A stretch of DNA of 58,281 bases from Bacteroidales bacterium (GTDB taxonomy: Bacteria; Bacteroidota; Bacteroidia; Bacteroidales; P3): positions 1 to 58,281 of the forward strand of contig JAGADZ010000016.1 in assembly GCA_017613375.1 (NCBI GenBank), written 5' to 3'. Below, one piece after another: positions 1 through 58,281 of this stretch. The first letter of the stretch is position 1, and the number at the start of each line of letters is the position of its first letter. The position numbers were made by a program, and so were the translations under genes. Under the pieces are notes generated by a model. That model did no database searches, was not told the DNA's origin, and was given only the letters and a program-made list of their open reading frames with translations.

Positions 1-2079
1 CTCTTCATCGAAAGGTGCGTCGTTTCTCACAGCTTCCATAGCCTCTTCGAAGAAAGGTTTCCATCGCAGATTCCAGTAGTAGTGCCGTAGCAGCCCGCCC
101 CACAGACGGTTGGCGTAGTCGTTCAGTACAGGGCCGCCCCATACGGTGAGTAGGGTGCGTGCTTGGGTCTCGTAGTATTTTTGAAGTTCTCGGTCTTCGC
201 CACCCCATGCACGGGCAGACTGGATCCAGTGGTAGAAATCAAACTCAGGCAGGTGGCTGAGTAGTACATCGGCATCGTTCACCAATCGTTTGGCTGCATT
301 GTAGGCTTTTTGCATCCCTTCGAGGTCCTTGTCTTTATAGGCTTGAGTGAAGGCGTTGCGGATATCCATGAAGTGGTTGCCCATCCACTGCGACAGGAGG
401 TTGACGATGTCATATTCATAGCCATACCGTTTCACAGGTTTTTTCATCAGCAGGCGGATGGCCTCCAACAAGTTGTCGTTGTTGTATGAATAGTAGGGCT
501 TGGTGTAGTAGGTGCCGTGCCCTTCGAAGTCGGGACGTGCGACCATCTGGGTCCCGAGACCGTAGAACGACCAGTCCTTGTATACGCTGTCGGCCAGCAG
601 ATGCCATGCCTTGCGGACATTGTCGTTAGCCTTGCCATAACGCATGTCGGCCCATTGTGTCACGAAATCTTCCGCCGTTGTTCCCCATATCGAGGCGAAG
701 AGGAATTCGTAAGTCTGGGGGCTGCAGTCGAATCCTTCCAATGTAGACCCTATGCCTGTCAGGTTGTTGTCGGAGTCGGACAGTGCCGACTGCAGTTTGC
801 GTTCTATCTCGTGGAGGTCGCCCACCAGCATGGTATTGCCTCCGAAATTGCCGAGGTAGCACCAGATGAACGGCTGCCCATAGAATCCTCTCGGTTTTGC
901 CGAACTGCTGTCGAGGGTGTTTCGCCAGACCTCTGTTTTCTCACAGAAATAGTCGAGCAGTACAAGACTGTCCTGCGGTACTGCGGTGAGGTAGGAGCGA
1001 AGCCTTTCGGGAGTCCATTGTTTGCGTTTGTAGTAGAACACCCAACTCATTTGAAGCCATCGGGCTTGGCTGTCCACAGCTTGCATCGAACGATAGATAT
1101 GCTCCGATACCGCTGCAAGGTAGTCAGGCTCCCATGACGGAGGATCCATCTCGTTGAAAGGATCGCAGCCGTATATATGGTCGGTTCCGTACAGTTTCTG
1201 TTGTTTTGACAGATAGCGTCGCTGTATGTCGGCGAACATCGGGTCGGTGGAATTGAGGAAACAGGTCGATTCAAATCCGCACCAGGGTGACAGATGCTTG
1301 ATGTCGGCCTCGGGGAACAGCTCTGCTATGCGTCGAGGCACATGGCCTGCAAAAGCGGGTAGCACGGGGGTCATGCCAAGGGCACGCTCACGTTCAAGTA
1401 TTTTCTTCTGCAGTTCTTTCTGTGCGTCAATCCACGATTGCGGCAGAGGCCCTCCAAAACCGTCGAGGTTGGCCATGCGGTGCCATGGAAGGTGGGCGGG
1501 TCCGGAGAAATAGGCGCGTATCTCTTCGTCGGTCATTCCCATCTCACGCCACACCTCTTGCCATACGGCCTCTTGTCCCGTAAGGGCCAGAGGCATGTTT
1601 ATCCCATTCAGCGCCATCCAGTCGATGAAGCGTTCCCATTGCGGCCACTGCCACCACACCATGGTGTATCCGTAGGTGCAGTAGTTGAGGAAGAAACGCT
1701 CCTGCGTCCGCGTGCATCCTCCCTCTTTGGATTCTGGTATGGGCCATTTCTTGGGTAGTTGGAGCGGATTGATGTCTCGCTTTGACCCGCGACCTTGCGG
1801 AGCGAACCATGACACATGCACTTTGGCATATTTGCGAAGGTAGTGGTTCAGCCCCACGGCCATACTGATGTCGTTGTTGCCGCAAATCAGTATTTCCTTG
1901 CCCCCAGGAGCTTTTTGATAATAAAAACTGTCGCAGGGCAAATCTCTCTTAATGAATACAAAATGGCTTGCCTCAGCCCCCAGCAGTCTCTGGGCAAGTT
2001 GCGTGACGGCTTCCTGCGACCATGTGCTTGTTGCCGACAGTATCAGCGTTGATAATATCAATAATGTACGTAATCTCAT
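1..2079 (-). CDS. Alpha-N-acetylglucosaminidase (GH89, NAGLU family), 3' end missing
   Basis: Open for 693 codons from an ATG at 2079 to the left edge without a stop, so the C-terminus lies outside the window. A signal peptide (about residues 1-21, ending TSTWSQ) predicts export to the periplasm or outer membrane. The body matches NAGLU: conserved W-rich stretch [18 protein letters not shown], then [12 protein letters not shown] with Glu at about 310, and [18 protein letters not shown] with Glu at about 448. These align with the two catalytic glutamates of the human enzyme (316 and 446). The family removes terminal alpha-GlcNAc from heparan-type glycans or mucin. A canonical Bacteroidota promoter lies 20 bp upstream. 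No neighbouring glycan genes are visible, so the natural substrate is open. Confidence 0.93.
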
Positions 2080-2098
2080 ATTTGTCTGTTTGCAATTG

Positions 2099-2130
2099 CA
2101 AAAATACTATTTTTCTGTGACGTGGTCAAA
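2099..2130 (-). promoter_or_regulatory. Bacteroidota-type promoter of the GH89 gene
   Basis: On the minus strand there is TTTG (2127-2130), a 20-bp spacer, and TATTTTTG (2099-2106). This matches the Bacteroides sigma-ABfr consensus TTTG / TAnnTTTG exactly, with usual spacing. Transcription would start about 13 nt before the ATG at 2079, giving a very short leader. Confidence 0.75.
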
Positions 2131-2134
2131 TTTA

Positions 2135-2195
2135 TTGTGTCATTTTTGTTTGTAACACTACTGTTTTGTGTCATTTTGTCAGATATTTACGTTTG
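2135..2195 (+). promoter_or_regulatory. clpB promoter with a 15-bp direct repeat
   Basis: TTTG (2165-2168), a 19-bp spacer and TACGTTTG (2188-2195) fit the Bacteroidota promoter consensus and give a leader of roughly 45 nt before the clpB ATG. Two near-identical 15-mers, TTGTGTCATTTTTGT at 2135 and TTGTGTCATTTTGTC at 2166, lie 31 bp apart; the second overlaps the -33 box and contains TGTCA-TTT-TGTCA. Such a placement suggests a regulator binding site; heat-stress control is inference from the gene. Confidence 0.6.
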
Positions 2196-2244
2196 GAGCC
2201 TATTTTGTTGTGACTATTTTTCAGAAAGGAGTAATAATAAAACC

Positions 2245-4881
2245 ATGAACCTGAATAATTTTACAATCAAAGCACAAGAATCGGTACAAAAAGCAGCGGA
2301 GATAGCTCAGGCACATCAGCATCCGAGCGTCGACACTGTTCATCTGTTGAAGGGGTTGCTTAGCGAGGATGAGAACGTCACACCTTATCTCTTGAAAAAA
2401 ATGGAGGTCAATATCCCGCGTCTTTCGCAGGCTGTCGACGCCCAACTACAGTCTCTGCCACGTGTGAGCGGAGGAAGCCAATATGCAAGCAATGACCTTA
2501 ATAATACATTTGTTAAGGCTCAGCAGACTGCTACGGAGATGGGCGACGAGTTCGTCTCTGTGGAGCACCTGTTGATAGGACTTGTCAACGGTCGCGACAA
2601 CATAGCAAGGCTTCTCAAGGATGCCGGGGCATCCGACAAGCAGCTCCGTGCCGCCATCGCGGACCTCCGCAAGGGTAGCAAAGTGGGCAGCCAGACTGCC
2701 GAGGACACTTTCAACGCACTGAATAAATATGCAAAAAACCTTAACCAACTGGCTCAAAGCGGCAAACTTGACCCTGTCATCGGTCGTGACGAGGAGATAC
2801 GTCGTGTGTTGCAGATTCTGAGCCGCCGTACAAAAAACAATCCTATCCTTATCGGCGAACCCGGCGTGGGTAAGACGGCAATAGCCGAAGGAATTGCACA
2901 CCGTATCGTCAGCGGAGATGTTCCGGAGAACCTGAAGAGCAAAACTCTCTACTCTCTTGATATGGGTGCCATGATAGCTGGAGCAAAGTACAAGGGGGAA
3001 TTCGAGGAGAGACTCAAGAGTGTCATCCGCGAAATCAATGAATCCGACGGCGATATCATCCTTTTCATCGATGAGATTCATACCCTTGTCGGCGCCGGCG
3101 GTGGCGAGGGTGCCATGGATGCCGCCAATATCCTGAAACCGGCCCTTGCACGTGGCGAATTGCGTGCTATAGGTGCTACAACATTGACAGAATACCAGAA
3201 ATATTTCGAGAAAGACAAGGCTCTTGAACGTCGTTTCCAGAGTGTGCTCATCGACGAACCGGACGTCGCGGACACTATCTCTATTCTTCGTGGTCTTAAG
3301 GAACGCTACGAGGTGCACCACAAGGTGCGTATTAAGGATGAGGCTATCATCGCCGCTGCCGAATTGAGCAACCGCTATATCAGCGACCGTTTCCTGCCGG
3401 ACAAGGCCATAGACCTTATCGACGAGGCTGCTGCCAAACTGCGTATGGAGATAGACTCTGTGCCGGAGGAACTCGATGAGATAGAACGCAAGATCCGTCA
3501 GCTCGAAATTGAACGGGAGGCTATCAGCCGTGAGAACGAGCATAGCGACACTCTTGACACTGAATCGCAGCAGGCCAACAGCGACAAACTTAACCGTATC
3601 GGTCACGAGATTGGTGAACTGACAGAAGAACGGGACCAGATGAAGGCCCGTTGGCAAAATGAGAAGAATGTCGTGGAGTCCATACAATCAGAAGTCAAGA
3701 ATATTGAAAGCTATAAATTCGAGGCGGAACAGGCCGAACGGCAAGGTGACTACGGCAAGGTGGCGGAACTGCGCTACGGACGTATCAAGGAGGCCGAAAA
3801 GCATGTGGAGGATTTGAAACTTCAACTCCGTACAATGCAGGCCGACAATGCGATGATTAACGAAGAGGTCGACAGCGAACAGATAGCCGAGGTCGTGAGC
3901 AAATGGACGGGAATTCCCGTCACCCGTATGATGCAGAGCGAACGCGACAAACTGCTTCATCTCGAAGAACAGCTGCATAAACGTGTTGTCGGACAGAACG
4001 AAGCCATCGAGACTATCGCCAATGCAATACGCCGTAACCGTACAGGCCTTAGCGACGGCAAACGGCCTATAGGCAGTTTCATATTTCTCGGCACCACAGG
4101 TGTCGGCAAGACGGAACTGGCAAAGGCTTAGGCCGAGGTGCTGTTCGACGACGAGAATATGATGGTGCGTATCGATATGTCGGAGTATCAGGAACGCCAC
4201 AGTGTCAGCCGTCTCATAGGAGCGCCTCCGGGATATGTGGGCTACGACGAAAGCGGACAACTCACCGAGGCGGTACGTCGCAAACCATACAGTATAGTCC
4301 TTTTCGACGAGATAGAGAAGGCTCATCCCGATGTGTTCAATATACTGCTTCAGGTGCTAGAGGACGGCCGTCTGACGGATAACAAGGGCCGTATAGCCGA
4401 TTTTAAGAACACGATTATTATTATGACGTCAAATATTGGTAGCAACATCATCCACGAGCGTATGAGCGATGTTATGAACATCAACGACTACACCATCGAG
4501 AAAACAAAGAATGATGTCTTGGAGCTGCTGAAACAGAATATGCGACCTGAGTTCCTGAACCGTATTGACGAGATTATCATGTTCCGCCCGTTGAGCAAGA
4601 AACAGATTCGCGAGGTTGTACGCATACAGCTTGACATTGTGGCCAAAATGCTTGAGAAGAACGAGATTCTTATCAGCGCTACGGACGAGGCTGTCAATCA
4701 CCTGGCCGATATTGGCTTTGACCCTGCAATGGGAGCCCGTCCTGTCAAACGAGTTATTCAGCGTCAGATTCTCAACGAATTGTCACGTCAGATACTGGAA
4801 GAAAAAATACACACCGGTGAGAATATTATTATCGATGTCATCGACGACCAGTTCGTCTTCTACAATTCGAGCATGAAATGA
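2245..4881 (+). pseudogene. clpB: ClpB disaggregase interrupted by one in-frame amber codon
   Basis: The start at 2245 ([13 protein letters not shown]) follows an AAAGGAG box and matches ClpB; the upstream extension in this frame does not. The gene would encode 878 residues: ClpN domain, first AAA domain with Walker A GEPGVGKT (about 204-211), a coiled-coil middle domain (about 410-530), and a second AAA domain with Walker A GTTGVGKT. Codon 629 is TAG (4129-4131), three residues after the second Walker A lysine-threonine, where homologues have Leu (KALAEVLFD). The same frame then continues perfectly through Walker B VLFDEIEKAHPD to the normal end. One T-to-A change (TTG to TAG) explains it. 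A GTG at 4138 could restart but has no clear ribosome site. ClpB rescues aggregates with DnaK; the truncated form would lose the second ATPase motor. It could be a real mutation, strain variation or a sequence error. Confidence 0.93.
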
Positions 4882-4883
4882 TA

Positions 4884-4917
4884 GAACAGGGCGGCCATCA
4901 GCCGCCCTGTTCTTTTT
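4884..4917 (+). terminator. Rho-independent terminator of clpB
   Basis: A perfect 12-bp GC-rich stem (4884-4895 with 4901-4912, arms GAACAGGGCGGC and its complement) with loop CATCA is followed by TTTTT. It lies 2 nt after the clpB stop. Confidence 0.9.
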
Positions 4918-4922
4918 ATCTT

Positions 4923-5627
4923 TTACAGTAAAAAAGGTTCGGTAACAGTTCTGTATTCTGTCGAATAGCTATTGTCTGTGTTGCGGAGACAAAAGGAATA
5001 AGGTTTGACGGATAATGGAGAACGTATAACGGAGAATTGCAGAATTGTTCGCTTTGGTGGGTCGTCGTGGTGGTTGCAGATATTGGTCTGCCGGTGGAGA
5101 AACATCTCGCTTTCAAGGGCTGCTGTTGTTGCCTTTGAAAACTCGGATATGGGAAGAATGATTGACAGTGTTCCGTTAGGGGATAGTAGTTGACGGGAGT
5201 ATGAGAATAGTTCGTTTAGTGAGAGAGTGTCGTCGTGACGTGCTATTCGTCTGCGAAGGTCTGTGTTACGCAGTGAGTTTGAAAAATAGGGCGGGTTTGA
5301 GATTATCAGGTCGTAAGAGGTGTGTGACTGACCGGCGAATTCTTGCAGGGTGATGTTATTTGCGTCAAGTCGGTCGCTCCATCGGGATTTGGCAAAGTTG
5401 GCAGCGGCTACTTCAATAGTTTCGGTGTCAATATCTATTGCGGTTATTTGGGCATTGGGGAAACGTTGTGCCATCATCAGGGCCAGGATGCCGCATCCTG
5501 TCCCTACATCCAGAATTCTGGACGTCATTTTTTTTGGTTCCACCATCGCCCCTAATAGAATGGCATCGTTACCAACTTTCATAGTGGCTCCGCTATCTTC
5601 AATAGAGAATTCCTTTAAATAAAACAT
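4923..5627 (-). CDS. trmN6: tRNA1(Val) (adenine-37-N6)-methyltransferase
   Basis: A Rossmann-fold SAM methyltransferase of 234 residues. It begins MFYLKEFSIEDSGATMKVG, the family hallmark; a 25-residue upstream extension in the same frame is AT-rich and repetitive, so ATG 5627 is preferred. The SAM-binding ILDVGTGCGILALMMAQR is near residue 42 and the catalytic NPPYF motif near 128 is typical of N6-adenine methyltransferases. The YfiC/TrmN6 family methylates A37 of tRNA-Val. It stands alone, facing clpB tail to tail, with the exbD terminator upstream. Confidence 0.9.
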   Translation of the reverse strand: MFYLKEFSIEDSGATMKVGNDAILLGAMVEPKKMTSRILDVGTGCGILALMMAQRFPNAQITAIDIDTETIEVAAANFAKSRWSDRLDANNITLQEFAGQSHTSYDLIISNPPYFSNSLRNTDLRRRIARHDDTLSLNELFSYSRQLLSPNGTLSIILPISEFSKATTAALESEMFLHRQTNICNHHDDPPKRTILQFSVIRSPLSVKPYSFCLRNTDNSYSTEYRTVTEPFLL

Positions 5628-5700
5628 TTGAAAACTATGACGAAGACGAAAACTTAGACGAAAACTTTTTTCTTTAAACTTCGCAAAAAAAAAATTATAC

Positions 5701-5734
5701 AAAAAAACTGCTGTACAGATGCACAGCAGTTTTT
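5701..5734 (-). terminator. Terminator of the exbBD operon
   Basis: Read leftward, stem ACTGCTGT/ACAGCAGT (5723-5730 with 5707-5714), extended by flanking A:T pairs, loop of 8, followed by a run of T. It sits 21 nt after the last exbD stop. Confidence 0.85.
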
Positions 5735-5754
5735 CTCGCTTTTGTATAATGCCT

Positions 5755-6222
5755 TTATTTTGCTTCTTTTGCTGCGTTATAGAAGATCTTCAATGCACTT
5801 GAAGCACGCAGTTCTTGTTTGATATCGCTAATCAAACCCATCTTAACCTTTCCGTCTGCTTTGATGGCGAAGGTTAAAAGAAGCTTGTCTTGATCGGAAC
5901 GAGCGTTTTTCTCTAGCTCTACGAACTGTCTGATGTCGGAAACATCGGCAATTTGGTCATTAAGCTGGATACGAGGCTCGGTACCATACTTTGCAGCATA
6001 GTTGTCCATAGGGACACCGATATTGATGTAGCTTACAAGGTTCTTTTTTTCCAGTTTGGTTACTTCAGAACCCCTCGGCGGGTTGATTTTTATAAACAGA
6101 GTGCTTTCACGCATGGTGGTGATGACCATAAAGAAGAAGAGCAGCATGAAGATAATATCGGACATGGAACCCATGTTCAGTCCGGGAGTACCTTTGTCAT
6201 TTTTTTGTTTAAAACGTGCCAT
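5755..6222 (-). CDS. exbD: ExbD/TolR biopolymer transporter (second copy)
   Basis: 155 residues. The short cytoplasmic N-terminus is followed by NMGSMSDIIFMLLFFFMVITT (about 16-36), the single transmembrane helix with the conserved proton-path Asp of ExbD/TolR (SD at about 21-22). The rest is a periplasmic domain. It works with ExbB to couple proton flow to TonB-dependent outer-membrane uptake or Tol-Pal function. Its start codon overlaps the stop of the preceding exbD (TAATG), so translation is coupled. Confidence 0.88.
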   Translation of the reverse strand: MARFKQKNDKGTPGLNMGSMSDIIFMLLFFFMVITTMRESTLFIKINPPRGSEVTKLEKKNLVSYINIGVPMDNYAAKYGTEPRIQLNDQIADVSDIRQFVELEKNARSDQDKLLLTFAIKADGKVKMGLISDIKQELRASSALKIFYNAAKEAK

Positions 6223-6797
6223 TATTTTCCTCCTCCTTTATTTGCAGGTTCGGCCTCGGAGATAGCGACAGGTATAGCCTTGCCGATAGCTTCGCGACGA
6301 GCCTCGTCTAAGTCATTGTAAGCTTTGTGAAATTTCTCTCTTGCCAGTTCGTCACGCAACTCGTTGATGGCAGCAGTTAACTCATTCTGTACACGGAAAT
6401 ACATGTCGTATGAGGTACCACGGTCATTCTGTAACGAGATGACACCTTTAGTCACAGGATAGACTCCAATGAATTCTATCTGTGTGGGATTCTTTTCAGG
6501 CAGGTCTGGACGATCCAGAGGATTGCTGAAGAATTCCTTGGCTCTCTCTTTCAACAAACTAATGTCTCCGACTTCCTTGTTGAAAAGAATACGGTCATTA
6601 CGGTTGATCTTAACTTGGAATATGTTGCGTTCACGAACTTCTGGCGGCTGAAAATCCGGCGGCAGCGGCGGTGGCAGACGCCGAGCGATACCCATATCCG
6701 TGTTGATGCTGGATACCATCAGGAAGAAGGCCAGCAACAAGAACGAGATGTCGGACATCGCGCTTGTATTTAAACCAGGAGTTGCTCTTTTAGCCAT
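6222..6797 (-). CDS. exbD: ExbD/TolR biopolymer transporter (first copy)
   Basis: 191 residues. N-terminal TPGLNTSAMSDISFLLLAFFLM holds the transmembrane helix with the conserved Asp, then a proline-rich link (RRLPPPLPPDFQPPE, about 40-54) and a periplasmic domain longer than in the second copy, with a charged C-terminus ending NKGGGK. Paired, non-identical ExbD genes after one ExbB are common in Bacteroidota. The order here is exbB, 4-TM protein, exbD, exbD; no tonB is next to them, so the energised partner is unknown. Confidence 0.88.
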   Translation of the reverse strand: MAKRATPGLNTSAMSDISFLLLAFFLMVSSINTDMGIARRLPPPLPPDFQPPEVRERNIFQVKINRNDRILFNKEVGDISLLKERAKEFFSNPLDRPDLPEKNPTQIEFIGVYPVTKGVISLQNDRGTSYDMYFRVQNELTAAINELRDELAREKFHKAYNDLDEARREAIGKAIPVAISEAEPANKGGGK

Positions 6798-6803
6798 AAC
6801 TAT

Positions 6804-7232
6804 TTATTTTTTTAAAAGTTTTGATACTAAAGGCCATACAATCATCACAGCCAATGCCCCGACAACGGTGAAGTAAGTCGTGTAGCATGCTCCGGCGATA
6901 AATTTCGCGGTGACTGCACTTGTATTGTATCTGTTCAGGAATAATTCCGGCATTGTATCGCCCATCGCAAGCAGAAAAGCAGCACCAAGGACCACGATTA
7001 TTGCAATGGCGAAAATGACAGTCTTTTTTACCTTGTCTTTCAGACTGTATATTCCAAAAGCAATCCAAATCGCAAGACTTAATAAAATGTAGCAAATCAA
7101 TACCCAGAATGCAACATCAAACATTGCACCGAACTTGGCCTGGTTGGCTGCAAACAGTATGGCGCATACCGATACCAAAATGGCAACAGCAAGGCTGATT
7201 ATTATTGTTATCTTTTTTAATTTCTCTAACAT
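6804..7232 (-). CDS. Four-helix membrane protein of the ExbBD operon
   Basis: 142 residues with four predicted transmembrane helices (about 9-29, 36-62, 70-89, 113-136) and short loops. It is not an ExbB or ExbD by sequence. It lies between exbB and the first exbD with small gaps, so it is probably made with the motor and may be an accessory subunit. No family-level function is known to me. Confidence 0.75.
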   Translation of the reverse strand: MLEKLKKITIIISLAVAILVSVCAILFAANQAKFGAMFDVAFWVLICYILLSLAIWIAFGIYSLKDKVKKTVIFAIAIIVVLGAAFLLAMGDTMPELFLNRYNTSAVTAKFIAGACYTTYFTVVGALAVMIVWPLVSKLLKK

Positions 7233-7282
7233 AACGTAAGGATTAAAAGGTTAGTAACTTAATTATCTATATCCTTACACTA

Positions 7283-8119
7283 TTATTTGCGATTCTTAAT
7301 GAGGATGTCCATGAAAGTGATGGAACCATCTTCCATTTGAGAAACGAGGCTCTCGATTTTGGTGAGGATGTAGTTGTAGAAAATCTGAAGGATGATAGCG
7401 ACGACAAGACCGAAAATGGTCGTCAACAGAGCCACTTTCATACCACCGGCAACGACGGTCGGGCTGATATCACCAGCTTTCTCGATGTCATCAAATGCCT
7501 TGACCATACCAATAACGGTACCGAGGAATCCGAATGAAGGAGCCAGTGCGATGAAAAGGGCAATCCATGTCAGGTTGGCCTCGAGACGTGCCATCTGTAC
7601 ACCACCGTAGGAGGTGACGGCTTTCTCGACATTTTCAAGACCTTCGTCAATACGGTCAAGACCCTGATAGAAGATGCTGGCAACAGGACCGCGAGTGTTG
7701 CGGCAGAGTTCCTTTGCTGCAGCATAGTCGCCTTTCTGTACATTGCCTTCAATGCCTTCGAGAAGTCTATTGACATTTGTTGTTGCCATGTTAAGATAAA
7801 TGATACGCTCGATAACGAGTGCCATACCGAGGATGAGGCAGAGGAGCACGGGGGTCATCCAGCCTGCACCACCTTGTATGTATTTTTCTTTCAAAACCTC
7901 ATGGAATGATTTGGCTTCTACTGCTTCATCTTTGACAGCATTTTCTTGCTCTGTGGTAGCGGCAGTAGCAGTGGAATCATTTACAACAGCTGCAGAATCT
8001 TTGTTGACTTGCTCAGTGCTGGGGGCGTTGTTGGCGGCCGGCTGCTGAGCCATAACACTGTTGAGATTGGTGAATGTCAATAATCCAATTACTGACATTA
8101 AAGCAATTACTTTTTTCAT
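7283..8119 (-). CDS. exbB: ExbB/TolQ/MotA-family proton channel
   Basis: 278 residues. A cleavable signal peptide (1-24, ending NSVMAQ) is followed by a low-complexity, Ala/Thr/Asn-rich periplasmic stretch (25-70), then the MotA/TolQ/ExbB core with helices at about 87-109, 180-202 and 225-250. The signature ALAPSFGFLGTVIGMVKAFDDI (about 192-213) is typical. It assembles with the two ExbD proteins downstream. Bacteroidota ExbB often carry such an extended N-terminus. Confidence 0.9.
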   Translation of the reverse strand: MKKVIALMSVIGLLTFTNLNSVMAQQPAANNAPSTEQVNKDSAAVVNDSTATAATTEQENAVKDEAVEAKSFHEVLKEKYIQGGAGWMTPVLLCLILGMALVIERIIYLNMATTNVNRLLEGIEGNVQKGDYAAAKELCRNTRGPVASIFYQGLDRIDEGLENVEKAVTSYGGVQMARLEANLTWIALFIALAPSFGFLGTVIGMVKAFDDIEKAGDISPTVVAGGMKVALLTTIFGLVVAIILQIFYNYILTKIESLVSQMEDGSITFMDILIKNRK

Positions 8120-8183
8120 GATTTTTTTTACTGTGTTAATTATTAATTAGTTAATTTAATTTTTGTCGTATACAATACAAATG

Positions 8184-8191
8184 CAAATTTA
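8184..8191 (-). promoter_or_regulatory. -7 box of the exbB promoter
   Basis: TAAATTTG on the minus strand, 65 bp before the exbB ATG; TTTC (8211-8214) lies 19 bp upstream as a weak -33 box. The rest of 8120-8307 is AT-rich and contains no gene. Confidence 0.6.
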
Positions 8192-8307
8192 GTAATATAA
8201 TTGCAATTGAGAAAGCTTTTTTCCTTTTTTTTTTGTTTTGTTTTTGAAGAAATAATATAAGTTCTTATTTTTTAGTAATATAAGTTTTGTGATATTATTG
8301 GGTGTTT

Positions 8308-9282
8308 CTATACTTTCCTATCCAGTAGTTTTGCGGCTATCTGACGTAACGCCGTCTTGTTTGTTTCGGGCCTTTTTATAGTCAACAAGGATTGCTCTGC
8401 AGTGGCATGCATCTCACTGATTGTTTTTTCAATAGAGCTCTTTATGTCAAGAGATGCATATATATTTAGGACTTCTTGTATCTTCCCTGTGGGATTGTTT
8501 GGCGTCTCGGAAAAAAGTCTGCGGAGTTTCTGCCTCTGCTCTGTGTCGCCTTTTTCCAATGCGGTAAGGTAGAGAATGGTTTTTTTGTTGTCTTTGATGT
8601 CGGTGCCTGTCTCTTTGCCGAAAGTGGCGACGTCTCCGTAGGCATCTAACAAATCGTCACGTAATTGGAAAGCCAGTCCGATTGCAATTCCGAAATTATA
8701 TAGATTCTCTATGTCCTCGGAAGGAGCATTGGCATAGAGTGCGCCGATTTTTAATGCACTGGCCAACAGTACGGCGGTTTTCAGCCGTATCATCTGCATG
8801 TATTCTTCTATACTTACATCGTCACGTGTCTCAAAATCCATGTCGTATTGCTGTCCTTCGCATATCTCCATGCTTGTTTTCTCAAATGTCCTAAGAATTT
8901 CAAGCAGATTGACATGCGGCTTTTTCAGGAAATAACGCCACGCAAGGATGTTCATGGCATCTCCTGACAGGATGGCTGTGTTCTCGTCCCATTTACGGTA
9001 TACGGTGGGCTTCCCTCTGCGTATGGGGGACTTGTCCATAAGGTCGTCGTGCAAGAGCGTGAAATTGTGAAAGGTCTCGACGCCGATTGCAGCATGGGCG
9101 GCATCTTCAATGTCGCCTCCGAACAGGTCCGTTGCGGCTAAAAGCAAGGTGGGACGTATACGTTTGCCTCCTAAGGAGAGGGTATAGGCTATGGGTTCGT
9201 AGAGTCGCTTGGGTTCGCTGACGAATTCTTCATTTTCGAAGAGACTCTGCACTTTTTTGAATAATTCTTCAAGGGTATACAT
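8308..9282 (-). CDS. Polyprenyl diphosphate synthase (trans-IPPS)
   Basis: 324 residues from ATG 9282; an alternative in-frame start 42 nt upstream would overlap tamL. First Asp-rich motif LLHDDLMD (D79-D83) followed by RRGKPT, and second LRDDLLDAYGD, both Mg-diphosphate sites of head-to-tail isoprenyl synthases; SLGGKRIRP near 37 binds IPP. It elongates farnesyl or geranylgeranyl diphosphate for quinones or carrier lipids. Phe five residues before the first motif hints at a shorter product, but chain length cannot be fixed here. It is the last gene of the envelope operon. Confidence 0.88.
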   Translation of the reverse strand: MYTLEELFKKVQSLFENEEFVSEPKRLYEPIAYTLSLGGKRIRPTLLLAATDLFGGDIEDAAHAAIGVETFHNFTLLHDDLMDKSPIRRGKPTVYRKWDENTAILSGDAMNILAWRYFLKKPHVNLLEILRTFEKTSMEICEGQQYDMDFETRDDVSIEEYMQMIRLKTAVLLASALKIGALYANAPSEDIENLYNFGIAIGLAFQLRDDLLDAYGDVATFGKETGTDIKDNKKTILYLTALEKGDTEQRQKLRRLFSETPNNPTGKIQEVLNIYASLDIKSSIEKTISEMHATAEQSLLTIKRPETNKTALRQIAAKLLDRKV

Positions 9283-9307
9283 TTCGTTGTGTGTTTTCAG
9301 AGCGTTT

Positions 9308-11764
9308 TTAGAAAGGATAGTCAATACCTATGTTTGCAATGACTTGTCTGATATGCCAATAGGGAATACGCCACCGCTCTCCCTCCAGCTGGCCGGGATC
9401 GTAGAGAGGTATTGAGAAATCACACCGCACCGTGACGATGGATATGTTCGCACGCAATCCAAATCCAATTCCGGTTGCAATGCTTTTGTAAAAATCGCCG
9501 AACTTGAACTGGCCACCGGGGAACTCTTCGGATTCGTGAATTAACCACACATTGCCTATGTCGGCAAAAAGAGCCCCTTCAAATATGGAAAAGATGGGAA
9601 ATCGGTGTTCGAGGTTTATTACCAGTTGCATGTCGCCGACACGCTCAAACATCCTTTCATTGCCAATGTGGTAGTTTCCAGGCCCCAATTGTCGCAAATG
9701 CCATGCACGCATCGTCGTCGGTCCACCGCCGTAAAAACTCTTCTCGTAGGGCATAACGTATGAGTTTTTGTACGGGAACCCTATACCAGCCATTATTCTC
9801 GCCACAAAAGTGTTTTTTTCGCCGATATAGAAATAGTGTTTGTATTCGGTGTTCAATCTCAAATATTGTGAAAAAGGCACCCCGAAATACTGTTTAATTT
9901 CGTTTTCATCCTTGGGACCATTAGTCAGATTGCTTATAAGGCACAGCAAGTTTCCGGCGCTTTCTGCGGAGATGTGAATGTAGTCGAAGTCTTGTCGGGT
10001 GCCGAATTGTTGCGTGTTGTGTACGAAATCGTAGCGCGCATCCATGATGAAGTGGTTGCTGTACTGGTACTTTAACCGGGCATCGGAAAAACTTTCCATA
10101 CGGCGATTGAAGGCGGAGTCAATATCAAGATATCTGACAAAAGTTAGCTCTAACGGTAGTAACTGATGACCGTTGTTCCTTTTGACCCAATTGTAACCAA
10201 ATCCGATGTTGGCAAGGGCTCTCTCGAAATAATACTCTCGATATTGATAATTGGCACCAAGAGATATCAAGGTGTGAGGCCTTAGCTGTTGCCATAATAG
10301 CGAATGTTGCAAAAATTTAGTTAATAATTGGAGTGGAAACAGGAATGTCGGCAGGTCAAGGGAAAGGTCCAGACCAAGCTCGAAATCTGTGAAGTTGTTG
10401 ATAGGGTCTCCATCATTGCTGTTTTTCAACGCCAGCTTTGGAAGCTCTATGAGTCCAGACACTTCGGCTTTGAATAGTTCGGCACCTCCGAAAAGATTCT
10501 TGTTTAGATAACTCAGCTTGGTTTCAAGTCCGAAATTGCCGCTCATAAGCCCCTGATATTTCTCCTTGACTAGCAGCGAGTTGTTTAATTCTACAGAGAG
10601 TCCTATGCGTTGCCGCTTGGCATTCATCAAACGGACTCTGGCATTAAGCATCCGGTTGGTGTCGCAACTGTTGGGAGACTCCTGATAGTCTATGTTGATA
10701 TATTTGAAATTTCTCAGATTCAATAGCGAATTGTATGTCTGGTCGGTATTCGTCGGACTATATAACCGATTGTTGAATAAATACATTGACCGGGCGATAA
10801 TCTTTGGACTTATTTCCAACGGGTGGCCTTTATCATGCAAAAATATATAATCAGTACTATATTTTCTGTAACGACTTGTATATACAGTCCTTTCCAAGGC
10901 TCCGGGCTCGGAAACATTAGAGTATATATAAATGGTGTCTATATGGTATTTTTGAAGCGGGCGTGTGGTGACATCCCTGTTATTGTCTATGATACGTAGA
11001 TTGCTTACGATGACCTTTATTGAAAGATTGTGCTCATCGTAATCGTAATTGATTGTGTCTACATTGTATGATATCAGGTCTGATGAGGCATAGTAATAGC
11101 CTTCGTTGCGTAGTCTTGATGCTATTCTGTTGCGCTCTTCGGACAGGATGTCTTGGTCATAGTAATCGCCTTTTTGTATCAGGCTTTCTCTTCGCCATTT
11201 GTTTATCAGGACATTGACCTCTGGCGTTTCGGCATAGAATATTACACTGTCTATACGATAGCGTGAGGAAGGTCTGATAATATATGTGACATCTATGTCT
11301 CGGAGACTTTTGCCTAGGGTGTCCAATTTGAAATATACTTCGGAGTTAAAGCAACCCTTGCTTGCGAGTAGTTTTTTGATTTGCTCTCCTGTTTCGTAGG
11401 CTTTTTTTTCATTATATACCACGGGGGGCTCTCCTCTATCGCGAATGAATCTCTGCCAAGAGTTGTTTTTTGAAGGTGTCGACATACAATAAATCCACAT
11501 CTTCATACGGGCAACGCCAAGGAGCCTTTTGTTCGGTGTCTGCAAATAGTATTTCTCAATACCGCCAAGGGCTTCAACAATCTCTTTCGGAGGTGTGTCG
11601 CCATCGGGCATCTCAATGGTGTAACGGTTCTTCGACAGTAGTTTGTCGTCAGGCTTGACAAACTTGTCCAGACTGCTGCATGAACTATATGCCAAAGCCA
11701 TGATAGTCACCACGAGAGCAGCAATGCCACGGGAAATACTGTTATGGAAACGTCTTGCCGTCAT
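9308..11764 (-). CDS. tamL: TamL: lipid-anchored TamA/BamA-family outer-membrane assembly protein
   Basis: 818 residues. The signal peptide ends in a lipobox-like AYSSC with Cys at 29, so the N-terminus is probably acylated. POTRA-like repeats cover about 130-390, then a 16-strand Omp85 barrel (about 420-818) with the conserved FYGGGPTTMRAW segment and aromatic C-terminus IGIDYPF. This Cys-plus-Omp85 layout defines TamL of Bacteroidota. The usual partner TamB is not adjacent; an AsmA-like protein is encoded 22 kb away (33.5 kb). Its start overlaps the waaA stop by 4 bp (ATGA). Confidence 0.87.
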   Translation of the reverse strand: MTARRFHNSISRGIAALVVTIMALAYSSCSSLDKFVKPDDKLLSKNRYTIEMPDGDTPPKEIVEALGGIEKYYLQTPNKRLLGVARMKMWIYCMSTPSKNNSWQRFIRDRGEPPVVYNEKKAYETGEQIKKLLASKGCFNSEVYFKLDTLGKSLRDIDVTYIIRPSSRYRIDSVIFYAETPEVNVLINKWRRESLIQKGDYYDQDILSEERNRIASRLRNEGYYYASSDLISYNVDTINYDYDEHNLSIKVIVSNLRIIDNNRDVTTRPLQKYHIDTIYIYSNVSEPGALERTVYTSRYRKYSTDYIFLHDKGHPLEISPKIIARSMYLFNNRLYSPTNTDQTYNSLLNLRNFKYINIDYQESPNSCDTNRMLNARVRLMNAKRQRIGLSVELNNSLLVKEKYQGLMSGNFGLETKLSYLNKNLFGGAELFKAEVSGLIELPKLALKNSNDGDPINNFTDFELGLDLSLDLPTFLFPLQLLTKFLQHSLLWQQLRPHTLISLGANYQYREYYFERALANIGFGYNWVKRNNGHQLLPLELTFVRYLDIDSAFNRRMESFSDARLKYQYSNHFIMDARYDFVHNTQQFGTRQDFDYIHISAESAGNLLCLISNLTNGPKDENEIKQYFGVPFSQYLRLNTEYKHYFYIGEKNTFVARIMAGIGFPYKNSYVMPYEKSFYGGGPTTMRAWHLRQLGPGNYHIGNERMFERVGDMQLVINLEHRFPIFSIFEGALFADIGNVWLIHESEEFPGGQFKFGDFYKSIATGIGFGLRANISIVTVRCDFSIPLYDPGQLEGERWRIPYWHIRQVIANIGIDYPF

Positions 11765-13011
11765 TTTTCCTCGGTTTTGTCTATTATCTTTTTTGTTGCT
11801 CCAAGGTTCTCGCTTATGTATTTATTGCAGGCCGCCCTGGCTCTGCAGTACGACTCTTCGTTGTCGAGCCATTCTCGCAAAATCTCGTTAAGAGTGGATG
11901 CGTCGCTGTAACTCATGGCTCCGCCAGTGGCAATCAAATTATTGGCTTCCTGGAATTTTTGGTAGTTTGGCCCGAAACATACGGGACAGCCAAAAACGGC
12001 GGCTTCCAGAATATTATGTATCCCTTTGCCGAAGCCTCCTCCAATATATGCAATGGTGGCATAGCGGTATAGGGATGACAACATGCCGATATTGTCTATT
12101 ATCAGTACTTTGCGGTTTTCTATCGATGAGTCGCCTTCGCTTATACTTGAATAACGTATGCAATTTGCCTCGCCAAACAACCTTTCAATATGTTTCAGAT
12201 GATTTTCGCCTATCATGTGTGGAGCAAGAATCAACTTTAACGGCTTGGCGTAAGAATCGACAAATTGTTTGATGTTCTCTTCGTCGGGTTCCCAGCTGCT
12301 TCCCGCCATCAACACGGGGGTCTGTCCGTTCCCTAAGAATGCTTCAACTATTGGATAGTGTTTCGCATGACTTGCTATATCTCTTACTCGGTCGAAACGT
12401 GTGTCTCCTGCAATGGAACAGCGCTCAATGCCTATGGAATGAAGCAAATCCATAGACTCTTCGTTCTGTACGAATAAATGGTTGTAACAGTTCAACTGCC
12501 GAGCAAACCAAAGTCCGTAAGGTTTGAAGAAATACTGCGATTTGCGGAATATGGCGGAGAATATGTATGTGGGAATGTTGCGTAGATGTAGCTGGTGTAG
12601 ATAATTGAACCAGAAATCGTACTTCACAAAGAAGGCAATGTCGGGATGCATCATGGCTATCAAACGCTTTGCGTTATGTCGCGTGTCTGGAGGCAGGTAG
12701 CAAACGATATCTGCTTTTGTATAGTCTTTGCGTATCTCGTAGCCTGAAGGAGAAAAAAAAGTAAGACAAATCTTGTATTCGGGATGTCTGTCTCGGAAGA
12801 CCTCGATTACTGGACGGGCCTGTTCGAATTCCCCTAACGATGATGCATGGAACCATGCCACTTTGCTGTCTTTCAGAATCTCTTTTGGAAAGTGCTGCTC
12901 CCATTTTTTCCATCCTATAGACATCTGCCGGGCTTTCACGTTAAATGGCGCCGCAATTCGTACTGATGTGGCGTAGCAACCTATGGCATAGCTATATAAT
13001 GTGCGCATCAT
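11761..13011 (-). CDS. waaA: 3-deoxy-D-manno-octulosonic-acid transferase (Kdo transferase)
   Basis: 416 residues, a GT30 glycosyltransferase anchored by its N-terminus to the inner membrane. Conserved WFHASSLGEFEQARP holds the catalytic Glu (E61); YIGGGFGKGIHNILEAAVFGCPVCFGP (about 332-358) is the CMP-Kdo site and the later EANNLIATGGA is also typical. It transfers Kdo to lipid A precursors. Spacing is 6 bp from the upstream barrel-like gene and a 4-bp overlap with tamL, so LPS synthesis and outer-membrane assembly are co-expressed. Confidence 0.95.
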   Translation of the reverse strand: MMRTLYSYAIGCYATSVRIAAPFNVKARQMSIGWKKWEQHFPKEILKDSKVAWFHASSLGEFEQARPVIEVFRDRHPEYKICLTFFSPSGYEIRKDYTKADIVCYLPPDTRHNAKRLIAMMHPDIAFFVKYDFWFNYLHQLHLRNIPTYIFSAIFRKSQYFFKPYGLWFARQLNCYNHLFVQNEESMDLLHSIGIERCSIAGDTRFDRVRDIASHAKHYPIVEAFLGNGQTPVLMAGSSWEPDEENIKQFVDSYAKPLKLILAPHMIGENHLKHIERLFGEANCIRYSSISEGDSSIENRKVLIIDNIGMLSSLYRYATIAYIGGGFGKGIHNILEAAVFGCPVCFGPNYQKFQEANNLIATGGAMSYSDASTLNEILREWLDNEESYCRARAACNKYISENLGATKKIIDKTEEK

Positions 13012-13017
13012 GGCGAG

Positions 13018-13827
13018 TTAGTAGAGTAGGTGATAGTCATATGCTGTCTTGCCTTTCAATGGAATCATCCAGCATATCTTTAATCCGTATATCAAATCGA
13101 AGTATTTGTTGTTGTCGGGACCTTGTAATCCCATTTGGTAGTCTATGACGTAGTCTCGTGTGGAATGGGACCAGCACTGCGTTAATTCAAATGCCACGTA
13201 GATATTGACGACATTGTAGTCTTTACTCATGTACCAGAAACCGATGCTCTCAGTAAGAATGCCGCCAAACCTGCTGTGGTCGTATAAACGCGCATAGTCG
13301 CCTTGCAACTGAGGAGCGTTGACGTCGTTCATGAAGAATATCGTTTTCTGATTCATAAAGCCTCCGAACAACCTTGTGACAATGCCTGAATTGGGATTTT
13401 GGTCGTTTAGGGTGAATATCTTGCCTATTCCAAGTCTGAATGTAAGTCCTCTGTTGTAACATGTCACATTGGCATCGGTGCCGTTAGTGCCAGCCACGAT
13501 AGGGGAGGCATCATGTGTATAGACATCACCTAAACGGATGTTGCGGTCTCTTAGGTTGTCGCCTCCAATGGTCAATACTCCGTCAACAGAAAACAAATAG
13601 TTTGTTTTTGTCTTGTAGGATGCTTCCAGTCCGAAATTAAGATAGGGAGGCTTGTACAGGTCGTACATGCCGTTTTCACTGGACAGATTGTTGGAAGGGA
13701 TTGTCGTCCCAAAGGTGAAGCCGATAATGGGGCATGATATCGTGTCTTGTGTAAGTTTGATTTGTGCTGTCGCATCCTGTAGCACAAACATACATAGAAT
13801 TGTTGCAAGTAAGGTCTTCGGTTTCAT
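13018..13827 (-). CDS. Secreted beta-rich protein, probable outer-membrane barrel
   Basis: 269 residues with a signal peptide (1-21, ending DATAQ). The rest has many alternating aromatic/polar strands (for example YLNFGLEASYKTKTNYLFSVDG) and Gly-rich turns, and ends in an aromatic-containing strand, as in small outer-membrane barrels. No named family recognised. It lies 11 bp after the phosphatase gene and 6 bp before waaA, hence within the envelope operon. Confidence 0.75.
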   Translation of the reverse strand: MKPKTLLATILCMFVLQDATAQIKLTQDTISCPIIGFTFGTTIPSNNLSSENGMYDLYKPPYLNFGLEASYKTKTNYLFSVDGVLTIGGDNLRDRNIRLGDVYTHDASPIVAGTNGTDANVTCYNRGLTFRLGIGKIFTLNDQNPNSGIVTRLFGGFMNQKTIFFMNDVNAPQLQGDYARLYDHSRFGGILTESIGFWYMSKDYNVVNIYVAFELTQCWSHSTRDYVIDYQMGLQGPDNNKYFDLIYGLKICWMIPLKGKTAYDYHLLY

Positions 13828-13838
13828 TTGTGAAATGA

Positions 13839-15014
13839 TTACTTGTTGAGGTAGGTCTTTAACCCTAATGCGTTTAGTATTTTTGGTAAAAGGTCGATGT
13901 TGTTGTTGATGCCTGAGAAAGTCTCAGCACATGGACCATAACTGAATACAGGTACCATAACACCAGAATGATTGCCGGTGACATATTTACATTCATTTTT
14001 ACCTTCCTCGATATTGCCGCCGACCAAAACAAGGCCTCCTGTCTCATGGTCTGCGGTGACAACGACCAACGTGTTGCCGTCTTTCTCGGCAAAATCAAGG
14101 ACTATTTTTAGCATGGACTCAAAGTCTGCCAGCTCGGCTTCCATGTAGGCTGCATCGTTGTTGTGACAGGCCCAGTCTATCTGTGAACCTTCTATCATTA
14201 GAGCGAAACCCTTGGGATTTTTACTTAGTATTTCAAGGGCTTTTTTTGTACCCTGTGCCAACACAGGGTCTCGTCCTGGAGCTATGGGGCCGTAATAGTT
14301 CTCGCAGAAGAATGTTACTAGTTTGTTGCTGCGGGAACGGTTCATCTCTTCCAAACTGTAGGTTATCTCATAACCGCGTCTCAGTAAGGTGTCCAAGGGA
14401 TTCTGGCCGTCTTTGCGGTTCTCGGGACGGAAATTGTGAAGGCCTCCGCCTATCATGACATCGTATCCACATTGAGCCATCTGCATACTGATGGTGTCGT
14501 ACATCTTTCTGTTAGGCACATGAGCATAGGTACTTGCAGGCGTGGCGTCAAGGACACTGCATGTGACGACAAAGCCTGTGGACATGCGCGCTTCATGAGC
14601 AAAACTAAGTAACGACGGTATAGGAGTGGTGTCGGGTAATACACCGAGATGGTGATTGTTGGTCTTTCTTCCCGTGACAATGGCTGTTCCTCCGGCTCCG
14701 CTGTCAGTGGTGTATCTGTTATGGGAGAAAGTCCTGGAGAATCCGGAGAAAGGGAAACGCAGGAAATTGGAATTCTCTTTCTGAGCAACAATGGAAGCAT
14801 AGACTTGGGCTGTGCCCATGCCGTCGCCAATAATGAGTATTACATTCTTGGCTTTGGTCCCTTTTGCAGGGGAAGGCTCTAACCACTCTCCTGACTCGGA
14901 GGCTTGCGTGATGGGGTCTGTTCCGACGTTGATCTGTCGTTGGTTCGCCTGTTGCCCTATGACAGATGTTGTGAAAAATACAACGACGATAAGAACTGAT
15001 ATTTTCTTTAGCAT
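13839..15014 (-). CDS. Alkaline phosphatase (PhoA family)
   Basis: 391 residues, signal peptide 1-20 (ending TSVIGQ), periplasmic. Metal site LIIGDGMG with Asp 64; nucleophile Ser 105 in YTTDSGAGGTA; further metal-binding motifs EGSQIDWACHNND, VTADHETGG and GNHSG. These cover the Zn/Mg sites of PhoA-type phosphomonoesterases. It releases phosphate from organic esters. No phosphate-responsive box is recognisable; it appears part of a constitutive envelope operon. Confidence 0.93.
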   Translation of the reverse strand: MLKKISVLIVVVFFTTSVIGQQANQRQINVGTDPITQASESGEWLEPSPAKGTKAKNVILIIGDGMGTAQVYASIVAQKENSNFLRFPFSGFSRTFSHNRYTTDSGAGGTAIVTGRKTNNHHLGVLPDTTPIPSLLSFAHEARMSTGFVVTCSVLDATPASTYAHVPNRKMYDTISMQMAQCGYDVMIGGGLHNFRPENRKDGQNPLDTLLRRGYEITYSLEEMNRSRSNKLVTFFCENYYGPIAPGRDPVLAQGTKKALEILSKNPKGFALMIEGSQIDWACHNNDAAYMEAELADFESMLKIVLDFAEKDGNTLVVVTADHETGGLVLVGGNIEEGKNECKYVTGNHSGVMVPVFSYGPCAETFSGINNNIDLLPKILNALGLKTYLNK

Positions 15015-15057
15015 AAGATAGTCAATGATTTATGTAAATGTATTTTGCTATGTCGGA

Positions 15058-16323
15058 TTATCTTCTACCTCCGCCGCCAGAACCGCCGCGGGAACCGCCG
15101 CCACCACCATGGCTGCCGCCGCCACCGCCACGTGAACCACTGCCGCCACCAAAACTGCCGCCACCACGTGAACCGCTGCCACCGCCAAAACTACCGCTGC
15201 TGCGTGAGCTGGTGTGCGTGCCGGTGTTGAAGTCGCTATTTGTACGAGTGGGAACATTGCGGTTGCCGTTATAGTCGAAGTTGCGCGTGCGGTAGTTGTT
15301 GTTGTTATTGCTTACACGTGTGGTGCCGGCGGGACGGGTATAACCGTTCTGGCGTGTGACAGAACTGTTTCCGCCATAGCTGTTACGGCTGGTGTTGTTG
15401 CGTGTCGCCGCACGTGACGCCCTGTCTGACGCAATATGTTCGGGCTTGCCATAGCGCGCTGTGCCACCGTTGCCTGCATTGGTGCGTCCTGCAGTCGCGG
15501 CATCGCCTCTCCTGGCAACGCCGGTGCCGCTGACATTGCCACGGGTACCGCGTCCGCCATTGTTCAGGTCAACACCGCCGCGACGCACAGGATTGGGGGA
15601 GGGCGTCGTTGTCGGACGTGTCGTCATGGTTCTGCTAAGATTGTGGTCAGTGCCGAGATATCCGTGGCCGAAAGGATAGTTGCTGCCGTATCTGCCGCCG
15701 GAAAGATATCCGTGACCCCATCCGTGGTATGCATAGTGGCCGTAATAGCCATGATAGTAATAGGGATCGTAATACCATGGCGAATACCATCCGAAACCCC
15801 AGAAGGGATCGTACCCCCAGCCATAGCAGAAGAAGGGGTCGTAACCCCAGCCGATATGCCAATAACTGCCACCCCATCCATGATAGTACCAGGTGTTCCA
15901 GTATGGGCTGAACCAAGGATCCCAAGCATAGTAAATACTTGCCCCCCAATAGTAGGGATTTCCTGTATACCAATACATGTTGGTGTAGTATCCGTCAAAG
16001 TAGTTCCATCCCATTCCACGGTGGAACCGGTTGATTCGTGCGGTATAGGCATAGTCGTAATAGTTCTCTCTGTCAAACGACCCATTCACGGTATCGGTAT
16101 TGGCGGAGGTGTCGGGCTCTTCCCCTATGAGTTCGACGGTGAGATTTTCACTTTTGCTCACCACAGAGGTGTCTTTGTAAATCTGCGGAACAGGGGCCTT
16201 TATCCCTTTTCTGGGATGTGAATAGTAGTTTTCACTGCCTACGTTGTTTTGTGCCGACAGGTCTGGACAAAATATAGCCGATAAAAATAACGCACATAAA
16301 ACGCTAATATATAATTTATTCAT
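15058..16323 (-). CDS. Secreted low-complexity Tyr/Trp- and Gly-rich protein
   Basis: 421 residues: signal peptide 1-24; an ordinary segment to about 85; a block (about 88-225) packed with Tyr, Trp, Gly and Asp-Pro-Phe units (GWGYDPFFCYGWGYDPFWGFGW); a Thr/Asn/Arg-rich section; and a Gly/Ser/Arg tail (about 360-421) built on near-repeats of GSFGGGSGSRGG. Similar proteins in Bacteroidota have been misnamed vitellogenin-like. The tail is reflected in repetitive GC-rich DNA at 15061-15210. Role unknown; an aromatic, sticky surface or periplasmic matrix protein is conceivable. It may head the operon running to 8308. Confidence 0.8.
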   Translation of the reverse strand: MNKLYISVLCALFLSAIFCPDLSAQNNVGSENYYSHPRKGIKAPVPQIYKDTSVVSKSENLTVELIGEEPDTSANTDTVNGSFDRENYYDYAYTARINRFHRGMGWNYFDGYYTNMYWYTGNPYYWGASIYYAWDPWFSPYWNTWYYHGWGGSYWHIGWGYDPFFCYGWGYDPFWGFGWYSPWYYDPYYYHGYYGHYAYHGWGHGYLSGGRYGSNYPFGHGYLGTDHNLSRTMTTRPTTTPSPNPVRRGGVDLNNGGRGTRGNVSGTGVARRGDAATAGRTNAGNGGTARYGKPEHIASDRASRAATRNNTSRNSYGGNSSVTRQNGYTRPAGTTRVSNNNNNYRTRNFDYNGNRNVPTRTNSDFNTGTHTSSRSSGSFGGGSGSRGGGSFGGGSGSRGGGGGSHGGGGGSRGGSGGGGRR

Positions 16324-16378
16324 ATGCGAACTTTTTAAAAGGTTATTTACTTTATTTTCTGTATTACTATTTATTTAG

Positions 16379-16386
16379 TAATTTTG
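16379..16386 (+). promoter_or_regulatory. -7 box of the proS promoter
   Basis: TAATTTTG on the plus strand, 85 bp before the proS ATG; no exact TTTG -33 box. It faces the divergent promoter at 16405-16412. Confidence 0.5.
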
Positions 16387-16404
16387 CATTTCGAAATTTG
16401 CGTG

Positions 16405-16412
16405 CAAAAATA
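16405..16412 (-). promoter_or_regulatory. -7 box of the envelope-operon promoter
   Basis: TATTTTTG on the minus strand, 81 bp before the ATG of the low-complexity gene. The two divergent boxes overlap in reach, so proS and the envelope operon share one short control region. Confidence 0.5.
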
Positions 16413-16471
16413 CGCTTTTTATGTGAATGATAACGTTATTCTTTAAAAAAAATTATAAACAGTATATATAA

Positions 16472-17944
16472 ATGGCAAAAGATTTTGTGAAACGCTCCGA
16501 GAATTTCTCGGACTGGTATAACGAGTTGGTCGTGCGTGCCGACTTGGCTGAAAACTCTGCTGTCCGTGGTTGTATGGTTATCAAGCCGTATGGTTATGCT
16601 ATTTGGGAGAAAATGCATGACGCTCTTGACAAAATGTTCAAGGATACGGGACACCAGAACGCTTACTTTCCAATATTTATTCCTAAATCGTTCCTCAGCC
16701 GGGAGGCCGACCATGTGAAAGGCTTTGCAAAAGAATGTGCCGTAGTCACTCATTATCGTTTGAAAACCAATGATGAGGGAACGGGTGTCGTCGTTGACCC
16801 GGAGGCACGGCTCGAAGAAGAATTGATAGTGCGTCCGACTTCTGAGACTATTATTTGGAGTACTTACAAGAACTGGATAAAGTCATATCGCGACCTCCCG
16901 ATACTTTGTAACCAGTGGGCTAATGTTGTTCGTTGGGAAATGCGTACACGTATGTTCCTTCGCACGGCAGAATTTCTCTGGCAGGAGGGCCATACCGCAC
17001 ATGCTACGCGTGACGAGGCTGAGGCTGAGGCACGTCGTATGTTGGATGTGTATGCCGATTTTGCAAACAATTGGATGGCTGTGCCTGTTGTGAAAGGTGT
17101 GAAATCCCCGAATGAACGTTTTGCAGGAGCTCTTGACACATACTGTATAGAGGCTATGATGCAGGACGGAAAGGCTCTGCAGGCTGGTACATCGCATTTC
17201 CTCGGTCAGAATTTCGCCAAGGCGTTTGACGTCCAGTTCCTCAACAAAGAGAATAAACTCGAATATGTGTGGGCTACATCTTGGGGCGTGTCAACTCGTT
17301 TGATGGGTGCCCTCATCATGACTCACAGCGATGACAACGGTCTGGTGCTGCCTCCTAAACTGGCTCCTATCCAGGTGGCTATCGTGCCTATATGCAAGAG
17401 CGACGAACAATACAGCCAGGTGGATGCCAAAGTGCAGCCTGTTATCGACGCACTCCGTGCAAAAGGTATTAGCGTGAAGTATGATAATCGCCCGGAATAC
17501 AAACCGGGTTGGAAATTCACCGAGTATGAGTTCAAAGGTGTGCCAGTGCGACTGGCTATAGGCCCTCGCGACCTTGAGAATGGCACCTGTGAGGTATGCC
17601 GCCGTGATACCCTCGAGAAAATCACTATGCCTATCGAAGGTATTGCTGACCATGTCGAGAAACTTATGGAGACGATTCAACAGAATATTTTCCAGAAAGC
17701 TCTCGATTTCAGAATGGCCAATACTCGCAAGGTTGACACTTGGGAGGATTTCAAGGTCGAGATTGAGAAAAACGGATTCCTGCTCTGCCATTGGGACGGC
17801 ACCTCTGAGACTGAAGAAAAAATCAAGGCTGAGACAAAGGCTACAATTCGTTGTATTCCTTATGACGCTCCTGCAGAGGAGGGTAAGTGTATCTTCAGCG
17901 GAAAACCAAGCCACCGCCGCGTGATTTTCGCTCGCGCTTATTGA
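16472..17944 (+). CDS. proS: Prolyl-tRNA synthetase, archaeal/eukaryotic type
   Basis: 490 residues, a class II synthetase. Motif 1 region near 30-80, motif 2 WRMRT-like ([27 protein letters not shown], about 153-179), motif 3 [24 protein letters not shown] (about 273-296), then an anticodon-binding domain and a C-terminal zinc-type domain ending in Tyr ([13 protein letters not shown]). The short form without the bacterial editing insertion is the type found in Bacteroidota. It charges tRNA-Pro. Confidence 0.96.
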
Positions 17945-17967
17945 TTTAAACTAAATACCTTACAAAT

Positions 17968-18009
17968 AACCCACGGACAGGACTCGTCTCCTTTCCGTGG
18001 GTTTTGGTT
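17968..18009 (+). terminator. proS terminator
   Basis: Stem AACCCACGGA (17968-17977) with TCCGTGGGTT (17994-18003), an internal partly paired loop, followed by TTTGGTTT. 23 nt after the proS stop. Confidence 0.8.
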
Positions 18010-18127
18010 TATTCGGATGTCTGGTAGACATCATGACGCCATTTAATGAAAAATAATTACAATCATACAATATATTAAGTTAATTTGCGTTAACAAACGT
18101 AGTTATTAACTCTTAAACTCTATAATT

Positions 18128-18835
18128 ATGAAGATTATTAACAAAATGCTGGCTGAAGGTTTCGGTACCTTCGTATTGGTGCTTGGCGGTTGCGGGACTG
18201 CCTTGTTCGGCCATGTGGGATTTCTCGGTGTGGCTATTGCTTTTGGCCTTACCGTTATCGCTATGGCTTATGGCATAGGACATGTCAGTGGAGCACATCT
18301 TAATCCCGCTGTCTCTTTTGGCGTTTTTATCAATGGTAGGATGAGTTTTAAGGACATGCTGTGCTATTGGGTAGCACAGATTATCGGTGCCATCGTGGCA
18401 GGTGCTGTTCTTCTGGCTGTCTGGAAAGCGGCAGGAATGGGCAATACAGGTGTCTTCGCCGCCAACGGTTTCGGTAGCGAGTTTCAGGCTGCGGCAGGCG
18501 ACGGATATCTCAATGTGGGTTGGATTGGCGCTTTCGTCATTGAAGCAGTGTTGACATTTGTGTTCCTTATGGTCATCCTCGGCGCTACAGACGAACGTTC
18601 TAACACTAAAGCGGCTGGCCTTGCCATCGGTCTTACACTGACATTGATTCACTTGGTCTCCATTCCACTGACCAATACCAGCGTTAACCCGGCACGCTCT
18701 ATCAGCCAGGCTATTTTCTCTGACTGCACCACGTGGTCCGCATGTGGCCAACTCTGGCTCTTCATCGTGGCTCCACTCGTAGGCGCTTGCATAGCAGGAC
18801 TGTTCTACAAATGTGTGGCTCCTAAAGAGAAATAA
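18128..18835 (+). CDS. aqpZ: Aquaporin Z-type water channel
   Basis: 235 residues with six transmembrane helices and the two pore motifs, HLNPAVS (about 57-63) and SVNPARS (about 183-189), the second with the Arg of the selectivity filter. The set SGAH before the first NPA and the small residues around fit water-selective AqpZ rather than a glycerol facilitator. Single gene between its own leader (near-consensus TTAATTTG at 18080-18087) and a terminator. Confidence 0.94.
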   Translation: MKIINKMLAEGFGTFVLVLGGCGTALFGHVGFLGVAIAFGLTVIAMAYGIGHVSGAHLNPAVSFGVFINGRMSFKDMLCYWVAQIIGAIVAGAVLLAVWKAAGMGNTGVFAANGFGSEFQAAAGDGYLNVGWIGAFVIEAVLTFVFLMVILGATDERSNTKAAGLAIGLTLTLIHLVSIPLTNTSVNPARSISQAIFSDCTTWSACGQLWLFIVAPLVGACIAGLFYKCVAPKEK

Positions 18836-18858
18836 TTTATTATAACCTTTCGAAATTT

Positions 18859-18894
18859 AAATGGATGCCGTGATTGGCATCCATTTATTTTTTG
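18859..18894 (+). terminator. Terminator shared by aqpZ and uvrC
   Basis: Perfect 11-bp stem AAATGGATGCC (18859-18869) / GGCATCCATTT (18876-18886), loop of 6, then ATTTTTTT on the plus strand. Its right arm overlaps the uvrC stop codon (18885-18887); A/T flanks let it act in both directions. Confidence 0.85.
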
Positions 18895-20741
18895 TTGAAC
18901 CATTCGAATACGGCCTTGGCTTTGGAAAGCCCTATCGCTGATGCAAGGTCGTCAAGGGTCTGGAGTCGTATCTCTTTCACTGAACCGAAACGTAGCAGCA
19001 GGTCGCGTGCTGTCTTTTCTCCAATTCCTGGAATGTCGGTCAACTGTGTACGGAACGTGCTTTTGCTGCGTTTGTCCCTATGGAATGTTATTGCAAAACG
19101 GTGCACTTCATTCTGTATCTGTTCGAGAAGATGAAACAGTTGGTCGTTTGGCTTCAGACCGACTACCTGGATTTGCCAGTCGGTGTCGTAACATAGCAGC
19201 TCGTTGGTGCGGTGACGATTGTTTTTTGCCAGACCGGCAATGGGAATGTCGAGCTTCAGCTCTTCAACAACAACCTGTCTCGCAACTTCCATTTGGCCTG
19301 CTCCACCATCGACAATGAGCAGTTCAGGGAGTTTCTTGCCTTCGTCGGAAAGCCTCTTGTAACGACGATGGATCACTTCTCCCATGGAGGCGTAGTCGTC
19401 GGGACCTTCCACTGTCTTGATGTTGAATTTACGGTATTCGTTACGATTGGGCTTGCCATTGGTGAAACGCACCATTGCGGCAACAGGATAGGCACCTTGG
19501 ATGTTGCTGTTGTCGAAACATTCGATGTCGACAGGCGTGTTCCTTAGATGAAGCTCTCTCTGTAAACGTTCCATCAACTGGTTGTGACCGTCGTCGGGAT
19601 TCACAAGCAGCCGTTGGTGAATACACTGATGCTGGTGGGCTTTTACATTTCGGAGACTTAACTCAAGCAACTGCTTGCGGTCGCCTCGCGAGGGTACGGT
19701 CTGTTTCAGATAGTCGTTGGGGATGTCATCGACATGGAACGGTACAATGGCTTCGTCGGCAGTGCTTTCTGTACGCTCGTGAAGCTCGGGGATGATGGTC
19801 GCGAGGATTTCGCTATCGCTCTCATCAAGTTGTTTCTTCACCTCTGTGGAGAATGAGTGGATAATGCTGCCGTTCTTGATACGCATCATATTGATATATG
19901 CGTATTTGCTGTCGGAAATGATGGAAAAGACATCAACGTCGCGGACATTGGTGTTTACTACGGTTGATTTGTATTGATACTCTTCCAACAGCCTGATTTT
20001 CCGGCGTAGCGTCTCGGCTTCTTCAAATCTAAGCTCGTTGGCGAGAGACAGCATCTCTTTTTTCATGGCTTCAAGAATCTCACCGAAGTCTCCACGCAGT
20101 ATTTTGCGTATCCTTTGGAAAGTCTCTATATAGGCTTCGTGACTTTCTTTGCCAGTACAGGGAGCGTTGCAAAGCCCTATCTGGTGATTCATGCAGGGGC
20201 GGTCGCCTCCGATGACGACTTGCTTTTCAGTGTCCCAACGCAGTTTTTTATGACAGGAACGGTAACAGAACAGTTTGCGTATGATGTCTTGAAGCTCACG
20301 AAGGATACGCTGGTTGGGGTATGGCCCGAAGAACTGCCCTTTGTTGTTCTTCCGGTCACGAGTGAAAAGAAGGCGAGGGTAGTCCTCATCTGTGATACAA
20401 AGATAAGGATAGGTCTTGTCGTCCTTCAACATGCTGTTGTATCGGGGCTGATACTGCTTTATCAGATTGTTCTCCAGAAGTAATGCGTCAACCTCGGTGG
20501 CGACGACAGTGGTCCTCAGATCGTAAATATGACGCACAAGCATCTTTATCTTTGAACTGTGTTCATCATATCTGTTAAAATAGGAACTGACACGTCGTTG
20601 AAGATTGCGTGCCTTGCCGACATATATCACATTCCCCGATTCATCAAGATATTGGTATACACCTGGTGTCTCGGGGATGGTCTTCAACCGCAGTTTGATA
20701 CGGTCGATATTTTTATTTATTGATTTGTCTATCATCGGCAA
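18885..20741 (-). CDS. uvrC: UvrABC excinuclease subunit C
   Basis: 618 residues. GIY-YIG nuclease domain (about 22-100: PGVYQYL...VIYVGKA), a Cys cluster CMNHQIGLCNAPC, a UVR domain (about 206-245) that contacts UvrB, the RNase H-like second nuclease domain with Asp of ECFDNSNIQG, and a C-terminal helix-hairpin-helix (DIPGIGEKTARDLLLRFG). It makes both incisions in nucleotide excision repair. The next start, MID two codons in, is equally possible. It follows gldH by 19 bp. Confidence 0.96.
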   Translation of the reverse strand: MPMIDKSINKNIDRIKLRLKTIPETPGVYQYLDESGNVIYVGKARNLQRRVSSYFNRYDEHSSKIKMLVRHIYDLRTTVVATEVDALLLENNLIKQYQPRYNSMLKDDKTYPYLCITDEDYPRLLFTRDRKNNKGQFFGPYPNQRILRELQDIIRKLFCYRSCHKKLRWDTEKQVVIGGDRPCMNHQIGLCNAPCTGKESHEAYIETFQRIRKILRGDFGEILEAMKKEMLSLANELRFEEAETLRRKIRLLEEYQYKSTVVNTNVRDVDVFSIISDSKYAYINMMRIKNGSIIHSFSTEVKKQLDESDSEILATIIPELHERTESTADEAIVPFHVDDIPNDYLKQTVPSRGDRKQLLELSLRNVKAHQHQCIHQRLLVNPDDGHNQLMERLQRELHLRNTPVDIECFDNSNIQGAYPVAAMVRFTNGKPNRNEYRKFNIKTVEGPDDYASMGEVIHRRYKRLSDEGKKLPELLIVDGGAGQMEVARQVVVEELKLDIPIAGLAKNNRHRTNELLCYDTDWQIQVVGLKPNDQLFHLLEQIQNEVHRFAITFHRDKRSKSTFRTQLTDIPGIGEKTARDLLLRFGSVKEIRLQTLDDLASAIGLSKAKAVFEWFNKK

Positions 20742-20760
20742 CTATGGTAAGGACACGACC

Positions 20761-21231
20761 TCATATACCGGATTTCTCGATTTTGAGACTTAGACTGCTC
20801 ACGCCATGCAGTTCATATTTGGATGTGCGTTGTGATATCATGTATGTATATGCACCTTTGGTATTGTATAGTCGTAGTCTTTCTATGGTGTCTGTCACAG
20901 TGCAGTAGTTCTCAATTGTTGACCCTCTGAGTTTTCCTTTCCTGTCACGCAGACGCAACTCTGGCATGATGTTGTGTCTTTCGTTGGAATCGGCATAGAA
21001 GTTCACGGTTATGGGTAAAGTGTTGGTGGTTAGAAAATTTGTGTCATATTTTAGCGTTACACATATATTATAGTAATCGTCGGTATTGTTTATGTCGGCG
21101 ACAAATACTTCGGGCTCGAAACGCAGCCAGCAGTTGTCCTTGAAAAAATGCGTCTCGTCAATGCTTACAGATTTTCCACATCCTAAGAGTGTGAGTGCCA
21201 ATGTCAGAACAGTGAATGCTTTTTTCATCAT
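20761..21231 (-). CDS. gldH: GldH-family lipoprotein
   Basis: 156 residues. Lipoprotein signal with lipobox TLLGC (Cys 18). The length, FFKDNCWLRFEPEVF start and the YNICVTLKYDTNF strand pattern match GldH, a gliding-motility-linked lipoprotein kept in many non-gliding Bacteroidales, where its role is unclear. Located upstream of uvrC and probably transcribed with it. The identification rests on pattern recognition. Confidence 0.72.
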   Translation of the reverse strand: MMKKAFTVLTLALTLLGCGKSVSIDETHFFKDNCWLRFEPEVFVADINNTDDYYNICVTLKYDTNFLTTNTLPITVNFYADSNERHNIMPELRLRDRKGKLRGSTIENYCTVTDTIERLRLYNTKGAYTYMISQRTSKYELHGVSSLSLKIEKSGI

Positions 21232-21333
21232 GTGTTGATTAATTAATGTATGACAAGAATCTTAGTATTGTCGATTATAAAATTATGACAAAGCTCGTGT
21301 ACTATCGATAAAAAATGTTTAGTTTTATTTTAA

Positions 21334-21412
21334 TAATGATTAAAAGAAATTTATAACGATGTGATGGATTATTTTATTGACTGTTAGCAAAAAACACTTT
21401 AACCTTTAACCA
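21334..21412 (+). repeat. Dispersed intergenic repeat, copy A
   Basis: Starts TAATGATTAAAA and ends with TTAGCAAAAAACACTTTAACC plus a further TTTAACC. It resembles copies at 40362 and 48184 (same start, spacing and TTAGCnAAAAA core). Here it fills the asd-gldH gap and abuts the asd stop; the rest of the gap has nothing else clear. Confidence 0.45.
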
Positions 21413-22456
21413 TTACCCCATTCTGTTAATCAACTCTTGCATTATCTGTATGGCGTTGGTGGCGGCACCTTTTCTAAGGTTGTCGGCAACGACCCAGAGG
21501 TTCAGACTGCGTGGTTGTGACAGGTCCCTGCGGACACGGCCTACGAAGACTTCATCGCGGCTCTCACTCATGATGGGCATGGGGTACTGCAGCCTTTCAG
21601 GATCGTCATATAGTACTATTCCTGGTGTCGTTGCTATAATGCGCCGTGCTTCGGCAATGTCGAACTCTTTGTGAAATTCCACATTTACAGCCTCGCTGTG
21701 TCCGCCAACAACAGGCACACGTGCAACGGTGGCGGTTACTGCGATATCAGGGGCACGAAGGATTTTCCGCGTTTCGTCAACAAGTTTCTGCTCTTCGGTG
21801 GTGTATCCGTCTTCTTGGAAGTCTCCACCATGAGGAAATAGGTTCCGGAATATCTGATAAGGATAGGCTTGGCTGTGTTCACCCATGGCGCTAAGTTGCG
21901 TGGGCATCTCGTGACCGGCATTGCGCACCTGTTCGGCATGCCAGGCTTCCTCTTCCTGTAACTGATGAACGGCTTTTATTCCTGTCCCTGTGATGGATTG
22001 ATAGGTGCTTATCACAAGTCGTTTTATGCCATAATGTTTATGTAGCCCGGAAAGTGCCAGCACCATCTGGATGGTGCTGCAGTTGGGATTGGCAATAATA
22101 CGGTCGTATTCTTTGACGACGTCAATGTTTATTTCGGGAACCACAAGCGGTTTGTCAACATCCTTGCGCCAAGCCGATGAATTGTCTATCACAGTCGTGC
22201 CTGCTGCGGCAAAAAGCGGCGCATATTGGCGTGAGGCGGCGGCACCGGCCGAGAATATTGCAAAATCAGGCCTCATGGCTATGGCGTCGTCCACGGAAAC
22301 GACAGTGAGACTTCTGTCTGCAAAAGGAATATGTTTCCCGATGGATTTGGCTGATGCTGCAGCAATAATTTCATTGTCTGCAAACCCACGCTCTTCCAAC
22401 ACTTTCAACATTACGCCACCGACAAGTCCCGTGGCACCGACTACTGCTATTTTCAT
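21413..22456 (-). CDS. asd: Aspartate-semialdehyde dehydrogenase
   Basis: 347 residues. NADP-binding AVVGATGLVGGVMLKVLEER at the start, catalytic Cys in ANPNCSTIQM (about 128-137), substrate-binding segment with His in VPVVGGHSEAVNVEF. It reduces aspartyl phosphate to the semialdehyde for Lys/diaminopimelate, Thr and Met synthesis. Isolated here: hppA terminator upstream, repeat A downstream. Confidence 0.96.
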   Translation of the reverse strand: MKIAVVGATGLVGGVMLKVLEERGFADNEIIAAASAKSIGKHIPFADRSLTVVSVDDAIAMRPDFAIFSAGAAASRQYAPLFAAAGTTVIDNSSAWRKDVDKPLVVPEINIDVVKEYDRIIANPNCSTIQMVLALSGLHKHYGIKRLVISTYQSITGTGIKAVHQLQEEEAWHAEQVRNAGHEMPTQLSAMGEHSQAYPYQIFRNLFPHGGDFQEDGYTTEEQKLVDETRKILRAPDIAVTATVARVPVVGGHSEAVNVEFHKEFDIAEARRIIATTPGIVLYDDPERLQYPMPIMSESRDEVFVGRVRRDLSQPRSLNLWVVADNLRKGAATNAIQIMQELINRMG

Positions 22457-22550
22457 TTTAAAATGTATTTTTATTTAAAACGAAGGATTCCTGTATTTAT
22501 TGTTGAGTGTTTTCCATTATTATTTCCAAACGGTTTTTGTCTGTCTGCGT

Positions 22551-22596
22551 TGCAAAAGAAACGGGCAGGAATTCTCCTGCCCGTTTCTTTTGCAAT
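22551..22596 (-). terminator. hppA terminator with a perfect 21-bp stem
   Basis: Arms 22551-22571 and 22576-22596 are perfect inverted repeats around loop ATTC; the stem has a GC core (ACGGGCAGGA) and read leftward it ends in TTTCTTTTGC. It lies 16 nt after the hppA stop. Symmetry and A/T flanks would allow bidirectional use. Confidence 0.85.
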
Positions 22597-22612
22597 ATCT
22601 GTTTTTCGTTCA

Positions 22613-25021
22613 TCAACTCTTGATACGCATGCGGTAGAATGAACGGTATACGAAGAAGAGTGCTATGATGATGAATACGATGCCGAGCCACGGTGCAACA
22701 CCCTGGAATTTCGGTGCAATGGCAATCTCCATTGCAAGGACGCCGAAGAGGGTGGTGAACTTGATGATGGGGTTCAAAGCTACGGAACTGGTATCCTTGA
22801 AGGGGTCGCCTACAGTGTCTCCGACAACGCTGGCGTCATGCAGCGGGGTGCCTTTGGCCTTCATGTCGACTTCGACGACTTTCTTGGCATTGTCCCATGC
22901 ACCACCGGCATTAGCCATATAAACGGCTTGGAAAAGACCGAAAACGGCGATGCTGATAAGGTAGCTGACGAAGAGGCAGACAGCATTGTTTCCGCCTATG
23001 CTTGCGGGTGAGCTGATGCATGCGAAACCGAGAGCGAAGCAGAAAATGGCGATGAAGATGTTTATCATGCCTTTCTGAGCATAGTTGGTACATATCTTCA
23101 CGACTTCCTGGCTCTTTTCGGTGTCGGCCTTCTTGGGAGCTGAGGGATCAAGCTTTATATTGTTCTTGATGAACTCCACGGCACGGTTGGCACCAGTAGT
23201 GACGGCTTGCATGGAGGCACCGGTGAACCAGAAGATAACACAACCACCAAGGATGAAACCGAGGATACTGTAAGGATTGAGCAGGTTAAGGATGGTGGCG
23301 GGTTCAATATTCAGAGCTTTCTGAATCATCAGGATGAGAGAGAATATCATCGTGGTGGCTCCAACGACTGCAGTACCGATAAGAACGGGTTTGGCAGTGG
23401 CCTTGAATGTGTTGCCGGCACCGTCGTTGGCTTCAAGATAATATTTGGCTTTCTCAAAATCGGGCTTGAAACCAAACTCGCTTTCAACCTCTTTGGTGGT
23501 TTTCTCAATGTCGTCCTCAATCAGGGAGAGCTCGTAGACGGACTGTGCATTGTCGGTTACAGGGCCATAGCTGTCCACAGCAATGGTCACAGGACCCATA
23601 CCCAACATACCGAAGGCCACAAGACCAAAGGCGAAAATAGTGAAGAAGGGTCCGAAGACGGGTCCAATGCCGAAACCGGTGGCAGCCATATAGGCTATAA
23701 GCATAAGCACGAAGAATACGATACCTGTCCAGAAAGCACCCATGTTGCCGGCAACGATACCGCTGAGGATGTTCAGCGAAGCACCGCCCTGCTCAGAAGC
23801 CTTGACAACTTCATTGACATGCTTGGATGTGGGGGAGGTGAAGATTTTGGTGAACTCCGGAATGAGGGCAGCACCCAGTGTGCCGCAGCTGATGATAATG
23901 GAGAGGGCTAGCCAGAGGTTGTCGACTATGGTGACATCTCTGAGGATGAAATAGCTTGCAAGGAATGTGCCGCAAATAGAGAGGATGGAGGTTATCCATA
24001 CCAGGGAGGTGAGCGGTTTCTCAAAGTTTATGTCGTCGGCTTTGCTGTATTTTGCTTTGGCAATGGCACCGTTGATATAATAAGCGAGAACGGAAGCGAT
24101 GATACCAAGGATACGCATGACGAAAATCCAAACAAGGAGCTTGATTTGGATCGAAGGATCGGGAACGGCAAGGAGGATAAAGGAGACAAGGGCTACGCCT
24201 GTCACGCCGTAGGTCTCGAAACCGTCGGCGGTGGGTCCGATGCTGTCACCGGCATTGTCACCTGTACAGTCGGCGATGACACCAGGGTTGCGGGGGTCGT
24301 CCTCACCGATTTTGAAGACGACTTTCATGAGGTCGCTTCCGATATCGGCAATTTTGGTAAAGATACCTCCGGCGATACGCAATGCAGAGGCACCAAGGGA
24401 TTCTCCAATGGCGAAGCCCATAAAGCATGAACCGGCCAATTCGCCAGGCATGCACAACAAGATGACAAGCATCAGCACGAGCTCGACACATATCAGCACA
24501 ATACCGATACTCATACCGGCACGCAGAGGGATGTTGAGCAGGTCAAGCGGACGACGACGCAGTGAGGCGAAAGCCATGCGGGCGTTGGCAAGGGTGTTCA
24601 TTCTCACACCAAACCAGGCAACACCGTAGCTTCCGAGAATACCGATGATGGTCCAAGCTAATACTAAGAAGACTCCTCCTGCTTTCATTTCACTCAATAC
24701 ACCGAAATAAAGTGCTATGGCAGCACCGATAAAGAGGAAGAGGATGATAAGAAACTTACCCTGTTGTTTAAGATAAGTGGCGCAAGTCTTGAAAATAACA
24801 TTGCCGATTTCGAGCATCGACTTGTGGGCGTTTAATTTGCGAACTTTGCTGAATTGCCAGAATCCGAAAAGCAGTCCAAGTCCTACAATCAGGAATCCCC
24901 AATACAGTATCTTGGTGTCTGGGGAAGAACTAAATCCTTCAGGCATTACCAAATCTGCTTCGCTTGCGAAACTGAGCATCGGCAAAGTGATGGCAGCCAA
25001 CGTTGAGAATAATTTCTTCAT
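22613..25021 (-). CDS. hppA: Membrane-bound ion-pumping pyrophosphatase
   Basis: 802 residues, about 16 transmembrane helices plus an N-terminal signal-like segment. The catalytic loop GGIFTKIADIGSDLMKVVFK and following DDPRNPGVIADCTGDNAGD are diagnostic. It splits pyrophosphate and pumps H+ or Na+. The residue deciding potassium dependence is Lys here (GNTFKATAK; K+-dependent enzymes have Ala), so a K+-independent enzyme is predicted from family knowledge. Its gene follows atpDC after a terminator, placing two ion-motive enzymes side by side. Confidence 0.95.
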   Translation of the reverse strand: MKKLFSTLAAITLPMLSFASEADLVMPEGFSSSPDTKILYWGFLIVGLGLLFGFWQFSKVRKLNAHKSMLEIGNVIFKTCATYLKQQGKFLIILFLFIGAAIALYFGVLSEMKAGGVFLVLAWTIIGILGSYGVAWFGVRMNTLANARMAFASLRRRPLDLLNIPLRAGMSIGIVLICVELVLMLVILLCMPGELAGSCFMGFAIGESLGASALRIAGGIFTKIADIGSDLMKVVFKIGEDDPRNPGVIADCTGDNAGDSIGPTADGFETYGVTGVALVSFILLAVPDPSIQIKLLVWIFVMRILGIIASVLAYYINGAIAKAKYSKADDINFEKPLTSLVWITSILSICGTFLASYFILRDVTIVDNLWLALSIIISCGTLGAALIPEFTKIFTSPTSKHVNEVVKASEQGGASLNILSGIVAGNMGAFWTGIVFFVLMLIAYMAATGFGIGPVFGPFFTIFAFGLVAFGMLGMGPVTIAVDSYGPVTDNAQSVYELSLIEDDIEKTTKEVESEFGFKPDFEKAKYYLEANDGAGNTFKATAKPVLIGTAVVGATTMIFSLILMIQKALNIEPATILNLLNPYSILGFILGGCVIFWFTGASMQAVTTGANRAVEFIKNNIKLDPSAPKKADTEKSQEVVKICTNYAQKGMINIFIAIFCFALGFACISSPASIGGNNAVCLFVSYLISIAVFGLFQAVYMANAGGAWDNAKKVVEVDMKAKGTPLHDASVVGDTVGDPFKDTSSVALNPIIKFTTLFGVLAMEIAIAPKFQGVAPWLGIVFIIIALFFVYRSFYRMRIKS

Positions 25022-25070
25022 AAGTCTCTAAATGTTTAGTTTGTACTATGTTGTTTTTGTTTTTTTTCTG

Positions 25071-25103
25071 AAAAAAGGCTCCAGGACGATTCCCCGAAGC
25101 CTT
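25071..25103 (-). terminator. atpDC terminator
   Basis: Read leftward, AAGGCTTC / GGAGCCTT (25096-25103 with 25075-25082), with additional inner G:C pairs, followed by six T. It is 7 nt after the atpC stop, so hppA is probably transcribed from its own promoter. Confidence 0.75.
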
Positions 25104-25109
25104 CTATGG

Positions 25110-25346
25110 TTACTGTACCAATATGAGTATTTCGTTCTGCTGTCCCTTCACAACACCGGCCTTGATGTCGATGGTCTTCTCTTTGTCGTCGTCAAGAACC
25201 AGACGTATTTTCCCTGTCGTCAGACTCGAGATAATGGGGGCATGGTTCTCAAGCAATTCAAAAAGCCCATTGCTGCCAGGCAGTTGTATGAGCTTGGCAG
25301 TGCCTTCGTAGAGTGTGGTATCGGGTTTTAATATCTTGACGTTCAT
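25110..25346 (-). CDS. atpC: F1-ATPase epsilon subunit, short form
   Basis: 78 residues: MNVKILKPDTTLYEGTAKLI then PGSNGLFELLENHAPIISSL, the beta-sandwich of epsilon with the conserved PG...G...NHAP. The C-terminal two-helix regulatory domain is absent, usual for Bacteroidota. It couples the rotor to F1. 23 bp after atpD. Confidence 0.92.
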   Translation of the reverse strand: MNVKILKPDTTLYEGTAKLIQLPGSNGLFELLENHAPIISSLTTGKIRLVLDDDKEKTIDIKAGVVKGQQNEILILVQ

Positions 25347-25369
25347 ACTTGATACGATATGTCAATAAT

Positions 25370-26887
<1,518 letters not shown>

Positions 26888-26915
26888 TTATTTTTTCTTA
26901 CAAAAGAATAGTTTG

Positions 26916-26923
26916 CAAATTTA
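26916..26923 (-). promoter_or_regulatory. -7 box of the atpDC promoter
   Basis: TAAATTTG on the minus strand, 38 bp before the atpD ATG. No exact -33 TTTG. It lies in the 113-bp gap after dprA. Confidence 0.55.
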
Positions 26924-26991
26924 CAACATTAATTCGATATATATGTTGTTTTATTAAAAAAAAATAATCACCTGCTTTTTTATTATTTGAT

Positions 26992-28095
26992 TTATATTGC
27001 TTTATATATCTTGCCTGGGAGACAGCGACACAGGTTTTTTAATTCTAAGCTGAGTAGCACGGTCGCTATTTTGGGTAAAGACATGTCGCAGAAACCTTGT
27101 ATTTCTTCCATTGTAATGTTAGAATGCTCAAGAAGTATCTTGTAAATAGCATCTTCATCACCTTGCAGGTTGGGGAATAGCTTTGTTTGCTTCCTGATTT
27201 TCATAGACTTGCGTTCCCAACCCATATTTGTCATGACGTCGTCGGCATCCCTTATCAGTAATGCCTTGCTGGAGGCGATGATGGCATTGCATCCTTCTGA
27301 GTATTTGTCTCCTATCCTCCCGGGGAAGGCAAACAAGTCCCTGTTGTAGCCGCTGGCAATGTTGGCGGTGATCAGCGCCCCGCCTTTCTTGGAGGCTTCT
27401 ACGACTATCGTCGCGTCACTGAGTGCGGCTATTATTCTGTTGCGTACAGGGAACAGATTGGGAGTCATCTTGACATCGGTTCTCATTTCTGTCAACAGGC
27501 TGCCTCCACATTTGAGCATTCGTTTCGCAAGTTGCCTGTTTTGAGGAGGGTAGAGTCTGTTTAATCCATGAGCCAAGACCCCAATTGTCGGCAAGCCATT
27601 GGATAATGCTGCCTCGTGAGCTTTGGCATCGATACCTAAAGCCAATCCACTGACGACGGTGATGCCTTCGCCGCGGAACCCGTCGATGAGGCTCTGGGTC
27701 AGCTCTTTCCCTTGCTCGGTGGCACGTCTTGTGCCAACTACACTTACGGCCCTCTCGGGGTTCATATCGGCATCGCCCATGCTGTACAGTAGGATGGGAG
27801 AGTCTTCACAGCCGGGACGGTTCAGCCTCTGAGGATAGTCCGGATCGGTATAGTAGAGTGTCTTTATTTTGTTTTTCTGGATGAAAGACATCTCTTCCTC
27901 CACTGCTTTAAAGACGGTTTTTCCCGTTATGGCGTCAATGATATTCTGATGCGTGCCGAAAAGGTGTTTTAGCTCTGTCGGCTTCATCTTAAATACAGCC
28001 TCTGCGGATTCTACAATATCAAGCAGTTGGCGTGCAGAATGGCACCCTATGCCTGGCAACATGGTCAGCGCTATTTCGTATGTATAATCTCTCAT
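26992..28095 (-). CDS. dprA: DNA-processing protein DprA
   Basis: 367 residues from MRDYTYEIALTMLPGIG (ATG 28095); a 35-residue extension in this frame spans the promoter and is rejected. N-terminal helical domain, Rossmann-like core with VVGTRRATEQG, VSGLALGIDAKAHEAAL and ASKKGGALITA, and a C-terminal winged-helix domain (EEIQGFCDM...). It loads RecA onto incoming single-stranded DNA in transformation and is kept in many species not known to be competent. Confidence 0.94.
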   Translation of the reverse strand: MRDYTYEIALTMLPGIGCHSARQLLDIVESAEAVFKMKPTELKHLFGTHQNIIDAITGKTVFKAVEEEMSFIQKNKIKTLYYTDPDYPQRLNRPGCEDSPILLYSMGDADMNPERAVSVVGTRRATEQGKELTQSLIDGFRGEGITVVSGLALGIDAKAHEAALSNGLPTIGVLAHGLNRLYPPQNRQLAKRMLKCGGSLLTEMRTDVKMTPNLFPVRNRIIAALSDATIVVEASKKGGALITANIASGYNRDLFAFPGRIGDKYSEGCNAIIASSKALLIRDADDVMTNMGWERKSMKIRKQTKLFPNLQGDEDAIYKILLEHSNITMEEIQGFCDMSLPKIATVLLSLELKNLCRCLPGKIYKAI

Positions 28096-28118
28096 TTTTT
28101 TTGTCTGAAAATAGACTG

Positions 28119-28126
28119 CAAATTTA
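28119..28126 (-). promoter_or_regulatory. -7 box of the dprA promoter
   Basis: TAAATTTG on the minus strand, 24 bp before the dprA ATG; divergent from the box at 28156-28163. Confidence 0.5.
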
Positions 28127-28155
28127 CTCTTTTTTTTTGATATTGGAAAAAAATG

Positions 28156-28163
28156 TATCTTTG
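28156..28163 (+). promoter_or_regulatory. -7 box for the first FGE-like gene
   Basis: TATCTTTG, 44 bp before the ATG at 28208. A TTTG at 28136-28139 gives a short 16-bp spacer. Confidence 0.55.
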
Positions 28164-28207
28164 CATCCGGAAATAGATTATTAAGTAAAAATAAAAACAT
28201 AACAGTT

Positions 28208-29041
28208 ATGCATAGAAAAATACTATTGATGGCATTGTTTCTTGTCGCTCTAATGGAAACAAACGCCTTTGCTCAGGAGGTTAGAAAAAACCGCACACCG
28301 GGAGCTACAAACAACAGCCCGGTGACTAATAATTCACAAAGGGATGTCGTGACTATAAACGTCGGCGATGTAAGCTTTGATATGATAAGGGTTGAACCTG
28401 GCAATTTTGTCATGGGCTGCACGGAAGAACAAGGTGATGACTGTTATGGTGACGAGACCCCTTACCATCGTGTCATAATGTCTGAAAGTTATTACATCGG
28501 GAAATTCGAGGTGACACAGGAACTCTTTGAAGCGGTGATGGGTTACAATCCAAGTAACTGGAAGGCTTATGATCGTCCTGTCGAGAATGTGACTTGGAAT
28601 GAGGCAAAAGATTTCTGTACGCGTCTTAGCCGTATGACGGGGCGAAGCTTTACTCTTCCTACTGAGGCAGAATGGGAATATGCGGCACGTGGCGGACATA
28701 AAGCAACGACGACAAAATATAGCGGCAGCGCTAATATTAACACTGTGGCTTGGTATGATGGTAACAGTGACGAACGGACGCATCCAGTGGGACGTCTCAG
28801 TCCTAATGAATTGGGCATTTACGACATGAGTGGCAATGTTTATGAGTGGTGTCTTGATTATTATGGTGAATATAGCAGTGTCACTCAGAGGGATCCCCAG
28901 GGCTTGAGTTCTGGCACCCAACGTGTGTATCGTGGAGGAAGTTGGCACTTCACATACAGAGGATGCCGCGTTGCATATCGTAACGGCGGCGATCCGGATA
29001 ACCGCGATTCACAGGGAGGGTTCCGCATAGTCTTCCATTAG
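28208..29041 (+). CDS. Secreted FGE/SUMF1-fold protein (first of two)
   Basis: 277 residues, signal peptide 1-22 (ending NAFAQ). The rest is a formylglycine-generating-enzyme-type fold: FDMIRVEPGNFVMG, YYIGKFEVTQELFEAVMG, LPTEAEWEYAARGG, GNVYEWCLDYYG and the C-terminal RGGSW...GGFRIVF. At the FGE active site only the second cysteine position is kept (GC in FTYRGCRVAYR); the first is Phe, so sulfatase activation is unlikely. Such proteins (GldK/GldJ relatives) often act structurally or bind carbohydrate. A similar gene lies at 31525. Confidence 0.88.
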   Translation: MHRKILLMALFLVALMETNAFAQEVRKNRTPGATNNSPVTNNSQRDVVTINVGDVSFDMIRVEPGNFVMGCTEEQGDDCYGDETPYHRVIMSESYYIGKFEVTQELFEAVMGYNPSNWKAYDRPVENVTWNEAKDFCTRLSRMTGRSFTLPTEAEWEYAARGGHKATTTKYSGSANINTVAWYDGNSDERTHPVGRLSPNELGIYDMSGNVYEWCLDYYGEYSSVTQRDPQGLSSGTQRVYRGGSWHFTYRGCRVAYRNGGDPDNRDSQGGFRIVFH

Positions 29042-29067
29042 TTATATAGTAATGAAAAAATGATTAT

Positions 29068-29100
29068 TTATCCTATTGATAATAAGGATAATATATTTTA
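29068..29100 (+). terminator. Possible weak terminator after the FGE-like gene
   Basis: Stem TTATCCT (29068-29074) / AGGATAA (29085-29091) and then TATATTTTA. AT-rich and short, so uncertain. The following bases carry a CTTTAACTTTTACCC tract resembling the tails of repeats A and B. Confidence 0.35.
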
Positions 29101-29144
29101 AACTTTAACTTTTACCCTTTGCCCTTTACATATAGACTATATTC

Positions 29145-29744
29145 ATGACAATCAACTATCAATTCTTCAGTATGCGTTTCGTCGAGAATAGTGACTATGC
29201 GGATGTAAAGGACTGCATAGTACTTGACGACTCCAATCTCGAACTCTGTTTTCAAACTCTTGTCAACAGCGGCCGCAATGTCGTGGTGAAATGTGGAAAA
29301 AACAATGGCCGTCGGTTGGTTGACTATTTACACAAGAATTATATCATGGTCAAGGCTGCCGGTGGTATTGTCGAGAACAGTGACGGCGACCGGTTGATAA
29401 TGACTCGTAACGACAGATTCGACCTGCCTAAGGGCAAAGTGGAACAGGGGGAGACCCTTTCAGAGGCTGCCTTGCGAGAAACGAACGAGGAGACAGGACT
29501 TGGAAATATTATTCTTGGTCCGCTGGCGCTAAAGACATACCATATATACAACCTTTATGGTGGATGGCATTTCAAACAGACTTCGTGGTTTTGGATGAGA
29601 TTAAGTGATAATCAGACTCTTGTTCCTCAGAGAGAAGAAGGTATCACAGAACTGAAATGGGTCCCTCTTCAGAAATGGAACGGGTGTTTGATGGACAGTT
29701 ATGCCACTATGCGTATCATAGCAGAACAATCTTTTGGTAGATAG
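29145..29744 (+). CDS. NUDIX hydrolase
   Basis: 199 residues. The Nudix box GKVEQGETLSEAALRETNEE is complete (G-x5-E-x7-RE-U-x-EE-x-GU, about 103-125), preceded by FDLPKGK. An N-terminal domain of about 70 residues has no clear match. Nudix enzymes cleave nucleoside diphosphates linked to another group; the substrate cannot be read from sequence. It has its own terminator downstream. Confidence 0.9.
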   Translation: MTINYQFFSMRFVENSDYADVKDCIVLDDSNLELCFQTLVNSGRNVVVKCGKNNGRRLVDYLHKNYIMVKAAGGIVENSDGDRLIMTRNDRFDLPKGKVEQGETLSEAALRETNEETGLGNIILGPLALKTYHIYNLYGGWHFKQTSWFWMRLSDNQTLVPQREEGITELKWVPLQKWNGCLMDSYATMRIIAEQSFGR

Positions 29745-29747
29745 TGT

Positions 29748-29783
29748 ATTATCAGCCGCGGTTGATAATTTTATGTTTTTTTT
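29748..29783 (+). terminator. Terminator of the NUDIX gene
   Basis: Stem ATTATCA (29748-29754) / TGATAAT (29763-29769) around GCCGCGGT, followed by TTTATGTTTTTTTT. The stop codon is 4 nt upstream. Confidence 0.6.
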
Positions 29784-29807
29784 AGAATGTTTTTTTATGA
29801 ATTTTAG

Positions 29808-29815
29808 TATCTTTG
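29808..29815 (+). promoter_or_regulatory. -7 box of the pyrE promoter
   Basis: TATCTTTG, 34 bp before the pyrE ATG; the -33 region is T-rich without an exact TTTG. Confidence 0.6.
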
Positions 29816-29849
29816 CAATTCAAATCAGATAACATCATAAAGTAATAAA

Positions 29850-30497
29850 ATGAACGAAACTGCCGAACAAACAAGTACTTTCCTTTTACAGGTTAAAGCT
29901 GTAAAACTGAATAACGATCATCCTTTTACTTGGGCTTCAGGAAGGAAGTCTCCTATATACTGCGACAACCGTATTACGTTGTCTTATCCTGAGATCCGTA
30001 CTTATATTCGTCAACGTTTTGTTGATGTTATTAATGAACATTTCGGCGATGTCGATGTCATTGCCGGTGTTGCCACAGGTGGTATCGCTCAGGGTGCGCT
30101 GGTGGCTCAGGAACTTGGCAAACCTTTTGTCTATGTCCGCTCTGAAGAGAAAAAGCACGGCCTTACAAATCAGATAGAGGGTGAGATTCACAGCGGTCAG
30201 ACCGTCGTGGTTGTCGAAGACCTTGTGTCTACAGGCAAGAGCTCGCTTATTGCTGTTCATGCCTTGCGCGACAAGGGCTGCATAGTGAAGGGTATGGTGG
30301 CAATCTTCACCTATGGCCTCGCTGTTGCATCTAAAAACTTTGAAGAGGCAAATGTTGAGCTGCATACCTTGACAAACTACGATTCTCTCATCAAGGTGGC
30401 ATGTGAGCAGGATTATATAATGGACAAGGATATGGAGTCCCTCAAGACATGGCGTGAGAACCCCGAGTTGTGGTCGGATCAGCATATGAATAAATAA
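29850..30497 (+). CDS. pyrE: Orotate phosphoribosyltransferase
   Basis: 215 residues. PRPP-binding motif VVVVEDLVSTGKS (about 117-129); N-terminal FTWASGRKSPIYCDNR is typical of PyrE; the catalytic loop lysine/histidine region EEKKHG follows. It joins orotate to PRPP in UMP synthesis. First gene of an apparent three-gene unit with the SRPBCC and lipoprotein genes. Confidence 0.96.
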   Translation: MNETAEQTSTFLLQVKAVKLNNDHPFTWASGRKSPIYCDNRITLSYPEIRTYIRQRFVDVINEHFGDVDVIAGVATGGIAQGALVAQELGKPFVYVRSEEKKHGLTNQIEGEIHSGQTVVVVEDLVSTGKSSLIAVHALRDKGCIVKGMVAIFTYGLAVASKNFEEANVELHTLTNYDSLIKVACEQDYIMDKDMESLKTWRENPELWSDQHMNK

Positions 30498-30509
30498 TTG
30501 GAATAATTG

Positions 30510-30923
30510 ATGAACGCTGAATCGAAAAAAGTTCAGGCTCAGTGCAGCGCCGATAAATTATATAATTTTGCATGCGATTTTCGCAATTTCCAACGTCTTC
30601 TACCTCCTCAGGTCGAGGAGTTTCAGACCGATGGCAACACATGCTCCTTTAAGGTTAGCGGATTCATTCAGTTGACGCTGCAGTATGCCGAGAAAAATCC
30701 CTACTCGAGAGTGGCCATAGCACCTGCTTCAGGCAGTGGTTCTCCTATACCGTTTCGGTTTGTGATGCTTATCGATGCTCGTGACGAGAACTCTTGTGAT
30801 GTCATTGTCAGAGCCGAGATAGAAGGGGGCAACCCAATGATGACAATGATGTTGAAACCGAAGCTGCGTCCGGCATTGGATAATATTGCCGAGCAGATTC
30901 AGTATTTCTCTGCGGGAATATAA
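30510..30923 (+). CDS. SRPBCC/START-fold protein
   Basis: 137 residues from ATG 30510 (a TTG one codon earlier is less likely). It has the START-like pattern: VQAQCSADKLYNFACDFRNFQRLLP at the start, central strands, and a long C-terminal helix (LRPALDNIAEQIQYF). Such proteins bind small hydrophobic ligands. It lies 12 bp after pyrE, an association I recall from Bacteroidota but whose meaning is unknown. Confidence 0.8.
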   Translation: MNAESKKVQAQCSADKLYNFACDFRNFQRLLPPQVEEFQTDGNTCSFKVSGFIQLTLQYAEKNPYSRVAIAPASGSGSPIPFRFVMLIDARDENSCDVIVRAEIEGGNPMMTMMLKPKLRPALDNIAEQIQYFSAGI

Positions 30924-30975
30924 AAACTCTTTTTCATGGTGCGGTGGCTTCTCAGGCTGCCGTTTTTTTACTGTT

Positions 30976-31395
30976 ATGAATAAAACAATATACTGTTTAT
31001 TTGCCATGGTGGCGTCGTTTTTAACGGTCTCCTGTTCGAATGATATGGAACTGAAACAGGAAATCGCAGCTGCCAATGAGCTGTTGCCGCAGGCTTACGG
31101 TCAATGCTTGGTTGCAGAGTCCATATCCCTTGATGATGACGATGTGGTCTATAATATCGTTGTCGATGCCAACACATGTGGGGTTCTCGATCTTGACAAT
31201 TCTGGCTCTCAGCGTTTTATTAGTGACCAGATAGCGGCAACATGGTACTCTGGAATGAAAGCCAATCGGGATTTCGCTGTACGCATTAAGAAAACAGGCC
31301 GCAATATTCGTTACCATATCAGAAAGGATGATTCTGAGAGCACACTCGATATCCTGATTCCAAACAAGGAACTGGACAAATACCTCGGACAATAA
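30976..31395 (+). CDS. Small lipoprotein
   Basis: 139 residues; lipobox LTVSC with Cys 20. The mature part is mixed alpha/beta with VVYNIVVDANTCGV and a basic C-terminal section (VRIKKTGRNIRYHIRK). No family recognised. Last in the pyrE unit before a strong terminator. Confidence 0.75.
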   Translation: MNKTIYCLFAMVASFLTVSCSNDMELKQEIAAANELLPQAYGQCLVAESISLDDDDVVYNIVVDANTCGVLDLDNSGSQRFISDQIAATWYSGMKANRDFAVRIKKTGRNIRYHIRKDDSESTLDILIPNKELDKYLGQ

Positions 31396-31424
31396 GAGAT
31401 TTCAATGATTTGTTGAACAATGGT

Positions 31425-31458
31425 AGTGTGGTGGATGTAAACGACCACACTTTTTTTT
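31425..31458 (+). terminator. Terminator of the pyrE unit
   Basis: Stem AGTGTGGT (31425-31432) / ACCACACT (31444-31451), 11-nt loop, eight T. Confidence 0.85.
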
Positions 31459-31479
31459 ATATTGTATTTATTTTTTTTG

Positions 31480-31487
31480 TAAATTTG
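31480..31487 (+). promoter_or_regulatory. -7 box of the FGE-hpt-asmA operon promoter
   Basis: TAAATTTG, 37 bp before the ATG at 31525. It likely serves five genes up to 37791, which are separated by at most 21 bp or overlap. Confidence 0.6.
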
Positions 31488-31524
31488 CATTTTGAGGTAT
31501 AGTGTTATTTAAAGAGATAACTTT

Positions 31525-32601
31525 ATGAAATATAAACTTTTACTTGGACTGGCTCTTGTTTTTTGCGGTGCTGTGTCAGCGCAAAACATTACCAATGTTG
31601 CATTTGTACGCCATGATAAGGAGGTTACAATTACGTATGATTTGAACAAACAGGCGGATATTCGCGTCTGCGTCTCAATAGACGGAGGACATTATTATGG
31701 CGATTATATTCAGAACATGAGTGGCGACGTGGGTAAAAATATCAAGCCCGGGAAAGGTAAGAAGATAATCGTATACGATTTGCCGGATTTACGCTATATA
31801 CCTTATCAGCCGGACAGTACAGGATATAACCCTGCGGATTCTTTGATTCGCTTTTCAGTGGAAGTGGACGACGGCTCTGTAGATATCAAGCTTAACGGTA
31901 TAAAATTCAGGATGATGCCGGTGCCGGGCGGCACTTTTACAATGGGATGCACACGGCCCGGTAGCGCCAAGCATAATTATGAGGTTGAATTCCCCACACA
32001 TAAAGTCACTGTGGATAGTTTCTATATGGGGAAATTCGAGGTGACTCAACGCCTCTGGGTTGAGGTTATGGGCACAAACCCGTCACGATGGACCTACAAT
32101 GACAGCCTTCCTGTGGAACAGGTGTCATGGAATGATGTTCAGATGTTCATAGCCCGTCTGTCTCAGATGACAGGCTATCGTTTCCGTCTGCCGACAGAGG
32201 CGGAATGGGAGTTTGCCGCACGTGGCGGAAACCGCTCTAAGAATTGCGTCTACCCCGGTCAGGATGGCGACCCCGGAGCAGTGGCATGGTATGGAATGAA
32301 TTCAGGCAATATTACACATCCTGTCGGTCAGAAAAAACCTAACGAACTGGGTTTGCACGATATGGCGGGAAATGTGTGGGAGTGGTGCTCCGATTGGTAC
32401 GACGCCTATACTGCCGACCCTCAGGTCAACCCTCGCGGCCCGAAACACGGGGAGAACCGTATCTTGCGCGGCGGATGTCTTAACAGCCCTTCTTGGGGCT
32501 GTACTGTCAGCGACCGGAGCTGGTATCTGCCAGATCATGGCTATGGATTCCATGGCTTTCGTTTAGTGCTTGATTCCGTCGAGGAGCCAGAAGAGGAGTA
32601 G
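31525..32601 (+). CDS. Secreted FGE/SUMF1-fold protein with N-terminal beta domain
   Basis: 358 residues, signal peptide 1-19 (ending AVSAQ). Residues 20-115 look like a beta-sandwich (VAFVRHDKEVTITYDLNKQADIRVCVS), then the FGE-type domain: MMPVPGGTFTMGCT, FYMGKFEVTQRLWVEVMG, LPTEAEWEFAARGG, AGNVWEWCSDWYDAY, LRGGC...GFHGFRLVL. At the FGE active site the first cysteine is Ser and the second is kept (SWGC), so it is probably not a sulfatase activator. Head of a five-gene operon. Confidence 0.88.
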   Translation: MKYKLLLGLALVFCGAVSAQNITNVAFVRHDKEVTITYDLNKQADIRVCVSIDGGHYYGDYIQNMSGDVGKNIKPGKGKKIIVYDLPDLRYIPYQPDSTGYNPADSLIRFSVEVDDGSVDIKLNGIKFRMMPVPGGTFTMGCTRPGSAKHNYEVEFPTHKVTVDSFYMGKFEVTQRLWVEVMGTNPSRWTYNDSLPVEQVSWNDVQMFIARLSQMTGYRFRLPTEAEWEFAARGGNRSKNCVYPGQDGDPGAVAWYGMNSGNITHPVGQKKPNELGLHDMAGNVWEWCSDWYDAYTADPQVNPRGPKHGENRILRGGCLNSPSWGCTVSDRSWYLPDHGYGFHGFRLVLDSVEEPEEE

Positions 32602-32605
32602 CATT

Positions 32606-33136
32606 ATGTTGAGGGTCCATGACAAGCAGTTCAGACTCTACATGTCCGCTGCTGAAATACAGAAAGAAGTCAAGCGTATAGGAACTGAGATCGCTCGTGA
32701 CTTGAAGGACAAAAATCCTCTGTTCTGTCCGACTCTTACGGGTTCGTTCATGTTCATGACAGACTTGTGTGCAAATCTAGGCTTTGATGCAGAAGTGTGC
32801 TTCGTAAAGTATACCTCATACAGCGGTATGCAGAGCACGGGCGTTGTGCGTGGCGAATTGCCGTTTCCGTCTCGATGTACGGGACGCCATGTCGTGATTG
32901 TGGAGGATATTGTCGATAGCGGATTGACAATGGACAAAATGATTTCAGATTTGAAAAAACTCAATCCTGCAGGAATATATATAGCCTCGTTTCTGTTAAA
33001 GCCTGGCAACTTCAAGGGTGATTTCAAAATTGACTATCTTGGACGTTCAATACCGGATGACTTTATTGTAGGTTACGGTATGGACTATGACGATTACGGA
33101 CGCTTCTACCGAGATATTTATGTTGTTGAACAATAA
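32606..33136 (+). CDS. hpt: Hypoxanthine(-guanine) phosphoribosyltransferase
   Basis: 176 residues from ATG 32606, 4 bp after the previous stop; a 12-residue upstream extension overlapping that gene is rejected. PRPP motif VVIVEDIVDSGLTMD (about 95-109), LTGSFMFMTDL near 40 and KYTSYSG near 68 define purine salvage PRTases. Converts hypoxanthine or guanine to the nucleotide. Confidence 0.93.
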   Translation: MLRVHDKQFRLYMSAAEIQKEVKRIGTEIARDLKDKNPLFCPTLTGSFMFMTDLCANLGFDAEVCFVKYTSYSGMQSTGVVRGELPFPSRCTGRHVVIVEDIVDSGLTMDKMISDLKKLNPAGIYIASFLLKPGNFKGDFKIDYLGRSIPDDFIVGYGMDYDDYGRFYRDIYVVEQ

Positions 33137-33145
33137 CAATGCGTT

Positions 33146-33517
33146 ATGTTTAAAAATAAAAAAACAATCCTCTTTTTCATACTGGTTACATGCTGCTGTC
33201 TGGTGGCTTGTAACCATGATGACCCGACATTCGACCCCGCTCTGCTTATAGGTAAATGGGTCTCGGGTACGGAATACTATCGCTACGACGCCGACGGCAC
33301 AGGGGCGACATGGGACACTTCCGACGATGTCAGTGAGGAAGAGGCTCAACCTTATACATGGCAGTTCAACGAGGAAACCAACCGTTTGACAGTGTTGCAT
33401 CAGATGGAAATGGGAGGTGTTATCCCAAAGTCTTATACAGTGACAAACCTTACAGAGAATCTGTTGCAGTATAAGGACCAGTACAACCAGTCTTTCACAT
33501 ATAATCGTGTTAGATGA
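33146..33517 (+). CDS. Small lipoprotein, lipocalin-like
   Basis: 123 residues; lipobox CLVAC, Cys 22. The mature part starts with LLIGKWVSGTEYYRYDADGTGATWD and continues in strands, resembling the short lipocalin-like lipoproteins of Bacteroidales. Stop overlaps the next start by 4 bp (ATGA), so it is translationally coupled with the AsmA-like gene. Confidence 0.75.
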   Translation: MFKNKKTILFFILVTCCCLVACNHDDPTFDPALLIGKWVSGTEYYRYDADGTGATWDTSDDVSEEEAQPYTWQFNEETNRLTVLHQMEMGGVIPKSYTVTNLTENLLQYKDQYNQSFTYNRVR

Positions 33518-36500
33518 ATATGGAAAATATCGAGAATCAAAATACGGAACTGGCTACGGAGAAGCGGCGCAAGATGAAGAAAGGCTGGAAAATCACCCTG
33601 ATATCATTGGGATCGGTTGTAGGTCTTCTTGTAATAGCTGTCGTGCTGACACTGTATCTGGTCTTGACACCGGCGAGGCTGACTTCGATAGTGAACAAAT
33701 TGGCGGATAAGTATATAACTTGTGAAAGCCATTTTGAGAAGGTGGACCTTACATTGCTGAAGACTTTCCCGTTCGTGGGTCTGGATGTGCACGGGGTCTC
33801 TATTGTGAATCCTATGCCGGATGCCCCTTCAGATACGGTGGCGTCTATTGACCGACTTGTTGTTGGAATCAATGCTCGGGAATATCTGAAACATGGAAAT
33901 ATTGAAGTTAAAAAACTTCATCTTGAGAATACTAATGCATGCCTCTTTACTGACAAGGAGGGTAGGAGTAACTTTGACATTTTCCCCGCATCGGAAGACA
34001 CTACGACGAGTGAACCTTTAGAGATGCCGGAGCTTGTATCGCTACAGAGTATAAGAATAAAGAACTTCAACGCAATATACGCTGATATGCAGTCTGGCAT
34101 TAACGTCAGAGCGGACAGGTTGTGCCTTGATGTCGACGGACGTTATGACGACAAGAATGTCAATGCTGATATGGAACTCGCCATTGATGATGTGGCTTTC
34201 CGTATGGGCGGAGAAAACAGCGTCTCGGCCAAGCTTCATAATATAGGACTTCTGGTGAAGGGCGGTAACAAGGCTGATGCTTTTGCAGGAGATATCGACT
34301 GTCGTGTGGAGGGAGGCACAATGGCTATGAATGGTACGGAATATGTTAATGAGGCGTTGCGTTCCGGCGATGAAAGCCTTATTCATGTCTCGGGTCATGT
34401 GTCTGGCGACTGGAAAGAAAAACACCTCATGCTTGAGAAATTCGAAGCCAAACTGCGTGAATATCTTTTGTCTGCAGACGGAGAGGTGGTGCTGCCCGTG
34501 GAAAACAAGCCGATGTCTGTAGACTTGCGTTTCTCTACCAATACATGGAATGTTGACAGACTGCTTGACATGATGCCTCAGGATTTCACCACATGGCGCA
34601 AGGGTATGCAACTTAATGCCGATGCTGTTATGAGCGGCACGGCAAAAGGTGAACTCGGTGACTCTCTGATGCCACAGATTACAGCCCGTTTACTGCTGCA
34701 TAACGGTTCGTTTAGTGACAGGAGTATGATTCCTTATGATTTGTCTGGAATTGATGCGGACATTAGCGCGGAACTCGATTTAAACAACAATGGAATATCC
34801 AATGTCGATGTAACAAGACTCGTGGCTCATTCTGGAAGAAACAATTTGGAAGTGACGGGAAGAGTGGAGGATTTGCTCGGTGCAATGCATACCGATGCTT
34901 CCGTGAAAGGTAATATTTATCTTGCAGATTTGCGTCGCGTGATGCCGGAAAATATCGTCCTCGACGGCAGGGCTTCGTTGAACTTGAAGGCGAAGACAAA
35001 CCTGAAACAGTTGCAGAACAGCGATTTCAAACATATGAAGTTGGCAGGGACAATAGGATTGAACAATATTGATGTGGAATATGACAGTATCTTTGCACAG
35101 ATTCCTCATGCGATAATGAATGTCCAACTTCCGGCGACAATGAAACGAGGGCTGTTTGACGAACTCCTTTCGGCGACGATTACATGCAGTGATATCTGTG
35201 CGGAACTGCCATCGAGCTCCATCGAAGGAACTATTGGCAGGACTAAGCTACAGGCAGCCATATCAGATATTTTTGACACGACACAGCCCTTTAAGCTTGT
35301 ATGTGATTTTGATTTCGCTTCGGTTGAGGGTAATATTGATTCTATATTGTTGAACGTCACTTCTCCGACAGGTTCCTTTGCCATGATGCCACAGTCGGTT
35401 AACAGCGATAGGGTTAAATATCAGATTAACTTCACCAGCAGTGCTATGCACTGTGATTTGAATGACAGTACGACTATCGACTTGGCAGGTCTTTCTGTAA
35501 AGGGTGGTGCAAACTATGACCCGTCAAAACCGAATACACTACAGCAGTGGTCTCCTAATCTGGATGTTGACTTCAAACGAGGCTATATCGACTTGGAACA
35601 GTTCGACTACATGGTGCAAATACCTGATATCAAGTTCAATTACAAGCCGGAACGTTGCGAGATAGCAAGTGCAAACGTTGTCTTCGGTAATTCGGATTTC
35701 TATTTGTCTGGCGCTGTGACGGGTCTCGAGAAATGGCTCTCTCATGAGGAAATGCTCAGAGGAGATCTGTATTTCACCTCTAACTACACGAATGTCGATG
35801 ACTTGATGGAGGCTTTCAGTGGCCTCGGAACGGATGCCGATACACTTGAGGCTCAGAGAAAAGAGGATAATGTCGATACTGCAGCACACCCGTTCATAGT
35901 GCCTAAAGATGTGGACTTCACTCTGCATACACGCATCAAGGAGGCTACGGCTTTCGAGAATGACTTAAGGGAGGTGGCAGGTGACGTTCGAATCCGCGAT
36001 GGCGTCGCTGTGCTAAATCAAGTCGGCTTTGTGTGTAAGGCGGCGAGAATGCAGCTCACAGGTATGTACCGTACTCCCAGGGTCAACCATATCTTCTTGG
36101 GAATGGATTTCCATCTGCTTGATATAAATATACAGGAATTGATAGAAATGATTCCCTATGTCGACACCCTTGTTCCTATACTTGAAGATTTGGAAGGAAA
36201 TGCTGATTTCCACCTATGTGTAGAGACTTACCTCAATGCTTACTATAAGCCTAAGATGAGTACGCTCAGGGCTGCAGCGGCATTGACGGGTCACGACTTG
36301 GTCGTTCTGGACAACAAGGATATTGATAAAATCGCCAAGCTCTTAAAACTCAAGAATTGGCGTGAGGAGGACTCGAAAATCCATGTCGACAGTATTGATG
36401 TTGCAATGACAGTGTTCCGCAAGGAGTTGGAGGTCTATCCGTTCCTTCTGTCGCTCCATAAATACCAGATTATCGCTGAGGGACGGCACAGCCTGAACAA

Positions 36501-36756
36501 TAACTATGATTATCATGTGGAGCTTGTAGAAAGTCCCCTTCCTGTCAGGCTTGCGGTTGATGTATTGGGTACCTTGCCTCAGTTGAAATTTGAATTGTCA
36601 CCGAGTTTGAGATATAAAAACTTATACCGTCCGGCACATCGCAGTGACGTCGACAACGAGGTGCTGCGTCTTAAGGCTTTGATACGCCAGTCGTTAGAAG
36701 CTAATGTCAAGGATGATACGAGAAATTATGAAGGCTTTTCCGATGACGAGGAATAG
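33514..36756 (+). CDS. AsmA/TamB-like envelope protein
   Basis: 1080 residues. Short cytoplasmic N-terminus, one transmembrane helix (about 26-48), then a long periplasmic region rich in beta strands. The start TPARLTSIVNKLADKYI...FEKVDLTLLKTFPFVGLDVHGVSI is the classical AsmA N-terminal pattern, and the C-terminal third (TGMYRTPRVNHIFLGMDFHLLDINIQELIEMIP) matches the AsmA C-terminal domain. These proteins bridge the envelope and move phospholipids. It may replace TamB for TamL, but this is inference. Confidence 0.88.
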   Translation: MNMENIENQNTELATEKRRKMKKGWKITLISLGSVVGLLVIAVVLTLYLVLTPARLTSIVNKLADKYITCESHFEKVDLTLLKTFPFVGLDVHGVSIVNPMPDAPSDTVASIDRLVVGINAREYLKHGNIEVKKLHLENTNACLFTDKEGRSNFDIFPASEDTTTSEPLEMPELVSLQSIRIKNFNAIYADMQSGINVRADRLCLDVDGRYDDKNVNADMELAIDDVAFRMGGENSVSAKLHNIGLLVKGGNKADAFAGDIDCRVEGGTMAMNGTEYVNEALRSGDESLIHVSGHVSGDWKEKHLMLEKFEAKLREYLLSADGEVVLPVENKPMSVDLRFSTNTWNVDRLLDMMPQDFTTWRKGMQLNADAVMSGTAKGELGDSLMPQITARLLLHNGSFSDRSMIPYDLSGIDADISAELDLNNNGISNVDVTRLVAHSGRNNLEVTGRVEDLLGAMHTDASVKGNIYLADLRRVMPENIVLDGRASLNLKAKTNLKQLQNSDFKHMKLAGTIGLNNIDVEYDSIFAQIPHAIMNVQLPATMKRGLFDELLSATITCSDICAELPSSSIEGTIGRTKLQAAISDIFDTTQPFKLVCDFDFASVEGNIDSILLNVTSPTGSFAMMPQSVNSDRVKYQINFTSSAMHCDLNDSTTIDLAGLSVKGGANYDPSKPNTLQQWSPNLDVDFKRGYIDLEQFDYMVQIPDIKFNYKPERCEIASANVVFGNSDFYLSGAVTGLEKWLSHEEMLRGDLYFTSNYTNVDDLMEAFSGLGTDADTLEAQRKEDNVDTAAHPFIVPKDVDFTLHTRIKEATAFENDLREVAGDVRIRDGVAVLNQVGFVCKAARMQLTGMYRTPRVNHIFLGMDFHLLDINIQELIEMIPYVDTLVPILEDLEGNADFHLCVETYLNAYYKPKMSTLRAAAALTGHDLVVLDNKDIDKIAKLLKLKNWREEDSKIHVDSIDVAMTVFRKELEVYPFLLSLHKYQIIAEGRHSLNNNYDYHVELVESPLPVRLAVDVLGTLPQLKFELSPSLRYKNLYRPAHRSDVDNEVLRLKALIRQSLEANVKDDTRNYEGFSDDEE

Positions 36757-36777
36757 ACTAAATTAAAAGTGGTTATT

Positions 36778-37791
36778 ATGGTTAAAGTATCAGTTATTCT
36801 TCCTGTTTATGGAGTTGCACAATATATAGAGAAATGTACCAGGTCGCTTCTGGCGCAGACTCTTCAGGAAATGGAGTTTATCTTTGTTGACGACCACGGT
36901 CCGGACAACAGTATAGAATTGGTTCAGAAACTCATAGCTGACCATCCTCGTAAGGAGCAGTTTGTCTTTCTTAAGCCTGAACATAATATGGGTGCGGGAA
37001 TGGCGCGTAATTATGCACTTCCCTATGCCAAAGGTGAGTATATCGCTTTTGTTGATAGCGACGACTGGGTGGAACCCGATATGTTTGAAGAGCTTTATGC
37101 AGAGGCAGTCAGGCAGGGTGGGGCAGATCTGTGCTTTTGTCAGATTTCCAAGGACTATACCGACGGTCATCCGTCCGACATAGTCAAAAATCCGGATATC
37201 GCCACGGGAAAACTGTCGGAGCAGACTAAAAAATATTTCCTCACACACTATGTGTCTCTCTTCTCTACTTATATCTATAAGAATGAGATGATAAAAGAAC
37301 ATGAGATTCATTTCCCTGAATCGCGTAGTGCCGACGACAGTTTCTTCATCACCAGCTCTCTGCTGTTCGCGGAGACAATGGCACGTGTGGACAAGCCGTT
37401 TTACCATTATATCCTTCGTCCCGGGTCGGTGACGACGACAAAGGATAGTACAAAGTATCAGAAACGTCTTGCAACTTTTAATTCGCTGCTCGCTTATCTT
37501 AGGGAAAAGGGTGTGTATGAGAAATATAAGGACGAAGTGGACTTTATTTATCTGAAGAAGGGCTATTTTTCATCAGTGTTCAATTATGTCTCTAATTCAT
37601 CGGAGCCTAAAAAGAATACAGTCAAGGAGATACATGATGAATTGGTTTCCAAGATTCCCGATTACAGAAATAATCCATATTATAGAAAAAAATGTAGTCT
37701 GCGTTTGCTGCAGTTCCTTATTCATAGATGCACGGGACTCGCTTTGAGACTGATACCTGTGTATGTCAGGAAGACAAACCAGGTTGTTTGA
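36778..37791 (+). CDS. Glycosyltransferase family 2
   Basis: 337 residues from ATG 36778; a GTG 9 nt earlier is less likely. GT-A fold: VSVILPVYGVAQYIEKCTRSLLAQT, DDHGPDNS, ENMG-like HNMGAGMARNYAL, and the metal-binding DxD region FVDSDDWVEPDMFEELY. It adds sugars to surface glycans; specificity unknown. The 3' end overlaps the convergent MATE gene by 26 bp. Confidence 0.92.
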   Translation: MVKVSVILPVYGVAQYIEKCTRSLLAQTLQEMEFIFVDDHGPDNSIELVQKLIADHPRKEQFVFLKPEHNMGAGMARNYALPYAKGEYIAFVDSDDWVEPDMFEELYAEAVRQGGADLCFCQISKDYTDGHPSDIVKNPDIATGKLSEQTKKYFLTHYVSLFSTYIYKNEMIKEHEIHFPESRSADDSFFITSSLLFAETMARVDKPFYHYILRPGSVTTTKDSTKYQKRLATFNSLLAYLREKGVYEKYKDEVDFIYLKKGYFSSVFNYVSNSSEPKKNTVKEIHDELVSKIPDYRNNPYYRKKCSLRLLQFLIHRCTGLALRLIPVYVRKTNQVV

Positions 37792-39151
37792 TTCTGTATT
37801 TCAGACTCAGTTGCAAAATGAGTATAAATGCGGTTGTTGCAAACTCGGCCGCGGGAATTGATAGCCACAATCCTTTGACGCCTAACCATATGGGTAGTGT
37901 TAGAAAAGTTGCGGTAAGCAAAATGATGCCACGCAGACTGGTTAGTAATACTGCAAGTCCTGCTCTTTCGATACTTTGGTAATAGCCAATGATACAGAGA
38001 TTTACTGCCATAAAGGGGAAACTAAGGCTGTAGTATGGCAGACCTGCTTTTGCCAACTCTCCCGCGGCTTGGCCTTCTTCTATGAAGATGCTTGTAATCC
38101 ATGGCGCAAATAACAGGAAAACAAGGGTTGCGACCAGTCCCAATGATATACTGATGAAGATGCTGAAGCCTGTTGCCTTTCTTACACGCTCCCTTTTTTT
38201 TGCACCATAATTGTAACTGATTATCGGTTGGGCGGACTGGGTGACGGCGGAGTAAATCATGTATACTATCGGAAAAAGATAACAGGCTACGCTATAGGCT
38301 GATACTCCATCTGCATTCAAGTATTTCTTGAATGATAAATTGCCTACGAGCATCATGAAAGCGACGGCCAATTCCCCGACAAATCCCGAGGCACCGATAC
38401 GAGTCATATAGATAATGTTTCGTAAGGATAAGAATAGACTTTTTCGGCTTGCTTTCAGTTTGTAGGGTTTCAGGGTCTTTGCATGGAAAAACATGTAGTG
38501 GACAATCATGATGACGGCAACCAAACCTCCAATATCAGTAGCAAGAGAGGCACCCATCAGACCCATCTTGCAAGGGAAAATAAACAGATAGTCCAGAACG
38601 ATATTGACGATGGCAGCGATAATATTTGACATCATCGCATAGCGGGGAGAGCCGTCGAGTCTGATGACAAAGAGGCCGATGGTTTCTATCATCATTAGCA
38701 GACATGTGGGGATGAACCAGATATAGTATTCATAGGTGGCTTCGTACAAATCACCTGAAGCACCTAACAATGACAATACAGTCTTTGGAAAACAGAAGCA
38801 GACTATACCCATTATAAAGGATATCACCATTCCAATTCCATAAGCCTGTGTAATATTGATTCTTGCGGCCTTAATATTGTTGTGAGACAGGTGAATGGCA
38901 GAGACGACACTCGCTCCTATGCCAAACATCATGCCGAGTCCGTTGATAATCATCATAATCGGGCCTATGAGATTGACCGATGCCAGTCCGTGGGGACCGA
39001 TTCCGTGTCCGACAAATATACCGTCAGTGAGGACAAAGGCCATGCTGAACAACATCCCGAAAAGGGTGGGGAAGAAGAGCTGCCCAAACAGTTTCTTTAT
39101 ATTGCTTTCACCGAAATCAATACTGTCCCTATTGTCGTTTTTGCATAGCAT
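37766..39151 (-). CDS. MATE-family multidrug/ion exporter
   Basis: 461 residues with 12 predicted transmembrane helices in two similar halves. Family features: FGMLFSMAFVLTDGIFVGHGIGPHGLASVNL and, in the second half, GFVGELAVAFMMLVGNLSF and the QSAQPIISYNYGAK motif. It exports cationic compounds driven by Na+ or H+. Its end overlaps the GT2 gene tail to tail with no terminator between. Confidence 0.93.
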   Translation of the reverse strand: MLCKNDNRDSIDFGESNIKKLFGQLFFPTLFGMLFSMAFVLTDGIFVGHGIGPHGLASVNLIGPIMMIINGLGMMFGIGASVVSAIHLSHNNIKAARINITQAYGIGMVISFIMGIVCFCFPKTVLSLLGASGDLYEATYEYYIWFIPTCLLMMIETIGLFVIRLDGSPRYAMMSNIIAAIVNIVLDYLFIFPCKMGLMGASLATDIGGLVAVIMIVHYMFFHAKTLKPYKLKASRKSLFLSLRNIIYMTRIGASGFVGELAVAFMMLVGNLSFKKYLNADGVSAYSVACYLFPIVYMIYSAVTQSAQPIISYNYGAKKRERVRKATGFSIFISISLGLVATLVFLLFAPWITSIFIEEGQAAGELAKAGLPYYSLSFPFMAVNLCIIGYYQSIERAGLAVLLTSLRGIILLTATFLTLPIWLGVKGLWLSIPAAEFATTAFILILQLSLKYRIKQPGLSS

Positions 39152-39198
39152 TGTATAATATCAATCCTTTGGTTGTCAGTCTGTTTAAAAATGCTATT

Positions 39199-40017
39199 TT
39201 ATCTCTGCCCAAATACTGTATTGTTGATGGTTGGTTTGTGTCTCCAAGATGAATACATGGTTTCTTGCCAATTCCAGATGGATGTCTGTGATAAGAATGC
39301 ACTTTCTTCGGCCATTAGATAAAAAGGAGTTATTCGGACGGGATAGCCTTTAGGTGATGAACGATGGTGAGAAGCACAATAGGCTAAAACGCGAACGGTT
39401 TGTTTCTCATGGGCTTTCAGATATATGGATACATTTTTCAGGATTACAATATTTTGCACGTCATCGCCATTTGTTTCTAATAGCAAACCTTGCCGTATTT
39501 CTACCTTTTTTTCATTTCTTGTCAGGTTTTCCAATTCAATATTCAAGTCGAAGATGTTATAACATCCACTACTGCCGCCTCCAGTGGAAATGGGTGACGG
39601 TTTGGCAGACACTTCTCCATTGTTTATTTGATTTGGAAGGCCGTCATCTGAATCATCCACCCCTATGCCAATTTTTTCCAACTTTGGGCCGGTAATGGTA
39701 TCGTCAGAAGCACTTGTTGATTTGTGGTTGCCATAGGCGTCAGCAAATACTTCCCCTAAAAGTTTTGCTCCACCAAGACCATGATTGTTTAATTTTTCAA
39801 GTTCGGGATATTGTCTCAGAAGATATTCTTCATAACGACCCCCGGATTGCACAATAAATTATATCGGCTCTTGTGTTATGTTGTATGTTATGGTTTGCAG
39901 TGACTCTGTTCTTTTGGAACATTTTCTTACTGCAACCAAAACAACAATGAAGGCAATAATGGCCAATAATATCATAATAAAATGTGAACGACGATTCTCT
40001 GTTGAATGATTACTCAT
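39199..40017 (-). pseudogene. Membrane-anchored protein gene split by an in-frame ochre codon
   Basis: From ATG 40017 the frame encodes 52 residues with one transmembrane helix (about 13-31, SHFIMILLAIIAFIVVLVAV) ending TQEPI, then TAA (39859-39861), and the same frame continues open for 219 more residues to 39199. A GTG at 39852 could start the second part but has no ribosome site. The simplest reading is a 272-residue type II membrane protein whose codon 53 (probably CAA, Gln) became TAA. The second part is Ser/Asp/Gly-rich, then a beta-rich domain with KAHEKQTVRVLAYCASHHRS. Family unknown. Confidence 0.6.
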
Positions 40018-40130
40018 AATCCTAAGTGATACATATTGAGGGCTCTATAATTTCTGTTTTTTAGCCATCATTTGCAGACAGAACCCAATAATCTGCAAGA
40101 AAGCTGTGGCTATGAATTTGATTTCAGATG

Positions 40131-40138
40131 CAAAGATA
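40131..40138 (-). promoter_or_regulatory. -7 box for the split membrane-protein gene
   Basis: TATCTTTG on the minus strand, 113 bp before the ATG at 40017; no exact -33 box. Confidence 0.45.
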
Positions 40139-40339
40139 CACATTTTTTACAAATCCAAGTGTGTGTTTCTTTTTTTGTTTGACATATTGCCGTTATACTA
40201 TATAAAAAACATGGAAACGGCTTCTTCAAATAAACCAGTTTTGCATATTTGATGCCAAACACACATTTTTCTATTGTCTGATTTTGACTGCTCCTACGAA
40301 AAAAAAAACCTTATCTGTTTATAAACTAAAAAAAAAATG

Positions 40340-40347
40340 TAAATTTG
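40340..40347 (+). promoter_or_regulatory. -7 box of the pepA promoter
   Basis: TAAATTTG on the plus strand. The upstream TTTA near 40318 is a possible weak -33 element. Confidence 0.5.
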
Positions 40348-40361
40348 CAGATTAAATTTAA

Positions 40362-40426
40362 TAATGATTAATAAATTAGTTGTAATAATTGTTGGTTTTA
40401 ATGGTTTGATTGTGAACGAAAAATCT
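40362..40426 (+). repeat. Dispersed intergenic repeat, copy C
   Basis: TAATGATTAA start, then TGTTGGTTTTAATGGTTTGATT and an ACGAAAAA end. The middle is nearly identical to copy B at 48184. It lies in the transcribed leader of pepA if the promoter at 40340 is right. Confidence 0.5.
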
Positions 40427-40499
40427 TTCTGCTGGCTCTGCCGGCCTGTAAGCCCGATGAGTAAACAGTTAAACTATAAACTCTATTAAATGTGATATC

Positions 40500-41945
40500 A
40501 TGAACATAACTCTCGAAAAAATAAACTATAGCGACTTGGATTCTTCGCTGGTGTTTCTTTACGGCAGCGAAGTCGCTAATCGTGCTTTACCTTTTAAGCG
40601 TGACGAACTCGCGTATCTTGAATCCCGCCGCAAAGAGGACGCATCAGCTTTGGTGGTCTTCAACCGTCTTCCACATAAAATCTACGTCCAGAATTTCGAC
40701 AGTGATCTGCCCAATGCAGAGTCTCTCGAGAAACTGCGTCGTGCCGCGGCGGATATTCAACTTATTCTCTCCAAGGAGAAGATTGAGACTATCGCTGTGA
40801 CAGGAGAGGGCATCATCCCCGAGGAATTGGTTGCTTTCCTTGAAGGACTGCATATGGCCAATTATCGTTTTGACAAGTACAAAACGAAGAAAGATTCGGT
40901 TCTGACAAAGGTCGTCGTGGAACGCCATATCCTCGACGAGAGCTCTTTGTCGGAAAATGTGCGACTGTGGCGTCGTATTGACATATGCCGCGATTGGATA
41001 AACGAGCCGGTTATGTATCTGAATGCTCCGAAGTTTGCCGATATGCTGAGTGCCGAGGCTGCCAGAATAGGCAATGTGAAATGCACAGTGATGGGGCAGA
41101 AGAAGATCGAATCGCTTAAGATGGGTGGCTTGTTGGCTGTGAATCGAGGAAGTGATGACGAGGCCCGTTTTGTGGTACTGGAATACAAGCCGAATGACCG
41201 TATCAACAAACGTCCTGTGGCTCTCGTCGGCAAAGGCGTAATGTATGACACGGGAGGATTGAATATCAAGCCTGGCGATTATATGGTGGAGATGAAGTCT
41301 GATATGGCTGGGGCTGCGACTATGGCATCGGTGCTGTTTGCAGCTGCAGAGAACGGACTTCCGATACACCTCATGGCATTCCTTCCCCTTACAGACAACC
41401 GCCCCGGAAAAAACGCTTATGCTGCCGACGATATATTGACAATGTATGATGGGACTACCGTGGAGATAACGAACACTGATGCCGAGGGTCGTCTGATTCT
41501 GGCAGATGCTATAGCGTATGCCGACGGGCAGGATCCGGAACTTATCATTGATGCGGCTACACTTACGGGTGCAGCGGTAAGAGCCTTGGGAACTATCGCC
41601 ATTGCAGCCATGCATCAAGATGCCGATGGTCCTTTCAGACTTCTCTCCATTGTCGGCAACCAGGTCTACGAACGGCTGGCCGAATTCCCGTTCTGGAAAG
41701 AATATGACGAGCTTCTGAAATCAGAGGTTGCAGACCTTATTAACTGCAACTTACATGCCAATGCCGGTACAATAACGGCAGGTCGTTTCTTGGCACACTT
41801 TGCACACCATCCATATATACATCTGGATATTGCAGGGGTAGCCTACTATGGCAAACGTGAAGGTTTCTACGGAATAGGGGCATCAGGGGCGGTACTGCGT
41901 CTTCTCTATGCTTTCTTCCAGACATATGAAGCCACAAGGAAATAA
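40500..41945 (+). CDS. pepA: Leucyl aminopeptidase (M17 family)
   Basis: 481 residues. N-terminal domain about 1-150; catalytic domain with VGKGVMYDTGGLNIKPGD, EMKSDMAGAATM and the signature NTDAEGRLILADA (about 329-341), which supply the two metal ions and the catalytic Lys/Arg. Cleaves N-terminal residues from peptides in the cytoplasm; E. coli PepA also binds DNA. Followed by pdxA after 46 bp. Confidence 0.94.
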   Translation: MNITLEKINYSDLDSSLVFLYGSEVANRALPFKRDELAYLESRRKEDASALVVFNRLPHKIYVQNFDSDLPNAESLEKLRRAAADIQLILSKEKIETIAVTGEGIIPEELVAFLEGLHMANYRFDKYKTKKDSVLTKVVVERHILDESSLSENVRLWRRIDICRDWINEPVMYLNAPKFADMLSAEAARIGNVKCTVMGQKKIESLKMGGLLAVNRGSDDEARFVVLEYKPNDRINKRPVALVGKGVMYDTGGLNIKPGDYMVEMKSDMAGAATMASVLFAAAENGLPIHLMAFLPLTDNRPGKNAYAADDILTMYDGTTVEITNTDAEGRLILADAIAYADGQDPELIIDAATLTGAAVRALGTIAIAAMHQDADGPFRLLSIVGNQVYERLAEFPFWKEYDELLKSEVADLINCNLHANAGTITAGRFLAHFAHHPYIHLDIAGVAYYGKREGFYGIGASGAVLRLLYAFFQTYEATRK

Positions 41946-41991
41946 TATTTTAATCGAAATAAATTAATTTATAGTATATTGGTTTTGCTTT

Positions 41992-43035
41992 ATGACAAAG
42001 ACAGAGTCTCATAAAATAAAAGTTGCCATCACTCATGGCGACATCAACGGTATCGGTTATGAGGTTATTCTCAAGACTTTTTCTGACATGCGTATGTTTG
42101 ACCACTGCATTCCGGTGCTGTATGGGTCGACAAAGGTGGCGTCGTATCACAAAAAACTCCTTCCTCAACAGCATCAAGAATTGAATTTCAGTGCTATACA
42201 GGATGCAAACGCGGCTCAGGAAAAGAAATTCAATGTTATCAATCTTATACCTGATGAAGTAAAGATTGATATCGGTAAATCTACTGAATTGGCAGGAAAG
42301 CTCTCTCGTATGGCTTTGGATAGGGCCTGTGAGGATTTGAAGAAAGGTAGCGTGGATGTCTTGGTGACGGCTCCTATCAACAAGAAAAACATACAGTCCG
42401 ACAATTTCGATTTCCCGGGTCATACTGAGTATCTGTCCAGCAAATTTAACGGTAAATCGTTGATGATGATGGTATGTGACCGCATAAGGATAGGTATTGT
42501 GACGAATCATCTCGCACTAAAGGATGTGCCGGCGGCAATCACGAAGGACCTGATGCTTGAGAAGATGCGAATCATGCATGAGTCATTGAAAAGGGATTTC
42601 GGTATACCAATGCCTAAAATCGCAGTTCTGGCCTTGGATCCTCATGCTGGCGACAACGGCGTTATCGGCACGCAGGATATGGATGTACTGAAGCCTGCAA
42701 TTGATGAGGCCTATCAGAGCGGTGCCTTGATATATGGACCTTATCCCTCGGACGGTTTCTTCGGCTCGAGTGAGTTTAACAAATTCGACGGAGTCCTCGC
42801 TCTCTATCACGATCAGGGTCTTATACCGTTCAAACTGATGTCTTTCACAGAGGGTGTTAACTATACAGCAGGACTTGACATAATCCGTACATCACCGGCA
42901 CACGGTACAGCTTATGACATCGCAGGACACGGGAAAGCGTCGGAACAATCGTTCCGTCATGCGGTGAATCTGGCATGCGACATACTGAGACATCGCCGTG
43001 AATATGATGAACTGACGGCAAATCCATTGAACTGA
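41992..43035 (+). CDS. pdxA: 4-hydroxythreonine-4-phosphate dehydrogenase
   Basis: 347 residues. Family motifs: THGDINGIGYEV, TAPINKKNI, FPGHTEYLSS, DPHAGDNGVIG, LYHDQGLIPFK and TSPAHGTAYDIAG, covering the metal-binding histidines. It makes the aminoacetone-type precursor joined by PdxJ in vitamin B6 synthesis. 17 bp ahead of polA. Confidence 0.95.
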   Translation: MTKTESHKIKVAITHGDINGIGYEVILKTFSDMRMFDHCIPVLYGSTKVASYHKKLLPQQHQELNFSAIQDANAAQEKKFNVINLIPDEVKIDIGKSTELAGKLSRMALDRACEDLKKGSVDVLVTAPINKKNIQSDNFDFPGHTEYLSSKFNGKSLMMMVCDRIRIGIVTNHLALKDVPAAITKDLMLEKMRIMHESLKRDFGIPMPKIAVLALDPHAGDNGVIGTQDMDVLKPAIDEAYQSGALIYGPYPSDGFFGSSEFNKFDGVLALYHDQGLIPFKLMSFTEGVNYTAGLDIIRTSPAHGTAYDIAGHGKASEQSFRHAVNLACDILRHRREYDELTANPLN

Positions 43036-43052
43036 AAAACTATCTGCCCTGC

Positions 43053-45806
43053 ATGAAAAAACTAATGCTTATTGACGGCATGGCAATGGTGTACCGTGCC
43101 TATTATGCACTGAATCATAATCCCCGTATGAACAGCAGGGGTATGAATACTTCGGCGGTGTTGGGATTCACGACTTCACTATATGAATTGCTCCGTCAAC
43201 AGCATCCCACGCATTGTGCTGTCGCCTTCGATTTGTCGGAACCGACATTTCGACATGAAATATTCGAAGAATATAAGGCTAACCGCGATGCAATGCCGGA
43301 GGATATTGCATCGGCATTGCCATATATTTATCGTGTGATTGACGGTTTCTCTATACCTGTCATTACAGCCCCGGGTTACGAGGCTGATGATGTTATCGGA
43401 ACTCTGGCTCACAAGGCGGAGGCGGCGGGGTTTGACGAGGTGCTGATGATTACTCCTGACAAGGATTTCGCTCAGTTGGTGACACCGCGTATACATCTGT
43501 ACCGTTTCGGTCGTGGCGGAAAACCGGACTCAATCTATTTCGAAGGGGACGTGTGTGATAAATTTGGCGTTGTGCGTTGCAACCAAGTGGCAGATATTCT
43601 GGGACTATGGGGCGACGCCATAGATAATATTCCGGGCATCCCAGGTGTAGGGGAGAAGAAAGCAAAACAGCTGATAGGACAGTTCGATAGCGTGGAGAAT
43701 CTTATTGAGCATAGCGACGAAATCCGTAACGAGAAATTACGTGAACTTGTAATGCAATATGCCGGACAGGCATTGCTGTCCAAAAAACTGGCTACAATCG
43801 ATATCAACGCTCCTGTGGAATTCGACGAGGCTGCCGTAACTTTGGGTACACCTCGATATGAGGAATTGGCAGCCATCTTTTCTGAATTGGAATTCAGGGC
43901 TTTTGCAAAAAAAATGTACACGGACCTCAGTGTCAGTGACCCGGATTTGGCTGTGAAACTAAACCTCAGAGAAAAACAATCCCCCAAAACGGCTAAAGTG
44001 CCACAAAGGCAGATGGATGCTTCTCAGATGTCGATGTTTGACACACAACCGACACTGTTTGATATGCCGCAATCGGAGACGGTGAGCGTGGAACAAAAAA
44101 CAGAGAGCGTGGAACGGAGAGAGAACCATCGTCTCGCCACAGTGGAACTTTTGGCTGATTTGCAAGATAAGGATTTCTCTATCTTTATAAATATCAATCC
44201 GAAAGGTGGTGATATCAAGGGTATCGCATTTGCTACAAATGTAGACAATAGCTGTTACCTGCCATTTGATGGAAATGAACATTTCTCTTTCTTGCAGAGC
44301 GCTCTGGAAAACCCTGACACGAGGAAAGTCTGTTACGACCTGAAACAGCTCAAGCATATTCTCGTTGAGCAGGGAATACAGTTGTGCGGTGAAGTATTTG
44401 ATGTTCAGCTTGCACATTACTTGATGGATCCTGAAGCCCGCCATTATCTGGACTTCATAGCATCAAGCATGGTCGGTGCCAAACTTGATGACAATTCCGA
44501 CGAATATCCTTATTTTGCAGCAGAGACGCTGTTAAGGCTCTATGAACCTATGCGTAAACAACTGTTGGATAATGATATGCTTGCACTATACAACGAAGTT
44601 GAGATACCTTTGGTCGACGTGTTGGTGGATATGGAACGCGAAGGGGTGCGCATTGATGTGGATGCATTGAGACAGTATTCCGCAGATCTCACTCTTCAGC
44701 GCGACCAGATGGAACAGGAGATATACCGCTTGGCAGGATGCCAGTTTAATATAGGTTCGCCGAAACAACTGGGAGAGGTGTTGTATGACAATCTGAAAGT
44801 GACTGACAAGCCCCCTCTCACAGCAACAAAACAGTATTCCACGGCGGAGGACGTGTTGCAGAAACTCTATGACAAACACCCAGTTATTCCTTTGATTCTT
44901 GAATATAGGTCGCTCAGCAAACTTGTCTCTACCTATCTGGACAGCTTTCCCAAGCTTATAAATCAGACGGACGGCAGACTTCATACTGTCTACAATCAGA
45001 CAGTTACTGCTACTGGACGACTTAGCTCTTCCAATCCCAATCTGCAGAATATCCCGATTCGCACGGAACGAGGCCGCGAAATACGCAAGGCTTTTGTCCC
45101 GAGGAATTATGACTACAGTATTCTTGCCGCTGATTATTCTCAGATAGAACTTCGTATTATCGCCTCCTTGGCCCACGATGAACACATGATTGAGGCTTTT
45201 GCAAATCACTATGATATCCATGCCTCTACGGCTGCAAAGATATACCATGTTGACATATCCGACGTGACCAAGGAACAGCGTCGTAATGCCAAGTCTGTCA
45301 ATTTCGGCATTGTATATGGCATAAGTGCTTTTGGCCTGTCTGAACAGCTGCGTATACCCCGCAAGGAGGCCGCTGCCCTTATCGAAGAGTATTTCCAACA
45401 GTACCCGTCGATAAAGCAGTATATAGACACCAATGTCGCTTTTGCACGTGAACACGGCTATGCCCAGACTCTACTCGGACGAAGACGTTACCTCTACGAT
45501 ATCAACAGCCGTAATGCTGGTCTGAGACAATTCGCCGAACGCAATGCGGTGAATATGCCTATTCAGGGCACTTCGGCGGATATGATAAAAATAGCTATGA
45601 TAAGAATCTATAACCGATTCCGTGAACTTGACCTGAAATCCAAGATGATACTCCAAGTCCACGACGAGCTCGTCTTTGATGTCTTCAATCCTGAAATCGA
45701 TACTGTTACTGAAATAGTCAGACAGGAGATGACAAATGCTCTGCCGCTATCCATCCCCGTAGAGGTCGGAATAGATATAGGTCAAAACTGGCTCGAAGCA
45801 CATTAA
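43053..45806 (+). CDS. polA: DNA polymerase I, degenerate proofreading domain
   Basis: 917 residues. 5'-nuclease domain (1-300) with DGMAMVYRAYYA, AFDLSEPTFRHE, GYEADDVIGTLA, ITPDKDFAQLV and IPGVGEKKAKQLI. The 3'-5' exonuclease-like domain (about 350-530) is present in fold but lacks its acids: exo I DxE reads FSIFINI, exo II has CYDLKQLKH and exo III AAETLL. The polymerase domain is complete: motif A DYSQIELRI (about 694), motif B RRNAKSVNFGIVYG (about 744), motif C QVHDELVF (about 868). It fills gaps and removes primers; proofreading is predicted absent, as in Taq and Bst. Confidence 0.95.
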   Translation: MKKLMLIDGMAMVYRAYYALNHNPRMNSRGMNTSAVLGFTTSLYELLRQQHPTHCAVAFDLSEPTFRHEIFEEYKANRDAMPEDIASALPYIYRVIDGFSIPVITAPGYEADDVIGTLAHKAEAAGFDEVLMITPDKDFAQLVTPRIHLYRFGRGGKPDSIYFEGDVCDKFGVVRCNQVADILGLWGDAIDNIPGIPGVGEKKAKQLIGQFDSVENLIEHSDEIRNEKLRELVMQYAGQALLSKKLATIDINAPVEFDEAAVTLGTPRYEELAAIFSELEFRAFAKKMYTDLSVSDPDLAVKLNLREKQSPKTAKVPQRQMDASQMSMFDTQPTLFDMPQSETVSVEQKTESVERRENHRLATVELLADLQDKDFSIFININPKGGDIKGIAFATNVDNSCYLPFDGNEHFSFLQSALENPDTRKVCYDLKQLKHILVEQGIQLCGEVFDVQLAHYLMDPEARHYLDFIASSMVGAKLDDNSDEYPYFAAETLLRLYEPMRKQLLDNDMLALYNEVEIPLVDVLVDMEREGVRIDVDALRQYSADLTLQRDQMEQEIYRLAGCQFNIGSPKQLGEVLYDNLKVTDKPPLTATKQYSTAEDVLQKLYDKHPVIPLILEYRSLSKLVSTYLDSFPKLINQTDGRLHTVYNQTVTATGRLSSSNPNLQNIPIRTERGREIRKAFVPRNYDYSILAADYSQIELRIIASLAHDEHMIEAFANHYDIHASTAAKIYHVDISDVTKEQRRNAKSVNFGIVYGISAFGLSEQLRIPRKEAAALIEEYFQQYPSIKQYIDTNVAFAREHGYAQTLLGRRRYLYDINSRNAGLRQFAERNAVNMPIQGTSADMIKIAMIRIYNRFRELDLKSKMILQVHDELVFDVFNPEIDTVTEIVRQEMTNALPLSIPVEVGIDIGQNWLEAH

Positions 45807-45857
45807 AGAGAAATGTCGATATGTAGATGTAAGAATAAAACTGTTATTTAGAACGAA

Positions 45858-47636
45858 ATGTCACATTTCCTGCCCATAACTCTCGAAGAAGTCAAACGCC
45901 TTGGATGGCAGACTGTGGACATTGTGCTTGTGACAGGAGACGCCTATGTCGACCATCCCTCTTTCGGTACCGCTGTTATTGGCCGCACACTTGAAGCCGC
46001 AGGATATCGTGTGGCTATCATCCCTCAGCCAAACTGGCGAGACGATTTACGCGACTTCCGCAAATTCGGTGCTCCTCGCCTTTTTTTTGGTGTCAACAGT
46101 GGTGCAATGGACAGCATGGTGAACCATTATACCGCTGCACGTCGGTTACGTCACGACGACGCTTATACTCCGGGAGGTCAGGCAGGCTTCCGTCCGGACC
46201 GGGCGGCATATGTCTATACACGTATTCTTAAACAGATATATCCACAAACACCCGTCATAGTGGCAGGAATAGAGGCCTCTATGCGACGTCTTGCACATTA
46301 TGATTATTGGGATGACAGACTCTTCCCATCAATTCTTGCCGATATCCCAGCGGATTTGCTGAATTACGGGATGGGGGAGAAGACCACCCTTAAAATTGCG
46401 AAACTGCTTGACCAAGGACTGCCGAAGGAGGCTCTATACGACTTGCCGCAAGTCGCATATCTTTCAGACACACCTCCTGAATCTGACAATGTGAAATATC
46501 TGCACAGCTTCGAGGAATGCATGCAAAGTAAGCGTGCCGAAGCAGAGAATTATCATATCATAGAACAGGAAAGCAATAAAATCGAACCAGTCACTCTTGT
46601 TCAAAAACATGGTTCACGTTTTGTCGTCGTAAATCCTCCCGAACCTCCCATGTCGACAGCGGAGATAGATGCTTCTTTCGATTTGCCCTACACACGTCTG
46701 CCACATCCCAAATACAAGAAACGCGGTCCTATTCCGGCGTTTGAAATGATTAAAAACTCCGTCAACCTTCACCGCGGATGTTTCGGGGGCTGTTCATTCT
46801 GCACCATCTCTGCCCATCAGGGCAAACAAATAGCTTCGCGCAGCCAACGCTCTATACTGGAAGAGGTTAAAAAAATGGTACAAAACCCCGAGTTTAACGG
46901 CGTTATCAGCGACCTCGGAGGTCCGTCGGCCAATATGTACCGCATGGGAGGCAAAGACAAGAATGTCTGTCTGAAATGTAGCCGATATAGCTGTATCCAA
47001 CCTTCCATATGCCAAAATCTTGAGAATGACCATCAGCCACTCATGGACCTTTATAACAGGGTTGCTGCTGTACCGGGAATCAAACATATTTATATAGGCA
47101 GCGGTATTAGATGCGACCTCTTTACCAACCAAAACCACGGTTGGGAATATTTTAACCATATCGTGAAAAATCATGTAAGCGGTAGGCTGAAGGTTGCACC
47201 GGAACATACTTGTTCGCATGTCCTGAAATTGATGCGAAAGCCTGATTTCGACCTGTTTATTGAGACGAAACACCGTTTTGACAAAATATGCAGGAATAAC
47301 AATCTCCCATATCAACTCATTCCATATTTCATAAGTTCGCATCCAGGATGCCGCCTTCAGGATATGGCGGATCTCGCCGTCAAGATGAAACAAATGGGCT
47401 ATAGGCTGGAGCAGATTCAAGACTTTACCCCAACACCCATGACCCTCTCTACAGAGATGTATTACACAGGGATCAATCCTGCCACAATGGAACCTGTCTA
47501 TGTGGCACGACATCCAAATCAAAAGAAGGAGCAGAACAATATGTTTTTTTTCTATAAGAAAGAGAGACAGTCTGATATTCGTAAATCTCTGCATAATGCA
47601 CATCTGGACAAATATATAAAACAATTATTCGGTTGA
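45858..47636 (+). CDS. YgiQ-family radical SAM protein
   Basis: 592 residues. N-terminal YgiQ domain (LVTGDAYVDHPSFGTAVIGR), B12-binding-like region, then a radical SAM core with HRGCFGGCSFCTISAHQGKQ (CxxxCxxC binding the 4Fe-4S cluster) and a YgiQ C-terminal region (TPTPMTLSTEMYYTG). The UPF0313 family has no established reaction. Independent of polA by 51 bp. Confidence 0.92.
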   Translation: MSHFLPITLEEVKRLGWQTVDIVLVTGDAYVDHPSFGTAVIGRTLEAAGYRVAIIPQPNWRDDLRDFRKFGAPRLFFGVNSGAMDSMVNHYTAARRLRHDDAYTPGGQAGFRPDRAAYVYTRILKQIYPQTPVIVAGIEASMRRLAHYDYWDDRLFPSILADIPADLLNYGMGEKTTLKIAKLLDQGLPKEALYDLPQVAYLSDTPPESDNVKYLHSFEECMQSKRAEAENYHIIEQESNKIEPVTLVQKHGSRFVVVNPPEPPMSTAEIDASFDLPYTRLPHPKYKKRGPIPAFEMIKNSVNLHRGCFGGCSFCTISAHQGKQIASRSQRSILEEVKKMVQNPEFNGVISDLGGPSANMYRMGGKDKNVCLKCSRYSCIQPSICQNLENDHQPLMDLYNRVAAVPGIKHIYIGSGIRCDLFTNQNHGWEYFNHIVKNHVSGRLKVAPEHTCSHVLKLMRKPDFDLFIETKHRFDKICRNNNLPYQLIPYFISSHPGCRLQDMADLAVKMKQMGYRLEQIQDFTPTPMTLSTEMYYTGINPATMEPVYVARHPNQKKEQNNMFFFYKKERQSDIRKSLHNAHLDKYIKQLFG

Positions 47637-47670
47637 GTTAATAGATTTGATAATAAAATAATATTTCCCA

Positions 47671-48174
47671 ATGAATCTACATATTTTTGCGTCACGTTTG
47701 ATTATTGCCCTTGTCTGCGGCATTTTGATTGGTCTGGAACGCCAATTGAGACAACGCAGTGCGGGCCTTACGACCAATTCGCTTGTCTCTGTAGGAGCCT
47801 GTTTGTTCATTCTCATTTCTGAAACGGTTATCTCCAATGCCGTCACCTCTGGAGGTCTTGTCAATAATGATAATTTACGTGTCCTCGCACAGATTGTCAC
47901 TGGTATAGGTTTCCTTGGTGCAGGTGTCATTCTCCGTGACGGATTTACCATTCACGGTCTTAATTCGGCCGCTACCCTCTGGTGTTCGGCCGCTGTCGGC
48001 TCGATGTGCGGATATGGCCTTTGGCGCGAGGCAATTATTTCTGTCTTGGTGATATTGTTTATCAACTGGATACTTAAATTTGTGGAGCGTTATTTGGAAA
48101 CACACCAGAAGAACAATCCAGCAGCCGATCCATACCAATGCGAAGAAAAAAAAGATGATATCGTCGGAAAATGA
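47671..48174 (+). CDS. MgtC/SapB-family membrane protein
   Basis: 167 residues, four to five transmembrane helices. ALVCGILIGLERQLRQRSAGLTTNSLVSVGACLF and GIGFLGAGVILRDG are family signatures. A hydrophilic tail (DPYQCEEKKDD) replaces the C-terminal cytosolic domain of MgtC proper, so it is the shorter SapB-like form. MgtC proteins affect Mg2+ stress and F-ATPase in pathogens; the role here is unknown. Confidence 0.88.
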   Translation: MNLHIFASRLIIALVCGILIGLERQLRQRSAGLTTNSLVSVGACLFILISETVISNAVTSGGLVNNDNLRVLAQIVTGIGFLGAGVILRDGFTIHGLNSAATLWCSAAVGSMCGYGLWREAIISVLVILFINWILKFVERYLETHQKNNPAADPYQCEEKKDDIVGK

Positions 48175-48183
48175 CAATTATAC

Positions 48184-48268
48184 TAATGATTAAAAAAACT
48201 GTAAAAAATGTTGGTTTTAATAATTTGATTATTAGCGAAAAAAAACTTTAATCGTTAAACTTTAACCT
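48184..48268 (+). repeat. Dispersed intergenic repeat, copy B
   Basis: TAATGATTAA start, TGTTGGTTTTAATAATTTGATT in the middle, TTAGCGAAAAAAAACTTTAA and a final CTTTAACC. It combines the middle of copy C and the end of copy A. Followed by a weak stem CTTATA/TATAAG (48281-48308) in the hydE leader. Confidence 0.5.
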
Positions 48269-48326
48269 TCACATAACCAGAGCTTATATGCCATGGTGTG
48301 CCTATAAGACATATACGTCCTGAAAA

Positions 48327-49373
48327 ATGAATATAATAGAACAAATACGCGATATCAAGGATATTACCAGAGAACAGCTGGAACTTATCCTTACCACTGA
48401 AAACAAAGAGAGTGTCGATTTTCTTAGAAGGACTGCGCGTGAAGTGGCTGACGCGGTCTATGGAAACAAGATTTTCATGCGTGGCCTTGTTGAGATATCA
48501 TCCCATTGTAAGAACGACTGTTTGTACTGTGGCCTTCGTCGCTCCAATACTACGGCTGTCCGTTATCGTCTGACGGATGAAAAAATATTGGAGTGCTGTG
48601 ATAACGGTTACAGATTAGGTTTCCGTACTTTCGTCCTGCAAGGCGGAGAAGATCCGTGGTTTGACGATACTCGCATGTGCCGGATTGTCAGTGCTATTCG
48701 TGGTAGATATCCTGACTGTGCTATAACTTTGTCTCTGGGCGAACGTTCACGTCAGAGTTATCAGTCTCTCTTTGATGCAGGTGCTAACCGTTATCTCCTT
48801 CGTCATGAAACGGCCTCGCCGGAGCATTATGCCAAATTACATCCATCGGAAATGTCGTTTCAAAACCGTATCGACTGTCTTTATACCCTTAAGGATATCG
48901 GCTACCAGGTGGGGTGCGGATTCATGGTGGGGTCACCGTACCAAACTTTCGACACACTGTATTCTGACCTGCAGTTTATTCGCAGTTTCCAACCTCATAT
49001 GGTTGGTATAGGACCGTTTATTTCGGCACATGACACCCCTTTTGCGAACCAGCCTAATGGGAAAGTCAGCTATACTCTTCGGCTGCTTGCCATTATTCGC
49101 CTGCTCCATCCGCCAGTATTGTTGCCCGCAACCACAGCGTTGGGAACACTGCATCCTCAGGGACGAGAACTTGGCATTCAGTTCGGTGCTAATGTCGTTA
49201 TGCCAAACCTGTCGCCGCGTGACCACCGAAAAGACTATTCAATCTACGACAATAAGATTTGCACTGGCGAAGAAGCTGCCGAATGCCGTGCCTGCACAGA
49301 GCAGCGTATCAGAAACATAGGGTATGAGACAGTCGTCGACAGAGGCGACTTCAATCCAAATACGGAATACTGA
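48327..49373 (+). CDS. hydE: [FeFe]-hydrogenase maturase HydE (radical SAM)
   Basis: 348 residues. GLVEISSHCKNDCLYCGLR carries the radical SAM cysteines C61, C65, C68; FVLQGGEDPWF and the C-terminal CX7CX2C (ICTGEEAAECRAC) fit HydE, including its second cluster site. It makes the organometallic part of the hydrogenase H-cluster. HydF, HydG and the hydrogenase are not in the window. Its presence indicates anaerobic H2 metabolism. Its end faces the unknown gene at 49387 with 13 bp between. Confidence 0.93.
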   Translation: MNIIEQIRDIKDITREQLELILTTENKESVDFLRRTAREVADAVYGNKIFMRGLVEISSHCKNDCLYCGLRRSNTTAVRYRLTDEKILECCDNGYRLGFRTFVLQGGEDPWFDDTRMCRIVSAIRGRYPDCAITLSLGERSRQSYQSLFDAGANRYLLRHETASPEHYAKLHPSEMSFQNRIDCLYTLKDIGYQVGCGFMVGSPYQTFDTLYSDLQFIRSFQPHMVGIGPFISAHDTPFANQPNGKVSYTLRLLAIIRLLHPPVLLPATTALGTLHPQGRELGIQFGANVVMPNLSPRDHRKDYSIYDNKICTGEEAAECRACTEQRIRNIGYETVVDRGDFNPNTEY

Positions 49374-49386
49374 TATTGTCATATCA

Positions 49387-50076
49387 TCAATAACTTGGAA
49401 TTACATGTGACACACAATACCCCTCATCGGTGTTGGGAAATTGTGCCGCTTCTTCATCAGACAATGGCCGAAGTTTATAGCCTTTGTTGTCAAGATATTG
49501 CTCGCGTAGCTCCGCGAATCCGGATTCAAGCGTCTGCAAGAAACCTCGGTTGGGCTCGGAGTGGCACATCAAATCCCATTCGGAAGGGCCAGTACAGGGG
49601 TGAAGCCCGTCAATGCTGATGCAACGCATGGTGAAATCCAATGTGATGCCGTCGAACTCCCATCCGTCGCCCAAAGTAATCTGCATTGCAGTCTTCTCGG
49701 CATTGAGATACTTGCTGCGATAGGAATGTGTCGCTCGCGAGTCGGCATGTATACAGCAGTCGAAATAAACCATATCGCCCACTCGCCCGCCATCGGGATA
49801 CGACGGATATTCGTCATAGGGCGCTGTCTCCAATAACCAAGCAATCTCGTCGTAATCGATATCCTTATTGTGCCCATGGTTTTCCTCTACCAGATATTTC
49901 CTGTTGAAGTCGAAGCCCGTCTCGCGGCACAGGTCGCGAAACCGCTTGGCAAAAGCACAAGCACGGTCGAACCGCTGCCGCTCCACTTTTAGCAGCCTTC
50001 GACCCATAAATGTTGGCTCGCCAGGGAACTCCGCCCAGTTTCCCTTGAATGTGGTGATTTCTGTCATCTGATTCAT
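49387..50076 (-). CDS. Unknown protein of the TTFxGNWA family, copy 1
   Basis: 229 residues from ATG 50076, whose ATGA overlaps the stop of a vestigial upstream frame; a second Met (50067) gives MTEITTFKGNWAEF and is equally good. No signal peptide or membrane helix. It aligns along its length with the gene at 51865: shared TTFxGNWAxF, FDRACAxAKxxRD, GxDFNRKYxVE, DYxxGGxVGDMVxF and C-terminal RPLxxxExAQxP. Acidic, cytoplasmic by sequence. Family not recognised; members here occur as tandem copies. Confidence 0.72.
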   Translation of the reverse strand: MNQMTEITTFKGNWAEFPGEPTFMGRRLLKVERQRFDRACAFAKRFRDLCRETGFDFNRKYLVEENHGHNKDIDYDEIAWLLETAPYDEYPSYPDGGRVGDMVYFDCCIHADSRATHSYRSKYLNAEKTAMQITLGDGWEFDGITLDFTMRCISIDGLHPCTGPSEWDLMCHSEPNRGFLQTLESGFAELREQYLDNKGYKLRPLSDEEAAQFPNTDEGYCVSHVIPSY

Positions 50077-50100
50077 TCAAACACACTTTTGAAAGATGTC
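50036..50100. repeat. 65-bp direct repeat, left copy
   Basis: Matches 51628-51692 at 59 of 65 positions in the same orientation. It covers the start of TTFxGNWA copy 1 and the last codons (TSFKSVFE-stop) of an otherwise lost small gene. The two copies bracket the DUF4143 ATPase gene. Confidence 0.8.
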
Positions 50101-50108
50101 ACCATTTT

Positions 50109-51383
50109 TCAGCGCAAGACTCCTATAGGGACAACCCAGACATCGTCCTGTGGTCTACGGTAACTATACTCCCCCACAGCCGTCAACACCATCTTGAAAG
50201 AGGGTTTCGGCATTTTGTCAGTGTTGATTTTATCAGCTAGACGGCATAAGGTTTCTGCCCCTTTATCAATCAACTCCGCTCCGCCAAGTTTTATTTCAAT
50301 GAGTCCGTATGTGCCGTTGCGTCGATGTAGCACAGCGTCGCACTCCAATCCCTCGGCATTGCGGAAATGGAACACTTCTCCATCCAAAGCATCGGCGTAA
50401 ACGCGCAAATCCCGTACAGCCATCGACTCAAAGAACATCCCCATTGCCTTGAGGTCGTTGATCAAATCACCAGGTCCCACATACAGTGCAGCGGCAGCAA
50501 TGCTGGGGTCCTTGAAATACCTGGTATCGGATACCTGTATTGCAGATTTACTCCTGAGGTTTGGATTCCAGGCTGGCATATCTTCAATGACAAACAACTT
50601 CTTCAGTGCATCCACATAGTCAGAAACAGTCTCGTAAGTGATAGACATATTGTCGTTCTCCTTAATGTCGTCGCTCAGCCGTTTCAGACTTACTGCCTGC
50701 CCCTGATGTCTGGCATATGAGCGCAGAAGCAATCGCGTTCTGTTGCTGTTGCGACGCGTATGGTCAACCCGATGAATGTCAGTTTTATAAATAGCCTCGT
50801 AATAGTCCCTTGCCTGATCAAGTGCAATGTCACCAGTTAGAAATGTGGCTTGTGGCCAGCCCCCACGACATATCAAGAAGGCTATTTCCTCCAAGTCAAG
50901 CGGATTGCTCTGGGGTTCTAACGGCTTGCCCTCAAACAGGTCGGTTAGGCTTACCATTCCTGTCGATTCTCCAGACTCCCACAAGCTCATTGGACGCATA
51001 CTGACACGTGCAATGCGCCCCGTTCCGCTATGTTGTATCTCTTCCTGTTCTGGAGGGACACTGCTACCTGTCAGAACAAACTGTCCGAACGACTGTCGTT
51101 TGTCAACCTCCGAGCGCACAATGTCCCACAACTGCGGTATAGTTTGCCATTCGTCGATGAGACGCGGAGTATTACCGTTTGTCAACACAGAGGGGTTGAC
51201 TTGCAGAGCAGTCTTGGCATTGGTCAGGACTGAACTATCCCCCAAATCCAGCTCACTCCGCGCTATTTGGCGTGCTGTTGTTGTCTTTCCACACCATTTT
51301 GGACCATCAATCAGCACAGCACCCTTGCCGGCCAATTTACGCTCAAGTAGCACATCTGCAATGCGTTGCTTGTATTTTACCAT
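50109..51383 (-). CDS. AAA ATPase of the DUF4143 family
   Basis: 424 residues. Walker A GPKWCGKTTT (Lys 33), Walker B RLIDEWQ, sensor LTGSS; then DUF4143 with RGGWPQA and a winged-helix section; the C-terminus has the nuclease-like series FFESMAVRDL, ECDAVLHRR, GLIEIKLG (E...D...ExK). Such ATPases are widespread and often patchily distributed, and their function is unsettled. It sits between direct repeats and carries three 23-bp iterons before its promoter, suggesting independent mobility or autoregulation. Confidence 0.9.
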   Translation of the reverse strand: MVKYKQRIADVLLERKLAGKGAVLIDGPKWCGKTTTARQIARSELDLGDSSVLTNAKTALQVNPSVLTNGNTPRLIDEWQTIPQLWDIVRSEVDKRQSFGQFVLTGSSVPPEQEEIQHSGTGRIARVSMRPMSLWESGESTGMVSLTDLFEGKPLEPQSNPLDLEEIAFLICRGGWPQATFLTGDIALDQARDYYEAIYKTDIHRVDHTRRNSNRTRLLLRSYARHQGQAVSLKRLSDDIKENDNMSITYETVSDYVDALKKLFVIEDMPAWNPNLRSKSAIQVSDTRYFKDPSIAAAALYVGPGDLINDLKAMGMFFESMAVRDLRVYADALDGEVFHFRNAEGLECDAVLHRRNGTYGLIEIKLGGAELIDKGAETLCRLADKINTDKMPKPSFKMVLTAVGEYSYRRPQDDVWVVPIGVLR

Positions 51384-51407
51384 TTTTTAGCGTCTTTTTT
51401 ACAGTTG

Positions 51408-51415
51408 CAAAGATA
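51408..51415 (-). promoter_or_regulatory. -7 box of the DUF4143 ATPase gene
   Basis: TATCTTTG on the minus strand, 24 bp before the ATG at 51383, with iterons starting about 27 bp further upstream. Confidence 0.65.
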
Positions 51416-51441
51416 CACAAAATAAACGAATTGTAAAGAAA

Positions 51442-51510
51442 ATTCCGCAACTTTTTGTAAAATTATTCCGCAATTTTTAACAAGTATATTCCGCAACTTT
51501 AGAAATCCAC
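51442..51510 (-). repeat. Three 23-bp iterons upstream of the ATPase
   Basis: On the plus strand ATTCCGCAA begins at 51442, 51465 and 51488, exactly 23 bp apart, each followed by CT or TT and a T-rich half. A partial fourth unit (TTGTAAAGAAA) precedes the first. The position directly behind the -33 region of the ATPase promoter fits a regulator or ATPase binding array, one face per two helical turns. Confidence 0.75.
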
Positions 51511-51581
51511 CGTCATTAATGGAGGTAGTAATCTCTCGATGATCCTTCGACGATGTCGACTATACGTTCCTTATTTGTGGG

Positions 51582-51659
51582 TTATTCTTGCCATAATACC
51601 ATTGGAAAAAAAGAGGCGATTTTGCAACAGTTTCCCTTGAATGTGGTGATTTCTGTCAT
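51582..51659 (-). pseudogene. 5' fragment of a third TTFxGNWA gene
   Basis: ATG 51659 starts MTEITTFKGN, identical to copy 1 through ten codons, then diverges to a short unrelated tail ending at TAA (51582). The break is where the direct repeat ends. Between here and the iterons (51511-51581) nothing else is seen. Confidence 0.65.
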
Positions 51660-51692
51660 TTGATTCAATCAAACACACCCTGGTAAGATGTC
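51628..51692. repeat. 65-bp direct repeat, right copy
   Basis: Partner of 50036-50100. It covers the first codons of the truncated TTFxGNWA copy and the last codons (TSYQGVFD-stop) of the small upstream gene. Six mismatches show the duplication is not recent. Confidence 0.8.
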
Positions 51693-51851
51693 TGCAGGAA
51701 CCGTCCGTTAAGGACAATATGTTGTTCGCCTGTGTTCAGTATCGTTGTCGTTCTGTCTTCCCCTTGATAATCGATTTTGAGGAACTTTCCATCTATCGGG
51801 ATGCGCAAGTCGCTGCCTCCCTCGTAAAGATAGATATTACTTAATATTCAT
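51665..51851 (-). pseudogene. Small (about 61 aa) gene with a 1-nt frameshift
   Basis: ATG 51851 reads MNIK then TAA, but removal of one T there joins it to an open frame of 57 codons (NIYLYEGGSDLRIPIDGKFL to TSYQGVFD) ending at 51665. The sequence is beta-rich, with no signal peptide. Its last codons also survive before copy 1 of the TTFxGNWA family, so this small gene and that family form a repeated pair. Too short and start-less for routine prediction. Family unknown. Confidence 0.55.
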
Positions 51852-51864
51852 AACGCCAACTTAT

Positions 51865-52515
51865 TTAAAATGGAACTATACGGGAAACCACACCCTGTAC
51901 TTTTTCGTTTTCATTGACATCAGGGTATTGAGCAATCTCGGCCTCTGTCAATGGTCGTATGGCATAGTCATCACGTCCCAAGATATTGTTGTGAAGTGAT
52001 TCAAAAGACTCCTTCAATGCTTTAGATACACCCATTCCCTTTGTCCCAAGATACAGCATCCAGTCGAAGGAGTAGAACTGTGGGACAAAACCACTCTTGC
52101 TGATAGTCTTCAGGTTGATATTGAATGTCACTTCTTTTAATTCAAGCTCTGCGCCATTCTTTTTGGAGCTACCAAACAATTTCCCCATGAGCGACTGGCC
52201 TGCTGGTGCAATTCCCGCCCTGATGATACAGTTGAAGAACACCATATCGCCCACACATCCTCCCGCAGGGTAATCCACATCGGATGTTTTCTCGTAGTCA
52301 ACACCTTCGCATTGTTGCCCATTCTTCTCTACGATATACTTGCGGTTAAAGTCGATGCCTAGTTTCTGACCATAATCGCGAATCTCTTTGGCGATAGCGC
52401 AGGCGCGGTCAAATTGCTCTTTAGACTTGTCGGAGAGTTCCTTTCCGTTGATTACAGGAATGCCAGAGAAATCTGCCCAATTGCCTGTAAATGTTGTTAA
52501 TTCTGTTGTGCTCAT
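51865..52515 (-). CDS. Unknown protein of the TTFxGNWA family, copy 2
   Basis: 216 residues, cytoplasmic by sequence, homologous to the gene at 49387 (shared TTFxGNWAxF, FDRACAIAKEIRD, GIDFNRKYIVEKN, CVGDMVFFNC, YAIRPLTEAEIAQYP). It differs by SLMGKLFGSSKKNG in the middle where copy 1 has a shorter charged stretch. Two conserved cysteines and acidic pairs are present but no enzyme motif is evident. It follows the PD-(D/E)XK-like gene in the same direction after 60 bp. Confidence 0.75.
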   Translation of the reverse strand: MSTTELTTFTGNWADFSGIPVINGKELSDKSKEQFDRACAIAKEIRDYGQKLGIDFNRKYIVEKNGQQCEGVDYEKTSDVDYPAGGCVGDMVFFNCIIRAGIAPAGQSLMGKLFGSSKKNGAELELKEVTFNINLKTISKSGFVPQFYSFDWMLYLGTKGMGVSKALKESFESLHNNILGRDDYAIRPLTEAEIAQYPDVNENEKVQGVVSRIVPF

Positions 52516-52575
52516 ATACTGTAATTTTTTTTAGATTATTCTTTATGTTTTCTATAATATAACGTTCGATACTTT

Positions 52576-53037
52576 TTACTTCTCCTGTAATTTATTGAAG
52601 GCTTCTTCCATTTTTTTAAAGTTGTCCTCGTTCATTTTTTTAGCTCTCTTTTTTCTATTTGACTGTTTTTTCGAATTCTTCTCAAAATAAATATTAAAGT
52701 AGACCTTAAATGGTGGTATTGTGCTAAATTCCTGAAATTCTGATGGGGTATACTCTTTAAAATCCCAAGTGTCATCTTCTCGCTCTATTGCAATAACAAA
52801 ACGAAAATGCTCTGGGTCTTCCAATGCCTTTTGCCATTCGTTCATAGTTGCACCACCAAAATATTTATCAGTATGTTTTGTTTTCTTAATTTCAAAATAC
52901 CATTTCTGGTCATCTTTCTCTGCTTCAATATCAATGGAATCATTACCCACCTTGGCAGAATACCCATTTTTCTCCAAATAATCTATATAGGCTTTTTTCG
53001 CCTTTTTGTCAGACCTATCGTTTCCTTGTGCTTCCAT
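52576..53037 (-). CDS. Stand-alone NO-VEIN/DUF3883-like PD-(D/E)XK domain protein
   Basis: 153 residues. AKKAYIDYLEKNGYSAKVGNDSIDIEAE, then KWYFEIKKTK, then MNEWQKALEDPEHFRFVIAIER: this matches the nuclease-fold pattern of DUF3883 (C-terminal NOV) domains, with candidate acids D33/D36, E49 and K51, and the invariant-type NEWxxA. The C-terminus (about 120-153) is Lys/Asn-rich and probably helical. DUF3883 domains are usually attached to large helicases or restriction proteins in defence loci; here it is alone. Catalysis is not proven: the motif reads EIK and the upstream Asp is approximate. Confidence 0.68.
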   Translation of the reverse strand: MEAQGNDRSDKKAKKAYIDYLEKNGYSAKVGNDSIDIEAEKDDQKWYFEIKKTKHTDKYFGGATMNEWQKALEDPEHFRFVIAIEREDDTWDFKEYTPSEFQEFSTIPPFKVYFNIYFEKNSKKQSNRKKRAKKMNEDNFKKMEEAFNKLQEK

Positions 53038-53128
53038 TATATTTTCTTCATTTTTTTATTGATTGGTCACTTTTCTCCAAATCATTAATAATATTCACGG
53101 ATTGAATAAAAACTCACACGGTTATACG

Positions 53129-55543
53129 CTAGCGAGTAAGCGGCACACTACTGTCGTCGGTTATTAAATACTGATATACTGTGCGTTCTGATCCGTATGA
53201 ATAATCGTCAATGCTTTTCATGTCACGTAGCCATTCTGGCCTGTCAGCATCCTTGCTAATAGTTAACAAAACACCCCAATATTTGTCATCAAGAAGATTT
53301 GATGTCTTGCCGTAATCTGGAGAAATAAGCACCACTTCCCATTTCCCGGAACACGAAACTGTCACATTTTTGTGGTCGTAGGTTGGCATACCGTAGTACC
53401 GATCATATCCGCTAATGGTCTTGTAGAATCTACCGCTTATCTCTGCACTACCACTTGACTTTAGCTCAAGCCTATTTGTAAACGATTGTTCATGGTCATA
53501 CCCTATGTATTCTTCTTTTTCCCATACTTGATTACTATATTTTGACTTTATCGCTGCCTTTTTATTATCAAACTGGCTTTCTGTAATTACGGTTCCAATC
53601 TCGGATGATCCACTATAGGCAACACCATCTGTTATCCGAAAGTCATTTAATGACAATCCATATCCGCTTAAAGATATATTTATGTCCATATTTTTTGATG
53701 GATCAGATACATACCATGTTCCAGTCTGACTTTTTCTTTCCTTATTTCGATGATAGCCACTTCCATAACTGCTATTATCATAGCTATCTACCATTGTTAC
53801 TGTAACACTATTATTTTTTTCTACAGACACCCGATAAACATCTTGGCTTTTGCTGATGTAATAGATTCCTATGGCTCTTGTTTCTGCCAACCCGGTCTTT
53901 TGATTTGTTTCTTCAACATATTCATTAAATTCTTTTATTTCATTATAGTACGTTAGTGCCGCAAAAATAGAAACGACGAACAATGCTATTATTACAAAAT
54001 ATATAGCTGTGCCGACATTTTTTGAAACAATTTTTACCTCCGGCTCTTTCCCAATAGCTGCCTGTACTCCGTATTTGCTTTTGGCAGATTCCGCTCTTTT
54101 CTTTTTAGAATCAAACAACATCAGTGCAGTTTGGTTTTTCGAATTCAGATTTGCCTGATGCCATTTCCTGGCAGTAAACAAAGAATAGAACGTAATACCG
54201 AGGCATATGATAGAAAGTACTGAGCTCCATTCGTATTCATGTCTTCCTAATGACAGCAGTAAAATGAAAAATGTGACAGCAGCTGCCGCAAAGACGCCGA
54301 ACACCCAATACCAAATAACTTGTTTCTTCCTGTATTCTTTTGCTTCTGCTTCTTGTTTTTGTTTCTTCTCGGATTCTGTCTTGTCTATTGGTCGCAATGA
54401 ATGTAAAAATGTTGCTCCATCGTTTGCCAGAACAGACACCCCATAAGATTTGCCTGAATATTTATATTCAGCCATCCATATCGGTAATAAAACACACCGA
54501 TTTACATTATATCTATAATTGTATGTATAATTTGTTCTATCGACAGACCAACCATCTGACATGTGCCATGCATCTGACGAAACTACAGCATCAACATCTT
54601 CCTCAATATCATTTTCGGCAGAGTCTTTGTTCTCATTCCACGATTCATTTCCTGATAGTTCTGCCAAAAGTAGCTCCCAATTTTCATATTGCCTTTTATC
54701 AAATTCTGATAAAAGAGTTTCCTTGTCAGAAATGTCGCGAAAATGTTGATTTATTGATATTATTTCCGGGATACTCTTTGATAAGGCCGGCAAAACAATT
54801 CGAACATCTCCTGCAGATGTCCCGTTTGCATCACGATACAAAGTTTCCCACACGGTTTTTGTACCATTTGGACGGCCATTATAATCATACGTTTGCTCCT
54901 GGTGAGATACTTGTTTGGTGAATGTAGCAGACCATTGCGCCGACCAATTGACATCAAAGATATATACTGGATAGAAAAGGCGATGTATATTTTCTATTGA
55001 AAATGACTTAAAGATATCGGTTGGAATTAAGTCCGTTATCACTAATTGTTCCACTATCTTATTTGAACACTCTTTGTCTCCAAGTTTTGGCAAAACAATA
55101 TATGAGTCAGATGTCCCTTTAATGGCATCAGTTAAATCATTAATTGCACCAGACAAAGCGCTCCATGCTGAATCCATTTCTGTGTCATCTTGTTGTGTCG
55201 GGGCATCTATCGTTGAACCACAATAAGGACATACTATAGGAAGGTCTTCCTTTGAATTAATTTTCACTGGAGCTCCACATGACCGACAGTTAATTTCTAT
55301 TTCATTTGTCGGTTGAGATAATTCATCTTTTTTCACATCCAAATTATCTGCTGGATTGAACTGGACATTAGGTTCTCCACAGTTGGGACATGAATTCAGC
55401 GCTTTGTCATACTCGTTGCCACATTCGGGGCAAACAACGTCATTGTTGGGTGCATCCTGCGTGAAAAGTTCTCCGCAGTGTGGGCATTTCTTTGCAAGCG
55501 AAGAAATCTGCTTGCCGCATTTTGGACAGGGTATTAGTGCCAT
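53129..55543 (-). CDS. Large zinc-ribbon membrane protein (YdjG-like)
   Basis: 804 residues from MALIPCPKCG (ATG 55543; a 10-residue upstream extension lacks support because the neighbour at 55578 begins MALIPCPECG too). Three Cys4 zinc ribbons: C6/C9/C20/C23, C38/C41/C52/C55, C86/C89/C105/C108. Then a soluble beta domain with FYPVYIFDVNWSAQW and LLPIWMAEYKYSGKSYGVSV, the pattern of TFIIB-type zinc-ribbon proteins such as B. subtilis YdjG; two transmembrane helices (about 412-465), a third near 515-540, and a C-terminal beta-rich domain with Ser/Tyr-rich stretches. Probably acts at the inner membrane beside the SPFH protein. Confidence 0.8.
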   Translation of the reverse strand: MALIPCPKCGKQISSLAKKCPHCGELFTQDAPNNDVVCPECGNEYDKALNSCPNCGEPNVQFNPADNLDVKKDELSQPTNEIEINCRSCGAPVKINSKEDLPIVCPYCGSTIDAPTQQDDTEMDSAWSALSGAINDLTDAIKGTSDSYIVLPKLGDKECSNKIVEQLVITDLIPTDIFKSFSIENIHRLFYPVYIFDVNWSAQWSATFTKQVSHQEQTYDYNGRPNGTKTVWETLYRDANGTSAGDVRIVLPALSKSIPEIISINQHFRDISDKETLLSEFDKRQYENWELLLAELSGNESWNENKDSAENDIEEDVDAVVSSDAWHMSDGWSVDRTNYTYNYRYNVNRCVLLPIWMAEYKYSGKSYGVSVLANDGATFLHSLRPIDKTESEKKQKQEAEAKEYRKKQVIWYWVFGVFAAAAVTFFILLLSLGRHEYEWSSVLSIICLGITFYSLFTARKWHQANLNSKNQTALMLFDSKKKRAESAKSKYGVQAAIGKEPEVKIVSKNVGTAIYFVIIALFVVSIFAALTYYNEIKEFNEYVEETNQKTGLAETRAIGIYYISKSQDVYRVSVEKNNSVTVTMVDSYDNSSYGSGYHRNKERKSQTGTWYVSDPSKNMDINISLSGYGLSLNDFRITDGVAYSGSSEIGTVITESQFDNKKAAIKSKYSNQVWEKEEYIGYDHEQSFTNRLELKSSGSAEISGRFYKTISGYDRYYGMPTYDHKNVTVSCSGKWEVVLISPDYGKTSNLLDDKYWGVLLTISKDADRPEWLRDMKSIDDYSYGSERTVYQYLITDDSSVPLTR

Positions 55544-55577
55544 AGTTTTAACTTTTTCATTTATTATAAACAATATA

Positions 55578-56504
55578 CTATGTTAAAAACGGAGGGTGTT
55601 CTCCGCCCTTTCTGACTCTTGAGTTCTTGGGATAGCCTTTTAACATGACGACGTGTTCGACAGAACCATATTTATCTCTATTCTTAAACCTAACCTCCAC
55701 CTCAAGTACCTTTGTCCCAATTACATCATCGCTCTTTGTGTACCATGCGCAATGTCTCAATTCAATATTATTTATCTTCACCTTTTTCCCATATGGCGCA
55801 TTGCAAAATGCACCAGCATATGCCTTGTCGCCTGGGATATGTTCAAGGTTCATGGTGTTATAAAGAGGTACGATGTCGTATCGCTTCGGGGTGCTGCGAG
55901 AGGAAAAGAAGCAGAAAGTGAATTGGACATACGTCATTGTATCATCTGGTCGGAGATTTATTATCTCAAAGGTATTTGATAAACGATTATCCTCGTCCAT
56001 GTAGAAATAGAATGAGGTTACTTTAGCATCTTGAGTTGCACCAGGTCTATCGAAATCGTCACCATTAGCGAAGAAGTCGTAATATTCGTAAGTTCCCTCA
56101 ACAGTTTCGTACTGCGTTTCGACAGCAGGCTCAGATGGAACTGGCTCAACTACCTCTACCGCTGTAGTCTGATCCGCAAAAGGGGATTCCGTCAGACCAT
56201 TGGAGTTCGCCTCTTCCTGAATGTTATTATCAACAGTAGGAGTGTGGCGTGATGTCTCCGTGGGGGTAATAATATCTCGCAGAAACATGAAGTACACCAG
56301 AGTTGCAACAGCAAGGACAGCAACACAATTCCATACAACTCCATTGCCACGTTTCTTTACCGGAGTGTCCTTTGTTGGATAGGGAACTTCCTTTTCTTCT
56401 GCTGGACGAAACAGCAATTCTCTCAAAGGAGCGCCACACCCAGGACATTCCTCGGCATTTGGGCTGACCATACGGCCACATTCGGGACAAGGTATCAGTG
56501 CCAT
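55578..56504 (-). CDS. Zinc-ribbon protein with one transmembrane helix
   Basis: 308 residues from MALIPCPECG (ATG 56504; 13 more residues are possible upstream). Zinc ribbon C6/C9/C20/C23, one transmembrane helix (about 55-75), a Glu/Thr/Pro-rich linker (80-140) and a beta domain containing YEYYDFFANGDDFDRPG and a cysteine-containing strand. The first 23 residues closely match the neighbour at 53129, so the two share a recent N-terminal module. Cytoplasmic ribbon, extracytoplasmic domain likely. Confidence 0.8.
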   Translation of the reverse strand: MALIPCPECGRMVSPNAEECPGCGAPLRELLFRPAEEKEVPYPTKDTPVKKRGNGVVWNCVAVLAVATLVYFMFLRDIITPTETSRHTPTVDNNIQEEANSNGLTESPFADQTTAVEVVEPVPSEPAVETQYETVEGTYEYYDFFANGDDFDRPGATQDAKVTSFYFYMDEDNRLSNTFEIINLRPDDTMTYVQFTFCFFSSRSTPKRYDIVPLYNTMNLEHIPGDKAYAGAFCNAPYGKKVKINNIELRHCAWYTKSDDVIGTKVLEVEVRFKNRDKYGSVEHVVMLKGYPKNSRVRKGGEHPPFLT

Positions 56505-56539
56505 GATATGATTTCTTTTATTGATGTAATCAGTGTTGT

Positions 56540-56902
56540 TCAAATATCAGTGTTTTTATTCGAGTCAAGAACACTACTATAAAAACCAACATTTTCTTCA
56601 ATATAAAAACATAATTTTGTGTACAATCTTATTACAGGATCGTTTCTTAACTCCATTTTTATGTTGCTAATATCATACTCAAAAAAGAAATAGGTTTTTA
56701 TAGGAGAATGTGCTCTATCAACTTCAATCTGAAAAGAATAATTAGATTTTGTTTCCAACCATATAGATATGATATTGTTTTTCTCCTTTTCAATAAAGCT
56801 CCTATCGTAGAGTTCCTCATATTTCTTTCTCCCCTCATAGACATATTCATTGTGAAGTTCTTGTGAGTCTTCTAATAAGAACTCATAGTTTATCTTGATC
56901 AT
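56540..56902 (-). CDS. Small unknown protein
   Basis: 120 residues, very AT-rich coding. Charged and aromatic (KKYEELYDRSFIEKEKNN, FFFEYDISNIKMELRND), no signal peptide or membrane helix. Six bp after the 4-TM gene and 35 bp before the zinc-ribbon gene, so part of the same transcription unit. No family recognised. Confidence 0.7.
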   Translation of the reverse strand: MIKINYEFLLEDSQELHNEYVYEGRKKYEELYDRSFIEKEKNNIISIWLETKSNYSFQIEVDRAHSPIKTYFFFEYDISNIKMELRNDPVIRLYTKLCFYIEENVGFYSSVLDSNKNTDI

Positions 56903-56908
56903 AATATG

Positions 56909-57253
56909 CTATTTAATATGTTTGCTAACGCGATGCATTACAAATAGTCCCACGACTTCTACCAGCAGAATTACCAGCGACACTATCACGCACCAATTAT
57001 CTTGCAATTGATCTTTTGAGAGGAGCATCAAAAGAAACATCACCACACCTAGGAAGGCGAAAGTAAATGGCAGCGAGACACGGAAGGCATCCTTCATAGT
57101 GATGCTTTCGGCGATATACATCAAGGCTGCAGTAAGCACCACCACAACGCTAGTGGCAACCACGTTGAAGGTGTGGTAACTGCTCAGCAACAAACCTGCG
57201 AGGATGTTGACTACCAGCACAGCAATGGTCGAAAAGAGGATGGTCTTTTTCAT
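56909..57253 (-). CDS. Small four-helix membrane protein
   Basis: 114 residues, four predicted helices (about 4-25, 30-50, 60-81, 87-108), ending in a basic HRVSKHIK. Lies between the SPFH gene (19 bp) and the small unknown. Similar four-helix proteins accompany SPFH or zinc-ribbon genes, but I know no function. Confidence 0.75.
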   Translation of the reverse strand: MKKTILFSTIAVLVVNILAGLLLSSYHTFNVVATSVVVVLTAALMYIAESITMKDAFRVSLPFTFAFLGVVMFLLMLLSKDQLQDNWCVIVSLVILLVEVVGLFVMHRVSKHIK

Positions 57254-57272
57254 CTTTGGTTACGTTTTGTTG

Positions 57273-58281
57273 TTAGACATTGGGGATGGGTGGTGGCGTG
57301 GGTTGTGCGGAAAATTCCGGCAATGTAGAAAGTGCAGCCCACTGTGGCATACCGGCTTTCCATACCAATGTGTTACCGTTCACCGTACCTTGCTGCATCA
57401 TTGTCTGAATGGTGGCAATATCGAAGGGACCTTGTTGCGCTCCTGCTACAACAACATAGTATTGCGCTTGTGGTACGGGCGGCGGTACTGCGGGTGGTTG
57501 TGTGTTGATGAATGCACCTGCGAGACCTGCCACTTGTGAGCCGATACCCACACCGGCGCCGATACCCACAGCTGTACCCATAGCACTACCACCGGTATTG
57601 CCTGCGGCTTTCTCCAACACATCGAAACTGCGGCGCATCTGGTAGTTCTCATTGCCTATGATACGCATCTCGGCTTTCGCGTCAATGGCCTCCTTTAGGC
57701 GTTGGAAACTGGCATCACTTTCGTCGACGGTGACAGCCACCACGCTGAAGAGTTGCAACTCGACACCATACATCTCAAAAACAGGCTGCAACAGTTTCTG
57801 CGCTATATCCGACAGCTCAGTTGTCTTGCTGCCGATGTTGACCACCGATGCGTTGACGGCAAGCATGGCATCACTGATGATGGATGACAGGCGGGATTGG
57901 ATAACACCCCGGAAATAGTTGGACAGCGTCACCACATCGAACGACGGCATATTACCTACGAAAGATTCGAGGAATAAGCGCGGATTACTCACACGGAAAC
58001 CATACTGGCCGTAGGCGCGAACAGGGACAATCACACCATACTTCGGATCCTCAATCTGCAACGGTGCAGCCGTTCCCCATTTACAGTCAAGCTGCATAGT
58101 TTGGTTCACGAACCATACTTCGGCAGCAAAGGGTGACTCCTTGCCGAAAGGCAGGTTGATAATCTTGTTCAGCAGCGGAATGTTCTCGCTGTTGATGGTG
58201 TAGGTACCCGACGTGAACTCATCGAGAATCTTACCACCGCGTACGAAGAAGGCCGTCTGTGCAGGATAGACAATCAGCTGA
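57273..58281 (-). CDS. SPFH-domain (YdjI-like) protein with C-terminal GYF_2-like domain, 5' end missing
   Basis: The frame is open from the right edge; 335 residues are visible and the start lies outside. The YdjI/virion-core pattern is clear: LIVYPAQTAFFVRGGKILDEF, NLPFGKESPFAAEVWFVN, MQLDCKWGTAAPLQIEDP, PVRAYGQYGFRVSN, then a helical part, a Gly/Ala-rich stretch (GTAVGIGAGVGIGS) and a Pro-rich link to a GYF_2-like domain (YYVVVAGAQQGPF...GNTLVWKAGMPQWAAL). SPFH proteins form membrane-bound oligomeric scaffolds. In Bacillus, YdjI recruits the stress protein PspA to the membrane. No PspA gene is in the window. Confidence 0.9.
   Translation of the reverse strand, partial: QLIVYPAQTAFFVRGGKILDEFTSGTYTINSENIPLLNKIINLPFGKESPFAAEVWFVNQTMQLDCKWGTAAPLQIEDPKYGVIVPVRAYGQYGFRVSNPRLFLESFVGNMPSFDVVTLSNYFRGVIQSRLSSIISDAMLAVNASVVNIGSKTTELSDIAQKLLQPVFEMYGVELQLFSVVAVTVDESDASFQRLKEAIDAKAEMRIIGNENYQMRRSFDVLEKAAGNTGGSAMGTAVGIGAGVGIGSQVAGLAGAFINTQPPAVPPPVPQAQYYVVVAGAQQGPFDIATIQTMMQQGTVNGNTLVWKAGMPQWAALSTLPEFSAQPTPPPIPNV

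Follow-up and report, generated by a model that had tools for sequence, protein, structure and literature searches.

Does the run of nine genes that starts with an SPFH gene at one end of a contig from a rumen bacterium form one fixed system, as originally predicted for the first seven of them, or do these genes differ in how firmly they belong together? SPFH proteins act as membrane organisers in all domains of life; to our knowledge, the anchoring and the recruits of the bacterial ones are mostly not known. The window, i.e. the whole stretch of 58,281 bp analysed here, is one entire contig (G000:C10), and the SPFH gene is therefore cut at its 5′ end; about 29 residues are absent, as judged by the three closest full-length relatives, which are 364 aa long and 90% identical. 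Judged from related loci, the nine genes consist of two layers, a conserved core and a variable AT-rich layer (Table 1).

Table 1. Features of the SPFH locus and of the ATPase region, with positions in the window
Feature	Position	Strand	Basis or remark
SPFH (Band_7_1) + GYF_2 protein, core gene 1	57273..58281	-	Pfam; 90%-identical relatives; C-terminus PTPPPIPNV
TM4, 114 aa, four hydrophobic stretches, core gene 2	56909..57253	-	Hydropathy; directly behind SPFH in 51/54 loci
u120, 120-aa cargo protein	56540..56902	-	No family match
321-aa protein, zinc ribbon + 1 TM	55578..56543	-	Zn_Ribbon_1 (Pfam); ATG at 56504 gives MALIPCPECG
814-aa protein, N-terminal zinc ribbons, YdjG-like middle domain	53129..55573	-	Pfam; ATG at 55543 gives MALIPCPKCG
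NOV_C (DUF3883-type) protein, 153 aa	52576..53037	-	Pfam; alignment; E-x-K kept
TTF1, TTFxGNWA family	51865..52515	-	37% identical to TTF2
Remnant of a 181-aa family (F27) member, truncated after ~50 of 185 residues	51668..51847	-	Profile E 2e-11
65-nt direct repeat, upstream copy with second TTF2 start (13 codons)	51628..51692	-	91% identical to 50036-50100
Three 19-nt repeats, 23-nt spacing, before the ATPase gene	51436..51500	-	TTGCGGAAT
AAA_14/DUF4143 ATPase	50109..51383	-	Pfam; flanked by repeat copies; not counted in the system
65-nt direct repeat, downstream copy, start of TTF2	50036..50100	-	Repeat comparison
TTF2, TTFxGNWA family	49387..50076	-	37% identical to TTF1

All nine ORFs were found in one direction at the positions claimed earlier, and a codon-based gene caller, for which three of the nine had served as part of the training, selected the identical set. 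The mostly small gaps that had been described hold from SPFH to TTF1 (-4 to 91 nt; 19 nt between SPFH and TM4) and not ahead of the ATPase gene, which is separated from TTF1 by 481 nt. Similarly, the AT-richness attributed to the whole region applied only to the stretch from u120 to TTF1 (38.5% GC), and not to SPFH plus TM4 (50.5%), the ATPase gene (49.6%) or TTF2 (51.0%), the first 49 kb of the window having 45.9% GC. An Rfam scan of positions 47000-58281 gave no match; promoter-like sites numbered 17 versus 19.7 in shuffled sequences, and terminator-like sites 9 versus 6.7 (sd 2.4).

Pfam matched the first protein to Band_7_1 (E 3e-42) and GYF_2 (E 4e-17), consistent with the YdjI-like SPFH/GYF_2 protein predicted, and the predicted 4-TM protein was recovered by hydropathy. 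Of 54 Bacteroidales loci, 51 had the TM4 gene immediately downstream of the SPFH/GYF_2 gene, and contig ends cut two of the three that did not; leaving out the five loci used in building the profile gave 46 of 49. TM4 was found in none of 26 SPFH loci of other phyla. A zinc-ribbon-like ORF was present within 3 kb downstream in 45 of 50 loci versus 111 of 1,460 control segments resampled from these same loci, and the window carries two such genes within this distance. In this sample, which consists of mutually related loci found via SPFH, many of them on MAG contigs, the SPFH, 4-TM and zinc-ribbon proteins thus constitute a conserved unit, although the zinc-ribbon proteins fall into several families and the term may cover different partners. 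The SPFH-TM4 pair was also present in named isolates, namely Phocaeicola sartorii (L159), Parabacteroides (L163) and Dysgonomonas (L203). The core was AT-richer than its flanks in 32 of 38 loci, and a low GC content is therefore not a feature of the cargo alone. It was also noticed that the identity matrices of SPFH and TM4 were correlated (r 0.75; 0 of 999 permutations as high), as is expected for any two co-inherited genes.

No clear TM stretch was evident in the SPFH protein itself, a borderline hydrophobic stretch being detected in 5 of 53 SPFH proteins (1.62-1.75; threshold 1.6). A stricter polyproline pattern in the last 25 residues, which was tried first, matched 38 of the 53, and a loose pattern in the last 20 residues matched 51, compared with 3 of 404 control ORFs. 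It is possible that this tail is a ligand for the protein's own GYF domain. Docking of cargo on GYF via polyproline was unsupported, as PPP occurred in one of 119 cargo proteins and one of 404 controls; judging from these residues, the tail of the SPFH protein is a more likely GYF ligand than the cargo. The GYF part matched the solved structure of AgmX (GltJ; 7z3c, E 8e-9), to which it is related in sequence, whereas the remainder of the SPFH protein gave no match.

The two zinc-ribbon membrane proteins sharing MALIPCP[E/K]CG were confirmed, with the motif starting at internal ATGs; hydropathy revealed one TM stretch in the 321-aa protein and three hydrophobic stretches in the 814-aa protein. 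Zinc-ribbon starts of this kind recur in the family, and MALIPCPxCG was therefore rejected as a marker of the system. The 321-aa protein was matched in 14 of 101 genomes, several times as tandem arrays; its C-terminal part had no match elsewhere among the 211 loci searched, nor had the C-terminal ~270 aa of the 814-aa protein in the fetched loci. The middle domain of the latter was common to SPFH neighbours (e.g. L028-L031, L145-L147, L165, L168 and L170). Through their zinc ribbons, the 814-aa protein gave weak PADLOC matches, the best being Cas12f (4e-5), and the 321-aa protein matched PHROGs families mostly of no assigned function (best 4e-7); comparison of the 814-aa protein with solved structures gave nothing useful.

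The closest known arrangement is the pspA-ydjGHI module of B. subtilis, with which this locus shares an SPFH protein with integral membrane partners and a zinc-ribbon TM protein in one operon. In Bacillus, YdjI reaches the membrane only with the help of YdjG/YdjH (PMC8581546); YdjH is described as carrying a TPM domain, and the Bacillus band-7 protein as having a C-terminal zinc ribbon (PMC11237479). The present locus differs in having GYF_2 and a polyproline tail in place of that zinc ribbon, a 4-TM protein with no TPM match in Pfam, and variable cargo behind the core. In line with the prediction, PspA was not found, with 0 of 21 genomes positive in a search that was positive in 9 of 14 control genomes; the host genome is only 78% complete, and the region upstream of SPFH is cut off. 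The architecture of the 814-aa protein (zinc ribbons, domain and TM) is YdjG-like by description and is shared with SPFH neighbours in several phyla; a YdjG-like zinc-ribbon protein was near SPFH in three of the 54 Bacteroidales loci, including one that had contributed to that profile, and, in other phyla, in 9 of 26 loci. PSP-associated band-7 operons likewise combine a band-7 protein with membrane partners, and abbreviated ones without PspA are mentioned by Ravi et al. 2024 (PMC11237479), but in the portion of that paper available these carry YqiJ/YuaF, sometimes with an AAA+ ATPase, and neither the GYF_2-4TM pair nor the cargo is named.

Behind the core, the genes were found to change rapidly. 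The 54 Bacteroidales SPFH loci, some of them short, yielded no match to u120, TTF or the C-terminal part of either zinc-ribbon protein, and the NOV-type protein was found in one of them, so one seven-gene system is not supported; of the gene order expected to be conserved, SPFH-TM4-zinc ribbon stands, with u120, NOV and TTF almost never found behind it in these loci. The three closest loci contain different genes in the cargo position. At least one of the first four cargo genes was common to 20 of 39 locus pairs at 80-99.5% SPFH identity, 20 of 76 at 65-80% and 30 of 332 at 55-65%. The cargo was lower in GC than the flanks in 36 of 38 loci, and lower than the core in 37 of 45. Some cargo families also occur without SPFH-TM4, beside a radical-SAM/SPASM gene (L058 and L238).

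The 153-aa protein scored 24.9 bits with NOV_C (PF13020; curated cut-off 22.1), in agreement with the DUF3883-like domain predicted, and retains the E-x-K pattern; it differs from the known NOV_C proteins in being a stand-alone protein of 153 aa inside an SPFH operon. With this active-site pattern in place, the protein may cut nucleic acid, but nothing shows it to be essential. Its relative in the SPFH-TM4 locus L204 lacks E-x-K; in the other four NOV-carrying loci read, a WYL-type gene adjoined NOV or lay one gene off, as confirmed by Pfam in three of the four. The protein u120 was unmatched in Pfam, PADLOC, NCBIfam and PHROG, and its relatives (40%) occurred in two genomes, with no SPFH within the stretch read. 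The TTFxGNWA proteins are paralogues as predicted, and neither these nor the 181-aa and 288-aa cargo families had a Pfam match. Scans of genome and viral contigs for TTF DNA patterns gave 89 and 87 matches, of which not one was confirmed, and a search of phages and plasmids with TTF1 by tblastn found nothing; scans of this kind detect close relatives only. Whole-genome searches located two TTF relatives outside the window (L100 and L238); that in L238 is situated between members of F4 and F85 (the latter a shorter, 107-aa relative), families that are SPFH-locus cargo elsewhere. A common origin of TTF with F4, F9, F27, F85, u120 or NOV was rejected, as profile comparisons linked only F4 and F9. 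Comparison of TTF and of the NOV-type profile with solved structures gave nothing useful.

The AAA ATPase was confirmed as AAA_14 plus DUF4143, and its family has four matches in the host genome, one of them short. Since it is flanked by two copies of a 65-nt repeat, each a TTF2 start, the ATPase gene looks like a later insertion. It also gave the only strong PADLOC match of the window (PDC-S01, a candidate class). Intact F27 genes are present in the SPFH loci L090/L155 and L092/L156 and also in L058; the window holds a 5′ fragment of a gene present in two of its three closest loci.

We consider it probable that the locus represents a PspA-free, YdjGHI-like membrane platform of Bacteroidales with exchangeable, lineage-specific cargo. 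As YdjG/YdjH hold YdjI in Bacillus, so the 4-TM protein, perhaps along with YdjG-like zinc-ribbon proteins, would keep the SPFH protein at the inner membrane. The SPFH protein would polymerise via its SPFH domain, with its GYF domain assisting by binding the polyproline tail of the next subunit; both the zinc-ribbon proteins and the cargo, here consisting of u120, the TTF pair and the NOV-type protein, may be partners or clients tuning the platform to lineage-specific envelope threats. However, YdjG and YdjH are likened by description only, TM4 lacks both a TPM match and counterparts in the 26 loci of other phyla, and sharing an operon is no proof that the cargo acts with SPFH. It is possible, though doubtful, that the core is a housekeeping envelope module and that NOV, TTF and u120 landed by chance in an AT-rich spot, as suggested by u120 and one TTF relative lacking an adjacent SPFH gene in other genomes, by the different neighbours of NOV relatives and by the failure to find u120, TTF or either C-terminal domain in the 54 loci; the short gaps from SPFH to TTF1, the position of the L238 TTF relative and the recurrence of NOV in one SPFH-TM4 locus argue against chance.

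A diversifying anti-phage or anti-competitor system, in which SPFH would sense membrane damage and cargo including the NOV-type protein would be effectors or sensors under arms-race selection, seems unlikely. Its patchy presence (the close SPFH type occurred in 5 of 190 family genomes), several chromosomal surroundings, the finding of none of SPFH, TM4 and cargo beside hydE in any of the 8 relatives read, AT-rich, fast-changing cargo, NOV-type proteins in the window and L204, WYL regulators near NOV relatives and a truncated SPFH in G331 fit such a conflict, but the cargo of relatives gave two weak PADLOC family matches among 101 proteins and few Pfam effector domains (with one PDDEXK_9 and one DUF559 match), and the NOV relative in L204 lacks E-x-K. 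The window matched no known anti-phage defence system in PADLOC, and a PHROGs scan of six window proteins gave one weak match for NOV and none for four, so phage sensing, proposed originally, gained no support. Only tentatively, SPFH-GYF/4TM can be regarded as a Bacteroidales chassis on which TTF, FKNELSINSYH tail-anchored, 181-aa, 288-aa and NOV-type cargo is exchanged, in the manner of a diversifying conflict system that works at the membrane and has no relation to known defence families. That the nine genes are one fixed undescribed system is highly improbable: the common strand and small gaps across the first seven genes speak for it, but the set was unmatched among the 54 loci and the 190 family genomes, the fixed composition being refuted within the genomes searched, and the ATPase looks inserted.

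The compact SPFH-4TM pair in named isolates offers a simple test system for anchoring and for a GYF-polyproline self-assembly switch, and its rapidly changing cargo supplies uncharacterised families that may turn out to be new kinds of membrane-linked effector or sensor. In reading the loci, with no systematic count, a protein kinase gene was also seen upstream of SPFH in L172, L173, L177 and L204.

The nine minus-strand genes of the cluster were found placed as in the original prediction; from the 58281 side, they encode an SPFH/GYF_2 protein, a 114-aa protein with four hydrophobic stretches (TM4), a 120-aa protein without Pfam, PADLOC, NCBIfam or PHROG match (u120), 321-aa and 814-aa zinc-ribbon proteins, a NOV_C protein, TTF1, an AAA_14/DUF4143 ATPase and TTF2, the TTF pair belonging to the TTFxGNWA family. 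Since the window is a complete contig (one of 78 in a 1.78-Mb assembly estimated to be 78% complete), the SPFH gene runs off its end, with approximately 29 residues missing relative to 364-aa relatives. Genes behind the core (SPFH, TM4 and a zinc-ribbon gene) are referred to as cargo. The cluster adjoined hydE (NCBIfam rSAM_HydE, E 9e-169). HydE was present in 55 of 59 same-genus genomes, and no SPFH, TM4 or cargo gene was found near hydE in eight same-genus genomes read (HydE 79-89% identical, 5 to 19.5 kb each); therefore, the cluster is accessory at the hydE site. A distant ATPase relative (20%) adjoined hydE in L266, the sole such case among the eight regions.

Features of the window and of loci from relatives
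Feature	Sequence	Position	Remark
Nine-gene cluster	window	49387-58281	minus strand
Direct repeat, copy 1	window	50036-50100	65 nt
Direct repeat, copy 2	window	51628-51692	65 nt
Short repeats	window	51436-51500	upstream of ATPase gene
F27 remnant	window	51668-51847	codons for first ~50 residues
clpB (by eye from sequence)	window	2122-4881	two ORFs, split by an in-frame stop around 4130 that is either genuine or a sequence error
Truncated SPFH (133 aa)	L152 (G331)	3404-3805	without TM4
Tandem zinc-ribbon array	L038	1035-6601	
Tandem zinc-ribbon array	L059	7304-10518	
Tandem zinc-ribbon array	L067	9268-10798	
F27/F85/F4 without SPFH	L058	2091-9774	near radical SAM/SPASM gene
F85/TTF/F4 without SPFH	L238	7495-12447	near radical SAM/SPASM gene

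Window proteins and protein parts joined end to end matched 12 of the 190 family genomes, own genome counted, and SPFH was present in 30 at E 1e-10. The close full-length SPFH type (at least 50% identity) was confined to five of the 190, i.e. the window genome, G301, G412, G413 (two loci) and G338, and G331 retained just a fragment (92% over 71 residues) in an ORF without TM4, probably a locus decaying in a close relative. Scanning genome_contigs (84,980 species) with a close-type SPFH profile yielded 107 relatives, from which the best 80 were retained: 54 counted as Bacteroidales by record title (L155-L207 and L214, with L155, L176, L206 and L207 titled 'Bacteroidetes bacterium' only) and 26 from other phyla. 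Nearest among these 80 were the rumen MAGs RUG12409, RUG197 and RUG12171. The sample was found via SPFH and consists of interrelated loci, largely from MAGs; a few assemblies contribute two loci, and L155, L156, L176, L206 and L207 coincide with L090, L092, L094, L093 and L091, respectively.

Among the best 80 of the 107 relatives, 51 of the 54 Bacteroidales loci (46/49 without the five profile-source loci) had a TM4 profile match immediately after SPFH, compared with 0 of the 26 loci from other phyla. The three exceptions were L205 and L214, both cut by a contig end, and L193, in which a zinc-ribbon gene stands about 40 nt after SPFH with no TM4 between. Of the 50 loci with at least 1.2 kb available downstream, 45 had a zinc-ribbon-like ORF on the same strand within 3 kb, versus 111 of 1,460 control segments drawn from the same loci by resampling. 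The SPFH and TM4 identity matrices (52 sequences) correlated with r 0.75, reached by 0 of 999 permutations, although some correlation is expected for any co-inherited gene pair. The proposed system is upheld in its SPFH, TM4 and zinc-ribbon unit but not in its cargo: u120, TTF and the C-terminal parts of the 321-aa and 814-aa proteins had matches in 0 of the 54 Bacteroidales loci and NOV in one (L204), absence being weak in the 11 loci that have under 3 kb of sequence after the core. The order in L204 was SPFH, TM4, F9-like, F4-like, 165 aa, NOV-like and 283 aa, and its NOV-like copy lacked E-x-K. A protein-kinase gene (Pfam Pkinase in L172, L204 and L097) near a ~190-aa partner was noticed upstream of SPFH in L172, L173, L177 and L204; the pair also occurred in L097, a contig carrying a u120 relative.

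The genes behind the core vary among SPFH loci. Three loci with 90%-identical SPFH all had a ~245-aa tail-anchored protein (F4) and a ~215-aa zinc-ribbon protein (F9) sharing a domain with F4 (hhalign 94%); two of them held a 181-185-aa F27 plus a metallophosphatase, and the third a 107-aa relative of the 288-aa family F85. Locus pairs sharing any of the first four cargo genes numbered 20/39, 20/76, 30/332, 7/538 and 0/5 at SPFH identities of 80-99.5%, 65-80%, 55-65%, 45-55% and 30-45%, respectively, as judged from a codon-based caller, which in 8 of 54 loci, including L204, found no gene after the core. With cargo boundaries set by an ORF caller that had window genes as training data, 36 of 38 loci had cargo GC lower than that of the flanks and 37 of 45 had it lower than that of the core, the core also being below the flanks in 32 of 38. 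The predicted AT-rich region of the window held for the cargo (38.5% GC) but not for SPFH plus TM4 (50.5%). The window also retains an F27 remnant (profile E 2e-11), a scar of the same cargo slot. A congeneric genome, G305, has F27 together with a metallophosphatase of the same type by sequence behind a different cassette (zinc ribbon, L,D-transpeptidase, F4-domain zinc ribbon, radical SAM/SPASM, F85), and the stretch read contained no SPFH.

The ATPase, included in the original prediction, was left out of the system, because the 65-nt direct repeat (91%), which duplicates the TTF2 start, brackets its gene, the family has four matches in the window genome, and relatives elsewhere adjoin unrelated genes; we read it as a probable later arrival. 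Upstream of it were three TTGCGGAAT repeats at 23-nt spacing. GTTGCGGAATWT occurred at five genome sites, two of them within these repeats, and a control pattern at 0.

The window SPFH copy had no hydrophobic stretch, and in 48 of 53 SPFH relatives no stretch exceeded the threshold, the other five being borderline. The GYF_2 domain of SPFH is C-terminal with polyproline close by; a loose polyproline pattern matched within the C-terminal 20 residues in 51 of 53 SPFH proteins versus 3 of 404 control ORFs (a stricter pattern, tried first, 38/53), and PPP was found in 1 of 119 cargo proteins versus 1 of 404 controls. GYF domains have proline-rich peptides as ligands. It is possible that SPFH subunits are joined by GYF-polyproline contacts, in which case zinc ribbons, TM segments or the SPFH domain would be likelier points of attachment for the cargo than GYF. 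TM4 may serve as the SPFH anchor, similar to the situation of Bacillus YdjI, whose membrane localisation depends on YdjG/YdjH (PMC8581546). As to cargo function, the default reading is envelope stress, with conflict a serious alternative.

YdjG-like zinc-ribbon proteins directly followed SPFH elsewhere in the order (L028, L029 and L031), or came after it with an intervening gene or gap (L030, L145-L147). With a YdjG-like profile, 3 of the 54 Bacteroidales loci (L168, L170 and L165, the last among the sequences used for the profile) and 9 of the 26 others had a match no more than 5 kb from SPFH. The middle domain of the 814-aa protein is a member of this YdjG-like family. The claimed absence of PspA was borne out, PspA_IM30 being detected in 0 of 21 genomes (14 at least 90% complete) and 9 of 14 control genomes. 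Excerpts of PMC11237479 cover band-7 operons linked to PspA, the ydj operon of Bacillus and abbreviated operons that lack PspA; unlike the window core, none of those described there has the GYF_2-4TM pair. Excerpts of PMC9239133, PMC10936438 and PMC7159879 gave no account of the locus, and a literature search on SPFH plus GYF (Bacteroides, zinc ribbon, phage shock, anti-phage) returned nothing on it; coverage was mostly open-access, with no bioRxiv preprints, so novelty is unproven. A different SPFH module kept the same gene order in four genomes (L136, L141, L144 and L032): SPFH-zinc-ribbon fusion, TM-type protein, 660-750 aa protein, two ~290-345 aa paralogues and a 324-aa protein with a weak bactofilin match in L141. 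The tandem arrays in the table have a common MALIxCPECG-like zinc-ribbon stretch and differing C-terminal parts.

The TTFxGNWA family is very rare: own genome counted, a single-sequence search matched 1 of 198 order genomes and a three-row profile 2 of 393. Pattern scans of genome_contigs and viral_contigs, reaching close relatives only, and tblastn against phages and plasmids gave no confirmed member. One further relative among the family genomes, in G282, had no adjoining SPFH. Another, in G081, had no SPFH in a 20-kb stretch; it was located between relatives of F85 and F4, which are SPFH-locus cargo elsewhere, and this one locus is therefore the best hint that TTF is part of the cargo pool, not a stray neighbour. 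Radical SAM/SPASM surroundings, as in L058 and L238, are possibly a second home of the F27, F85, F4 and TTF families.
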